A stretch of DNA of 64,000 nt from Cephalotus follicularis (taxonomy: Eukaryota; Streptophyta; Magnoliopsida; Oxalidales; Cephalotaceae). The translations under genes and the position numbers were made by a program. Below, in pieces: positions 1 to 64,000 of this stretch. The notes under the pieces were generated by a model. It saw nothing but the letters and a program-made list of their open reading frames with translations, did not search any database and had not been told where the DNA came from. The stretch lies in NCBI GenBank assembly GCA_001972305.1, contig BDDD01005827.1, positions 1 to 64,000 on the forward strand, read 5' to 3'. Position 1 is the stretch's first letter, and every line of letters starts with the position of its first letter.

Positions 1-13
1 AGGGGGGTGGAAA
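1..13 (+). other. Polypurine tract of element F
   Basis: A G-rich run (AGGGGGGTGG) lies directly before a TGTAATATCCC LTR start. This is the plus-strand primer position expected just upstream of a 3' LTR, so the LTR that follows is the 3' LTR and the rest of element F lies left of the window. Confidence 0.75.
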
Positions 14-278
14 TGTAATATCCCATTTTTTCGTATAGAATTTTCGGGCTTTTTAAGCTATTTTATGTGGGCTGTCGATTTTTTTTTCGGTTTGTGGACT
101 GCCCATTTTTTGGTTTGTTTTGCTTTTGGCTAGGCTAAGCGGGTTTTGGCCTTAGCCCAGTGGGTTTTGATATTATGTCTATGAATAAATAAAATAATTT
201 TGGCTTTTTATTTACTTGTTAAAAACCATTTTCAGCATTTTTACAAAAAGAAAACCCTATTTTGTGTTAAAAATTGTT

Positions 279-279
<1 letters not shown>

Positions 280-318
<39 letters not shown>

Positions 319-362
319 CCTCTCTCTCTCTCTCCTCGCCATCTCTCCCGTTCTCTCTCCCT
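280..362. repeat. (CT)n microsatellite
   Basis: Near-uninterrupted CT/TC dinucleotides, followed by a GC-rich block. A GA/CT tract beside GC-rich DNA also occurs in LTR I (57300-57375), so this may be the promoter-proximal leader region of the LTR (inference). Confidence 0.9.
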
Positions 363-1285
363 CTCACCTGCTGTCGTCACTGTCGGTACCAATATGGCAT
401 CAGACCCCCGCAACGTCCTGAGTCCACCGCACCCAACCCCTGCACCGACCGACGTCTCCAGCGGCGTGCGCGATGCCTTCTCTCTCCCGGACCTGTTTGG
501 CGTCGATTCTCCCATTCCGGTGATCGGCACGATAAGGCAATCACATATTCGGCATCCTGGCGACGTGAGGAAGCGAACCCGACCGGCCTCGACCCTTGGC
601 GACGCCGAAAAAGCAGATCGGCGCAAAGTCAGCCGCAGTCAAACATCTTTGTTCCGGCCAAACGCGGCAGTTTCACGGCAAACGCACCCCAGATATGTCA
701 TCCCTGGCCTCAAACGGTCCAGATCAGCCCTTCTCAGTGACTGACCGGCGACGCATGACAGACACGCGCCGGCCAGCGGCGGTGCGTGAGCCCACGCGCC
801 GGCGACCCTCCAGCGGGAAATTTTTTTTGGACAGTTTCCGGCTCCGCTCTTCGCATAGGTGTGATCCGTTCCAGTTTCGCAATGTGATTATGACTCTGTG
901 CTCCGTTTCGACTGCTTTCGGTAAACTCTGAACCTTACTCCGTTACATTCTGATTTCAGTTAAATTATATATTTATGTAATCGTTTTACGATATTATGAG
1001 CTGAACTAGTGTTATGATTCGAAATTGGATGAATTGGACAAATTGGACTTACCTTAGTGAATTCAAAAATTATGTTTAGATGAGAATTCTGCGATTAGAC
1101 GTATTAAACGTGTTATTATCTTATATGGTCATGATTAGTGTACAATGACCCATGAGTTGAGGTCTGATTTTATTTCAAGTCCTTATGAGAACGATTTTCT
1201 TTCTGTTAGATGTTTGCCACAACCGATGAGCGGTCTAGAGAAGTCTCGATATATATTCTTGAGGTTGTTTTGGTGATTGCATGAG

Positions 1286-1880
1286 GTACGGATCATTCTT
1301 TCTTTGGCGCTCTTATCGATTTTGTTTGAGTAAAGTCAATTTTATTGTTTAATGATTATGTACGGATACTTTCGTTCTTTGGATATCTTTCTGATTTGAT
1401 CGTAATAAATTCAGTTTCTGTTTTGGAAGTACGGATAACTCTTTCTTTGATACCCTCCTACTGGTTTGTTAAGGAATAAATTTCAGCTTTATCTTTCGTT
1501 ATTGTACGGATTCTCTTTGCTTTGGATTTCTCTGTTGGTTTTGTTTAAATGAATTCGGTTTTATGATTAATGTACGGATTATTCTTTTGTTCTTGGATAC
1601 TCCGTTCGATTTTATTTGAATAAAGTCGGTTATGTTTTTGTACGAATGTTTCGTTCCTTGATATCTCCTTCGGTATTGTTGGGATAAATTCAGTTTTGTT
1701 TTAGTAAATGAAGTACGGATGTCCTTCTTTCTTTGATATCCTTCTGATCTTATTTGAGTTAATTTCAGATTCTGTATTTGGTATGGATTCCCTTTCTTGG
1801 TCATCATCGATCGGTTTTTGATTGAATAAAACCCGTTTTATTGCCTAATGGATATGTACGGAGATTTTCTGTTCCTTGGC
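1286..1880 (+). repeat. Degenerate ~71-bp tandem array inside LTR F
   Basis: The anchor GTACGGAT or a one-base variant recurs at 1286, 1360, 1429, 1504, 1572, 1640, 1713, 1781 and 1856, a spacing of 68-75 bp over nine units. Each unit reads anchor, a T-rich 'TTCTTTGGATATC' block, then 'AATAAATTCAGTTTT'. The units are diverged, so the array is old. Confidence 0.85.
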
Positions 1881-2289
1881 TATCTGACACTCGAACTGAA
1901 AACTGTTTTGCTAAGCATCTTCATTTATGAAAACAACGATGTTTCATGATTTTGATACGTTTCGAATTTAAAGTTGGTTTGACATTTTTAATTGATTCCG
2001 ACTTTATCGATACAATATGTTATGATATGATATGTTATGATACCGTTGTGAGCGTTTTTCGAATATGTTGTGTGAAAATATAATTATGTGATTTAAATTG
2101 ATTTTGATAAATCAATATTTTTAAAATACTGAGTATTGTACCCACCTATGGGGCGTACCATAGGCACGTCGTGGGCCTGGCACGGGGACGTGACACTTCC
2201 GTAGCGGTGTGATTAGACTACGGCATCTCTGAGTGTATGAACAAATCCCATGAGGTGGATTTGTGGATCCGCTATGTATGATAGAGGCG

Positions 2290-2480
2290 TATGAATCGAT
2301 TCTAGTTTATGTGATCTGAGATGTGATCAGATATGTGATCCGAGGTGTGATCGGATATGTGTTATGTGAGAATTGACTATGTAGTGCCGTACACTTCAAT
2401 TCTAGTGGGCATGTGGAATTAGCTACTCCCTTGCTATATGTGATCAGATGTGTGATCTGATATGTGATATGTTATGTGGC
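2290..2480 (+). repeat. Short TGTGATC-type repeats in LTR F
   Basis: Repeated words such as ATGTGATCAGATATGTGATC, in two clusters (about 2308-2365 and 2438-2475), with a 13-15 bp step. The GATCAGATC-like cores are near-palindromic. Confidence 0.6.
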
Positions 2481-2689
2481 TCAGTATGGAACTTATGTTT
2501 TGAAAGGTTTGTCATACGTTTTGAAAGTTACGGATTTGATTTTTATGAAAGCTCATATGTGATTTCAAAGAATGTTTAAACTGATTTATTGCTTAAGATT
2601 TCTGTTTGGAGTTAACTTTGAAATCTTACTGCTTTTAAATTATCGTTTATCATTTACTGCTTTGTTTTGTTAATTAATTTGGTTGTTTC

Positions 2690-3010
2690 GTACTGTTCAG
2701 AAACTGCTTTCTTTTGTTCCGTAAAGTGTTCTATTCTGTTTCGTAGAGTGTTTCATTTCCTAAAATGTTTTGTATCGCATCGTGTTTGTTTTAGATGCTG
2801 TATTGAGCATGATATTGTTTTGTTTCAGATACTGTTTCGTTTCGGTAAACTGCTTTGTTTCGGATACAGTTTTGTTTCGTTCTGTTATGATTCGTAACTG
2901 TTCTGTTTTGTTTCGTAACTGTTCTGTTTTTATTCGTATCTGTTTTGATTCGTAATTATGTTGTTTCGTAACTGATTTGTTTCATAAACTGTTCGTAAAC
3001 TGTTTTATGA
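2690..3010 (+). repeat. TTTCGTAACTGTT minisatellite in LTR F
   Basis: Many degenerate copies of a 17-25 bp word with core TTTCGTAACTGTTYTGTT, clearest at 2880-3005. T-rich on the plus strand and non-coding. Confidence 0.7.
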
Positions 3011-3397
3011 TTCTATATCTGTACTGAGGTTTGCTCAGCCGCGTTTTTGTTTTTCATGCGGCAGGTTTTCAGGGACAGTATGGGCAAGTGTGATGAGAGA
3101 GTTACCCTATGTCAGAGGATCATCTAGGAGTTTGATCTGGTTATGTTCTTAGTAGTATTATGGTCGTGTATAGGTCAGTTATCTAAACAGTATTGTGATT
3201 TTGGTTTATGACAAAGTTTTCAGATTATGTTTCAGATTCAGTTTATGTTCCATGATGATACATGTTTTTAGATTTTTAGAACCACCACGTATTGATGAGG
3301 ATTAAGATTAAGATCTTGATATGTTTTTAGTTCAGTTTTGTGTGACACACCGATCCCGAATCAGGAGTGATCCCGGTTCCGAATCGGGGGTGTTACA

Positions 3398-3451
3398 GTT
3401 GACACCTTCACCGGCTCTACGCCATCCCCTTCGTCCTCTTCGGAGATCCAT
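3398..3451 (-). pseudogene. Gag N-terminus of element D1, cut by LTR F
   Basis: On the minus strand an ATG at 3451 opens a frame of 18 codons starting MDLRRGRRGWRRAGEG, very like the start of D2 gag (MNLRRGRRGRRRADEG) and the basic starts of A and B gag (MDRRRTRAR). The frame ends where LTR F begins. A TATAG|GAAAC acceptor-like site lies just before the ATG. The rest of D1 gag-pol is not in the window. Confidence 0.75.
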
Positions 3452-3540
3452 TCGGTTTCCTATATGGAATGACAAAATCATTAGGAAACAATTCACTAAA
3501 TTTCTGAGAAACTTATCCCAGCTTAGCATATATGGAATAT

Positions 3541-3552
3541 GCTCTGATACCA
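3541..3552 (-). other. Primer binding site of D1 (tRNA-iMet)
   Basis: The minus strand reads TGGTATCAGAGC, complementary to the 3' end of plant initiator tRNA-Met, 3 bp inside the LTR end. It shows that the adjoining LTR is the 5' LTR of a minus-strand element. Confidence 0.9.
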
Positions 3553-4897
3553 TGCTGTCACACCCCGTATTTCCATTCACGTATAATGGACAAGCATATG
3601 TGGTGATATCAGAGATAAGCATAAATAATATTTCAGCACAATTCATAAATAAATTTGCGGAAGTATTCGATAAGCCGAAATATAAATACAAGCCGTCCGC
3701 ATGCATCCCATACTACGTGCGGGTAAAACCAACAATTATACTTGTACATAAGAAAGTACAACAGTAACACGGAGTGTGATCCGTTCGATGCAATACAATA
3801 CAGTACATCATCAACATTAAAATAACAACCTTAAATAACAATAGAAGCTCTCTAAGCTTCAGTGGCAATCTCCCGAGTCTTCGCTTAATCTTTAATTGTA
3901 GGGGTTAGCCGTTGTCCTCACTTGGCTAAGTAGGAAGATAATGCATGATAAGGAATATATGAATGCAACAGGTATGACAGTTTATATCAAATGACATTTA
4001 AATGAGCCAATATATGAGCAATCATGCCAAGTGGCCATAAACAATCCATATGCAAGAATACCGCACAAGGGTACAATCAATTCATCCCTCACTTGGGTGT
4101 CACATGTCGCTAACTCCTAGCACCAACAGTGCACCACCTATCTATCACCCTACGCTCCGAGGATGATAGATAAGGTAACACTTACTACTGGTGTTGGCGG
4201 GTACTTTAACAATCAATCTCTGCATAGCAGAACACTTGGCGATACTCTGGCCAACTCCTGGCACCCAGAATCACATTCCGTAGTCAGTGACATCCTCCGT
4301 CACTCAACCACGGCAATAATAGACAATCAATACAAGCATTTCAATAATAATATTACATATATCGGCAATATGCAATAGAAAAGTAGTTTTGTTTAGAAAC
4401 TATGACAAGTCACTTATCGTACATCTCTTCGGAGGAAAACGATATCAATTCAATAATGGTTTCCAGTTTGGGAAACAAAACAGTAGGTACCTCTCATATA
4501 GGAGGAAAATCAGTAGTTCATTTTGCAATAATTATTCACTTGAAAATGATAGTTGATCTCATGATTTGGGTACATAGCCCATAATTGGTTTCAATTGTTG
4601 AAATTCAAGTACTAGTGGTGTTAAATGACACCAAAACAGTTTATACTAATATGACAGTAGCATATTCAGTATCAATATCACAATCAGTAGCTCTTGTAAA
4701 TAATAGTTTCCATTTGAAAATGGTGTTTAACCATGAATTGTGCATATAGCACATAGTTCGTTCGATCGTTGAAATATAAGTGGTAGCGATGTTAAGTAAC
4801 ATCAAACAGTGTATACTATATGGTGGTAACATATACAATTCAGTAACGGTACCAAACAGTAGCAATTCAATCAATGTTATGCAATTTCTACCCAGAA

Positions 4898-5016
4898 CAG
4901 TCGACTGCCCTCAAGAATAGTCGACTGTTTTGGTTGTGTAGTCGATTGTTTTGGCTTGGCAGTCGACTGGATATTTTGAGTAGTCGACTGCCATGAGCTC
5001 CAGTCGACTGCCTCTG
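4898..5016. repeat. GTCGAC palindrome array 2 of LTR D1 (AGTCGACTG spelling)
   Basis: Six copies of AGTCGACTG, or one-mismatch forms, in 120 bp. They sit about 1260-1377 bp from the LTR start, the same place where D2 carries GCGTCGAC-type motifs. Confidence 0.9.
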
Positions 5017-6019
5017 CCCAGAAAATGCAGGCAGTAGCAAGTCATGCAGTTCAAGTTCAATTTCCAATCAATTCAACACATGTAATCATGCAGAAAATAG
5101 ACATACACTATGCATACTATATCTTCCATAACATATCATTACCCCTACCTCAAATCGCTATCCCAAGATCAATTGAGTTTGATCTTTCTCTTTGAGTTCC
5201 AAGTCTCTTTTCACCAATCACTATTTCAATCCAGCAAGTTCAATCTATGTATGCATGTTTATGTATACATGCATTAGTACCAGTAGGTTTCAATAACTCT
5301 AACAATAGTTTAACACTAGCTCATTGAGTCTTATCATCACTCTTACCATTGTACCACTTTCTCTTTGAACTCTATGCCAATTATCATTAAATTTTGAGTT
5401 CATGGATCTTAACTTGTTTTGACAGAAGTTGCATTTACATTTAGGAACCCAGTAAGCATATTCATGACATTAACAACAACTAAAAATCCATTCTAGAGTT
5501 TATAGTCACCAATTCCACTCGATCCACTCACTACTTCCCATTTCAATTCAAAAGGTTGTTAATTCTAATCCATTAATAGAAGATATTAATATTCTTAGCC
5601 ATATTATCATCATATCAACAAAGAATTCGAATCAAGGACTTACCAAGAGTCCAAAGCTTCCAAGTCCTCCTTGGTGCTTTCTACAAGTCCTCCAATGCAA
5701 GCTCCAATAATTCCTCTCTTAACTCAATGTTTCTAACACTCATATCACAATTCAATCAGCTGATATAAGTCTCAAAGATTTATGAATTCGTCAGATTCCT
5801 TCTCCAAGTCACATACACTCACTTTTTCTTTCTTTTCTTTCCATCACATGCATCCCTTTCTTCACTTTTCTCTCATAATATTTCAATTTGTAGGTTGTAG
5901 GTCTGCAGAGAACATGCAAACATTCACTTTTGCATTTTCTGGCATATGGTGAAACGCATGTGCCTCCGACCCATCTGTCATTCTTGTCCCTGCACATGCC
6001 AGGAATCTGTCCTAGGCAA

Positions 6020-6110
6020 TTCCAGTCGACTGGCTATAGTGGGCAATCGACTGCCTCCAACACGTAGCAAACAGTCGACTGTTGCCCTGTGACAGTCGGC
6101 TGTTTGGGCT
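6020..6110. repeat. GTCGAC palindrome array 1 of LTR D1
   Basis: Four motifs (CAGTCGACTGG, CAATCGACTG, CAGTCGACTGTTG, CAGTCGGCTG) about 165-255 bp from the LTR start, upstream of the TATA-like box. Confidence 0.85.
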
Positions 6111-6275
6111 AGTTTAGGGCTTCTTAACTTTGATACTTCTCCAATTGCACACCCATCCATCCCAAGCATTTACCAAACATAGAAATCAAAATAATTGGAT
6201 AAATAACTCAATTAAAATGTATATTTTACGTCAAAATTGGATCAATATACATTAATTGAATTTGCGGTTATTACA

Positions 6276-6828
6276 TTACTGTACTGTTAAACATATATAT
6301 TTTTCCATATATATATAAACCGGTATTTTACTGTACTGTATAACTATGCATCCATTACATGACATGCATTTAATGTTGTTCCCAAATTACTTTTATGACT
6401 TAGCTGAGTGAGGACAAAGGCTAACCCCCCCACTTTACAGATTGATGCAGTAGACTGGTTGGACTAGCTTGGATGAAGATCAAGCCTTTATGTATTGTTG
6501 TCGATTTTATTTTCTTCTGGATTGTAATAAACTAGTTTTGTTTTAAGGACTACTGATGTACTGTACTGATGGTTATCTATTGTACTTTACTTTTGGGTTA
6601 ATGTTTTGCGATCACGCTCCGTTTGGTGGGCTTTTAACAATGACACACATGTTTTGAGTAGCGTGTAGTATGGGATGCACGTTACGTGTTTTCAGCTTAT
6701 GAGTTTTAATGCTTTTGTAACTAATGTGTTTTTGAAAAGTTAAATTTTATGGTATTTGCTAAGCTGAATCTTAATGTTAATTGCCTTTACCGCTTCTATG
6801 TGTGTTTACCCAAAACCGGGGCGTGACA
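6276..6828 (+). mobile_element. B-like LTR, 3' part only (B')
   Basis: This matches the last ~550 bp of LTR B (9755-10307): TTACTGTACTGTTAA, AT-rich tract, the GAGTGAGGACAAAGGC block at about 6408, a 'CACGCTCCGTTTGGTGGGC' block, and end GGGGCGTGACA. Its 5' part is displaced to the left by the D1 insertion at 6275/6276. It is inserted in LTR E1, which starts again at 6829. Confidence 0.75.
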
Positions 6829-7633
6829 TACACACTGTCTGTGTCATAAGCAATAGAACTAAGATAACCCTAACCATATCAACCCTCCCTTAATGATAGT
6901 CCCTTTTAATACAATGTCCCCTATAGGTCTTCCCACAATGCGGTGTCACCCCCGTAGGTCACCTTTAAAGTGGGTTCCCATAGGTTCGTACAATTTTCAT
7001 ACTATGTGGTCAAACACCTCTAACCTTCATGATAGAAATGAAGATCATAATGGGTTATCTCCTCAAGTCTCAAACAATAACAAACCATATAAAACCCGTA
7101 ACCCATGACCCTATAATCGTTGAAATGATAGGGACCTAACTCGAAAGGATCACGTAGGATCCATCCGTCAAAACCCTTTTTATAACTACTGTCATAACCC
7201 TTTTCCCTAATCATTTTCTCGGTCCCTATCGAAGTAAATAAACAATGGAGAGGAGTCCCAACTAGGAGATTCGTGTCCAAATCATCCTAATTAAACTAAC
7301 CTAGCAATTTATCAAAAACCTCTTTAAAAATCCATTTTGAAGATTGATTTGAAGATCAATTGTTTTAAAGAAGGGTTCACATAGGTTACACGGTCTTAGG
7401 AAGGCTTCCTATAGAACCCATTTGAAGATAAAAGTGTTCGGGGTTGAAACCATGTTGTTTTGTGTGAAAACAGGGCATAAAGCGTCAACTATTAAGCGCT
7501 AAGCACAGACAGTTTGATGCCAAGCATCGACGGTTTATGTACTTATGCCAAATCATCGATGATAGAGCAAAGTATCGACAGTTTATGCACCAGGCAAAGC
7601 GTCGAAAATTTATGCTCTAGCGTCGAGGGTTTG
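6829..7633 (-). mobile_element. LTR E1, left part
   Basis: About 400 bp align with 48841-49249 (LTR E2): the shared blocks 'ATGCGGTGTC', 'AAAGTGGGTTCC', 'ACCTTCATGA' and 'GGGATCCATCCGTCAAAACC' (with small differences) occur in the same order. The end of this part (7490-7630) carries GCGTCGAC-type motifs. The segment stops at the B insertion and resumes at 17703. No coding sequence is visible. Confidence 0.65.
7490..7630. repeat. GTCGAC-type motif array in LTR E1
   Basis: Repeated AAGCGTCAAC, AAGCATCGACGG, AAATCATCGATG, AAGTATCGACAG and AAGCGTCGAAAA-like words every 25-40 bp, a decayed form of the AAGCGTCGACGCTT spelling. Confidence 0.7.
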
Positions 7634-7805
7634 TGTAACCCCCGTGGTTTTCCTGCACTATAATTTCACAATGTAAATGTATTTTATTTGTGGAATTAAT
7701 AAAATGATGGATTTTTTGAATTTGATGATGTTTTCCCAAACCATGATGATGTTGATTTTGATCAATTATATACTTAGAAGTGTGATTACTTGGCAATTAT
7801 ACTGG

Positions 7806-7965
7806 ATGTAGTCGACTGGTATGGAGCACCAGCCAACTGGATGGCTGTATATGGGGACAGTCGACTGGTAGGATGAACCCGTCGACTGGCCAACTGTCGT
7901 GACACTTGGAAACATACTACCAGGCGAACAGCCGACTACCAGGGAAAGGCAGCCGACTGGATCAT
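7806..7965. repeat. GTCGAC palindrome array 1, LTR B 5' copy
   Basis: AGTCGACTGG, AGCCAACTGG, AGTCGACTGG, CGTCGACTGG, AGCCGACTACC and AGCCGACTGG at 20-40 bp steps, about 172-330 bp from the LTR start and upstream of the TATA-like box. Confidence 0.9.
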
Positions 7966-8441
7966 GCTCTGTTTGTTGCATGTGATAGAAATCACATGTT
8001 ACAACTGACATTGGAAGTAGATGCCACCTGTGCTTCATGCAGCCGAAGGAAGGGATGTAAGGGACACCTGTGGATCATGCAATACTTGATGGGGCAGAGA
8101 AATTGGCTCTGTGAGTGTGTGCATGTATGTGAATGGGAGAGTGTGGCATTTAGTGCCATGTGAGGAGTGAAGGAAGAAGAGGAGGAAAGGCTCTGCATAA
8201 AAACGTTCCACTCATTCCCTTTCGTCTTGGTACTGATAGAACAAAGAACCAAGAGGACAGTAGTGAGAAAAACACAAAGAAAAGAGAGTGTTCACCATTG
8301 TTGAAGCTTGGAGTTCGGGTTGGATCTGTTGGGTTGTTCTTGGAGCTGCTGGGCTTGGAGTTGGAGCTTCTGGAGAGCTCAGAACATCACTGATAGGAAC
8401 ACAAAGAGGTGGGCTTACAGATTCCTAACTTGGAATCAAAG

Positions 8442-8443
8442 GT
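8442..8443 (+). promoter_or_regulatory. Candidate 5' splice site in LTR B
   Basis: AATCAAAG|GTAGGGG, 808 bp into the LTR and downstream of the TATA-like box. The same AGGTAGGGG word is found in LTRs A, D, H and J (E has AGGTAGGTT). Use as a splice donor is an inference. Confidence 0.45.
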
Positions 8444-8771
8444 AGGGGAAGTTGTAATGGCATTTTAAGTTTAAACTTACTGCATGTTCCATGATTTGAA
8501 ATGCCTGGTTTGTGAGTTGTAGCTACTGAATTTTGAATGTGGTTACTACTGTTTCCAACTGCTATGCCTGCCTACTGACAATCAATGTGATTATTGTGCA
8601 TGCATGTTGAACCTTATAGGCCTTTGGCTTGCATGATGAAATGAATGTTGGATAAACTATTATATGGATGATATGACAACCTGTAGTTGTATTTCCTGTC
8701 CCTGAGCTTAAGTTATCTGCTTACCATGATCCGTTAGAGTAGTTAGATCGATTTACATGCCACTGGTTCGC

Positions 8772-9030
8772 GGAGCAGCCGACTGTCGAAGGAAGTCAGT
8801 CGACTACTCAATGAGACCAGTCGACTGCCAATGGAAAGCAGTCGACTGTTCAAACTTCATACTGCCCAGGAAATGGTAATCTGGGAATGTTCTCATAACA
8901 GTCGACTGTTGAAGAACAACAGTCGACTCCCTAAATGACAGTCGACTGGTAGAAGGAACCAGTCGACTACTGATACTGCTCGACCCAGAACAGTCGACTG
9001 GTAAGGATTCCAGTCGACTGGTTGGACTGC
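8772..9030. repeat. GTCGAC stem-loop array 2, LTR B 5' copy
   Basis: Ten or so motifs, several paired as extended hairpins. AGTCGACTGC/GCAGTCGACT has arms 8819-8828 and 8838-8847. AGTCGACTGTTG/CAACAGTCGACT has arms 8900-8911 and 8917-8928 with loop AAGAA. AGTCGACTGGT/ACCAGTCGACT has arms 8940-8950 and 8958-8968 with loop AGAAGGA. AGTCGACTGG/CCAGTCGACT has arms 8992-9001 and 9010-9019. The bases outside the core differ between pairs but match within a pair. Confidence 0.92.
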
Positions 9031-10310
9031 TGATTGCCTAAAACGATACGAAACGATCCCGGTTCCTTCTAGGATGCATTTGAGCATTTGTATGCATTGC
9101 ATATATACTGTTTACTGCCTGTTTGTACTGCTTGTACTCAAATTATGATTTCTAATGTGTTGTTACTTTAGAAATGCATATGTGAATCGAGACTGCTATT
9201 TTGATTACAAACGAGTATTGATATCGTATTTTCAAACATCTTTGGAAAGCGATTTCCACTACTGAAACTGTTTAAACGTGTTTTCTACTGAAAATGCAAT
9301 ATTTCAAATGTTATCACTTTTGAAACATTTTGGAAATAACCTGCCTGTTGTGGATCTAAACGATCACTACTGTCCTGTTTACTGTACTGTTACTGCTTGA
9401 ATTCACTATTTGCTCTGTGAATTGTTATATATTTGTGCTTGAGCCACTAGCTGCATGGCGGAGGCTGCCAGCGCCGGTTAGTGGTGTGCTTGACCCAGGG
9501 GCCAGGAGTATGGCTGGGTCACTCACTGTACTGTTGTCTCGCTCGGTTGCCTGAAGTAGGGACCGGAGTGGGAGTGTAACGTAGGGCCAGGAGTTGGCGG
9601 CGTTACACATACTGCCTGTTGTTGTGGTCCTATGTGGACATCCTGTACTGCATGTTGGTATTTCTCGAACATTACTGTGGTTGTTGATGTAGCCCTGGCC
9701 GGGTTACTACTGTACTGTTTCTGCATACATATAATTTCTTATATATGTACCCACTAATATTTTACCGTACTGTTAAATATATATATTTTCGTATATATAT
9801 AAACTGGAATTTCTACTGTACTGCATCATCCATGCATCCATATCATGACATGCATTATGTTGATCCCGAGTTACTTTTATGACTTAGCCGAGTGAGGAAA
9901 AAGGCTAACCCCCTACTTTACAGATTGATGTTGTGGACCTGTTGGATTGACATGGACGAAGAGCAAGCGTTATGTTGTTCTTAGTTTTACTATTCTCCTG
10001 TTTTGTAATAACTAAGTTGTTAACAGATTTCAGATGTACCATTTTTACGGATTTGTTTTATGATTGATTTAAACTTGTAATGTGATCACGCTCCATTTTG
10101 CGGGCGATTAACAATGATGGACTTGTTGAGTAGCGTGTAGTATGGGATTCACGTTACGGATTTCACAGCTTATGGATTTTTAAATGCTTCCGCGACTGAC
10201 ATCTAGTTTAAAGTTTAAATTTTATGGTTGTTACATGAGCTGTATTTATCTGTTAATTGCCTTTACTGCTTTAATGTTCGTCTCTCTCTTTAAAACGGGG
10301 TGTGACAGAG

Positions 10311-10322
10311 TGGTATAAGAGC
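10311..10322 (+). other. Primer binding site of element B
   Basis: TGGTATAAGAGC, one mismatch from the tRNA-iMet complement TGGTATCAGAGC, 3 bp after the 5' LTR. Confidence 0.85.
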
Positions 10323-10389
10323 ATATTCCAAATATGCTTAGCTAGGATACTTTCCTTGGCAATTAATGAATTATTTCCTAGAGTCGTGA

Positions 10390-10411
10390 CTGACCGTCAT
10401 CCTTCGTATAG
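10390..10411 (+). promoter_or_regulatory. Candidate branch point and 3' splice site before gag of B
   Basis: CTGAC branch-point-like word (10390-10394), a pyrimidine-rich stretch, then GTATAG ending at 10411, 5 bp before the gag ATG at 10417. Element A has the parallel CTAAC...TTATAG and D has CCTAAT...ATATAG at the same place. Confidence 0.45.
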
Positions 10412-10416
10412 GAACA

Positions 10417-11560
10417 ATGGACCGAAGAAGGACACGTGCTAGGGCTAGAGCCGCTGGAGCTAATGCCCCTGAGGAGGAAAATGTTCTGCGAGGGGTGAAT
10501 ATTCCCCAAGATGACAAAGATCAGATGGCTCGGATTGCGGACTATTTTCAGCGACAGATGGCCTTTAACAGAGCTAATGCGGAGTAGATGCGCCAGTACC
10601 ACGCCCAAGCTCGACCGCAACATAGGGCTCGCGACCACTGCCTGGGAGAGGATGGTAACCAGTTTGGGAGAGATATTGAGAAGTTCATGAGGCTGAATCC
10701 ACCCAGCTTCAAGGGCGAACTTGATGCTACTGTTGCTGAGAGATGGCTGCAAGACCTAGAGAAGATTTTCGAGGTGATGGACTGTACTGACGCCCGAAAA
10801 CTGAAGTTTGCTGTGTACCTCCAATGGGGTGAGGCCACTCATTGGTGGGAAATGGTTAAAGCAAAATGGGAATCACAGAGACTAGACGACACTTGGGACA
10901 GATTCCAGACAGAATTCCCGGAGACTTATGTTCCCCGTATTGAACAAGAGCGACGAGAGACGAAGCTCTTGGAGTTGTGATAGGGGGAGATGACTGTGGT
11001 CGAGTACCAGGCCAGGTTTATGGAGCTAGCCAGACATTCACCTTATATGGTAGCTGATGAAGAAAAGAAAATTCATAGATTCTTGAGAGGCTTGCGACCG
11101 GATCTTCGGTCAAGGATTAGAGCTATGCAGCTGAGGACTTTTGTGGAGGTTGCTCAGAAAGTGAGAATGTTGGAGACGATATCCAGCTAGGATCGGACTG
11201 AGAGAGCTCGTGCAAAGGAGAGTAAACAGAGTCCTACACAGTCCCGACTGACATCGTCAAAGTGGCAAGATGGGGGTTCTCCGACGAAGTCGTCAAAGAA
11301 CAAGTCTCAACAGACAGCTTCACAGGGTAGTCCTAGCCAAGGGAGTAATGCTAGATCTGGGGGATGCTTTTACTGTGGTCGTACAGGCCACCAACAGAAA
11401 GATTGTTGGAGGTTTAATGGTTGGTGTTTGAGGTGCGGTGCACCTGGTCATTCAGTGAAAGACTGTCCGAAGAGTCCAGCTATAGTGCCTACTGGGCCGG
11501 GGAGCAGTAGTGGTGCGGCGGCGGGATCGTCACAGAGGAGGGATACCGGCAAGGGCATCG
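10417..11560 (+). pseudogene. gag: Gag of element B (broken)
   Basis: Structural capsid/nucleocapsid protein that would package the element RNA in cytoplasmic particles. The start at 10417 (MDRRRTRAR) is chosen because the frame continues unbroken in register into protease. Residues about 90-255 are a Retrotrans_gag-type capsid domain (key motifs WLQDLEKIF, HWWEMVKAKW, FMELARHSP, RFLRGLRPDLRSRI). Two CCHC knuckles follow: CFYCGRTGHQQKDC (11365-11406) and CLRCGAPGHSVKDC (11425-11466), both intact. In-frame stops at 10585 (TAG), 10978 (TGA), 10981 (TAG) and 11188 (TAG) break it. Apart from the stops it is collinear with gag of element A, so the domain call is safe and only function is lost. Confidence 0.93.
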
Positions 11561-12100
11561 CAAAAGGTAGAATTTTCATACTTGCTCAGACAGAGGTTCC
11601 AGAGTCGACTTCTGTTGTTGGAGGTACCCTGTATATATATGGTTATTCTGCTAGGATACTGATGGATTCTAGAGCATCACATTCCTTTATATCTACACGT
11701 TTTGCATCTTCTTTAGATGTTACCCCTGACTGCATGTCATACATACTTGATGTGAGTACACCGACTGGGACTTCCATGTATACTGACTCGGTATATAGGA
11801 GTTGTGAGATGTCTATGGCAGGCATTCCCTTGTATGCAGATTTGATTGTGCTGCCTATTCGTGACTTCGATGTTATATTGGGGATGGATTGGCTATTGGG
11901 ACACCGTGCTCGTATGGATTGCTACCATAAGACTGTGGATTTTTGTCTGCCCGACGGAACGACTTTTCAGTTCAAGGGAGACAAGGGGTTCTTGACACCG
12001 ATCATATCTTTTATTCGAGCATCGAGATACCTGGAGAAAGGATGCGAGGGATACCTGGCCTATGTGATTTATCGTAGGAAGGAGAAAGGCTTGAGTTTGG
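11561..12100 (+). pseudogene. Aspartic protease of element B (active site altered)
   Basis: Continues in the gag frame. The retropepsin-like domain contains ILMDSRASHSF, where the catalytic triplet should be D-S/T-G. Asp is at 11665-11667, but the Gly is Arg (AGA at 11671-11673; element A has GGA), a G>A change that should abolish activity. Downstream hallmarks are [14 protein letters not shown] and the linker to RT. No stop occurs in this domain. It would cleave the gag-pol polyprotein. Confidence 0.88.
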
Positions 12101-13630
12101 AGGAAATTTCAGTTATGTGCGAGTTTCCAGATGTGTTCCCTGATGACTTGGGGTCCTTGCCACCGAGGAGAAATATGGAGTTTGTTATCGATCTTGTACC
12201 AGGTACAGCTCCTATTTCTAAAGCATCGTATAGAATGGCTCCTGCAGAATTGAGGGAACTGAAATTGCAGTTGCAAGACTTGATCGATAAGGGTTTCCCC
12301 GTGGGGAGCACCTGTACGGTTTGTCAAGAAGAAGGATGGGTCGATGAGGCTCTGTATCGACTACCAAATGTTGAACAAGGCAACTATCAAGAACAAGTAT
12401 CCCTTACCCCATATTGAGGATTTGTTTGATCAGTTGCAAGGATCAAGGGTGTTTTCCAAGCTCGACTTGAGGTCAGGTTATCACCAACTGTGAGTAAAGG
12501 AAGGAGACATTGAGAAGACTGCCTTCCGGACATGGTATGGTCATTACGAGTTCCTAGTGATGCCGTTTGGTGTTACCAATGCACCAGCAGCTTTTATGTC
12601 ATTGATGAATGACGTATTCCGACCATACCTAGACCAGTTCGTTGTGGTGTTTATTGATGACATATTGGTATATTCGAGGAGCGAGGAGGAGCACGCTAAT
12701 CATCTGAGGCTAGTAGTACAGGTTCTCAGAGAACACCAGTTGTATGCCAAGTTTGGCAAGTGTGAGTTCTGGATTGACCATGTGATCTTTCTCGGTCACA
12801 TAGTGTCTGAGGAAGGCTTGGCGGTGGATCCGTCAAAGACTGAAGTAGTACGAGACTGGCCGCAACTGAAGAATGGGATGGAGGTGCGTAGTTTCCTAGG
12901 TCTGGCGGGATATTACAGAAGGTTTATCCAGAATTTTTCAAGGATAGTCGAACCCTTGACTAGACTGACCCAGAAGAAGACTCCTTTTGTCTGGGACGAA
13001 GACTGTGAGGCTAGTTTTTGTGAACTGAAGGACCGGTTAGTTTCCGCTCCTATTTTGGCATTACCTGATTGTAATGAAGGCTTTGTAGTGTATAGTGATG
13101 CATCAGGTTAAGGTTTGGGCTTTGTATTGATGCAGCGAGGCAGAGTGATTGCATATGCCTCGAGGAAGCTAAAGCCGTATGAAGAAAACTACCCGACTCA
13201 TGACCTTGAGCTTGCAGCTATTGTCTTCGCCCTTCAGAAGTGGAGACACTATCTTTATGGGGCGCAATTTGAGATCTTTACCGACCACAAGAGTTTGAGG
13301 TACCTGTTTTGTTAGGATACACTGAACATGAGGCAGCACAGGTGGGTAGAATTCTTTAATGACTATGATTGCAGTGTCCAGTACCACCCAGGGAAAGCGA
13401 ATGTGGTCGCTGATGCCTTGAGCCGCAAGGCTATGCTTGCCAGTGCGATGGTGTCGCAATGGAAGATGTTAGACGACTTCCAAGAATGGTCTCCGTTTAA
13501 TCAGTCACCGGGGATCTTTCTAGCCGATATGCGAGTACAGCCTGTATTACTGGATCACATCAGGGATGCACAACCGCACGATCCGGAGTTGCAGTGGATC
13601 CGAGAGAACCAGGACTCAGAATCTGATTTT
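12101..13630 (+). pseudogene. Reverse transcriptase and RNase H of element B (frameshift, stops)
   Basis: RT starts in the gag-PR frame ([15 protein letters not shown], then LPxR-like entry). A deletion of about 17-19 bases near 12297 relative to element A removes the FIRPSVS part and shifts frame; the TGA inside CACCAACTGTGAG (about 12490) is a further stop. RT resumes at 12557 ([12 protein letters not shown]) with the catalytic FIDD at about 12649-12660. RNase H follows (YSDASG at 13090-13108, then [10 protein letters not shown]), with stops at 13109 (TAA, where A has AAG) and 13313 (TAG, where A has CAG). The connection domain ends at the TGA at 13631 (A has CGA). Confidence 0.92.
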
Positions 13631-13633
13631 TGA

Positions 13634-14572
13634 GTGCATGCTGATGGTAGTCTAAGATATCGGGGACGCGTGTGTCTTCCGAATGAACCACGACCGAAGG
13701 ATGAGTTACTCCGCGGGGCTCATAAATCTCTGTACAGTATTCATCCTGGTAGCACTAAAATGTATCAAGACATGAAGAAGTGTTACTGGTGGCCCGGCAT
13801 GAAGTGGGAGATTGCCGAGTATGTGGCAAGGTGTTTGACTTGCCAGACAGTTAAGGCCGAGCACCAGAGACCGGCAGGTTTGCTACAACCTTTGCCAATT
13901 CCAGAGTGGAAGTGGGAACATGTTACGATGGATTTTGTTTCGGGTTTTCCTCTGACTCGGAACCGTCACAACGCCGCTTGGGTTGTCGTGGACAGACTCA
14001 CCAAATTAGCGCACTTTCTGCCTACACATGTTACCAATTCTTCGAGCAAGCTAGTTCGTTTGTATGTAAAGGAGATAGTGAGGCTACACGGTGTTCCAGT
14101 CAGCATCGTATGTGATAGAGATGCCATCTTGACTTCCAACTTCTGGAAGAGATTTCAGACAACTTTCGGGACGAAGCTGAACCTGAGTACTGCCTTCCAC
14201 CCTCAGACCGATGGGCAGTCTGAGCGTATCATCCAGACCTTAGAGGATATGCTACGGGCTTGCATTATTGATTTTGCTGGTAGTTGGGAGGATCACATTC
14301 CTCTGATAGAGTTCTCTTATAATAACAGCTATCATTCCAGTTTCGGCATGGCACCGTTTGAGGCACTGTATGGGAGGAAGTACAGATCTCCTGTGTGTTG
14401 GGATGAGGTCGGGGAGGGACCTTTACTCGGGACTGAGTTAGTGGAGGAAACTTCAGAGAAGATCAGGTCGATCAAGAAGAAGCTGCTTGCTGCCCAGAGC
14501 CGACAGAAGAGCTATGCGGACAGTGTCAAGAGGAGACCTTTGACCTTCAGTGTGGGTGATCATGTGTTCTAG
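13634..14572 (+). pseudogene. Integrase of element B
   Basis: Would insert the cDNA into the host genome. It has the HHCC zinc region ([10 protein letters not shown] ... CLTCQ) and the D,D,E core: Asp in TMDFVSGFPL, Asp in VCDRDAILTSNF, and Glu in [17 protein letters not shown]. The domain is open for 312 codons, the best-preserved part of the element, and ends in a TAG at 14570 (element A has TTA, Leu) just before the C-terminal region. Upstream stop 13631 separates it from RNase H. Confidence 0.93.
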
Positions 14573-14968
14573 AAGGTTTCACAATGGAAGGGCGTGCAAA
14601 GGTTTGGGAGGAAGGGCAAATCAGCTCCTCGCTACATTGGTCCTTTCGATATTTTGGAGAGAGTGGGGAAGGTGGCCTACCAGCTCGCCTTACCTCCTGC
14701 ACTGTCAAATGTGCACGACGTCTTCCATGTATCGATCCTGAGGAGATATGTCCCGTACCCGTCACATGTCCTGGATCATGATACTGTTCCGATGCGAGAT
14801 GACCTATCTTGTGAAGAGTTGCCTGTGCGGATTCTTGATTGGAAGACGCAGATCTTGAGGAACCGAACCATCTCCATGGTCAAGGTTCAATGGCAGTTTC
14901 ACAAACCTGATGAGGAAACTTGGGAGCGTGAGGAGGACATCCGAGAACGCTACCCACACTTGTTCTAG
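14573..14968 (+). pseudogene. Integrase C-terminus and chromodomain-like tail of element B
   Basis: Same frame as integrase after the 14570 stop. It contains the GPY/F-type motif (APRYIGPFDILERVGKVAYQ), DVFHVSILRRYVP, then the chromodomain-like tail ILDWKTQILRNRTI...VKVQWQFHKPDEETWERE, ending RERYPHLF and TAG at 14966. In chromoviruses this tail is thought to guide integration to heterochromatin. That fits the nest, but the copy cannot be expressed as one protein. Confidence 0.9.
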
Positions 14969-14977
14969 GTTATTTTG

Positions 14978-15014
14978 AATTTCGAGGACGAAATTCTTTT
15001 GAAGGAGGGGTGGA
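14978..15014 (+). other. Inverted repeat and polypurine tract of element B
   Basis: AATTTCG-AGGA-CGAAATT (arms 14978-14984 and 14989-14995), then GAAGGAGGGGTGGA directly before the 3' LTR. The same arrangement precedes the 3' LTRs of A and I. Confidence 0.85.
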
Positions 15015-15190
15015 TGTAACGCCCGTAGTTTTCCTGTACTGTAATTTCACAATGTAAATGCATTTTATTTGTGGAATTAATAAAATGATGGATTTTTCCG
15101 AATTTGATGATGTTTTCCCAAACCATGATGATGTTGATTTTGATCAATTATATACATAGAAGTGTGATTACTTGGCAATTATACTGGAGG

Positions 15191-15345
15191 CAGTCGACTG
15201 GTATGGAGGACCAGCCGACTGGATAGCTGTATATGAGGACAGTCGACTGGTAGGATGAACCAGTCAACTGGCCAACTGTCGTGACACTTGGCAACAGATT
15301 GCCAGGCGAACAGCCGACTGCCAGGGAAAGGCAGCCGACGGGATC
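15191..15345. repeat. GTCGAC palindrome array 1, LTR B 3' copy
   Basis: Equivalent of 7806-7965: AGTCGACTGG, AGCCGACTGG, AGTCGACTGG, AGTCAACTGG, AGCCGACTGCC and AGCCGACGGG. Confidence 0.9.
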
Positions 15346-16156
15346 ATGCTCTGTTTGTTGCATGTGACAAAAATCACATGTTACAACTGACGTTGGAAGT
15401 AGATGCCACCTGTGCTTCATGCAGCCAAAGGAAGGGATGTAAGGGACACCTGTGGATCATGCAATACTTGATGGGGCAGAGAAATTGGCTCTGTGAGTGT
15501 GTGCATGCATGTGAATGGGAGAGTGTGGCATTTAGTGCCATGTGAGGAGTGAAGGAAGAAGAGGAGGAAAGGCTCTGCATAAAAACGTTCCACTCATTCC
15601 CTTTCGTCCTGGTATTGATAGAACAAAGAACCAAGAGGACAGTAGTGAGAAAAACACAAAGAAAAGAGAGTGTTCACCATTGTTGAAGCTTGGAGCTCGG
15701 GTTGGAGCTGTTGGGTTGTTCTTGGAACTGCTGGGCTTGGAGTTGGAGCTTCTGGAGAGCTCAGAACATCACTGATTGGTACGCAAAGAGGTGGACTTAC
15801 AGATTCCTAACTTGGAATCAAAGGTAGGGGAAGTTGTAATGGCATTTTAAGTTTAAACTTACTGCATGTTCCATGATTCGAAATGCCTGGTTTGTGAGTT
15901 GTAGCTACTGAATTTTGAATGTGGTTACTACTGTTTCCAACTGCTATGCCTGCCTACTGACAATCAATGTGATTATTGTGCATGCATGTTGAACCTTATA
16001 GGCCTTTGGCTTGCATGATGAAATGAATGTTGGATAAACTGTTATATGGATGATATGACAACCTGTAGTTGTATTTCCTGTCCCTGAGCTTAAGTTATAT
16101 GCTTACCATGATCCGTTGGAGTAGTTAGATCGATTTGCATGCCACTGGTTCGCGGA

Positions 16157-16425
16157 GCAGCTGACTGTCGAAGGAAGTCAGTCGACTACTCAATGAGACC
16201 AGTCGACTGCCAATGGAAAGCAGTCGACTGTTCGTACTTCATACTGCCCAGAAAATGGTAATATGGGAATGTTCTCGTATGGGTGCACTGTAACAGTCGA
16301 CTGTTGAAGAACAACAGCCGACTGCCTAATGGACAGTCGACTGGTAGAAGGAACCAGTCGACTACTGATACAGCCCGACCCAGAACAGTCGACTGGTAAG
16401 GATTCCAGCCGACTGGTTGGACTGC
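16157..16425. repeat. GTCGAC stem-loop array 2, LTR B 3' copy
   Basis: Equivalent of 8772-9030, including the GTTGAAGAACAAC and GGTAGAAGGAACC hairpin loops. Some cores have changed to GCCGAC. Confidence 0.9.
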
Positions 16426-17702
16426 TGATTTCCTAAAACGATGCGAAACGATCCCGGTTCCTGCTAGGATGCATTTGAGCATTTGTATGCATTGCATATG
16501 TACTGTTTACTGCCTGTTTGTACTGCTTGTACTCAAATTATGATTTCTAATGTGTTATTACTTTAGAAATGCATATGTGAATCGAGACTGCTATTTTGAT
16601 TACAAACGAATATTGATATCGTATTTTCAAACATCTTTGGAAAGCGATTTCCACTACTGAAACTATTTAAACGTGTTTTCTACTGAAAATGCAATATTTC
16701 AAATGTTGTCGCTTTTGAAACATTTTGGAAATAACCTGCCTGTTTTGGATCTAAACGATCACTACTGTTCTGTTTACTATACTGTTACTGCTTGAAATCA
16801 CTATTTGCTCTGTGAATTGTTATGTGTTTGTGCTTGAGCCACTAGCTGCATGGCAGAGGCTGCCAGCGCCAGTTAGTGGTAGGGTTAACCCAGGGGCCAG
16901 GAGTATGGCTGGGTAACTCACTGTACTGTTGCCTCGCTCGGTTGCCTGAAGTAGGGACCGGAGTGGGAGTGTAACATGGGGCCAGGAGTTGGCGGCGTTA
17001 CACATACTGCCTGTTGTTGTGGTCCTATGTGGACATCCTGTACTGCCTGTTGGTCCTTCTCGGACATTACTGTGCTTGTTGATGTAGCCCTGGCCGGGTT
17101 ACTACTGTACTGTTTCTGCATACATATATTTTCTTATATATGTACCCACTGATATTTTACCGTACTGTTAAATATATATATTTTTGTATATATATAAACT
17201 GGAATTTCTACTGTACTGCATCATCCATGCATCCATATCATGACATGCATTATGTTGATCCCGAGTTACTTTTATGACTTAGCCGAGTGAGGACAAAGGC
17301 TAACCCCCTGCTTTACAGATTGATGTTGTGGACCTGTTGGATTGACATGGACGAAGAGCAAGCGTTATGTTGTTCTTAGTTTTACTATTCTCCTGTTTTG
17401 TAATAACTAAGTTGTTAACGGATTTCAGATGTACCGTTTTTACGGATTTGTTTTATGATGGATTTAAACTTGTACTGTGATCACGCTCCGTTTTGCGGGC
17501 GATTAACAATGATGGACTTGTTGAGTAGCGTGTAGTATGGGATGCACGTTACGGATTTCACAGCTTATGGATTTTTAAATGCTTCCGCAACTGACATCTA
17601 GTTTAAAGTTTAAATTTTATGGTTGTTACTTGAGTTGTATTTATGTGTTAATATCCTTTACTGCTTTAATGTCCGTCTCTCTCTTTAAAACGGGGTGTGA
17701 CA

Positions 17703-18503
17703 GTTTGAGTAGGGGTCAAAAGTTAAAAACTAAGAACAGCATTGGCGCTTTTGTTAAAATGTCAAAGATTTCGGACTTAGCAGTGAATCGCCATACAGTT
17801 GTTTAACAGCCCAAAATCCGTTTAAATCCATTTAAAACTCGATCCAAGGGAAGCTCTAAGCCCCAATGGTCGATGGTAACTTGAAAACATATTTAAACCT
17901 TTAGATCTATACCCTTAAGCCCATCACCGAGAGGGAGAAAAGAAATTGGATGAATATCTCAAATTCACTAATCTGTCTTTGATCTCTATTTCAATATGTT
18001 AATAACTCTATCAATCACCCTAACTCATCCATCTAGCATGTATATATTCATCCATAGCTGAATAAGCATACAAATCCATCACAATGCATGAATTCAAAGC
18101 ATATATGTAGAACCTACCTCAAAACTATTAAGTTGAAGATCTAAAAAGATTTATTACTGAAACATTGATCTGATCCTTCCTTCAAGTTCCAAACTCAGCC
18201 ACGAATCCAAAGACTCCTTCCTTGCTTGATTCTAAGCTCTATCTCTCAACTCTCTCTCTCTCACTTCATCTCTCTAGAAAATGGAATGAGAAATGAAAGA
18301 GTTGAACTATCTATATATAGACTTCCTTGGGTGTAAAACCCAAAAACTTTCCCTACGTTCACTTGAACAGCCACTACCCATAAACAATCATAAAAGTGAA
18401 AAATATCATAATATACATACAATCCATGCCATTCGTATATTCAATACTGTACAATACTATGTAATTACAAACAATTCCGTACATCTATAACTCAGGGATT
18501 ACA
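17703..18503 (-). mobile_element. LTR E1, right part (LTR start)
   Basis: Begins with the GTTTG target duplication of B and continues the host LTR. On the minus strand it starts TGTAATCCCTGAG at 18503. A TATATATAG box lies about 190 bp in (18308-18318) and a donor-like GAGGTAGG at 18112-18120, followed by AT-rich leader. No gene. The LTR is seen as 6829-7633 plus this part; its 3' end is lost at the B' junction. Confidence 0.7.
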
Positions 18504-20411
18504 ATACATGTATGCAATGTGATATAATGTATAAGTGCACATTAACAAGTATTAAGTGTACTGGAATAATGCATGGCATATAAGAATGATTAATGCCAAT
18601 TGCGATCTATAAGTCATATACAATCATCCCATACCAGTGTATAGGAGTTGGATGTAATATAAATCCTATCACTCATCTAGAAAATAATCAACAGCGATCA
18701 ATAGCAGAGTGTGAGAGCACTCAGATCAAATACAATAAATTCAAGTGAATCCTATAGAGTGTGTGGCCTCAAATATGTACAAGTCAAGTAAAGTAAAATG
18801 GCAATCTAACCCCCAGAGGATAGTCCTCAAGAGTGGAAGGCTAGACTAGCCCAATAGATCCAAATCAGTAGATTAAACCTACTAGGCCTACTCAGTGGTA
18901 ACCATCAACTAAGAGCCTACTCAGTGGTGGGCACCATCTGAGCACATACACGATGGTAAATATCATATGTGTGCATACGTGGTGATAGGTTCCACCAGGT
19001 GCATCCTCAAATGATCAAGAGACATCATGTATGCGACGGTAGTTACCATTAAGTGTGTTCACATTGGTAGGTACCACCAGAGGGGATTGTGTCAAGTAAT
19101 ACAGTTGAAGGCTGGTGACGAACCAATCAGGGACAGCAGATTGTAAAAATGGGCATCTCATATCCTGACTAGAGTCACGAGGTATCTCTAATAGGAACAA
19201 TAAAATCAAGTCAATACAAGTCATGTACATGTCCATAGTATAAGTCTATAGGCCACAAATATCTATCAAGGGGAACAGACAGACCCTCTTATGGCTGGCC
19301 CATTTGGAAATCGCTAAGCACCTATATTGCAGTTGATCAAACAATAAAACTCAATAACAGTAGATGACAATATCACTCACCACTGGGCAACAGATATCTA
19401 ATATGCGTGGATAGCACGTGAACCCGACTAGGGAATCACTGGTGCACCTATGGTTTCAATCAGTCACTCTATCCCCAACACGACTATTCCATCGTTCAAC
19501 AAAATGGGTTGGTTAATGATAATTTTGTGGTCAGATCAACTACACAAGCAATCTAGTGGTCGAATGGATCGGTTAGTCCATCCTATCAAACAAAAGTGGT
19601 ACACAACTGAATGGTCTGTAGAAAGATCAACTTGACCTCCTAACAAGAGAGAAAACAACTGAAAAGGCTCGAGTGATCTCAAGAATCAATTCGGTCAAGC
19701 AGTTGTTTTGAAAAGGATTGAAAATAGATTAAATAGTAAAAGCAGTGCCTTAAGCGTCGACACTTCAATTGAGAGCGGGAGCGCTTTGGACCTTAAGTTC
19801 AGTTCTATGAGAGGTGTACTAAGCGGTGACAATTAGACTAAACGGTGACGCTTATAGGTCAGTGCCCTGTATCCATGCTTAGCATTGTCGACAACTCTTT
19901 ACACCCAAAACAAAGCTATGTTAAGCAACGGTGGTTGATATTAAATGTATTAAGTGTCAACGCTTAATATAAAACTATCAGCACTTAACATCAAAGCGCT
20001 GGCACTTTGATCATGCTCGTCAGCTTTCCAAGCATAACCAGCTCTAAGCAGTGACGCTTATGGGAAAGCGTTAGCGGTTACGCTTACAGTAGTTACACCA
20101 GTTCATGTAATTAGTCCATTTTCTGATCCAAATTCATAGAAAATCATTTTCTGTCAATTTTTGGAGTTCATATAAGATTATTAGGGTCCAACAAACATGT
20201 TTCCATCCATTGAATTCATTGTTTAGACCTAATTCAAATTCTAGGTGATTAAACATACAAAACCTAAAACGAGCATACTCAACCAACAACCAACAGATCA
20301 GTTCACATGAATCAATATACAGGTTATATAGTGCATCATCAGCAGCATTTTAGGTAGAGAAACTCTACCTATCACTTAGAAGCTTGTGGTGACCAAAATC
20401 GACAGTAAAGT
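18504..20411 (-). mobile_element. LTR C1, left part
   Basis: From about 18775 it aligns with 46810-48172 (C2): 'ATGGCAATCTAACCCCC', 'GGCTGGTGACGA', 'GAGATTGCTAAGCACC'-like blocks and the motif array in the same order. It is interrupted by D2 at 20412 (TSD AAAGT at 20407-20411) and resumes at 44076. Low-level repeats 'ggtaagtgccacc' occur at 18890-19080. No coding sequence is recognised. Confidence 0.65.
19745..20090. repeat. GCGTCGAC/GCGGTGACGC motif array in LTR C1
   Basis: Words AAGCGTCGACACTT, AAGCGGTGACAATT, AACGGTGACGCTT, AAGTGTCAACGCTTAA and AAGCAGTGACGCTT recur at 25-50 bp. They are decayed forms of an AAGCGTCGACGCTT-like palindrome. C2 has the equivalent array at about 47640-47930. 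Confidence 0.75.
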
Positions 20412-20827
20412 TGTCACACCCCGTTCTTCCATTACATTTAGACAACATAAGTGGTGATATCAGGAATAAGTAAAATAATCCAGCATTCCAATTAACAATT
20501 CAACAATATAAGCGGAAGTGTTTAAAATTGGATTACAAAGTCATCTGCACGCAGCCCATACTACGTGTGTATACATCAAATTATCCTTATACATAAGGAA
20601 AGGCAAAACAATAACGGAGTGCGAACCGTTCATTACAAATACAAATCATAAGGATAACAACCTTAAACAGATAAAAACTCTCCAAAGCTCAAACAGCACC
20701 TCCCGAATGTCTTCACTTAATCTGAAATTGTAGGGGGTTAGCCGTTGTCCTCACTTGGCTAAGTAGGAAGATAAAGCATGTAATTGAATATATGAATGTA
20801 AACATGCATGACAGTTTAAATGAAATG

Positions 20828-20836
20828 ACATATATA

Positions 20837-20867
<31 letters not shown>

Positions 20868-20886
20868 CCTATATATATATTTATTA
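20828..20886. repeat. (TA)n expansion specific to the D2 3' LTR
   Basis: About 60 bp of TA repeats. The 5' LTR has only a short TATATATATA at the matching place (41838-41850), so the expansion came after insertion. Confidence 0.85.
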
Positions 20887-21726
20887 TATAATTCCAATAT
20901 AACGCAATCATGCCAAGTGGCCATAGACAGTACAATGCAAGAACACCGCACAAGGGTAAAATCAATCCATACTGTGGTTGGGTGACACATGTCGCTACCT
21001 TCCTAGCACAAACTGCGCACCACCTATCTATCACCCTACGCTCCGAAGATGATATATCAGGTAACATTTACTGTTGGCATTAGCGGGCAGTTTAACACAT
21101 AAGATCTACAAGGCAGATAAGTTTTGGTGGATACTCTAGCCAACTCCTGGCACCTAGGACCACCACCGTAGTCAGTGACCTCTGCCATCACTCGTCTAAC
21201 GACATTAAGCATAGACAATCAATTCAATCAATTCAATAACAATATTACATATATATATAATATACAATATAGTAGTTGTTTTCTTTTAGAAACATATAAC
21301 AATTCAGTGACCGTACCTCACGTTGGAGGAAAATGGTATCAATACGATAATGGTTCCCGGTTGGAGAACAAAATAGTAGGTACCTCTCGTAGGAGGAGTA
21401 GTAAATTATTGGCAATAAGTTTTCATTTTTAGAAAACATAACATTTCAGTCAGTGGTTCTGTTGGAGAACAAAACGATACAGTACCTCTTGAAGAGGAAT
21501 ATAGCAACTGTATACAATAAGATTTTCCGTATGAAATCCGCTGTTAAAAATCATTATTTATGCTTTAAGCATTAAGCTGGTAAAATCCTTGAATATATAT
21601 ATATATATAACAGTAGTAATTTCATTGGATAACAGTAATAATAGTTACAATATAGCAGATCAAGGATAATTGCAACCATAATCAAGTCAATCAATTAATC
21701 TGAACATTTCTATAATTACTGTTCTA

Positions 21727-21880
21727 AAGCGTTGACAGTTTCTGTGTAACCGTCGACAGTTGTTGACTAAGCGTTGGCACTACACACATTATCAAAGCTT
21801 AAGCGTCGACATTCTAAGCCTTAACAGGCGTTTTCCACACCAAAGCGTCAACGGTCTAAATTTAAGCGTCGGCGCTTCTG
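21727..21880. repeat. GCGTCGAC array 2 of D2 3' LTR
   Basis: AAAGCGTTGACAG, AACCGTCGACAG, AAGCGTTGGCAC, TAAGCGTCGACATT, AAAGCGTCAACGG and AAGCGTCGGCGCTT, at 1243-1396 bp from the LTR start, where D1 has AGTCGACTG motifs instead. Confidence 0.85.
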
Positions 21881-22809
21881 GCGTTCTTACGAATTCCATG
21901 AGCAAAATCAAAACAGGGGATGCACAAAATCAACCCAAACTCAGTTCAATTCAACATGCAATCAAGTATTGACCATCACCACACATTATACATGTTATAT
22001 GTTCAAAAACATGTCAAAAACCCCTACCTCAATCGCTATCCTGAAATCGATTTGGAATTGATTTCTCTCTCTATGTCCAATTTTCTTCACCCTCTTTTAA
22101 ATCCTTCAATCCCGGTAGTTTTATCCCTATATTTTGCATTTACAACAGAAGAGGTATATATATACGTGAAATCAGTATGTATATACAAGCCAGTTACTAT
22201 AATCATTATTTGATTTGAATCAAAAGGATTACTAGAACTTCTAAGCCTCTAATCCCATTTAAATCACTTCTCCATCTTTCAATTAAATTTTATGATCCAA
22301 CTACTGATTTGCATGTTCGACAGTAGGTATATCATTGACATCAACATGTTTACATAACCATTTTAACCACAGAAAGTGAGCTTCGAATTGTAACTTACCT
22401 GGAATCAAAGCTTCAACCACTTGAACTCTTCAAATATTAACATGTAACCTCTAGCACTTCCCAGCAACTGTCCAGCTAGTCCTCCTCTTCCTCAGTGTTT
22501 TTCAACACTCAAATAGCTCAAGTATCAGCTGATATAAGTGCTAAATCTCGTGCCTTTCATTCCTCAGTTGGTTCAACTTTTAATATTCACTTCTCTCTCA
22601 CACATGCATGCATCCTCTCTTTTGTTCTTTCTCTTTAATTTTTGCATGCTGTGCAGGTGAAAGGAATACATGCAAGACACCTTAGTCTGCCTTCGCAACA
22701 GCTGGTGAAGCCTCTTTGCATGGCCAACACGTCTATGGACACATGCCAATGCTACCATCATTTAGACTCTGTCATTCAATTCCAGCTGACACATATCTTT
22801 GCGCCAGAA

Positions 22810-22975
22810 CACGTCTAAAGCGTCGTCGGTTTATCATGGGCGTCAACGCTTATACGCCTTTAAGCATCGATGCTGGGCGTTCAAAGGTCGACGATTTGGC
22901 GCCTTCAACTGTGCGTTCTGTACATGTGTCTGGGCTCAAAGCGTCGACGGTAATGAGTTAGGCGTCGGCGGTTTG
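22810..22975. repeat. GCGTCGAC array 1 of D2 3' LTR
   Basis: AAAGCGTCGTCGG, GGCGTCAACGCTTA, AAGCATCGATGC, AAGGTCGACG, AAAGCGTCGACGG and GGCGTCGGCGG, about 148-313 bp from the LTR start. Confidence 0.85.
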
Positions 22976-23123
22976 GCACCAGAATTTATTTCTTTACTTT
23001 TCCATCTAAGAATTTTATTCCAACTTCGTTCTATGCAAAAAAAGGTAACCGACATAACATCTCAAAAGAACATTTATTCATCGGTTGGTACAAAATACAT
23101 GAATTGAAATTGCGGTTATTACA

Positions 23124-23136
23124 TTCCCCCCTCCTT
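23124..23136 (-). other. Polypurine tract of D2
   Basis: The minus strand reads AAGGAGGGGGGAA directly before the 3' LTR start, with TTCAAGGACGAATT a little upstream (a degenerate form of the AATTTCG-AGGA-CGAAATT repeat). Confidence 0.88.
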
Positions 23137-23164
23137 AAAGATAATTCGTCCTTGAATTTAGTCT

Positions 23165-23645
23165 TTACATTCCGAACAAGTGGGGAAATGTCTCAATCAT
23201 TTTGTCCTCACGCTCCCACGTAGCTTCCTCCACCCCGTGAAAACGCCACAACACTTTTACCATAGGAATAGTCTTATTCCTCAGCACCTTCTCCATTCGA
23301 CCCACTATCCTTGTTGGTCACTCTTCATATGACAATTTAGGACTGATGAATCCAGGGTCATAGCTTAATATGTTGGATGGGTCAGGCACGTATTTCTGTA
23401 ACATGGAGACATGAAATACGTTATGCACATCCGACAAACTAGGCAGTAGTGCAATCTGATATACTACATCCCCCACCCTTTCCAGTATCTCATAAGGTCC
23501 AATATACCTTGGAGCCAACTTCCCGTTAAGGCCAAAACGGTGTACCCCTTTCGAGGGCGAGATCTTCAGGAAAACATGATCCCCCTTCTCGAATTCTAGC
23601 TTTCTCCTCTTGCTATCGGCGTAACTCCTCTGTTGACTTTGTAGC
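23165..23645 (-). pseudogene. Integrase C-terminus and chromodomain-like tail of D2
   Basis: Read right to left: [45 protein letters not shown] (GPY/F-type), [13 protein letters not shown], an in-frame TGA at 23318-23320, then the tail (RNKTIPMVKVLW, EEATWERED) and a stop at 23165-23167. It is fused directly to the RT N-terminus through a large deletion near 23645. The deletion junction keeps the reading frame ([14 protein letters not shown]). Confidence 0.88.
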
Positions 23646-23925
23646 AATTGGTCGAACAACTCCTCAATATGTGGCAGAGGATACTTGTTCTTCACCGTTA
23701 CTTGATTTAGCAGCCTGTAATCAATGCATAACCGCATCGATCCCTCCTTCTTTTTCACAAACAGGACCGGTGCTCCCCATGGTGATACACTCGGTCTGAT
23801 AAAGCCCTTATCAAGGTAATCCTACAATTGAATTTTCAGCTCCTTCAGTTCGGCAGGAGCCATTCGGTACGGTGCTTTGCATATAGGAGCAGTCCCCGGC
23901 AATAGTTCAATGTTGAACTCTCACT
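23646..23925 (-). pseudogene. RT N-terminal fragment of D2
   Basis: Minus-strand translation gives [21 protein letters not shown], a stop (TAG at about 23823), then [24 protein letters not shown] and [30 protein letters not shown]. These are RT entry motifs. The catalytic domain and RNase H are missing. Between this and gag (about 23930-24150) I see no coding match; protease is deleted. Confidence 0.85.
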
Positions 23926-24149
23926 ATTATGATCGCACTATTATCTATTATCGTATCGGTCAGCAAGAAATCGCTAGTTGGAGCATTCGCCTCCAATTAC
24001 ATATGTAAACAACTGTAATGCAATGCAAGTCATACAGAAAACATGATGCAATGAATGAGTATGTGACCCTAAGGTCAACTAATACACTAGCATTTATATA
24101 CCTCATATCAGTTATATCTTATTGGATAAGTATAACCCTACCTTCCATG

Positions 24150-24656
24150 ATTCTTTTTCGCATATCTCCTCGCGGTTGAGCAGCCGCGCCACTTCCACCA
24201 GTTCCCTCACTACTCGGTTGGGCTTTCACAATGGGACACTCTTTCACGCGATGATCAGATGAACCACATCTCAAGCACTTCCCTGCCTTCTTCCAACACT
24301 TAGTTTCCTCATGATTTGGAAGACCAGAAAAATTACATCCTCCAAAATTCGGGTGACCGCTTCGGATGGGAGTCCTTAAACGAGAAGTATCTTGAGTAGC
24401 AGTCTATTGAGGGTGCTTCAAAGCTCACCTAGACCGTCTAGAAAGATGTCTAACCTGTTGTGCTTGAACGTACAATCGCTGCATTTCCTCCATGTGAGCT
24501 GCACTAGCAGTCATCTGTTGTCGGATAAAATCGGTTATCCGTTCCATCTTCGCCGCATTGGCTTGAATCTGCTGTTGGAAGAGGTCAGCCATGCGGTCAA
24601 AGTTACTCCTCTCTTCTTGCACTGAGGAATATTCACTGCTTCCCTTGCTGGCGGAT
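24150..24656 (-). pseudogene. gag: Gag remnant of D2, interrupted by element A
   Basis: Right to left: SASKGSSEYSSVQEERSNF, MADLFQQQIQANAAKMERI (helical N-terminal region, like the DYFQQQMA region of A), then a short linker directly into the nucleocapsid. The capsid domain is deleted. The first knuckle is degenerate (CNFSGLPNHEETKC, second Cys replaced by Ser); the second, CLRCGSSDHRVKEC, is intact. The first 21 codons of this gag lie beyond element A at 41250-41313. Confidence 0.85.
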
Positions 24657-24767
24657 AAAGTGATGGTTTTTCCTAATTTGATGATTTTTTTCCGAACTAT
24701 GATGATGTTGATGTTAAACGATTATGTACTTAGAAGTGTGATTACTTGGTATGTACACTGGAGGTAG

Positions 24768-24920
24768 TCGACTAGCACGGAGGACCAGCCGACTGGATGG
24801 CTGCTTATGGGAGCAGTCGACTGGTGGGATGAACCAGGCGACTGGCCAACTGTCGAGCCACCTGGCAACGAACTGCCAGGCGAGCAGCCGACTGCTAGGT
24901 GTGGACAGCCGACTGGATCG
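24768..24920. repeat. GTCGAC palindrome array 1, LTR A 5' copy
   Basis: AGTCGACTAGC, AGCCGACTGG, AGTCGACTGG, AGGCGACTGG, AGCCGACTGC and AGCCGACTGG at about 30-bp steps. Confidence 0.9.
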
Positions 24921-26129
24921 TGCTCTGTTTTGTTGCATGTGGTAGAAATCACATGCTACAACTGACAGATGGAAGTGGATGCCATCTGTGCTTCATGCAG
25001 CTAAAGGAAAGGATAAAGGGGACACCTGTGGATCATGCAAACTTCATGGGGCAGAGAAATTAGACCTGTGAGTTTGTGCATGCATGTGAATGAGGGAGTG
25101 TGGCATTTAGTGCCATGTGAGGGAGCTAGGGGAGAATGAAAGAGAAAAGGCTCTACATAAAATTCCTCTCCTCACTTCTCTCGTCCAGGTGCTGAGAGGC
25201 CAAAGAACCAAAGGAAACAGTAGCGAAAAACACAAAGAAAAGAGGGAAGAAGAGTGTTTTTCCATTGTTGAAGCTTAGAGCTCGGGTTGGAGCTACTGGG
25301 CTGTTCTTGGAGCTGCTGGGCTTGGAGTTGGAGATTCTGGGGAGCTCAAAACGTATCTGTTGGAACACAAAAAGGTGGGCTTACAGATTCCTAACTTGGA
25401 ATCAAAAGGTAGGGGAAATAGTAGAGAATGCTATGCATGCATTTTGAGTTTAAGAGTAATGATGTTATAAATGGATGGTGTAGTTGTCTGGCTGTGAATT
25501 TCTGTATTGATGTTGTTGTTATTGTTAATGAATAACCTGACATGCACACCGAATTTTGGATTGGTTTTCATGCAATACCATGTTTGGGTTTCATTTGAAT
25601 TATAATGAAAACGGAGAATAATTGTCACACCCCGCTTGCATTAACAACATACAACATGGCAATTTAACAGATATCCAGCTTATACAGAGAACGATAAAAT
25701 TTAAAACTTTTAAACAGACATCATCTTGCGGAAGCATTTATATATAAGCTGAAACAAACGGAACCATGCGTCCCATACCGCATGATTCCCACAACATCCA
25801 CGGTAAAACATAGATAAAAATCCCACAAGCGGAGCATGATCCAAAGTTGATACAACAACAATAGCAAAACATTAGTACATAAACCAAAGTACAACATGTT
25901 CGCTACACTGCTTAACAAAGCACTTAAAGCGTAAAACTCTGCCACATCACAGTCCGATACGGCCATGCCCGACGATATCCACAACGCAGCATCAATCTGC
26001 AACAGTAGGGGGTTAGCCTTTGTCCTCACTCGGCCAAAGTCATAAAAGCAACACAATATCAATAAAACCAAAGTATAAAAGCAGCATGATGCAGTACATA
26101 CTATATCTCGATGCATATATATAAATATA

Positions 26130-26470
26130 GATATTCATATGCCAAAACACGATGTCACGATATCACAGTAATCACGATGTCACAATGTCACAATGCACGG
26201 TCTCAAACAAGTCCAAAGGACTACACAATACACGGTTCACGATGGGTACGAAGAGCATCGCCAACTCCTGGCCCCAACGTCGTACATCCCGACATCGGCC
26301 CCGACTCCGGACGGCACGAAGCAGGTCACAATGCAGTGAGTCACCCAGCCAACTCCTGGCCCCTGAGTCAAACCGGCCACTAGTCATCGCTGGCATCTCC
26401 GCCACGCAACTTGTACGACCACAATCACAATCACAATCAGCAATCACAGTCAAGCTCAATCACAATCATC
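26130..26470. repeat. Low-complexity CACRATGTCACRAT repeats in H
   Basis: Words TCACGATGTCACAATG (26140-26200) and CACAATCACAATCA (26410-26465) repeat within the LTR. Simple-sequence drift; nothing coding. Confidence 0.6.
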
Positions 26471-26807
26471 TCGATGCTCAAAACTGTTTTCCAAGTAGTT
26501 TATAAAACAAAATACTTGAAAACAAACTCATTTTCACGATGTCACGGTTCACGGTTCTCGATATCATAAAACTCAGTTCACGGTATTTTTGGAAGTTATT
26601 TTCATGGTTCGAAAGTATATATTTTCTCAAAACATATATTTTCGTGTAAAGTAATGATTTTCATTAAACTACAATGCACTTCCCGAAAGGTGATACAACA
26701 GTTCAAACTCAATAATCACAATGCTCAAAACAGTTTATAAAGCTTCACGAAGCAAAACATCACAATACACGATGCATATATATGTTCACGGGCAAAACAG
26801 GCCCCCA

Positions 26808-27110
26808 ACAGTCGGCTGCCTCCCACCGGCACTCGGTTGTTCCCATCAAAGTAGTCGGCTGCCAATCCCAGGCAGTCGGCTACACAACCAGATAGTCGGC
26901 TGCCCGCACTCGACAGTCGGCTGGCCCTCAGGACAGTCGGCTGTCCACACTCCCGCAGTCGGCTGCTGACCTACAACAGTCGACTACACAACCTCTGCAG
27001 ACATTTTCTGGAAACGAACATGGGTAGTCGACTGGCCTCATAAGAACAGTCGGCTGGACCCATAGGCAGTCAACTGCCCAACGTGGGCAGTCGGGTGGAT
27101 TCTACAGTAG
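26808..27110. repeat. AGTCGGCTG array 2 of LTR H
   Basis: About a dozen motifs, mostly AGTCGGCTGCC or AGTCGGCTGG with AGTCGACT interspersed at 25-35 bp. The GTCGGC core variant dominates here. Confidence 0.88.
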
Positions 27111-27624
27111 GTGTAAAAACCAACAGCTAAAACAGCCACAATCACACACCCAACACAGCCCAAAATTACACATTTATGCACATACACGTTCCAAGCTCAC
27201 AATATAACACAAACATGCATTTTATTCCATCAAAAACATTATCAATTGAAATTATGTTGCAAAAATGACTTCCCCCTACCTTAGAACCCCAAGATAGGAG
27301 TTGCAATCCACCTCTTTATGTCTAAATCCGAGGCTCTTGCAACCCCAACACGTCCAGCAACCTTCCACAGGTCCGAAATCCCACAGTCAAGCCTCCAAGC
27401 TTTCGGTTTCCTCACAAACCCTTTGTTCCACACAAAACACACACACACTTCCACTCTCAACTCACAAACACTCTTGGAAAACACAGAGGATGATGGAGAA
27501 AGAGGAGAGAAAGGCTGTGTTTTATGGAGAAAGACCCGGCCCCTCCTCTGCCATCTGCCATAAAAACCAAAACATCCCACCTTTTGTCACTTAAGGCAGA
27601 CAGCACGTGGGTTGTCTGGTGCAT

Positions 27625-27765
27625 GGCAGTCGACTGCCTTGGCCTGGCAGTCGGCTATTTCTGCCGACACTCCCACCAGCCGGCTGCTTCCCCACAACAG
27701 CTGGCTGCCACGCCTCAGCAAAGGGTCCAGTCGGCTGCCTCCATGTGGCAGTCGGCTGCCCCTGC
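27625..27765. repeat. AGTCGGCTG array 1 of LTR H
   Basis: AGTCGACTGCC, AGTCGGCTA, AGCCGGCTGC, AGCTGGCTGCC, AGTCGGCTGCC and AGTCGGCTGCC, 140-280 bp from the LTR start. Confidence 0.88.
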
Positions 27766-28039
27766 ACAAAAACACACCACAACACACTTTCTTGAAACAC
27801 TTCACTACACAAAAGAGGGAAAAACACGATTCTCATTAACACAAGGTGTAAAATTACATTGGAAAAGTAATATTACACATAAATGAAAATCCTGGGCGTT
27901 ATAATAATGCATGAATTGAGTTGTGTTTTAGACCAGGATATGAATACCGATGATATTCTGTGATATGAATACGTGTGGAATGGTTTCAATTGCTTGTTGA
28001 ATGGATTTAGAAGTGAATTACCGGTACTGTCTAGCCCAG

Positions 28040-28262
28040 AACAGCCGACTGTTTAAGTGAAACAGTTGACTACTCGATCATCCAGCCGACTGTCATGTAA
28101 GAACAGTCGACTGTGCATGCATTTTTGCCCAAAACAGTCGACTGTAGAAGGAAGACAGTCGACTGCTGATTACTCGTGATGAAGAAGTCGACTATTGGGG
28201 AAGAACAGTCGACTGTCTTAAGGATCCAGTCGACTGTTATGGAAAAACAGCCGACTGTTATA
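28040..28262. repeat. GTCGAC stem-loop array 2, LTR A 5' copy
   Basis: Pairs such as GCCGACTGTTT-AAGTG-AAACAGTTGACT (28053-28080) and AGTCGACTGT-AGAAGGAAG-ACAGTCGACT (28135-28163) form extended hairpins with purine-rich loops. Confidence 0.9.
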
Positions 28263-29431
28263 ACAGAGATTGAACCTTTAGAGAAGGTGATAGGCCTAGG
28301 TTAAATACCAACAACCCTAGGTGCATTCTCAGCATATGTTTGCCCTGCATTTGAACTGCTACTGTACTGTAAATTGATATTTGGTTGATTACTGAATGTA
28401 TTAACCATCTTGGAAAACTTGCATGATTATTATAATCATTTTGGGATAAGAAAATGTATATTTGACAAATATAAACTTATATTTTCAAATCACTGGGGGA
28501 GTATTCCCAAAGATGGAGAAATGTATTGTTCCAAGTATTACAACTTATAACAACCTGATAATGGAGTATTATATTTTAAACAAATATATTTGGATCAAGT
28601 AATCATGTTTTGTTGCTTGACTTGTATTGTATTGTGCTTGTAAACTATTGATTACTTAGCCGCTGTGCTAGTAACATGCTGTTGGTTTAGCCGCCGTGCT
28701 AAGCAACATACGGAGGACTTGCTCCCAACTATTCGCAAACGGGGATGGGGTAAGAGTGCATGACGTTGGGTCCAGGAGGTGGCGACGGTTATGACGACCT
28801 GCTTGTCTGGTTCCTTTTGGGGACATACCTACTACCTGCGTTTGATATAACCTTATCAGGTTGTACCTGTACTGTAAACAGGCATACATTTTTATATGTA
28901 TATACAGAGATATAATTACTGAGGAAATTACATGTCATGCTGCATCACTATGCATTCATTCATGATACGCATTACCTTTGACCTTGAACTGTATACATGA
29001 ACTTTTCTACTTAGCCGAGTGAGGACAAAGGCTAACCCCCTACTGTAACAGATTGATGGAGTGGGTTTTGATATGGAGCACGCAAGGAGACTTAAGGAGA
29101 AGACTAAGCTATTGCTCTTATTTTTATGTACTGAATTACTGAACAATAATTATGTAACTGGATCATTGTAACTTGGGTTTATTCTATTTCGTACTGTGTC
29201 ATCACGCTCCGTTTATGGGCGATCGACAATGATGTTGGGTTTATATAAACTCTGTGGGTATCACATAGTATGGGATGCGTGATACATATTTGATTTCAGC
29301 TTATTTCATGTTATTGCTTCCGCTACTGAAGGTTTTTGTTTATACGTTTTATCGCATGAGCTAAATTATTTTGTGTTGATTGCCTTACCGTTTTTTTGTT
29401 GTCCTCTTGGAAAAACGGGGGTGTGACAAAG

Positions 29432-29443
29432 TGGTATTAGAGC
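29432..29443 (+). other. Primer binding site of element A
   Basis: TGGTATTAGAGC, one mismatch to the tRNA-iMet complement, just after the 5' LTR. Confidence 0.87.
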
Positions 29444-29510
29444 ATATTCCATATATGCTTAGCTAGGATACTTTCCTTGTCAATCAATAAATTGTTTTCC
29501 TAAAGTCGTG

Positions 29511-29533
29511 ACTAACCGTCATCCTTCTTATAG
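29511..29533 (+). promoter_or_regulatory. Candidate branch point and 3' splice site before gag of A
   Basis: CTAAC (29511-29515), then a pyrimidine-rich stretch (ATCCTTCTTATAG) ending at 29533, 6 bp before the gag ATG at 29540. It could pair with the AGGTAGGGG donor at 25408 in the LTR (inference). Confidence 0.45.
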
Positions 29534-29539
29534 GAACAA

Positions 29540-30631
29540 ATGGACCGAAGAAGAACACGCGCTAGGGGTAGAGCTGTTGGAGCCGATGGCCCTGAGGAAG
29601 CGAATATGCCGTAAGGAATGAATGTTCCCTTGGATGAGAGAGATTCGATGGTTCGTATCACGGATTACTTTCAACAGCAGATGGCCATTAATATGGCTAA
29701 TGCGGAGGAATTGCGTCAGAATTATGCGCAAGCACAACCACGACACAGAGCTCCTGACCCGTGCCCAGAGGAGGATGCTAATCAGTTTGGGAGGAACATT
29801 GAGAGATTCATGCGTCAGAATCCGCCTAGCTTTCGGGGAGATCTAGATGCTACCATCGCCGAGAGGTGGCTACAAGACTTGGAGAAAATCTTTGAAGTAA
29901 TGGACTGTATAGACGAACAGAAATTGAAGTTTGCCGTGTACCGTCTATGGGGAGAGGCCACTCACTGGTGGGAGATGGTCAAAGCGGGGTGGGAGTCAGT
30001 TAGACTCGATGCTACCTGGGAGAGATTCCAAACAGAGTTCCTCGATTCCTATGTGCCCCGAGTTGAGCAAGAACGGAGGGAGACAGAGCTTCTTGAGTTA
30101 CATCAAGGGGAGATGATTGTGGCCGAGTACCAGGACAAGTTTATAGAGCTAGCCAGACATTCACCTTATCTGGTAGCCGATGAAGTGAAAAAGATATGGA
30201 GATTTATGAGGGGTTTGCGACCGGATCTTCGGTCGAGGATTAGGGCTATGGAGCTGGGTACTTTTTCGGAGGTTGCTCAAAAAGCGAGGCTGCTGGAAAG
30301 CATATCCAGTGAGGACCGAGCAGAGAGGGCCCGAGCACAACAAAATAAACAGAGCCCGACAAGACCAGCTTCTTCAAAATGGCAAGGCAGTGGTTCTCTG
30401 ACGAAATCATCGAAGAACAGATCTGGACAGACTGCCACACAGGGTACTCCTAGCCAAGAGAGTAATGCCGGAACTGGAGCTTGCTATCACTGTGGTCGTA
30501 AAGGCCACTTAGAGAAAGATTGCTGGAGGATGAATGGATTGTGTTTGAGGTGTGGGGCATCTGGCTATTCCGTGAGAGATTGCCCGAAGAGTCAGGCTAC
30601 AGCACCTACTGGACCAGCTAGTGCATTGTGA
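29540..30631 (+). pseudogene. gag: Gag of element A (one stop)
   Basis: Capsid/nucleocapsid protein. The start at 29540 (MDRRRTRARGRA) matches B, but an in-frame TAA at 29612 (B has CGA) follows, and the open part runs 29618-30628. The capsid domain (FRGDLDATIAERWLQDLEKIF, HWWEMVKAGW, RFMRGLRPDLRSRI) is complete. The first knuckle, CYHCGRKGHLEKDC, is intact; the second is CLRCGASGYSVRDC, where His is replaced by Tyr, likely weakening zinc binding. A deletion just after the knuckles, relative to B, ends the frame at the TGA at 30629 and shifts protease into another frame. Confidence 0.93.
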
Positions 30632-31698
30632 AAGGTAGAGTTTTTACCCTTTCACAGGCAGAGGTTCCGGAGTCTACCTCGGTCATTGGAGGTACACTAT
30701 ATATTTATGGTTTTTCTGCTAGAGTATTGATGGACCCTGGAGCATCACATTCTTTTATTTCTTCACAATTTGCATCATACTTAGATGTAACACCCGACTG
30801 TATGCCGTACACCTTGGATGTGAGTACACCGACTGGAATTTCCATGTATACAGATACCGTATATAGAAGTTGTGAGATATCTGTGGCAGGCATTTCCTTG
30901 TATGCAGATTTTATAGTATTGCCTATTCGCGACTTTGACGTTATTCTGGGGATGGATTGGCTGTCAGCACATCATGCTTACATGGACTGCTACAGCAAGA
31001 CGGTTGATTTTCGTCTGCCCGATGGTACTGTTTTCCAGTTTAAGGGAGATAAAGGGTTTTCTACACCAATTGTATCCTTTATCAGTGCATCGAGGTATCT
31101 CGAGAAAGGATGCGAAGGATATCTTGCTTATGTAAGGAAAGAGAAGAGTCTGAACCTGGAGGAGATCCCAGTGGTGTGTGAATTTCCAGATGTATTTCCT
31201 GACGACTTGGGATCTTTGCCACCGAAGAGGAATATGGAGTTTGTTATCGACCTTATACCAGGTACAACTCCTATTTCTAAAGCACCGTATAGAATGTCTC
31301 CTGCAGAATTGAGGGAACTGAAATTGCAGTTGCAAGATCTGATCGATAAGGGTTTTATTCGACCCAGTGTTTCTCGGTGGGGTGCGCCTGTACTGTTTGT
31401 CAAGAAGAAGGACGGGTCGATGAGGCTCTGCATTGACTACAGAATGTTAAACAAGGCAACTATCAAGAACAAGTATCCTTTACCTCACATCGAGGATTTG
31501 TTCGACCAGTTGCAAGGGGCGAGAGTATTCTCGAAGCTTGATTTGAGGTCAGGCTATCACCAGTTGAGGGTGAGGGAAGGAGATATTGAGAAGACTGCTT
31601 TCCGGACAAGGTATGGTCACTACGAGTTCCTAGTGATGCCTTTTGGTGTTACCAATGCACCGGCCGCATTCATGACATTGATGAACGATGTGTTTTGA
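30628..31698 (+). pseudogene. Protease and RT N-terminal half of element A
   Basis: The frame differs from gag because of the upstream deletion. Protease has [12 protein letters not shown] (Asp-Pro-Gly in the active-site position) and [16 protein letters not shown] then runs from [15 protein letters not shown] through [56 protein letters not shown] and [12 protein letters not shown]. It stops at the TGA at 31696 (B has CGA) just before the FIDD catalytic motif. The intact LPxR-to-NAPAAF span shows what B lost in its frameshift. Confidence 0.93.
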
Positions 31699-31722
31699 CC
31701 GTACCTGGACCGCTTTGTCATC

Positions 31723-32982
31723 GTGTTTATTGACGACGTACTAGTATACTCAAGGAGTGAGGAGGAGCATGCTTGCCATCTGAGGTTGGTTTTGCAGATT
31801 CTCTTAGAGCAGCAGCTGTACGCCAAATTCAGTGAGTGTGAATTTTGTCTTGACCGTGTGATCTTCCTTGGTCACATTGTATCTGGAGAGGGTTTGGCGG
31901 TGGATCCGTCAAAGACAGAGGTGGTTCGAGATTTGCCACAGCCAAAGAGCGTAACGGAGGTACGCAGTTTTCTTGGCTTGACGGGGTATTACAGAAGGTT
32001 TATCCAGAACTTTTCAAGGATAGTCGTGCCCTTGAATAGACTGACCCAGAAGAAGACCTTGTTTGTCTGGGATGAAGATTGTGAAGCTAGTTTCCGTGAA
32101 CTGAAGGATCTGTTGGTTTCCGCTCCTATCTTGGCATTACCCGAGGGTAATGAGGGCTTTGCAGTCTACAGTGATACTTCAGGTAAGGGATTGGGTTACG
32201 TGCTGATGCAACGAGGTAGAGTGATCGCTTATGCTTCACGGAAGCTAAAGCCATACGAAGAGAATTACCCGACTCACGATCTTGAACTGGCAGCTAGTAT
32301 CTTTGCTCTTCAGAAATGGAGACACTACTTGTATGGAGCTCAGTTTGAGATCTTTACCGATCATAAGAGTTTGAGGTACCTATTTTGTCAGGACACACTG
32401 AACATGAGGCAGCGCATGTGGGTAGAATTCTTTAATGATTATGACTGCAGTATCCAATACCACCCGGGGAAAGAGAATGTAGTCGCTGATGCCTTGATCC
32501 GCAAGGCTGTGGTTGCCAGTGCGATGGTGTCACAATGGAAGATGTTGGAAGACTTCCAAGAGTGGTTTTCGTTTAATCAGTCACCAGGAATCATTTTGGC
32601 TGATATGCGAGTGCAGCCTGTGTTACTGGATCACATCAAGGATGCACAATCGCACGATCTGGAGTTACAGCGGATCCGAGAGAACCTGGACTCGAAATCT
32701 GATTTTCGAGTGCATGCTGATGGTGTTCTGAGATATCGGGGACGTGTGTGTCTACCGAATGCGCCAGGGTTGAAGAATGAGTTACTCCACGGGGCTCATA
32801 AATCTCTGTACAGTATTCATCCTGGTAGCACTAAAATGTATCAAGATATGAAGAAGTGTTACTGGTGGCCTGGCATGAAGCGAGAGATCGTTGAGTATAT
32901 GGCAAGATGTTTGACTTGCCAGACAGTTAAGGCCGAGCACCAGAGACCGGCAGGATTGCTACAACCTTTACCAATTCCATAG
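31723..32982 (+). pseudogene. RT C-terminus, RNase H and integrase zinc region of element A
   Basis: Same frame as the preceding part after the 31696 stop. Starts at the catalytic motif FIDDVLVYS, then thumb, RNase H ([41 protein letters not shown]), connection and the integrase HHCC region ([10 protein letters not shown] ... CLTCQ). Open for 419 codons, the longest frame in the window. It stops at the TAG at 32980, where B has GAG (Glu). Confidence 0.93.
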
Positions 32983-33003
32983 TGGAAATGGGAACATGTT
33001 ACG

Positions 33004-33298
33004 ATGGATTTTGTTTTGGGTTTTCCTCTGACTCGGAACCGTCACAACGCTGTGTGGGTTGTCGTAGAAAGACTCACCAAATCAGTACACTTTCTGCCTA
33101 CACACGTTACCGATTCTGCGAGCAAGCCAGCTCGTTTGTATGTAAAGGAGATAGTGAGGCTACACGGTGTTCCAGTCAGCATCGTATATGATAGAGATGT
33201 CATCTTCACTTCCAACTTCTGGAAGAGGTTTCAGAGAGCTTTCAGGACGAAGCTGAACCTGAGTACTGCCTTCCACCCTCAGACCGATGGGCAGTCTG
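33004..33298 (+). pseudogene. Integrase core of A, first part, cut by G1
   Basis: In frame with the previous segment. Has the first catalytic Asp (MDFVLGFPL) and the second (VYDRDVIFTSNF), ending at HPQTDGQS, where G1 inserted. The third catalytic residue is at about 38042 beyond G1. Confidence 0.92.
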
Positions 33299-35250
33299 TG
33301 TTAGATATAGTGACCCGACAAGCCATTAGATGGGTTGTCATATTATATCTTACCATCTATAGAACAATCTTATTCTTATATATATGATGCGTGCTAAATT
33401 TGTTATGGCTATATCACTTGTATTTTATCACATAATTGAAGTAGTTTAATTATTACCTACTTATACTAGTGATGCCCTGACATAAGGTTGGATGCCTGGC
33501 ATGGAGGCTGTGAGACTAGTTACCTTATTCCTTATGTCAAACTTGTTCCAAGTCATAGGTTCACTTTGTGGGCATTAGTGAACCGGATAGACTTGCGCGT
33601 ATGTTCCTTAGACCTGAGCGACTACTCGATATTGTATGGAGACGGTTATGCTTTGATCTCCACCTTACCCAGTCCTTGCGCAGGGCTGGCAATCGGGTGG
33701 TCTTTGGGTATAATCGAATCTATACGAATATAATTGAGTGCGCAATAAGGGATTGTCACACCTGAGCAATGGTGATCGGCCCTATTATGGTCTGATTATA
33801 CTATGGACTTATGAAATCCTTGGCCAAGGTTGAGGTAGACTGGAAATTAGATTTCTGGAGAGTTTACCAAAGGTCCTAGTAATGATCAGATATTTTAGCC
33901 ATTGAGGTACTATCTAGGGTTAACACGTATCCTTACCCTAGACCTCAATCGCGGCCAAGTATGACAAGGGATTGTAGTACACGCGAACCGACGGCTTAGA
34001 AAATCTAGGGTTAATGAGGTGTGTAATAAATTATGAGAAAATTAATTAGATTAATTTTTTCTATATGGATAATATTAGATATTATTCCGAGAGCATTTAA
34101 ATGGTCTGGGATAATTTAGAATGGCTAAACCAGACCCGAGGGGTATTTCGGTAATTTATGAACACCTCTCGTTTTAACCAAGATTTTAAAGGGTCCCTGC
34201 CTTATAATGATTAGATCTTTAATATGTAAGACATATTAAGCCTAGGTGTCAAATATCGGTTGTGTGGATTTTGCATTTTGTGGAAACACATATGGTTAAT
34301 CTTACTTAACCAATATTTGAAAGTCATATGAGATCACTAAAAGAGTTAGACTTTTCATGCTTGACTGGCCAGAAGGCGTCGATGTCTTTTAGAAAGACGT
34401 CGATGCTTTTCTTTGATAAAGACGTTGATGTTTTTTAGAAAGCATCGATGTGCTTTAGTGCCACGTTGCATAGACGTTGACGTCCTTTGGAAGGCGTCGA
34501 CGTCTTTGAGCAGAACATGCAACCAGTGCACGATCTCACTTCGTGGGCACTACTTCTCTCACATCCTTAGCCGGTTTCTTATGATTCTACATGTTTTAGA
34601 AACGTGGGAATCATGGCTTCGGACTCCCAGGGAGTGAAGGCCATGATCCTAAGTGAATGGGAGATTGGGAGAGAGAATTGTAGGCTAGTTATAAGCATTT
34701 CTGCAGAAAATGGAATTAAGGGGTTGAGACATTTTTGCTAGGCAATTGACCTCGAATTCTTCTCTGCAAGTGTGTGCTCCTTCATCAGATAAACACCAAG
34801 CAAAGGCTTATCTAGGGTGGATTGATTATTGACTTCATTGGTCATAATCAATACTCCTTTTCTAAGTTAAGTGAGAGAGAGAGTGAGTTCAAGCACTTTG
34901 ATCTTGCTGGTTGGATTACTTGCTGTTCCTGAGGCTTGGAGGAGATCAAAGGGAATCTACTTCAAGCTTGTAGCGGCAAAGAACGAAGGAGCCAACACCC
35001 ACTGGTATAAACTCTTGGTCCTTCTTCCTAATACCATGCTTGTGTGTCACCATTGGACGCAATGGTGACACCAATTCAATTTAGTAGATGCTGTGGTGAT
35101 CCATGTGATCTGTGGAAGTGTCATTATGGATTGGTTTATGTATTATTGGGTGTTCTTCCACTGCATGATTGTATGTTTAAAGTTTTTATTCTACACCCTA
35201 CACACCTAAGTCCATCAATGACATTGGACTCGGTTTGTCCGTTTCCAACA
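33299..35250 (+). mobile_element. 5' LTR of G1
   Basis: 1952 bp, TGTTAG to CCAACA. The last 1350 bp (33901-35250) match 36553-37902 at exactly the same length. It contains a palindrome array at 34374-34505. Confidence 0.9.
34374..34505. repeat. GACGTCGAYGTC array in LTR G1
   Basis: GGCGTCGATGTC, GACGTCGATGC, GACGTTGATG, GCATCGATGTG, GACGTTGACGTCC and GGCGTCGACGTC, several paired as hairpins, for example ATGTCTTT-TAG-AAAGACGT. Repeated in the 3' LTR at 37026-37160. Confidence 0.88.
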
Positions 35251-35251
35251 A

Positions 35252-35263
35252 TGGTATCAGAGC
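35252..35263 (+). other. Primer binding site of G1
   Basis: TGGTATCAGAGC, exact complement of the tRNA-iMet 3' end, 1 bp after the LTR. Confidence 0.9.
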
Positions 35264-36547
35264 GTCCCACATCATCCTTAATTGAATATGTATGCCTTAG
35301 ATGATGTACTGATTAATAGTTTAATCAATGGATGTGTTTAGTGATCAAACTAAATTTTCTAAGTGCCTTAATGAAAATTAATTGAAATTGGATTTCATTG
35401 AGCTTTTATGCTGGGAATGTTGTTTTAATGTGTCTAGAATAATGTTTGGAACATGCATAGTGCATTATGGAGTGCCAGAATGGTATTCCAGAGTCTGAAC
35501 CATTAATTTCAGTATTTTTCGAAATGCAGAAAATGCCCAAGGGGCTATAGACGTCGACGATTTTGGTAAGACGTCGATGTCATGTTCAAATTCCCAGGCT
35601 AGACATCGACGTTCTTGATAGACGTTGATGTCTGGATCATCTTTTGTGAAACGCATCGATGTTCTTGGTAGACATCGACGCCTTTTTCAATTGTTCTTGT
35701 GAAACGCATTGATGCTCTATTTTTGCATCGACGCCTTGTTCATGTTTTTCCAAAAAACACGTCGATGCCTTTGGTAAGGCGTCGACGTCTTTTATAAAAA
35801 AATAAAAAAAAAAACTATTTTTTGATAAAATTGGATTTTATACATTTTGGCACTTGGAAGATTAAAAATCATTGCTTGATTTAGTAGGAGTTTGGTCAAT
35901 TAACAATCATAGAATTAAATTGTGTAATTGGTTATCATTTATGGCATTTGTTTTATTTGTGGTTTTATTATATTGGATATAATATAGATCTTATGCACAA
36001 TGGATGGCCCGAAAAGGACTTTGACCTAGATTATGGTTTTCTTTGTGTGAATGGATTTATTTATTTATTATCTTTAAAGGTCTGTAATAAGGTGTCTGCG
36101 TGCATCATTTATTTTTCCTTACTTTTGTAATTTCTCCTTGTAATTTTTAAATGTAAATATCTTTTCGAAAATGTATTGTTCCTTTTGTAAAAGAAGATCT
36201 TGCAAGGAGAGATGGAGGAAAGGAGATATGAAGTACAAGACTTTTGAAGGCCATGAATGCATGGTTATTGATGTAATAAATAGAATTAAATTTTTACACC
36301 TAGGAAGACCTAGTAGTGACTTTGGGCTCAAGTCATTACTTATAATGTCCTAGACAATCCATTGACATATTTTAGAAATATGTCCAAGGTGCATAAGATA
36401 TTCGTCTTGCATGATAAGCTGTAATTAATTGGAATTGGCTAATATAACCAATGAAATAATTAATGGCTTGGTAATTAAAACATGAGACCACAAATTCCCT
36501 CACTACAATAATAAGTCTCAACGTAGGAACCCATGGAGTGGTTCCCT
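35264..36547 (+). mobile_element. Internal region of G1, no recognised gene
   Basis: About 1.3 kb, AT-rich, with only ORFs of about 60 codons (for example 36171-36353, MYCSFCKRRSCKERW, which resembles no domain I know). It has a second palindrome array of the G1 type at 35549-35790. No polypurine tract is obvious before the truncated 3' LTR; the tract was probably lost with the LTR start. Confidence 0.7.
35549..35790. repeat. GACGTCGACG array in the G1 internal region
   Basis: AGACGTCGACGA, AGACGTCGATGTC, AGACATCGACGTTC, AGACGTTGATGTC, ACGCATCGATG, AGACATCGACGCC, ACACGTCGATGCC and AGGCGTCGACGTC at 20-40 bp. This is the one array that lies outside an LTR. Confidence 0.85.
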
Positions 36548-37902
36548 TACCCATTGAGGTACTATCTAGGGTTGACACATATCCTTACCCTAGACCTCAA
36601 TCGGGGCCAAGTATGACAAGGGATTATAGTACACGCGAACCGACGACTTAGAAAATCTAGGGTTAATGAGGTGTGTAATAAATTATGGGAAAATTAATTA
36701 GATTAATTTTTTCTATATGGATAATATTAGATATTATTCCGAGAGCATTTAAATGTTCTGGGATCATTTAGAATGGCTAAACCGTACCCGAGGGGTATTT
36801 CGGTAATTTATGAACACCTCTCGTTTTAACCAAGATTTTAAAGGGTCCCTGCCTTATAATGATTAGATCTTTAATATGTCAGACATATTAAGCCTAGGTG
36901 TCAAATATCGGTTGTGTGGATTTTGCATTTTGTGGAAACACATATGCTTAATCTTACTTAACCAATATTTGAAAGTCATATGAGATCACTAAAAGAGCTA
37001 GACTTTTCATGCTTGACTGGCCAGAAGGCGTCGATGTCTTTTAGAAAGACGTCGATGCTTTTCTTTGATAAAGACGTCGATGTTTTTTAGAAAGCATCGA
37101 TGTGCTTTAGTGCCACGTTGCATAGACGTTGACGTCCTTTGGAAGGCGTCGACGTCTTTGAGCAGAACGTGCAACCAGTGCACGATCTCACTTCGTGGGC
37201 ACTACTTCTCTCACATCCTTAGCCGGTTTCTTATGATTCTACACGTTTTAGAAATGTGGGAATCATGGCTTCGGACTCCCAGGGAGTGAAGGCCATGATC
37301 CTAAGTGAATGGGAGATTGGGAGAGAGAATTGTAGGCTAGTTATAAGCATTTCTGCAGAAAATGGAATTAAGGGGTTGAGACATTTTTGCTGGGCAATTA
37401 ACCTCGAATTCTTCTCTGCAAGTGTGTGTTCCTTCATCAGATAAACACCAAGCAAAGGCTTATCTAGGTTGGATTGATTATTGACTTCATTGGTCATAAT
37501 CAATACTCCTTTTCTAAGCTAAGTGAGAGAGAGAGTGAGTTCAAGCACTTTGATCTTGCTGGTTGGATTACTTGCTGTTCCTGAGGCTTGGAGGAGATCA
37601 AAGGGAATGTACTTCAAGCTTGTAGCGGCAAAGAATGAAGGAGCCAACACCCACTGGTATAAACTCTTGGTCCTTCGTTCGAATACCATGCTTGTGTGTC
37701 ACTATTGGATGCAATGGTGACACCAATTCAATTTAGTAGATGCTGTGGTGATCCATGTGATCTGTGGACGTGTCATTATGGATTGGTTTATGTATTATTG
37801 GGTGTTCTTCCGCTGCATGATTGTATGTTTAAAGTTTTTGTTCTACACCCTACACACCTAAGTCCATCAATGACACTGGACTCGGTTTGTCCGTTTCCAA
37901 CA
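36548..37902 (+). mobile_element. Truncated 3' LTR of G1
   Basis: Matches 33896-35250; the first ~600 bp of the LTR are absent. The terminal TTTCCAACA and TSD are intact, so the loss is internal. Confidence 0.88.
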
Positions 37903-38125
37903 GTCTGAGCGTACCATCCAGACCTTGGAGGATATGCTACGGGCTTGCATTATTGATTTTGCTGGTACTTAGGAGGATCACATTCCTCTGATAGAGTTCT
38001 CTTATAATAACATCTATCATTCCAGTATCGGCATGGCACCGTTTGAAGCACTGTATGGGAGGAATAGCAGATATCTGGTATGTTAGGATGAGGTCGGGGA
38101 GCGACCTTTACTCGGGACTAAGTTA
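37903..38125 (+). pseudogene. Integrase core of A, second part
   Basis: Continues HPQTDGQS after G1: SERTIQTLEDMLRACIIDFAG, stop (TAG where B has TGG), [23 protein letters not shown] (catalytic Glu), stop (TAG where B has TGG), then DEVGERPLLGTKLVEETSEK. Both stops are G>A changes. Confidence 0.9.
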
Positions 38126-38653
38126 GTGGAGGAAACTTCGGAAAAGATCAGGATGATCAAGAAGAAGCTGCTTGCTGCCCAGAGCCGACAGAAGAGCTAT
38201 ACGGACAGTGTCAAGAGGAGGCCTTTGACCTTCAGTGTTGGTGATCATGTGTTCTTAAAGGTTTCACCATGGAAGGGCGTGCAAAGGTTTGGGAGAAAGG
38301 GCAAATTAGCTCCCCGCTACATTGGTCCCTTCGAGATTTTGGAGAGAGTCAGGGAGGTAGCCTACCAGCTTGCCTTACCTCCTGCACTATCAAACGTGCA
38401 CGACGTCTTCCATGTATCCATGCTGAGGAGATATATTCCAGACCCGTCACATGTCCTGGATTATGATACTGTTTCGGTACAAGATGATCTATCATGTGAG
38501 GAGTTACCTGTGCGGATTCTAGATTGGAAGACGCAGGTTTTGAGGAACCGAACCATCCCTATGGTCAAGGTTCAATGGCAGTTCCACCGACCGGATGAAG
38601 CAACTTGGGAGAGTGAGGAGGATATCCGAGAACGCTACCCACACTTGTTCTAG
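38126..38653 (+). pseudogene. Integrase C-terminus and chromodomain-like tail of A
   Basis: Open for 175 codons to a TAG at 38651. Contains DHVFLKVSPWKGV, APRYIGPFEILERV (GPY/F-type), DVFHVSMLRRYIP and the tail ILDWKTQVLRNRTIPMVKVQW, PDEATWE, RERYPHLF. This is the most intact version of the tail in the window and the best basis for clade assignment. Confidence 0.92.
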
Positions 38654-38661
38654 TCTCGTTG

Positions 38662-38698
38662 AATTTCGAGGACGAAATTCTTTTGAAGGAGGGGTGGA
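38662..38698 (+). other. Inverted repeat and polypurine tract of A
   Basis: AATTTCG-AGGA-CGAAATT (arms 38662-38668, 38673-38679), then GAAGGAGGGGTGGA before the 3' LTR. Confidence 0.88.
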
Positions 38699-38872
38699 TG
38701 TAACGCCCGGAAATTTCATGTATTGTAATTTCACAATGTAATGTACTTTATTGTGGAATCAATAAAATGATGGATTTTTCCTAATTTGATGATGTTTTTC
38801 CGAACTACGATGATGTTGATGTTAAACGATTATGTACTTACAAGTGTGATTACTTGGTATGTACACTGGAGG

Positions 38873-39025
38873 CAGTCGACTGGCACGGAGGACCAGCCGA
38901 CTGGATGGCTGCGTATGGGAGCAGTCGACTGGTGGGATGAACCAGGCGACTGGCCAACTGTCGAGCCACCTGCCAACGAACTGCCAGGCGAGCAGCCGGC
39001 TACTTGGTATGGACAGCCGACTGGA
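38873..39025. repeat. GTCGAC palindrome array 1, LTR A 3' copy
   Basis: AGTCGACTGG, AGCCGACTGG, AGTCGACTGG, AGGCGACTGG, AGCCGGCTAC and AGCCGACTGG; 174-326 bp from the LTR start. Confidence 0.9.
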
Positions 39026-39862
39026 TCGTGCTCTGTTTTGTTGCATGTGGCAGAAATCACATGCTACAACTGACAGATGGAAGTGGATGCCATCTGTGCT
39101 TCATGCAGCTAAAGGAAAGGATAAAGGGGACGCCTGTGGATCATGCAAACTTCATGGGGCAGAGAAATTAGACCGGCGAGTGTGTGCATGCATGTGAATG
39201 AGGGAGTGTGGCATTTAGTGCCATGTGAGGGAGCTCGGGGAGAAGGAAAGAGAAAAGGCTCTGCATAAAATGCCACTCCTAACTTCTCTCGTCCAGGTGC
39301 TGAGAGGCCAAAGAACCAAAGGAAACAGTAGCGAAAAACACAAAGAAAAGAGGGAAGAAGAGTGTTTTTCCATTGTTGAAGCTCGGAGCTCGGGTTGGAG
39401 TTGCTGGGCTGTTCTTGGAGCTGCTGGGCTTGGAGTTGGAGATTCTGGGGAGCTCAAAACGTATCTGTTGGAACACAAAAAGGTGGGCTTACAGATTCCT
39501 AACTTGGAATCAAAAGGTAGGGGAAATAGTAGAGAATGCTATGCATGCATTTTGAGTTTAAGAGTAATGATGTTATAAATGGATGGTGTAGTTGTCTGGC
39601 TGTGAATTTCTGTATTGATGTTGTGGTTACTGTTAATGAATAACCTGACATGCACACTGAATTTTGGATTGGTTTTCATGCAATACCATGTTTGGGTTTC
39701 ATTTGAATTATAATGAAAACGGAGAATAATGCATGAATTGAGTTGTGTTTTAGACCAGGAATGAATACTGATGATATTCTGTGATATGAATACGTGTGGA
39801 ATGGTTTCAATTGCTTGTTGAATGGATTTAGAAGTGAATTACTGGTACTGTCTAGCCCAGAA

Positions 39863-40085
39863 CAGCCGTCTGTTTAAGTGAAACAGTCGACTACTCGATC
39901 ATCCAGCCGACTGTCATGTAAGAACAGTCGACTGTGCATGCGTTTTTGCCCAGAACAGTCGACTGTCGAAGGAAGACAGTCGACTGCTGATTACTCGTGA
40001 TGAACAAGTCGACTGTTGGGGAAGAACAGTCGACTGTCTCAAGGATCCAGCCGACTGTTATGGAAAAACAGCCGACTGTTATAAC
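39863..40085. repeat. GTCGAC stem-loop array 2, LTR A 3' copy
   Basis: Equivalent of 28040-28262, with GTTTAAGTGAAAC and GTCGAAGGAAGAC loops. The second is changed from GTAGAAGGAAGAC in the 5' LTR. Confidence 0.9.
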
Positions 40086-41249
40086 AGAGATTGAACCTTT
40101 AGAGAAGGTGATAGGCCTAGGTTAAATACCAACAACCCTAGGTGCATTCTGAGCATATGTTTGCCCTGCATTTGAACTGCTACTGTACTGTAAATTGATA
40201 TTTAGTTGATTACTGAATGTATTAACCATCTTGGAAAACTTGCATGATTATTATAATCATTTTGGGATAAGAAAATGTATATTTGACAAATATAAACTTA
40301 TATTTTCAAATGACTGGGGGAGTATTCCCAAAGACGGAGAAATGTATTGTTCCAAGTATTACAACTTATAACAACCTGATAATGGAGTATTATATTTTAA
40401 ACAAATATATTTGGATAAAGTAATCATATTTTGTTGCTTGACTTGTATTGTATTGTGCTTGTAAACTGTTGATTACTTAGCCGCTGTGCTAGTAACCTGT
40501 TGTTGGTTTAGCCGCCGTGCTAAGCAACATACGGAGGACTTGCTCCCAACCGTTCGCAAACGGGGATGGGGTAAGAGTGCATGACGTTGGGGCCAGGAGG
40601 AGGCGACGGTTATGACGACCTGCTTGTCTGGTTCCTTTTGGGGACATACCTACTACCTGTGTTTGATATAACCTTATCAGGTTGTACCTGTACTGTAAAC
40701 ATGCATACATTTTTATATGTATATACGGAGATATAATTACTGAGGATATTATATGTCATGCTGCATCACTATGCATTCATTCATGATACGCATTACCTTT
40801 AACCTTGAACTGTATACATGAACTTTTCTACTTAGCCGAGTGAGGACAAAGGCTAACCCCCTACTGTAACAGATTGATGGAGTGGGTTTTGATATGGAGC
40901 ACGCAAGGAGACTTAAGGAGAAGACTAAGCTATTGCTCTTATTTTTATGTACTGGATTACTGAACAATAATTATGTAACTGGATCATTGTAACTTGGGTT
41001 TATTCTATTTCGTACTGTATCATCACGCTCCGTCTATGGGCGATCGACAATGATGTTGGGTTTATATAAACTCTGTGGGTATCACGTAGTATGGGATGCG
41101 TGATACATATTTTATTTTAGCTTATTTCATGTTATTGCTTCCGCTACTGAAGGTTTTTGTTTATACGTTTTATCGCATGAGCTGAATTATTTTGTATTGA
41201 TTGCCTTACCGTTTTTTTGTTGTCCTCTTGGAAAAACGGGGGTGTGACA

Positions 41250-41313
41250 CTGACGGTGCATTAACTCCTTCGTCGGCTCTACGCCTTCCTCTTCTACCTC
41301 TTCGTAGGTTCAT
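41250..41313 (-). pseudogene. gag: Gag start of D2 (first 21 codons)
   Basis: Minus-strand ATG at 41313: MNLRRGRRGRRRADEGVN followed by APS, then cut by element A. The gag resumes at 24656. An acceptor-like ATATAG|GAAAC precedes the ATG. Confidence 0.85.
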
Positions 41314-41401
41314 TCGGTTTCCTATATGGAATGCCATAATCATGAGGAAACAATTCACTTAATTTTCGAGAAACTTATCCCAGCTAGCATATATGGAATA
41401 T

Positions 41402-41413
41402 GCTCTGATACCA
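41402..41413 (-). other. Primer binding site of D2
   Basis: TGGTATCAGAGC on the minus strand, 3 bp from the 5' LTR. Confidence 0.9.
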
Positions 41414-41416
41414 CGC

Positions 41417-44075
41417 TGTCACACCCCGTTCTCCATTACATTTAGACAACATAAGTGGTGATATCAGGAATAAGTAAAATAATCCAAGATTCCAATTAAC
41501 AATTCAACAATATAAGCGGAAGCATTTAAAATTGGATTACAAAGTCATCCGCACGCAGCCCATACTACGTGCGTATACAATCCATCAAATTATCCTTATA
41601 CATAAGGAAAGGTAAAACAATAACGGAGTGCGAACCGTTCATTACAAATACAAATCATGAGGATAACAACCTTAAGCATATAAAAACTCTCCAAAGCTCC
41701 AACAGCACCTCCCGAATGTCTTCACTTAATCTGAAATTGTAGGGGGTTAGCCGTTGTCCTCACTTGGCTAAGTAGGAAGATAAAGCATGTAATTGAATAT
41801 ATGAATGTAAACATGCATGACAGTTTAAATGAAATGACATATATATATAGTATTCCAATATAACGCAATCATGCCAAGTGGCCATAGACAGTACAATGCA
41901 AGAATACCGCACAAGGGTAAAATCAATCCATAATGTGGTTGGGTGACACATGTCGCTACCTCCTAGCACAAACTGCGCACCACCTATCGATCACGCTATA
42001 CTCCGAAGATGATAGATCGGGTAACATTTACTGCCGGCGTTAGCGGGCAGTTTAACCCATAAGATCTGCAAGGCAGATAAGTTTGGGTGGATACTCTAGC
42101 CAACACCTGGCACCTAGGACCACCACCGTAGTCAGTGACCTTTGCCATCACTCGACTAACGGCATTAAGCATAGACAATCAATTCAATAACAATATTACA
42201 TATATATATAATATGCAATATAGTAGTTGTTTTCTTTTAGAAACATATAACAATTCAGTGACCGCACCTCACGTTGGAGGAAAACGGTATCAATACAATA
42301 ATGGTTCCATTTTGGAGAACAAAACAGTAGGTACCTCTCGTAGGAGGAGTAGTAAATTATTGCAAATAAGTTTTCATTTTTAGAAAACATAACAGTTCAG
42401 TCGTTGGTTTTCTTGGAGAACAAAACAATATAGTACCTCTTGAAGAGGAATATAGCAATTGTATACAATAAGATTTTATGTATGAAATCCGTTGTTAAAA
42501 ATCATTACTTATGCTTTAAGCATTAAGCTGGTAAAATCCTTGAATATATATATATATATATAACAGTAGTAATTTCATTGGATAACAATAATAATAGTTA
42601 CAATATAGTAGATCAAGGATAATTGCAACCACCATCAAGTCAATCAATCAATCTGAACATTTCTATAATTACTGTTCTAAAGCGTCGACAGTTTCTGTGT
42701 AAGCGTCGACGATTGTTGACTAAGCGTTGACACTACACGCATGATCAAAGATTAAGCGTCGACATTCTAAGCCTTAACATGCGTTTTCCACACCAAAGCA
42801 TCGACGGTCTTAATTTAAGCATCGGCGCTTCTGGCGTTCTTACAAATTCCAGGAGCAAAATCAAAACAAGGGTTGCACAAAATCAACCCAAACTCAGTTC
42901 CATTCAACGTGCAATTAAGTATTGACCATCACCACACATTATACATGTTATATGTTCAAAAACATGTCAAAAACCCTACCTCAATCGCTATCCCGAAATC
43001 GATTTGGAATTGATTTCTCTCTCTATGTCCAATGTTCTTCACCCTCCTTTAAATCCTTCAATCCCAGTAGTTTTCAATCTATATTTTGCATTTACAACAG
43101 AAGAGGTATATATATACGCGAAGTCAGTATGTATGTACAAGCCAGTTACTATAATCATTATCTGATTTGAATCAAAAGGATTACTAGAACTTCTAAGCCT
43201 CTAATCCCATTTAAATCACTTCTCCATCTTTCAATTAACTTTTATGATCCAACTACTGATTTGCATGTTTGACAGTAGGTATATCATTGACATCAACATG
43301 TTTACATAACCATTTTAACCACAGTAAGTGAGCTTCGAATTGTAACTTACCTGGAATCAAAGCTTCAACCACTTGAACTCTTTAAACATTAACATGTAAC
43401 CTCTAGCACTTTCCAGCAACTGTCCAGCTAGTCCTCCTCTTCCTCAATGTTTTTCAACACTCAAATAGCTCAAGTATCAGCTGATATAAGTGCTAAATCT
43501 CGTGCCTTTCATTCCTCAGTTGGTTCAACTTTTAATGTACACTTCTCTCTCTCACATGCATGCATCCTCTCTTTTGTTCTTTCTCTTTAATTTTTGCAGG
43601 CTGTGCAGGTGAAAGGAATACATGCAAGACACCTTAGTCTGCCTTGGAAACAGCTGGTGAAGCCTCTTTGCATGGCCAACACGTCTATGGACACATGCCA
43701 ATGTTACCATCATTTAGACTTTGTCATTCCATTCCAGCTGACACATATCTTTGCGGCAGAACACGTCTAAAGCATCGCCGGTTTGTCGTGGGCGTCGAAG
43801 CTTATACGCCTTTAAGTGTCGATGCTGGGCGTTTAAAGGTCGACTATTTGGTGCCTTCAACTATGCATTATGTACACGTGTCTGGGCGCAAAGCATCGAC
43901 GGTAATGAGTTAGGCGTCGGTGGTTTGGCACCAGAATTTATTTCTTTAGTTTTCCATCTAAGAATTTTATTCCAACTTCGTTCTATGCAAAAAAAGGTAA
44001 CCAACATAACATCTCAAAAGTACATTTATTCATCATTGGGTACAAAATACATGAATTGAAATTGCGGTTATTACA
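41417..44075 (-). mobile_element. 5' LTR of D2
   Basis: 2659 bp, same ends as 20412-23123 and collinear with it. Palindrome arrays (GCGTCGAC spelling) at about 42678-42835 and 43765-43925. The conserved GAGGACAACGGCTAAC block (rc) is at 41742-41765. Followed by AAAGT. Confidence 0.93.
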
Positions 44076-44683
44076 AAAGTGATATTGGACTCAAGTCCAA
44101 GGATACCCACTAGCTCCAAGCTTTAAGGATGTTATGGGATGTTATGGTGATGTAGTGACTGTGTTCGTGCAAGTAAAGGAAACTCAAAACCTCTCCAAAG
44201 AAGGCTGCTAGGTTCGGCTGAGCAAGAGAAATGGAAGAGAAGTATTTGTATTTTGTTTCTTTAGTGTCCAGGAGAATGGAAGAATGTAGTATAGTATTGT
44301 AGTGTTAGAATATGTAGTGTTAGAATATAAGGGGTCGGTATATTGCTATGTGTGGTGTCGGATTTTCCAGGTGAGTTAGGGAGATTGTGTAGATAGGAAT
44401 TAAATTGAGGAAAAATTAATGAGTGGTTTAGGGTAGATATGAGGGATTTGTAAGGATAAGGGATAGGGTTGTGTGTGTGGTAGTGGGGTGGGCCCATGTG
44501 TAGTCCAGAAGGCTACAATATCAGCGACCCGACATCCCGAATTTCAAATGTAACGAGTCCGAATAAAATAATAATACCAAATATAATTATGATGAGTATA
44601 AAATTCTCCAATCCACAAATAAAAGTTGGTACACGTAGTGCCGAGCATACAATAAATAATACAAACAAGTTCTGGTCGTTACA
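44076..44683 (-). mobile_element. LTR C1, right part (LTR start)
   Basis: Starts with the AAAGT duplication and ends GGTCGTTACA, the minus-strand LTR start TGTAACGACC. No polypurine tract lies to the right, so this is a 5' LTR or solo LTR. G-rich 44230-44500 is non-coding as far as I can see. Confidence 0.65.
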
Positions 44684-46808
44684 TTATTACTATAGACATG
44701 AAGAAATTATTATGAATTACTATCTTATTTTTAATTTATGAATTATATTTTATCGTTACATACTATTTTTTATTTATATTTATTATAATTTGTTTTATAT
44801 TATATAATCGTGCATGAGAGTAATATATGAATTTAATAGTTGGTATTCAATATAAATATGAATTTACTAGTAAAGTTCAAGCCAGTCAATTATTGAATCT
44901 TTTTTTTTTTTTTGTGGTTCAATAACCAAAATGTTTGTCCACTTTTGAGTGATAATGGTCAATTCTTCAATGATCATAAGTCTCTTTCAGTAGTAAATTT
45001 ACTACTGAGTAATGATTTCAGTGAATGTGCCTCTTTGTGTCCACTTTTTTATTTCTAGTTTTTCGTTTTATTTTTCTTTCATGCAAAGATTTTTGCAAAG
45101 CATAAATTTGATGTCTGAAGGTCAATAATAGAAGCACTATGAATTGAAGAATCCAAATAAATTTGATGAAATATGGCTACAAATTGTTGGAAATTTGAAT
45201 ATTCATAAACTTTAGATGTTTGAATTCAAGTTGTTAAATAGAACTCAAAGATGACAAGGTTGTTTAAATTGAAGAAACCATGACCACATTTATATTTTGT
45301 AATAAAGGAAAAAAATTTCCAATATATGTGCTGATTTATATTAATGCTCAAAATAAAATAAAATAAAATAAAAATCAGTAGATAACATCTAAAACAAAAT
45401 AAAAACCATGACCACATTTACATACAATGATTTCTTGCTGCCCAAAAAGTTTGAAGCCAAACCAGCTGCATTACAAACATAGTTATCTAACGAGCCACTA
45501 CATTAACTATCATCCTTTGTAATCCAATGTGGCAATGCGTATCCCAATCCAATATTAAATGCAATAGTCAATAGACAGAAAACCAAGTTTCATATTGCGA
45601 TCTGAATATGGGGGTTGCCTTGTTGTTTCAAATATCTAGTCTTTATTATGTGCAGATTCCGACATTTATTTTATTTGTCTAAATACATTTTAATCATTCA
45701 ATTTTATCTTAAATACAATTTAGTTTGAGTTCTATTTAAAAAATATAGAATGGATAACATACATTTCAGCTTCATGACATTTGTTTTATTACGTGTAAGC
45801 ATTAACTTGCTAAATGGATGACATACACTAACCAGTTTTAACAATTATACAGAATGTATACCAATAACAAGATAAAATGAAATAAAAAAACATGGATGAA
45901 CTTACCTATGTATGATATTTGTATTCTTAACTCCTAATAAAATCATTTTCTCCTTCTTCAAGCTATGTCAAAATAAATTAAACAATGAAAAACCAATTAG
46001 CCTAAATTATAAATATAATATATATATCTTATTTATAACTATCTTAAATGTAATATATATATATATATATATAAAACTGTAAATATATTATGTATTTATA
46101 TCGATTAGATGAAGGAGATGAATTCCATTTAGGCAGGTAAGACTTTGGCTTGACCATGTCTTCTTTGATGGATAAATGTAATATATATATATATATATAT
46201 ATATAATAAATATAGTATATAATATGCATATAGATATATGTAACAAAAAATATGTACATATAAATAAATGTGATATATATTATATATATAACTAGTATAT
46301 ATTAAAAAAACAAAGTAAAAAATTACATTAAATAATTAAACAAATAAAATAAAAGTTGAAGAACATACCTGCCTGGCAGTGTGATCTGGTCTTGGTGAGC
46401 AAAACAGCAGTGTGATCTGGCGGTGTGATCTGGCGCGATTTGTGGATCACGATCTGGTGCGATTTATGGAGTAACGACTCTGGTGAAGTGTAGAGGATGG
46501 AGGCTATGGGCGATATGAAGAGGAAGGAGGCAATAATTGTGGGGAGAAGAAGAAAATGGGGAAATTTTAGAGAGGAAGGAGGAGGCTACATCACAAAGAG
46601 AAAGGAGAAAAGAAAATGGGGGAAAAAAAATAAGGGGCTATGGGTATTAGGGTTTCTATGGAGGCAAGGGAAGTAATTTCCCTTGCCATGCCCTCACCAC
46701 CAGTGTGATATAAATACAAAATAAAAAGCGTGCAACAGCGAAAGGAATAAGTGCCCTCGCCGTCGCTCTCACCCACTGCCCTCGTCGTAGCTTGTTTCTA
46801 TTATAGTA
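44684..46808. other. AT-rich block with one DNA-transposon-like end; no gene recognised
   Basis: The only part without LTR similarity. Its right end, read on the minus strand from 46808, is TACTATAATAGAAACAAGC followed by GC-rich subterminal sequence (ACGACGAGGGC, GCGACGGCGAGGGC) and a perfect inverted repeat GGCAAGGGAA/TTCCCTTGCC (46663-46672, 46678-46687). This resembles CACTA-type termini. The left end (TACTATAGACATG at 44688) shares only the first 7-8 bases and no matching 3-bp duplication is visible. Splice-donor-like CAG|GTATGT (rc near 46370) and CATAG|GTAAG (rc near 45905) occur on the minus strand. It also holds TA repeats (46051-46072, 46182-46204) and an AAAAT repeat (45350-45374). 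Confidence 0.4.
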
Positions 46809-48172
46809 ATGGCAATCTAACCCCCGGAGGGTAATCCTATAGAGAGGACAGCTAGACCGACCCAGTAGATTTATATCGATAGTTTAAATCCATAAGGCCT
46901 TCTTAGTGGTAAGTGTTAAGTGCCTACTCAGTTATAAGTGCCGACTGACCACATGCATAGTGGTGAGTGCTACTCTCACACATACTTGGGGGTAGTGCTG
47001 CTAATTACATCCTCGATGTTAAGTGCCATCGTGTACGCGATGGTAAGTGTCATCTAAGTGTATTCACAATGATAAGTGCCACTAGAGGGTAATAGTTTTG
47101 TCCATAGGCGGTTCAAATAATATTATCCCCCAAAGGCTGGTGACGATCCAATCAGGGATAGTAGATGGTAAAAACGATCATCTCGCATCCTGACTATGGT
47201 CACGAGGTAGCTCTAATAGGAACAAGCAACCAATATAAATCAATAGTAAAAGCCAATCGGCGGCGAAGATCCAACATAGGGAACAATGGACATTTAATCA
47301 TCTTTTGACCAACCCAAATAGAGATTGCTAAGCACCTATCATCACAGTCAAATCAATAAAGTGTCAATCGACGCGACTACACAATCATGCCGTACGAATA
47401 GGTCGGTCATTGGGTGGACTGTAGTCCCAAATCAGTTAGTCAAGGAATTCTACTGGTTCGATGGATCAGTTGGCCAATTGTGTAAATTGATAGTGTTGTA
47501 CTAATCAATTGACCTGCAGAAAGATCAACATAACCTACCTAACCAGAGAGAAAACAATTGAAAGAGGCTTGTGTGATCTCAAGATCGATCCAGTCAAGTA
47601 GTTATATTTGAAAAGGATTGCGAATAGGTTATATAGTATAAAACAAGGCTTGAGTGACGACAATTCAATCGTGCGGGCGGTGCTTTGGGAATTAATTCAG
47701 TTCTGTAGGAAATGTACTACGTGGCGACAATTAGGCTAAATCGGTGACTCTTAGAGGTCAGCGCTTGGTTGCCACGCTTAGCAACTGTCGGTAGCGTGTA
47801 GTATCAAAATGAACCCAGGTTAAACTGCGACGCTTAACATCAAAGCGGCAGCGCTTTGATCTAGTTTCGTATGGTTTCCAGGTATAAGCTATGCTAAGCG
47901 GCGATGTTTCTGGGTAAAGCACTGGTGCTTAGACAGACAGTAGTATTGTCCAGGTTAGTTTTCAAAGCCATTTACAATCCAATCTTTCCTCAAATCATTT
48001 TCTGCCAATTTTAAGAGTTCATAAAGGTGTTTTAAGGTCCTTTTACTAGTTTGAAAACAATAGTTTCAAGGATTAAAACCTATAATCCATTCTAGGTCAA
48101 ATATCATAAAAACCTTAAGTTAGCACTATCAAACCATTTTACACAAAATCAGTTCAAACAATCAATTATACA
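46809..48172 (-). mobile_element. LTR C2 fragment
   Basis: Aligns with 18775-20330 of C1: ATGGCAATCTAACCCCC start, 'GGCTGGTGACGATCCAATCAGG', 'AGAGATTGCTAAGCACCTAT', then the decayed GCGTCGAC/GCGGTGAC array (47640-47930). Cut at both ends, by the AT-rich block and by E2. No gene. Confidence 0.65.
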
Positions 48173-49249
48173 CGTCACGCCTCAAACCATGGGAGAACCC
48201 CACGACTCGAGGTGTGGCAAACCGTTCATACGATCCATGTTTATAAGTAGCAAAATACCCAAAGTTACGTTATAAATTAAAACTTTAATAATCAACCATA
48301 CAATGGGAAATAACAATTCAGACACTTGCATAAATAAACCCAAAGGTTATACATAATACTTAACATATGTCTACAACACTGCCACAAGCCGGTAGGTCGA
48401 TACAACTAAAAACCAACAATTTTATACAAGGTAGATAAAATAGAAACTGAACTGCAACTGGAAGTCTTGCCCTGAAGGTCCGGTTGGACTCACTTCGAGG
48501 TGTCCTCAGCACTCGTCCCTAAAAGGTGTGCCCATTTTGAGAATGGGTCAGTCAAACATTGCTATGTAGGCAATACTATATGTAATGAAGTGAACAGGTC
48601 TATATAGATAAATGCATGGCATGTGAAATGCTTGAATGTCAATTGTGGACAACGTTATTAAATCAACCGTCCCTAAGCGGTGGCATACTTAACGAGTCCT
48701 AACCCTAGAAATTACCATCCATACACCCTATGTCAACAGACACTCCATAAGTCAATCCATAACCATCCATGGGTACAACAATCCATAAGGTATAAGTACT
48801 ACTCTGCGACTCTGTCCCAAGATAGTACGTCCACCGTCTATACATCCTCTCTGTCGTAGCAGATAGAGCCGAGATAACACTGACCACATCAACCATACCA
48901 TAATGCTAGTCCCTATAGGTTCTAGCCCATAACCATATTTCCATTAGTCCATAACCATATTTCCATTTATCCATTTAATACTCTGTTCCCATAGGTCCAT
49001 CCCTAATGCGGTGTCCCCGTAGGTTCACCCCTAAAGTGGGTTCCTATAGGTCCATACAACTTCCATACTATGTAATCTAACGCCCCTAACCTTCATGACG
49101 GAATGAAGATTAGGAACGGGTTATCTCATCAAGTCTCAACAATATCAAACCATAAATTCATAACCATAAAACAATTTAAAGGATAGGGACCAAGCCATAA
49201 ATGATCACATGGGATCCATCCGTCAAAACCATTTCCATAACCATCCATA
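48173..49249 (-). mobile_element. LTR E2 fragment
   Basis: The left end CGTCACGCCTC is a one-base variant of the minus-strand LTR 3' end TGTCACGCC. From 48841 it matches E1 (6829 on). It is cut by copia-like LTR G2 at 49250. The words 'ACTGCCACAAGCCGGTAGGTCGATA' (48378-48402) recur in K (60014-60037), linking E and K. Confidence 0.65.
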
Positions 49250-50298
49250 TGTTAGATACGGGGTGACCCTGCAAGCCATTGGGTGGCTATTGTACTTGTA
49301 TATCACTCTTATATATGCAATCTTAATTTTATATTATGTTACATTATGCATATTACCGGTTATTATGGCAAGCCATGTGTATGGTATCCCAATCATGTTA
49401 TTATTGTAGAGGCAACTTAAGTTATATTAACTGTAAACACATTTGGTACCCTATCAATTAAAGGGTTGGATGTCGTACCTAGGGCAATGAGAATGAATAA
49501 CTTACCTTCTTTTGACTAAATCTTCCAAGTCGTAGATTCACTTTCGTGGGGAAATTGATGAACTGGATAAACTTACCACGATTGAGCTTTACCTCTTAGT
49601 TTTGAAGGAGGGTGGTTATCTTGTTACCACTGGGCGTGATCCCTAAAGCCAATGCGGGACGCATACTTGGAGTATGTTCACTGAACCGACCCACCATAGG
49701 AATCCTATTTGGTTAGTCACTTACCTGTGTCAATAGTGATTCCTATCTGTATCTGTAGTGTATAGTCAGACAATACTGGACCTGCGTTGTTCCTTAGACC
49801 TGAGCGGCTGCTGGACATTGTATAGTGACTGCCTGGCTTTGATTTTTGCCTTACCCAGCTCTAGCCACAAGCTGACAAACGGGTTGTCTTTGGGCCTTGT
49901 GGAATCTATATGGCAGTGCGCAACAAGGGATTGTCACACTCGTAGTGAGGGTGATCGGCTCTATACTATCTGTGTCCATTACAGACTTGGATAAACTTGG
50001 ACAGGTGCCAGTGGATTGGAAACTAGGTTTCCGGGGAGGTCTTCCTATAGTCGTAATGTGATCAAAGATTTATAGTCATCGTGGCTTTATCTAGGGTTGA
50101 ATTTTATCCTTACCCTAGGCCGCGGTTGGAGCCAAGGATGTCGAGGGAAATTCTATACGCAAACCGATGACAACATAAAGTACTGGTCAATGGGAATCAG
50201 CTGATTAACGTGGAAATTAGTTTAGAATTGATTCCACATATCTTGAGGATATTGGATATCATTCCAGAACTATTGAGATAGTCTCGGACTATATGGAT
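49250..50298 (+). mobile_element. LTR G2, second copia-like LTR (interrupted)
   Basis: TGTTAGATACGGGGTGACCC start resembles G1 (TGTTAGATATAGTGACCC). Shared blocks include 'CCTTAGACCTGAGCG' (49791-49805 versus 33608-33622) and 'TATCTAGGGTTGA' near 50090. Interrupted by element I; about 20 bp may resume at 57538. It is more diverged from G1 than the two G1 LTRs are from each other. Confidence 0.7.
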
Positions 50299-53200
50299 TG
50301 TCACACCCGTTCCCTACAATAACCAATATCCTACCGAGAACGGATATGACGTCCCACATGACAACTTCCTTTCGGAAGTCACCATATGGATTTATATAAA
50401 ACTCACTTTAAACTTGGAAATCAAAAAGTTAAAACGTTTCCAAAACTTTGAAAATTTTTCTAACTCTTAAATTTTTACGAAAATCGGGCATGTAGTATCT
50501 ATTTATAGGACTATGCCCCCTGTAAATAAAAACACATTTTATAAACACACTCCCGAAGGAGGAATCAACAGTTATAATGGGGCTCAGCCCTCAGCAAACC
50601 ACATTTAAAGCAGTAAACATGGGTTGGGCTCAGCCTCAACCATTTCAACAAGCAATAAAAGTAAATCTATAGGGCTCGGCCCTTTTAAAAGCAAAACCAT
50701 AAAATGAAATCATTAATATAAACATGAATGAATGCGTAATGTAGTTGTTGATGAAGTATGCTATGCATGTGTTAAAATCCTGGTAGCATGCCCTGCCTCC
50801 GTGATCAATCATAAGCAACAACTAGCAACTCCTTGCCATCATCAGAAATGGAAACACTGAGAGAGAGTTAGTCCAAATGACTAAATGAGTAGAAACAAAA
50901 ACATCTCCTATACATCCATCAAGAATTGGATGTGCTGAAGAAATATAGAGAATCATATAAAGCAAGAACATGTGCAACAACGAGGTAATGTAAATCATAA
51001 ACAAAAGAAATGATCAATGAGATCCAAAATAATAGTCAAAATAAAAAGAGATATCGAGATCACCAAGGGATATCGAGATCCTCGAAGTGTAAACGAAATC
51101 CACAATATAAATGAAATCCACGATGTAAATGAGAATCACAAAAGTAAAACAAATCAAAAAAAGGGATCTCGATACTAAACAAATGGCTTCACAATATAGC
51201 ACGAGTCAAGAATATAACAAGATTATCAAAAGAGATCCACAATTGTTACCATAGACATTAACAAAGATCCACAAATGAAACTCGGATGTCAATGATAAAA
51301 GTTTCGTTGAACAAACTCAAACTCAAGACTATCCGAATACAATGAAATCAGAGTATATAAAATATCAATAATCATAGATATGATCGATAATATAAGCTCA
51401 TGCTGGGTAAAACCAATAAGTGACAAAATGCAAGACCATCATGGCTCCATGAAAGAACGCTCAAAATCATCAAATACAATAACCCAAGAATCCATGAATC
51501 AATCAAGATGATTAAGTCAATACTGTACAATATGATAGACTCACAATTAATCAAGGACCCAACAAGGAAGTCCACTGAACAAATATCATGATGAAGACAA
51601 TAATCAAATATATGAATCACAATAATATCAACTATCTGGATATCAAAGCTTAACGATATGATCATAACTCAAATGAAAGTATCAATATCAAAAATGTAAT
51701 GTGCCCAAAGAATCATAAACATAAAAGAGGATGCTGGTACCAATCATATCTCTGTCTCATATCCCCGCCAAATCACATGGCGTCATATCATACCCCCGCC
51801 AAATCACATGGCGTCATATCATACCCCCGCCAAATCACATGGCGTCATATCATAACCGCTGCAGCAATAATACTAGGTAAGGCTACAGGATGTGATCATC
51901 ATCCATCATACACCGGTGTAGAGTGCCTACCTCTGTCTCGAACGAGGGGCCGGCATGATCAGTGCACGGACCCAGCCATCGTTCGAAAATAACCCGCACG
52001 CACACTCAACCTCATCCGAGGGACCCGCGTGCAATATATATATCAATGACCAAACACAGTCCGATAGGAGGGTAATGGAGCAGCTCTGCTGCACTCACAC
52101 TCGGCATACCATCATAGACAATAGTATGCCGCAGATCCAGGTATGCAACCCGGGGGCAGTTTCCACATAACACCCCATCATAGACCAATGGGACTGCTAA
52201 GTAGAGTTGAGCGTCGAACATATACCACTCCTTGGACCGGTAACACATATGCATAATCCCGGTACCCAGCATCGGAATATAACATAGTATAACAATATAA
52301 CAAGACACGATATCACAAATGTGAGAAGGTGACCAAGTCACCCAGAACATCGAGCATACAACCGCTCGGAAATCATATCACAATCCAATGAATACGTTAC
52401 AGAAGACAACCGGGATACAAATCCCAACCAGTATCCCAATCATAAGAAAACCGGGCACATATGAACAACATGACTCTCAAATAATGAATAGCTCAACGAT
52501 ATCAACAACGGAGCTCAAATATAACAATACAGAAATAGGATGAGCATGGAAATAACGAGGAAGCAAATCTCTATCCTCGGAAGCCAAGCGGATATAGAAG
52601 TAAAGGCGAATGAATTAACAAATGTCTCATATCAACATAGGGTTTCAATCGAGAATACCCAATAAAGGATAACGAATAAACGAAAGATATCAAGTCATGT
52701 TACATGATCGAATCAAACAATACAAGCTATCAACAAGTCATGGAAATCAACCAACAGTCTATCCACAATATGAACATTCAATCGGAATATCAACAGAGGG
52801 TTCAAAGTAAACGATTAAGGAATTGAATTCAATTCGACTATCAACAAGTCATATCAATATGAACGTTCAATCGAAATACCGATAATGGATTCCAAGAACA
52901 ATTATGGAATCAACATATCACAAATCATCTCGTATGATAAATCAAGTAACGAAGGCTATCAACAAGTATAGAAATAAACTCCAAATCAAATTATCAACAA
53001 AACAAATGATAGTTAAGAATCGTAATAAAGCACACAACAATCATCAACGAATTTCAAAATCAAATAAGATAAAGGAAGGAGATGTTCTACTCACTTATTT
53101 ACGGAAGATAACAACCGCTGATTTAACCCCTCAATGGCTTCGGATCGAATACAGGATTCCAAGTCTACAAACCATTACATAACATTCTTAGGATTCACAT

Positions 53201-53551
53201 GATCCATACTAATAACGAAATGTGCATGTATGCATGCATGAAGTGTCAAAATGCTATTCCGTCATGTTAGCTCTCAACGCCCACTTTCCTATCATTTATT
53301 TATATGATTCTACACTTAGCATTATTATACTCATAATTACTCCTTAACGCTAATCGACGCACATATGTGAGTTGTTTAGTACTACTAACATAGCTTATTC
53401 TTAAATCTCGATTCATGAACGTTTCCAACTTTTTAACAAACATATTTATACACATCTTACTTCCATTATTCATGCTATTCTTGAATCATTATCAATAGCT
53501 TAATAAACGGTGTTTTGCGAATCGTCCTCGTAAAAGTGACGGGGCGTCACA
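50299..53551 (-). mobile_element. 3' LTR of element I
   Basis: Plus-strand ends TGTCACACCCG and GGGGCGTCACA (minus start TGTGACGCCCC), 3253 bp. Compared with the other LTR it lacks a 631-bp block at 53508/53510. It includes a 31-bp triple repeat (51761-51854). The ORF 52904-53182 is repeated at 56255-56533, but only because the LTRs are repeats. Confidence 0.88.
51761..51854. repeat. 31-bp tandem triplication in LTR I
   Basis: CCCCGCCAAATCACATGGCG plus CATATCATA, three head-to-tail copies with a 31-bp step and no spacers. Confidence 0.9.
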
Positions 53552-53586
53552 ATCTCCCCCCTTAAGAAATTTCGTCCTCGAAATTT
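53552..53586 (-). other. Polypurine tract and inverted repeat of element I
   Basis: On the minus strand AAATTTCG-AGGA-CGAAATTT (arms 53567-53574 and 53579-53586) lies just before AAGGGGGGAGAT and the LTR start. Confidence 0.85.
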
Positions 53587-55589
53587 ACTCGCACCACATA
53601 ACCAAGGAAACTGAGTACTGTTTGCGCAATTCCTCCATAGTCTCACAAGAAGTGTCTATCACATGATCTCTCTAGAAGAACTGATCTTGTATGTCATGGA
53701 TCTGTACTAGTACTCTCTCATCATTCTCATCATTACTGAAAGTGAAAGCTATCATGAATACATTCTAGCTCTGTAGATAAGTTGAATTGGTAGATAAATA
53801 CATCAATACATAGAGTGGTTTCAAACTATCTAATGCCGTTGGAACTGAGCCTTTCGCAACTTTCTAACTTAATCACACTTATACCGTGATGCCCTTAAAA
53901 ACACTTTTTCATCCAGCTGAAACTTCATGTTCATGCCACATCTGTTTACGAACTCCTCACTGATACAATCCCAAGATGAGCGTATTCAGTGTCGCCAACC
54001 ATACAACACCCTTGGAGGTGTCAAGCCACTAGCCTGAATCTATGGAAGTCATAAGACAAACCCATCTTAGAACTATTCTCGCTCAATCACGCTTTCCACT
54101 GCGCCACTCTGATGGAATCCCGTGCATTAGTACCGATATGGTCGCTCCTCAAGGTGGTGTAGATCATAGGTGCAGAATCGCTAGATGTGAGCCGTTTAGG
54201 CAATTCATTTCAGTATGACTTATATCACATCATCCCTTAGCTATATCCGTGTCTGTCATACAATGAAATCCATTGCAACATGCTCCCATAAGATGTCAAA
54301 AACCACATGAGCCACGCATTGAAGCCAACATGCACGTTTGTGGGGTCAACCAGGCACACGAACATCATACGTGTCGAAGCGACAACGCTTGAATAGCGAA
54401 TGAGGAACGAAGTCCCATGCTCATTTCATATCCCGTATCTGATTGCACGAGAAAGGTGTAAAAGCCCACGAATAAACAGCATATGCTTGAAGCACAAGAA
54501 CTCAAACGCATCCCACCAGTAGCAAGGATGTCCGAAGACAAAACTGAAGAGACATGCGTAATAATCGATCGATGAATCAACTTGGAGTCAACCAAGCCAC
54601 ACAATCAGAATCCCGCTCAAGCGCCCGTACGTATACAAGCAAGATGTTATCTGAACGAACCACAATCCAGAACGATGAATAGACAACGTCAAATGTGTGG
54701 AAGCGTCGAGAGAATCCCATGCTAGCACCGTTAGGCGTGATGTAAGAATGAGTAAAAACTCCTCATGCGAAAAATCAAAGCTGACGATCGAAGCATCGTG
54801 TGCAAAATGCACAAGCTCAAGGCACCATGAAGGCAGGTTGCACATACTCACATCATCATGAGTACAAACGCCAGCACACGCAGAAGAACATGCACATAAA
54901 TACGCACACAAACATCGTGCAAGCACCACATTATGCATTCACAACCGTCGAGCAAACAGCAAAAAGTGCACAGAATAACATGCGTACCAACTCGTCGTGT
55001 GGACAACGAATGCATCGTCTGCATAAAACGCACACAAGCGCACATCAAGATGCACACGCAACAGCCAAGCGCACAACAATTAGCATAAACAGCACAAGGG
55101 CACAGTAATCATAGTACACTCTTCCGCTGGAGACTATGAAGCAGCTGTAATTGCTTGAAGTTTCGCAATTGCTCCACATTAAATTGCTGGTATGTTGAAC
55201 ATCTCGTTATCAAAACTGTGATATTCCTCTTCATGCTGTTCTACCAGAAGTGCTCCCTCAAGTGATGACACACTTGGTACTATTAGGTCGTATCGTATAA
55301 GATAAACCATGGCCTCACAAGGAATTACGTTTAACAGCTTCATTGTGCGACGGACACTACCTGTCCCATACATCAACGTTCCATTGTCTCAAAGCGAGCA
55401 GTCAGTGCGGTTACAATTCTATCACCGAGCATTGCGGATCCGGTCCTACAATATCGATCTCTCCCGAAGAGTAGACGATAGAACTCCCATTCACAAGGTA
55501 AACAGGATCACGTGTAACGATTTGAAAACTCATATGAAGATAAGCAAGAGAAGTAGAAAACTTCTTACTCAAGCATCAGTAATCGCGTT
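53587..55589 (-). pseudogene. Decayed internal region of element I
   Basis: Two kilobases between the LTR copies. No domain is readable in any frame. The part next to the polypurine tract lies where integrase C-terminus or chromodomain should be but has decayed beyond recognition. ORFs here (for example 54588-54938 minus, 54800-55108 plus) overlap on opposite strands and match nothing I know. CACACGCA-rich simple sequence fills 54840-55070. Confidence 0.5.
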
Positions 55590-57532
55590 ACCGGTAATAC
55601 ATATGCATAATCCCGGTACCCAGCATCAGAATATAACATAGTATAACAATATAACAAGACGCGATATCACAAATGTGAGAAGGTGACCAAGTCACCCAGA
55701 ACATCGGGCATATACCGCTCGGAATCATATCACAGTGATGAATATAACAACAGAAGACAACCGGGATACAAATCCCAACCAGTATCCCAATCATAAGAAA
55801 ACCGGGCACATATGAACAACATGACTCTCAAATAATGAATAGCTCAACGATATCAACAACGGAGCTCAAATATAACAATACAGAAATAGGATGAGCATGG
55901 AAATAACGAGGAAGCAAATCTCTATCCTCGGAAGCCAAGCGGATATAGAAGTAAAGGCGAATGAATTAACAAATGTCTCATATCAACATAGGGTTTCAAT
56001 CGAGAATACCCAATAAAGGATAACGAATAAACGAAAGATATCAAGTCATGTTACATGATCGAATCAAACAATACAAGCTATCAACAAGTCATGGAAATCA
56101 ACCAACAGTCTATCCACAATATGAACATTCAATCGGAATATCAACAGAGGGTTCAAAGTAAACGATTAAGGGATTGATTTCAATTCGACTATCAACAAGT
56201 CATATCAATATGAACGTTCAATCGAAATACCGATAATGGATTCCAAGAACAATTATGGAATCAACATATCACAAATCATCTCGTATGATAAATCAAGCAA
56301 CGAAGGCTATCAACAAGTATAGAAATAAACTCCAAATCAGATTATCAACAAAACAAATGATAGTTAAGAATCGTAATAAAGCACACAACAATCATCAACG
56401 AATTTCAAAATCAAATAAGATAAAGGAAGGAGATGTTCTACTCACTTATTTACGGAAGATAACAACCGCTGATTTAACCCCTCAATGGCTTCGGATCGAA
56501 TACAGGATTCCAAGTCTACAAACCATTACATAACATTCTTAGGATTCACATGATCCATACTAATAACGAAATGTGCATGTATGCATGCATGAAGTGTCAA
56601 AATGCTATTCCGTCATGTTAGCTCTCAACGCCCACTTTCCTATCATTTATTTATATGATTCTACACTTAGCATTATTATACTCATAATTACTCCTTAACG
56701 CTAATCGACGCACATATGTGAGTTGTTTAGTACTACTAACATAGCTTATTCTTAAATCTCGATTCATGAACGTTTCCAACTTTTTAACAAACATATTTAT
56801 ACACATCTTACTTCCATTATTCATGCTATTCTTGAATCATTATCAATAGCTTAATAAACAACTTTGCACAGGAAAAAGAAAGTGAATTGCGACTTACCAA
56901 AAAATTATGGGTCGTCATCGTTTGGAAATTCTATCAGCCGCCACTCTGCATAAACAATACATATCGTTACGACGTACTCACAGGAAACATAATTTATCGT
57001 ATTCGAAATTCCAGCCAGACTCCGACCAACTTGCCGGAGTTTCGGCAACACCCAAAACAATTCCCCATAACCGCTGATCGACACATTACTGATTGCAAGT
57101 CACTGCGACTCGCCCGGAATTAGGCAGCCACCGCCGGCAGTGAGTTGACTCACTAAGTCAACTCACCGGTCAACCAACAATTTAGGCCGCTTCACAAAAA
57201 AGTGTCCACGCGGCCTGTACTACGCGTCTCCGCCCGTGACTCGCCGAGAATAAGGGGTACCGTCGGGCGGAGGTGTCGCCTGCAAGTCTTCCCGGTCCAG
57301 TCCGGCGCTTCGCCCGACTCTCTCTGCCGGCGTCTCTCTCTCTCACGCGCTATCTCTCTCTCTCGTCTCTGTTCTGTCTTCATTGGCACGGGCGCTATGC
57401 GCCCGTGCATTCTGTTTTTTTTTTAAATGATAATAATATATTATAACAATACTAATTTCTAAAATGCCATTCGCCAATATGCACGCTCACGTGTTTTGCG
57501 AATCGTCCTCGTAAAAGTGACGGGGCGTCACA
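55590..57532 (-). mobile_element. 5' LTR of element I, 3' side deleted
   Basis: 55590-56859 matches 52236-53508 and 57491-57532 matches 53510-53551. The LTR part equivalent to 50299-52235 and the primer site are gone. It keeps the 631-bp block (56860-57490) missing in the 3' LTR. Confidence 0.87.
56860..57490 (-). promoter_or_regulatory. GC-rich, GA-repeat block present in only one LTR of I
   Basis: 631 bp close to the LTR start, with a GA/CT tract (57300-57375), an inverted repeat GCACGGGCGC/GCGCCCGTGC (rc pair about 57386-57408) and GC-rich DNA. Position and composition resemble the CT tract plus GC-rich block at 280-870 in LTR F. This suggests a promoter or leader region lost from the 3' LTR (inference). 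Confidence 0.5.
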
Positions 57533-57537
57533 TGGAT

Positions 57538-57737
57538 GGTCGTACCGGAACCCTGTGATGTTCCAGGAATCTATCATCGTACTGGATTATGAGATAGGCT
57601 TTCAGGTTCCACCTGATTATTGGATTTGTTGATGTATGTTGGACATATGTCATGTGGTGTGAGGATGGCATCTTGGAGATGTTACTTTGCAAGAGTATTT
57701 TAATTTGTTTGACAATTGTCACCTCATTGAGGTAGGG
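57538..57737. other. 200 bp of unassigned sequence
   Basis: The first ~20 bp may continue LTR G2 after the I insertion. I see no coding or repeat match in the rest. Confidence 0.4.
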
Positions 57738-57934
57738 TGTAACGCTCGGGATTTTCATATGTTGTAATTTCACGATGTAAATGTACTTTTACTGTGAAAT
57801 TAATAAAATGACTGATTCCTGACTTTGGGGACGTTTTCCTTTTACATAATGTTTTTTTGAGTTATGTAATGTTAAGGGACGTTGAAGTATATCACTAGAA
57901 ATGTCGGGTTGAGTTTCGGAAGAAATATGCCCAA

Positions 57935-58065
57935 ACAGCTGACTGTTTTATAGGGACAGCTGACTGGATGGTTATACTGGGATAGCCGACTGGTTGTGGA
58001 AACAGTCCACTGGATGGCCTCGAGTTGCCAGCCGACTATCGAGTAAGAACAGCTGACTGGACGAC
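57935..58065. repeat. Palindrome array 1 of LTR J
   Basis: CAGCTGACTG, CAGCTGACTGG, TAGCCGACTGG, CAGTCCACTGG, CAGCCGACTATC and CAGCTGACTGG: decayed cores at preserved spacing. Confidence 0.8.
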
Positions 58066-58889
58066 ACTCTGTCAGCAGACATGTGAAGTGATCACATGCA
58101 GCAACGGATTGGGAAGAAATGGAACGACACCTGGGAGTCATGCGGCTCATTCAGGAAGCAGAGACAAGCCTACATGCTTTTCAGACTGAATATGTGGCAG
58201 TTCTTGACAAATGGTGCATAGAAGTTGCCAAAGTGGGAAGAAAATGGCGCATGGGCATGCATTTCGGGTTGATGAAGGAGGGAGAGTTTTTCAGCTATTT
58301 AAAGCTCCTCTTTTCTCCTAATCTGTCAAGCCACTAAGCCAGAAAGGACCTGTGATCTTCGAAGGAAAGAAAACACTACTGTGAAGGGAAAACAAGAGAG
58401 ATTTTGAGAAAAAAAGAAGGGAGAACTTTAGCCCTTTGTTGAATCAAAGGAGCTGGGACTTGGAGCTTGAACCTGGGCTTGCAAACCTGACTTGGGAAGC
58501 TTGGAGGAGCTGTGGTTCATACTAAAAGAGGTGGACTTATAGATTCCTAACATGGAATCAAAAGGTAGGGGAAGTTATATTTATATTTGAGCTCAAAGTT
58601 ACTGGATGTCCTGTGATCGAATGCTGGTTCTATGAATTGTGATTTTCAACTTTTATGACATGGTTACTGCTGCTTTCGTCTACCATGCTCACTGTTAAGG
58701 ATTAAATGAGATTATGTACGTGCATGTTGAGTTTAATCATGGTGTTGATTTGCTTGATGAAATGCATGTTAAATGTGGTGTTATATGGACGATATGATAA
58801 CTAGTACTGATGTTCTATCCTATGAATATGAACGTATAGCCTGCAATGATCTGTTTGAGTAGATAGATCAAATTGCATATTGCTGGTTC

Positions 58890-59165
58890 ACCGAGCAGCT
58901 GACTGTCAAAGGAAGACAGTCGACTAGTCAACAGAAACAGTTGACTGTCAAGGGAAAATAGTCGAGTGCTCATGCGTTGTCTTTCCCAGAAAGTGGCGGG
59001 AATGTGTTATCTGAACAATGTTATGAACGATTGTGCAATTACAGTCGACTGTTGAAGGATAACAGCCTACTGCCAAATAGGCAGCCAACTGGTAGAAGAA
59101 ACTAGCCGACTACCTTGTACTGCCCGACCCAGAACAGCTGACTGGTAAGGAATCCAGCCGACTGC
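58890..59165. repeat. Palindrome array 2 of LTR J
   Basis: CAGCTGACTGTC, CAGTCGACTAG, CAGTTGACTGTC, TAGTCGAGTG, CAGTCGACTGTTG (followed by AAGGATAACAGCCTACTG), CAGCCAACTGG, TAGCCGACTAC, CAGCTGACTGG and CAGCCGACTGCC. Confidence 0.82.
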
Positions 59166-59771
59166 CAAGTTGCTATTTGGGCTTATCTCGCTTAAACGAT
59201 GTGCAATGATCCCGATTTTGACTAGGATGCATTAGAGCATTTGTATGCATTACATATGCACTGATTACTGTCAGTATATTAACCGTTTATGAACTATTAT
59301 TATTTCTAAATTTTTATATTAATTTAGAAATGCACATATGAGTTTGAAAACTACTATGTTTGAGTACGAAAATATAAATTGAGTGTTGTTATATTTTCAA
59401 AACATACTGGGAAAGTAATTTCCACTACTAAAACGGTTTAAAGTATTTTCTATCCACTGGAAATACATATTTCAAATGTTTATGACTTTCGAAAATAGTT
59501 TGAAATGAACTACCTGTTGTTGATCTAACGATCATTAATGTACAGTTTATTGCACTGTTTATTGTGAGTATTCACAGTTTGCTCTGTGAATTTTATGTGA
59601 TTGTGCTTGAGTCACTAGTTGAGTGGCGGGGACTACCAACGTTAGCTAGTGGCAGGGTTGACCTAGGGGCCAGGAGTTGACTGGGTAATTCACTGTACTG
59701 TACTGTTGTCTTGCTTGGTTGCCTGGAGAAGGGACCGAGGTGGGAGTGCAATGTGGGGCGAGGAGTTAACA

Positions 59772-60540
59772 ATAACCAATTGAGTACATTCTAACTCTTA
59801 TAATCTCCCAAAAATTGGGCATGTAGTATTCGTTTATCGGACATATGCCCCCTGAAAAGAAAACACAATTTATATCCACACTCCCGAAGGAGGAACAATC
59901 AGTTATGAATGGGTTCAGCCCTCAATAAACCACAATATAAGTCTGAATCATCATTCCAATCTCTCAAATGTGAACTCATGCATATCCAATACATCAACAC
60001 ACATATCATAAGCACTGCCACATGTCGGCAGGTCGATAACTGAAGAAACATATCTCTTTAGTTACCTCTTATACATAACAAGTATCATAAATCTATACAG
60101 TTTAGTTTATAATCAAAAGGTACTCTTCACAAACCATATAAACAAATCCATATCCATGATCATAAGCAGTGAATGTGTGCTAAGGTGTAGCAGATATATA
60201 AAATATCGATCATGTGAGATGCATATCTACCATAAAAAGATGTAAACAATGCCATATCATATCCATATAAACCATAACACAACCTGTCATCAGTAACTCC
60301 ACCATATGTCATCATCCAAAGACTTTTATTCATATCAATCCATAACCATGCCATATCTATTACATTTCATATCCGTTTACGGTCTATATCCAATCACAAT
60401 CCATAATCGTTTATGATTCATAGCCATATAGCACTCCACTAGGAATCTAGACGCAAACTCCATATGTAGTTGACATCGAGGGGTTGACTAAATACATATG
60501 TTATCACATACCAGCATATATAAGTAGTTAACTGTCACAT
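59772..60540 (-). mobile_element. LTR fragment K, related to I and E
   Basis: Shares ACAATAACCAAT, GGGCATGTAGTAT, TATGCCCCCTG and ACTCCCGAAGGAGGAA with 50316-50575 of LTR I, and a 'GCCACATGTCGGCAGGTCGATA' stretch with E2. Boundaries are approximate; no gene. Confidence 0.55.
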
Positions 60541-60559
60541 CGGTTCATTCACAAACTAT

Positions 60560-60780
60560 TTCGAGCATCCACACAATGCCCATCCATTCAATAACAGTCC
60601 ATCCGATCACTAACCGTTCAACAACGACCCATTCGATCACTGTCTGATCAGTAACGATCCATTCGATCACTGTCCACTCTATAACGGGTCACACGATCAC
60701 TGTTCGTTCAACAACAGTCCTACGATCACGATCTGTTCAATAACGGTCCTTAACGATACGATGCGATCGATAACGATACA
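60560..60780. repeat. Degenerate CGATCACTGT..CAATAACG repeats
   Basis: Six or so units of about 35 bp built on CCATTCGATCACTGTCCGTT and CAATAACGGTCC words, followed by GATACGATGCGATCGATAACGATAC. Confidence 0.7.
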
Positions 60781-60899
60781 CTAGCCATCCATGCACTATC
60801 CATTCACAAAGACCATTCATATACTATCTCGATCAACCACTGTTCGATACGGAAGCTATTTAGACAACACTTATGCTTTTCGGTCCATTCGATCAATCG

Positions 60900-61231
60900 C
60901 GTAGCATTACGGCTCGTTCGGTCGGTCTTTTAATCGCTATACAGTTGGCTCATACCGTGCACCCTCTTGTGAAACAGCTGACTACCGTGCATCCTCTTGT
61001 GAAACAGCTGACTTAGCTTCCGGATTAACATTCCTTAGTCGTCCGACTCTTCGTGTCATCAAAGAAACAAAACCGAAACGGAGTAAAACAAACAGAGACA
61101 AAAACTGGAATACAAAAGAACATACCGAAACGACTCTTAAGGAATAGCCCTATCCCAATGTCTACCCATCTCACAGGTCAAACCTAGATAGGTCTTCTGA
61201 GGAAAGAAAAACTATTCTCTGATACCATAAC
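60900..61231 (-). mobile_element. Leader region of element F' with primer site
   Basis: TGGTATCAGAG (minus, 61217-61227) lies 4 bp from the LTR F' end, so this is the untranslated leader of a minus-strand element. It includes a 29-bp tandem duplication (ACCGTGCAYCCTCTTGTGAA, then ACAGCTGACT) at about 60956-61013. No gag is recognisable to the left. Confidence 0.65.
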
Positions 61232-61748
61232 TGTAACACCCCCGATACGGAACCGGGATCACTCCCGATTCGGGATCGGTGTGTCACACAAAACAGAGCT
61301 AAAAACATGAAAAGATCTTAATCTTTAATCATCATCAATACGTGGTGGTTCTAAAAGCCTGTAAACATGTATCATGAAACATAAACTGAATCTAAAACAT
61401 AATCTGAAAACTGTCATAAATCAAAAATCACAATACTAGGTCTATACACGACCATAACACCACTAATTCGTTTAGAAAATACCTCCAGAAAACGTTGAAA
61501 TCAGTGTGTAAAATTGCTTGCAAAACTGCTGTTCGTTTTTGTTAAAAGTGCAGAAGGTTTCATGCTTTTTAAAATGGTTTGTCTGGTTTAATGCACAAAT
61601 CCGAGTTTTAATGGCTAAATCAACAGATTAGGATATTACTATATTAACAAAACGCGTTTATTACTTAAGGAAAAACGAATAACCGGAAAAGGCAAGAAAT
61701 CAGCCTTCCAAAAACGTTGCCACCGACCAAACTGATATGGAAACCCGA

Positions 61749-61885
61749 TCAAGGCGTCGATAGGTTGCTTAAGGCGTCGACTGCCAAGCCTTTAAAAACA
61801 AGACGCATCAAAATACACATATAGGCGTCGACCTCATCCAGCCGCCAAGGAGTCGACGTCTCAAAGGAAGGAGTCGGCGCCTTGT
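61749..61885. repeat. GGCGTCGAC array in LTR F'
   Basis: AAGGCGTCGATAGG, AAGGCGTCGACTGCC, TAGGCGTCGACCTC, AGGAGTCGACGTCTC and AGGAGTCGGCGCCTTG, at 20-50 bp. Confidence 0.8.
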
Positions 61886-62016
61886 GCCCAGAAAACAAAA
61901 CTTAAAGGAATTCAAACCAAAAATCAAATGGGTCAACAAAACATAGCATAAGTCAAACATGGTATGATGCCAAACAACAAACATATAAACATGTCAACAC
62001 AGAAAACGGGATATTA

Positions 62017-64000
62017 CACTTACGATGATTCATTTGTACTGTCTGCAAAAAGAAACGTTGAAACGACTGAACACATGAATTTTCAAAATTTACGATGACG
62101 CCCCTAGAGATATAAAAACGATAAATTGACGCACTAAACCTCGGAACGCGAATTTGAACCCGAAATCGTGGCAAACGACTTAGGAGGATTCCTTTGTACT
62201 GTCTGCAAAAAGAAATATTGAAACGACTGAAAACATGAATTTTCAAAATTTATGATTACGTCCCTAGAGATATAAAAACGATAAATTGACGCCGTAAACA
62301 ATCTCGGAACGAGAATTTGACCCCGAAATCAAGGCAAACAACTTACGATGATTCATGTGGAATGTCTGCAAAAATAAACGTTGAAACGACTGCACACATG
62401 AATTTTTAAAATTTAGGATTACGCCCCTAGAGATATAAAACCGATAAATTGACGTCTTAAACGCTCTTGGAACGCGAATTGGACCCCGAAATAGCGGCAA
62501 ACAACTTACGATTATTCATTTGTACTGTCTGTAAAAAGAAACGTTGAAATGACTGAAAACATGAATTTTCAAAATTTACGATTACGCCCATAGAGATATA
62601 AAAACGATATATTGACCCACTAAACGATTTCTAACGCGAATTTGTCCCTGAAATCAGTGCAAACAACTTACGACGGTTCATTTGTACTTTTTGCACAAAG
62701 AAATGTTGAAACGACTGAAAGCATGAATTTTCAAAATTTACGATTACCCCCCTCGAGATATAAATTGACGCACTAAACGACCTCGGAACGCGAATTTGAC
62801 CCCGAAATCACGGGAAACTACTTACGACGATTCATTTGTACTGTCTGCGAAAAGAAACGGGTAAACAACTGAAAACATGAATTTTCAAAATTTACGATTA
62901 CTCCCCTAGAGATATAAAAATGATAAATTGACGCACTAAACGATCTCGGAACGCGAATTTGACTCCGAAATAGTGCAAACAACTTACGACGATTCATTTG
63001 CACTGTCTGCAAAAAGAAACCCTGAAACGACTGAAACTATGAATTTTGAAAATTTACGATTACGCCCCTAGAGATATAAAAACAATAAATTGACGCACTA
63101 AACGATCTCGGAACGCGAATTTGACCCTGAAATTGCGGAAAACAACTTACGGCAATTCATTTGTACTTTCTGCAAAAAGAAACGTTGAAACGACTGAAAA
63201 CATGAATTTTCAAAATTTACGATTACGCCCCTAGAGATATAAAAACGATAAATTGACGCAATAAACGATCTCGGAACGTGAATTGGACGTAGAAATCGCG
63301 GCAAACAACTTACGACGATTCATTTGTACTGTCTACAAAAAGAAACATTGAAACGACTGAAAACATGACTTTTCAAAATTTACGATTACGCTCCTAGAGA
63401 TATAAAAACGATTACTTGACGCAATAAACGATCTCGGAACGCGAATTTAACCCCGAAATCACTGCGAACAGCCTACGACAATTCCTTTGTACTTTCTGCA
63501 AAATGAAACGGTTAAACGACTGAAAACATGAATTTTCAAATTTACGATTACGCCCTTAGAGATATAAAAACGATAAATTGACGCACTAAACGATCTCAGA
63601 ACGTGAATTTGACCCTGAAATCGCGGGAAACAACTTACGACGATTCATTTGTACTTTCTGCAAAAAGAAACGTTGAAACGACTGAAAACATGAATTTTCA
63701 AAATTTACGATTACGCCCCTAAATATATAAAAACGATAAATTTACTCACTAAACGATCTCGGAACGCGAATTTGAACCCGAAATCATGGCAAAAACCTTA
63801 CGACAATTTATTTGTATTGTCTGCAACAATAAACGTTGAAACGACTGAATACATGAATTTTCAAAATTTACGATTACGCCCCAATAGATATAAAAACGAT
63901 AAATTGATGCCCTAAACGATCTAGGAACGAGAATTTGACCCTGAAATCGCGGCAAAAAACTTACGATGATTCGTTTGTACTCTTTGCAAAAAGAAACGTT
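62017..64000. repeat. ~162-bp satellite-like array inside LTR F'
   Basis: The anchor CATGAATTTTCAAAATTTA, with variants, starts at 62074, 62234, 62397, 62560, 62722, 62876, 63037, 63201, 63365, 63527, 63689 and 63852; the step is 154-164 bp, usually 162. Each unit has ACTTACGACGATTCATTTGT, GAAACGTTGAAACGACTGAA, CGCCCCTAGAGATATAAAAA and CTCGGAACGCGAATTTGACC blocks. Twelve units plus a partial one, running off the window. The minus ORFs across it are repeats of one unit frame, not a gene. Confidence 0.95.

Follow-up and report, generated by a model that had tools for sequence, protein, structure and literature searches.

The 5′ LTR of the Ty3/gypsy element B of Cephalotus follicularis holds, in the second of its two arrays, paired GTCGAC palindromes with flanks that can be read as the arms of stem-loops. 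Are these pairs hairpins kept by selection on a folded strand, or are the palindromes boxes that are read in another form? We analyzed the whole stretch of 64,000 nt (hereafter, the window). With a probability of roughly 0.6, we consider that these arrays serve a large group of plant Ty3/gypsy elements as cis-regulatory sites in the LTR, bound as double-stranded DNA.

Box-bearing LTRs were found in seven copies belonging to five plant Ty3/gypsy insertions (A′, B, C, D, and the solo LTR E), and all seven copies have two arrays separated by 0.5–1 kb. The ORF pieces of B and C matched gag, protease, RT, RNase H, and integrase in the Ty3/gypsy order; RT and RNase H lie ahead of integrase and gag is of the Ty3 type, so that the host is not a Ty1/copia Sirevirus. 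Element C gave an additional match to Tf2-1 SH3, and its Chromo match was marginally under the cut-off (24.8 vs 25.1 bits). For one pol piece, the top two protein relatives among the best 120 of 8000 were from Cephalotus (72% and 69%). With regard to other element-encoded proteins, the seven ORFs scanned gave gag-pol and chromodomain matches only. The features of these LTRs are as follows.

7634..10307, + strand: LTR B5, with TG..CA ends set by eye (alignment 7625–10308)
7809..7959, + strand: array 1 of LTR B5, 6 boxes, 5′ of the TATA-like sequence
8196..8202, + strand: TATA-like CATAAAA between the B5 arrays, candidate promoter
8440..8448, + strand: donor-like AG/GTAGGGG in B5, 336 bp 5′ of array 2, putative splice site
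8776..9020, + strand: array 2 of LTR B5 (the studied feature), 10 boxes with spacings of 21, 21, 21, 60, 21, 19, 21, 31, and 20
9910..9923, + strand: acceptor-like block ending in TTTACAG, putative splice site
15005..17703, + strand: LTR B3, 95.6% identical to B5, arrays at 15191–15341 and 16158–16415
24655..29428, + strand: LTR C5, split by solo LTR E, arrays at 24765–24915 and 28042–28257
25623..27902, − strand: solo LTR E, nested in C5, arrays at 27627–27758 and 26809–27097
38695..41249, + strand: LTR C3, arrays at 38873–39023 and 39863–40078
57735..59934, + strand: LTR D, an older copy with approximate ends, arrays at 57936–58059 and 58896–59164
3556..6150, − strand: LTR A′, approximate ends, arrays at 6023–6102 and 4898–5010

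The C5 alignments that flank solo LTR E (25623–27902) overlap by about 6 bases in C3, resembling a target-site duplication. Elsewhere in the window, 1.27-kb direct repeats at 52236–53508 and 55590–56859 are 98.4% identical and are probably the LTRs of a young element, and 12 copies of a unit of about 163 bp stand in tandem at 62018–64000 and reach the window end.

Of the 16 boxes of B5, 6 precede the TATA-like sequence and 10 follow it. A TATA-like sequence is located 3′ of array 1 in B, C, E, A′, and the related LTR F; none was found 3′ of array 1 in LTR D. Donor-like AG/GTAGGG(G) lies 140–350 bp 5′ of array 2 in B, C, D, E, A′, and F, and the acceptor-like block is conserved close to the LTR end in B, C, E, and a partial LTR at 6276–6835. 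Judging from these donor- and acceptor-like sequences, it is plausible that array 2 is inside a leader intron. One array would thus be upstream of the candidate promoter and the other downstream of it, probably within this intron. A very conserved block at 8420–8448, GATTCCTAACTTGGAATCAAAGGTAGGGG, is common to B and C, is little changed in D, and contains a 6-bp inverted repeat beside the donor-like site.

The hairpin units quoted in a preliminary description of this DNA are all present: GTTG-AAGAA-CAAC at 8899–8929, GGT-AGAAGGA-ACC at 8939–8969, GG-TAAGGATT-CC at 8991–9020, and GC-CAATGGAAA-GC at 8818–8848, as well as two units of what was called ‘LTR A’ at 28042–28072 and 28135–28165. Its claim of matched arms in array 2 holds for the four listed pairs, which are an unrepresentative four of the seven neighboring pairs at a spacing of 19–21; in those that begin at 8776, 8797, and 8920, no arm extends outside the 10-base box. 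Because any two copies of a palindrome form a stem automatically, only the arms are informative.

We then turn to the box itself. The window contains 49 exact copies of AGTCGACT, where 0.70 would be expected, and the box pair (T-T form, spacers of 3–20) was found at 127,333 places in the 1.577-Gb genome, compared with 387 for the reversed-pattern control. In the LTR sense, the box reads CAGYCGACTR (106 boxes), with GTCGAC inside 49 boxes and GCCGAC inside 35. Position 4 is T in 57, C in 47, and G in 2 of the 106 boxes, whereas position 7, its counterpart in the palindrome, is A in 104, T in 1, and G in 1. The box is not a plain palindrome, since position 4 varies and position 7 does not; the flanks and outer bases are symmetric. 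When arrays were left unoriented, the variants fell on one side in 158 cases and on the other in 4 (55 arrays with 402 boxes, from the window and 200 kb of contig 1), although a symmetric palindrome would give 48 minority cases in the 55 arrays. In 50 arrays outside the window, which take in four stretches picked for containing mixed pairs, the counts were 147 vs 13. The sequence AGGTAGGG is located at most 450 bp upstream, in sense, in 13 of 45 oriented arrays and is mirrored in none, which independently supports the array orientation. For comparison with Sirevirus repeated motifs, whose boxes form CpG islands, the pooled arrays have a GC content of 52.9% and a CpG observed/expected ratio of 0.67 (overall, 39.5% and 0.70), and the spacers have a CpG ratio of 0.29. 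The 63-residue translation across the array gave no protein match, a plasmid BLAST gave no match, and a literature search with the ten-base box gave no plant-LTR title among the matches listed. A pattern scan of IMG/VR for the box pair returned one stretch, L001, in which two boxes flank GGGGAAATTCCCC and together with it form a perfect inverted repeat (positions 111–140); it is probably unrelated.

One explanation of the pairs is that they are selected hairpins of RNA or single-stranded DNA in the LTR transcript, serving packaging, dimerisation, or as a small-RNA source, with compensation keeping the arms. The stem itself argues against this. On the sense strand, C4 opposite A7 breaks the stem, and of the 48 neighboring pairs, 22 are mismatched at stem position 4 and 21 at position 7. 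In 264 kb, consisting of the window and contig-1 stretches chosen for holding T-T pairs, there were 86 T-T pairs, 93 uncompensated pairs with C4 in one or both boxes, and no compensated pair; C4, the commonest box variant, breaks the stem without compensation in the neighboring pairs of these 264 kb. Genome-wide, the compensated pair form occurs at 678 places (spacers of 9–13). At the start of array 2, one stem carries a C-A mismatch in 6/6 aligned copies from four insertions. The arms give a mixed picture. For the 48 window spacers (one LTR copy per insertion, arms counted outside the 10-base box), the mean arm was 1.00 bp vs 0.53 after re-pairing flanks (p=0.0004), and this excess, in which relatives are counted, gave p=0.0018 when permuted within the LTR and 0.008 within LTR and array. 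For the seven spacers of the studied array, contiguous arms gave p=0.057 against re-paired flanks, paired columns gave p=0.019, and letter shuffling gave 0.010. Outside the window, including the four picked stretches, p was 0.0017 for 242 spacers and 0.0008 for the 160 distinct ones, and at least one of the picked stretches, L033, carries sequence closely related to B and D. When alike window spacers were collapsed to 27, p rose to 0.04–0.14 with Watson-Crick pairs and 0.12–0.37 with G-U included; outside the window, it was 0.05–0.07 after collapsing at 80% and 0.06–0.09 at 70%. Thirty non-redundant arrays from the window and contig 1 gave 0.57 vs 0.50 (p=0.10). In contig 1 by itself, after collapsing at 70%, there was no arm excess (0.35 vs 0.35, n=48, p=0.52), nor was there any in the outer flanks of the pairs, used as a control. 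Thus, an excess over re-paired flanks is present in the window, but it weakens on collapsing, is absent from the collapsed contig-1 sample, and returns once related families are included. We conclude that a small amount of arm matching persists, which depends on related families and is neither missing nor general.

Folding and covariation were evaluated for the same explanation. When spacers were letter-shuffled as a reference, 23 of 26 array-strand tests placed the real arrays below the shuffled mean in folding energy, nine of the 26 with z < −1.5. Against swapped spacer halves, which preserve the flank preferences, z was below −1.5 in only 3/26 tests and at 1.47–1.55 in another 3/26, and two of the three low tests were from the second half of the studied array, where the reader of the preliminary description had looked; swapping halves did not consistently weaken folding. 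One point in favor of this description remains: at the array 2 start in six aligned copies (four insertions), the covariation score was 0.179, which beats the slid versions and was reached by 4/500 shuffles; it rests on two double changes, each a C-G/T-A exchange in the LTR pair of one insertion. Rfam gave no match at E 0.1 over 7600–10400. In maize Sireviruses, LTR palindrome clusters coincide with small RNAs and have been tied to secondary structure (excerpts of PMC10760457), which favors hairpins by likeness. Taken together, hairpin selection as the main cause was unsupported by flank re-pairing, altered-spacer folding, and the pair counts, with a small residue left, and we regard it as unlikely.

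Conservation of the boxes was then compared with that of the spacers. Between B5 and C3, identity was 135/159 (85%) in boxes, 128/224 (57%) in spacers, and 716/1000 in outside DNA, and between B5 and D it was 122/159, 136/236, and 620/1043, respectively; part of this box conservation may be inflated, as the alignment may lock onto the repeated boxes. In the first part of array 2, with at most one gap, boxes and spacers were identical at 38/40 and 16/32 positions to C3 and at 36/40 and 22/33 to D. When the paired LTRs of the same insertion were compared (B and C pooled), boxes (302/320) and spacers (418/443) were both 94% identical. This contrast between families, and its absence within an insertion, suggests that the boxes were kept during element activity and not afterwards.

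Spacing and flanking bases also follow simple rules. Neighboring boxes are 19–22 bases apart in 266 of the 347 distances, with a dominant spacing of 21, and boxes mostly 20–21 bases apart would face one side of the helix. For the spacings other than 19–22, the helical phase gave a Rayleigh p of about 0.04, which is too weak with 15 hand-listed, partly redundant values. Of the 204 distinct boxes, 5 are directly preceded by T and 5 directly followed by A; one position further out, 2 have C on the left and 5 have G on the right. As these exclusions mirror each other across the box, the right flank of one box matches the left flank of the next more frequently than would be the case with shuffled letters. 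Apparent arm matches were also boosted by shared ancestry and the choice of examples. A covarying extension of the palindrome around the single box was not detected (0.56 vs 0.53, p=0.38), and the symmetry around it is a preference of each side.

The simplest account of the box conservation, the 19–22 spacing, and the symmetric flanks is, we infer, a dyad-symmetric DNA-binding protein on phased sites. The site would span 14 bases and be largely mirror-symmetric (not-C, not-T, CAG Y CGAC TG, not-A, not-G). Most likely, a putative dimeric host DNA-binding protein would occupy several boxes together, and this occupancy may switch LTR transcription or the chromatin state. The hairpins would mainly be a by-product, since palindromes pair anyway, and the symmetric flank rules and shared ancestry would match some arms. 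Of the two alternatives in the preliminary description, which took the changing arms as a sign of selection, paired binding sites are supported by the box conservation between families, the lack of this contrast within an insertion, and the flank exclusions; folding is not supported, in view of the uncompensated C4 and the inconsistent effect of swapping spacer halves. Against the binding-site reading, the uniform orientation may simply reflect tandem duplication, alignment may account for part of the box conservation, the arm matching is not fully explained, and most arrays folded below the letter-shuffled mean.

Tandem duplication without function, with the units alike through recent ancestry alone, agrees with the single orientation, the dominant 21-base spacing, and some plainly related units. 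It does not predict spacers far more diverged than boxes between families, a contrast gone after insertion, nor the mirror-image flank exclusion, and it appears improbable. We give as little weight to the idea that the boxes act not as DNA sites but as a linear, oriented RNA sequence bound, for example, by Gag or a splicing factor. The shared orientation of the two arrays in an LTR agrees with this idea, and array 2, being 3′ of the donor-like sequence, would be retained in unspliced RNA; however, array 1 is upstream of the candidate promoter, and mirror-symmetric flank rules with a two-turn spacing are unexpected for RNA.

The preliminary description knew of no named element type with this layout, which was mistaken: palindromic repeated LTR motifs have been described for Sireviruses. 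According to excerpts of PMC2829016, Sirevirus LTRs harbor clustered palindromic repeated motifs, one kind per element in at least eight copies, upstream of the TATA box, and 12/13 elements have a CGG-CCG core (Table 3). The present arrays are similar in having one kind of short box per element, clustered in the LTR and in B5 partly upstream of the TATA-like sequence, and the Vitis Sirevirus motif CGGTCGACCG has the same GTCGAC center (PMC2829016). They differ from those motifs, as excerpted there, in their Ty3/gypsy hosts, in the box CAGYCGACTR without a CGG-CCG core, in one asymmetric box position, and in a second array 3′ of the candidate promoter. The maize Sirevirus clusters, as covered by the excerpts of PMC10760457, likewise consist of grouped palindromes in a cis-region of the LTR for which structure is predicted, but superfamily and motif differ and the present stem is not maintained by compensation. 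The VANC targets of VANDAL transposons are dense same-orientation arrays of short motifs in non-coding parts, with C and T types and with family-specific motifs that arise by tandem repeats (excerpts of PMC5735166). The present arrays are also dense, non-coding, and of one orientation, with C and T forms of the box, whereas VANDALs, on the same excerpts, are DNA transposons encoding their own binding protein. A gene for a VANC-like binding protein was not seen among the seven ORFs scanned. By analogy, the present arrays may work like Sirevirus repeated motifs and VANC targets.

The CRT/DRE element has an RCCGAC core, is bound by DREB/CBF proteins, and is stress-responsive. The GCCGAC found in about a third of the present boxes (35/106) may point to a likeness at the sequence level. 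To our knowledge, DRE sites are not known as 14-base mirror-symmetric boxes.

Different boxes occur in two neighboring elements of the window.

41417..44075, − strand: LTR of element F, two arrays of a different box, about YGYCGAYGCTTA
33895..37902, + strand: small element G, paired RCGTCGAYG boxes 20–25 bases apart in LTR and interior

LTR pair F (mate at 20412–23123, minus strand) is 92.7% identical, and its arrays of GYCGAYGCTT boxes, partly read by eye from the sequence as YGYCGAYGCTTA, sit at relative places like those of B. Element G has 1.36-kb LTRs (97.5% identical), a 1.3-kb interior without a long ORF, and a PBS-like start. Just upstream of LTR B, at 7527–7623, there are five TCGA words 19–29 bases apart in GCRTCGA contexts, some of which resemble the F box on the minus strand. 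A′ and F share 77% identity over 3399–4541, yet A′ carries CAGYCGACTG boxes. On the basis of this LTR-end identity with different boxes, it is conceivable, if rather doubtful, that each LTR lineage owns an oriented box (CAGYCGACTG in A′ to E, YGYCGAYGCTTA in F, and RCGTCGAYG in G) that is replaced array-wise, and that a fast-evolving factor reads the arrays in a VANC-like way, relieving or imposing silencing. F and A′ to E would each have one array in U3 and one in the leader intron, and the two-turn spacing and the GYCGA core would persist through box turnover. If true, retrotransposons would have their own equivalent of the VANC system, acting at over 100,000 box pairs.

If proteins do bind these arrays as double-stranded DNA, a single plant genome with over 100,000 box pairs would offer its binding protein a large platform or sink, and the boxes would give a handle on the switching-on or silencing of Ty3/gypsy elements. 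Tandem palindromes can mimic compensating hairpins, and the asymmetry of the box variants tells the two apart.
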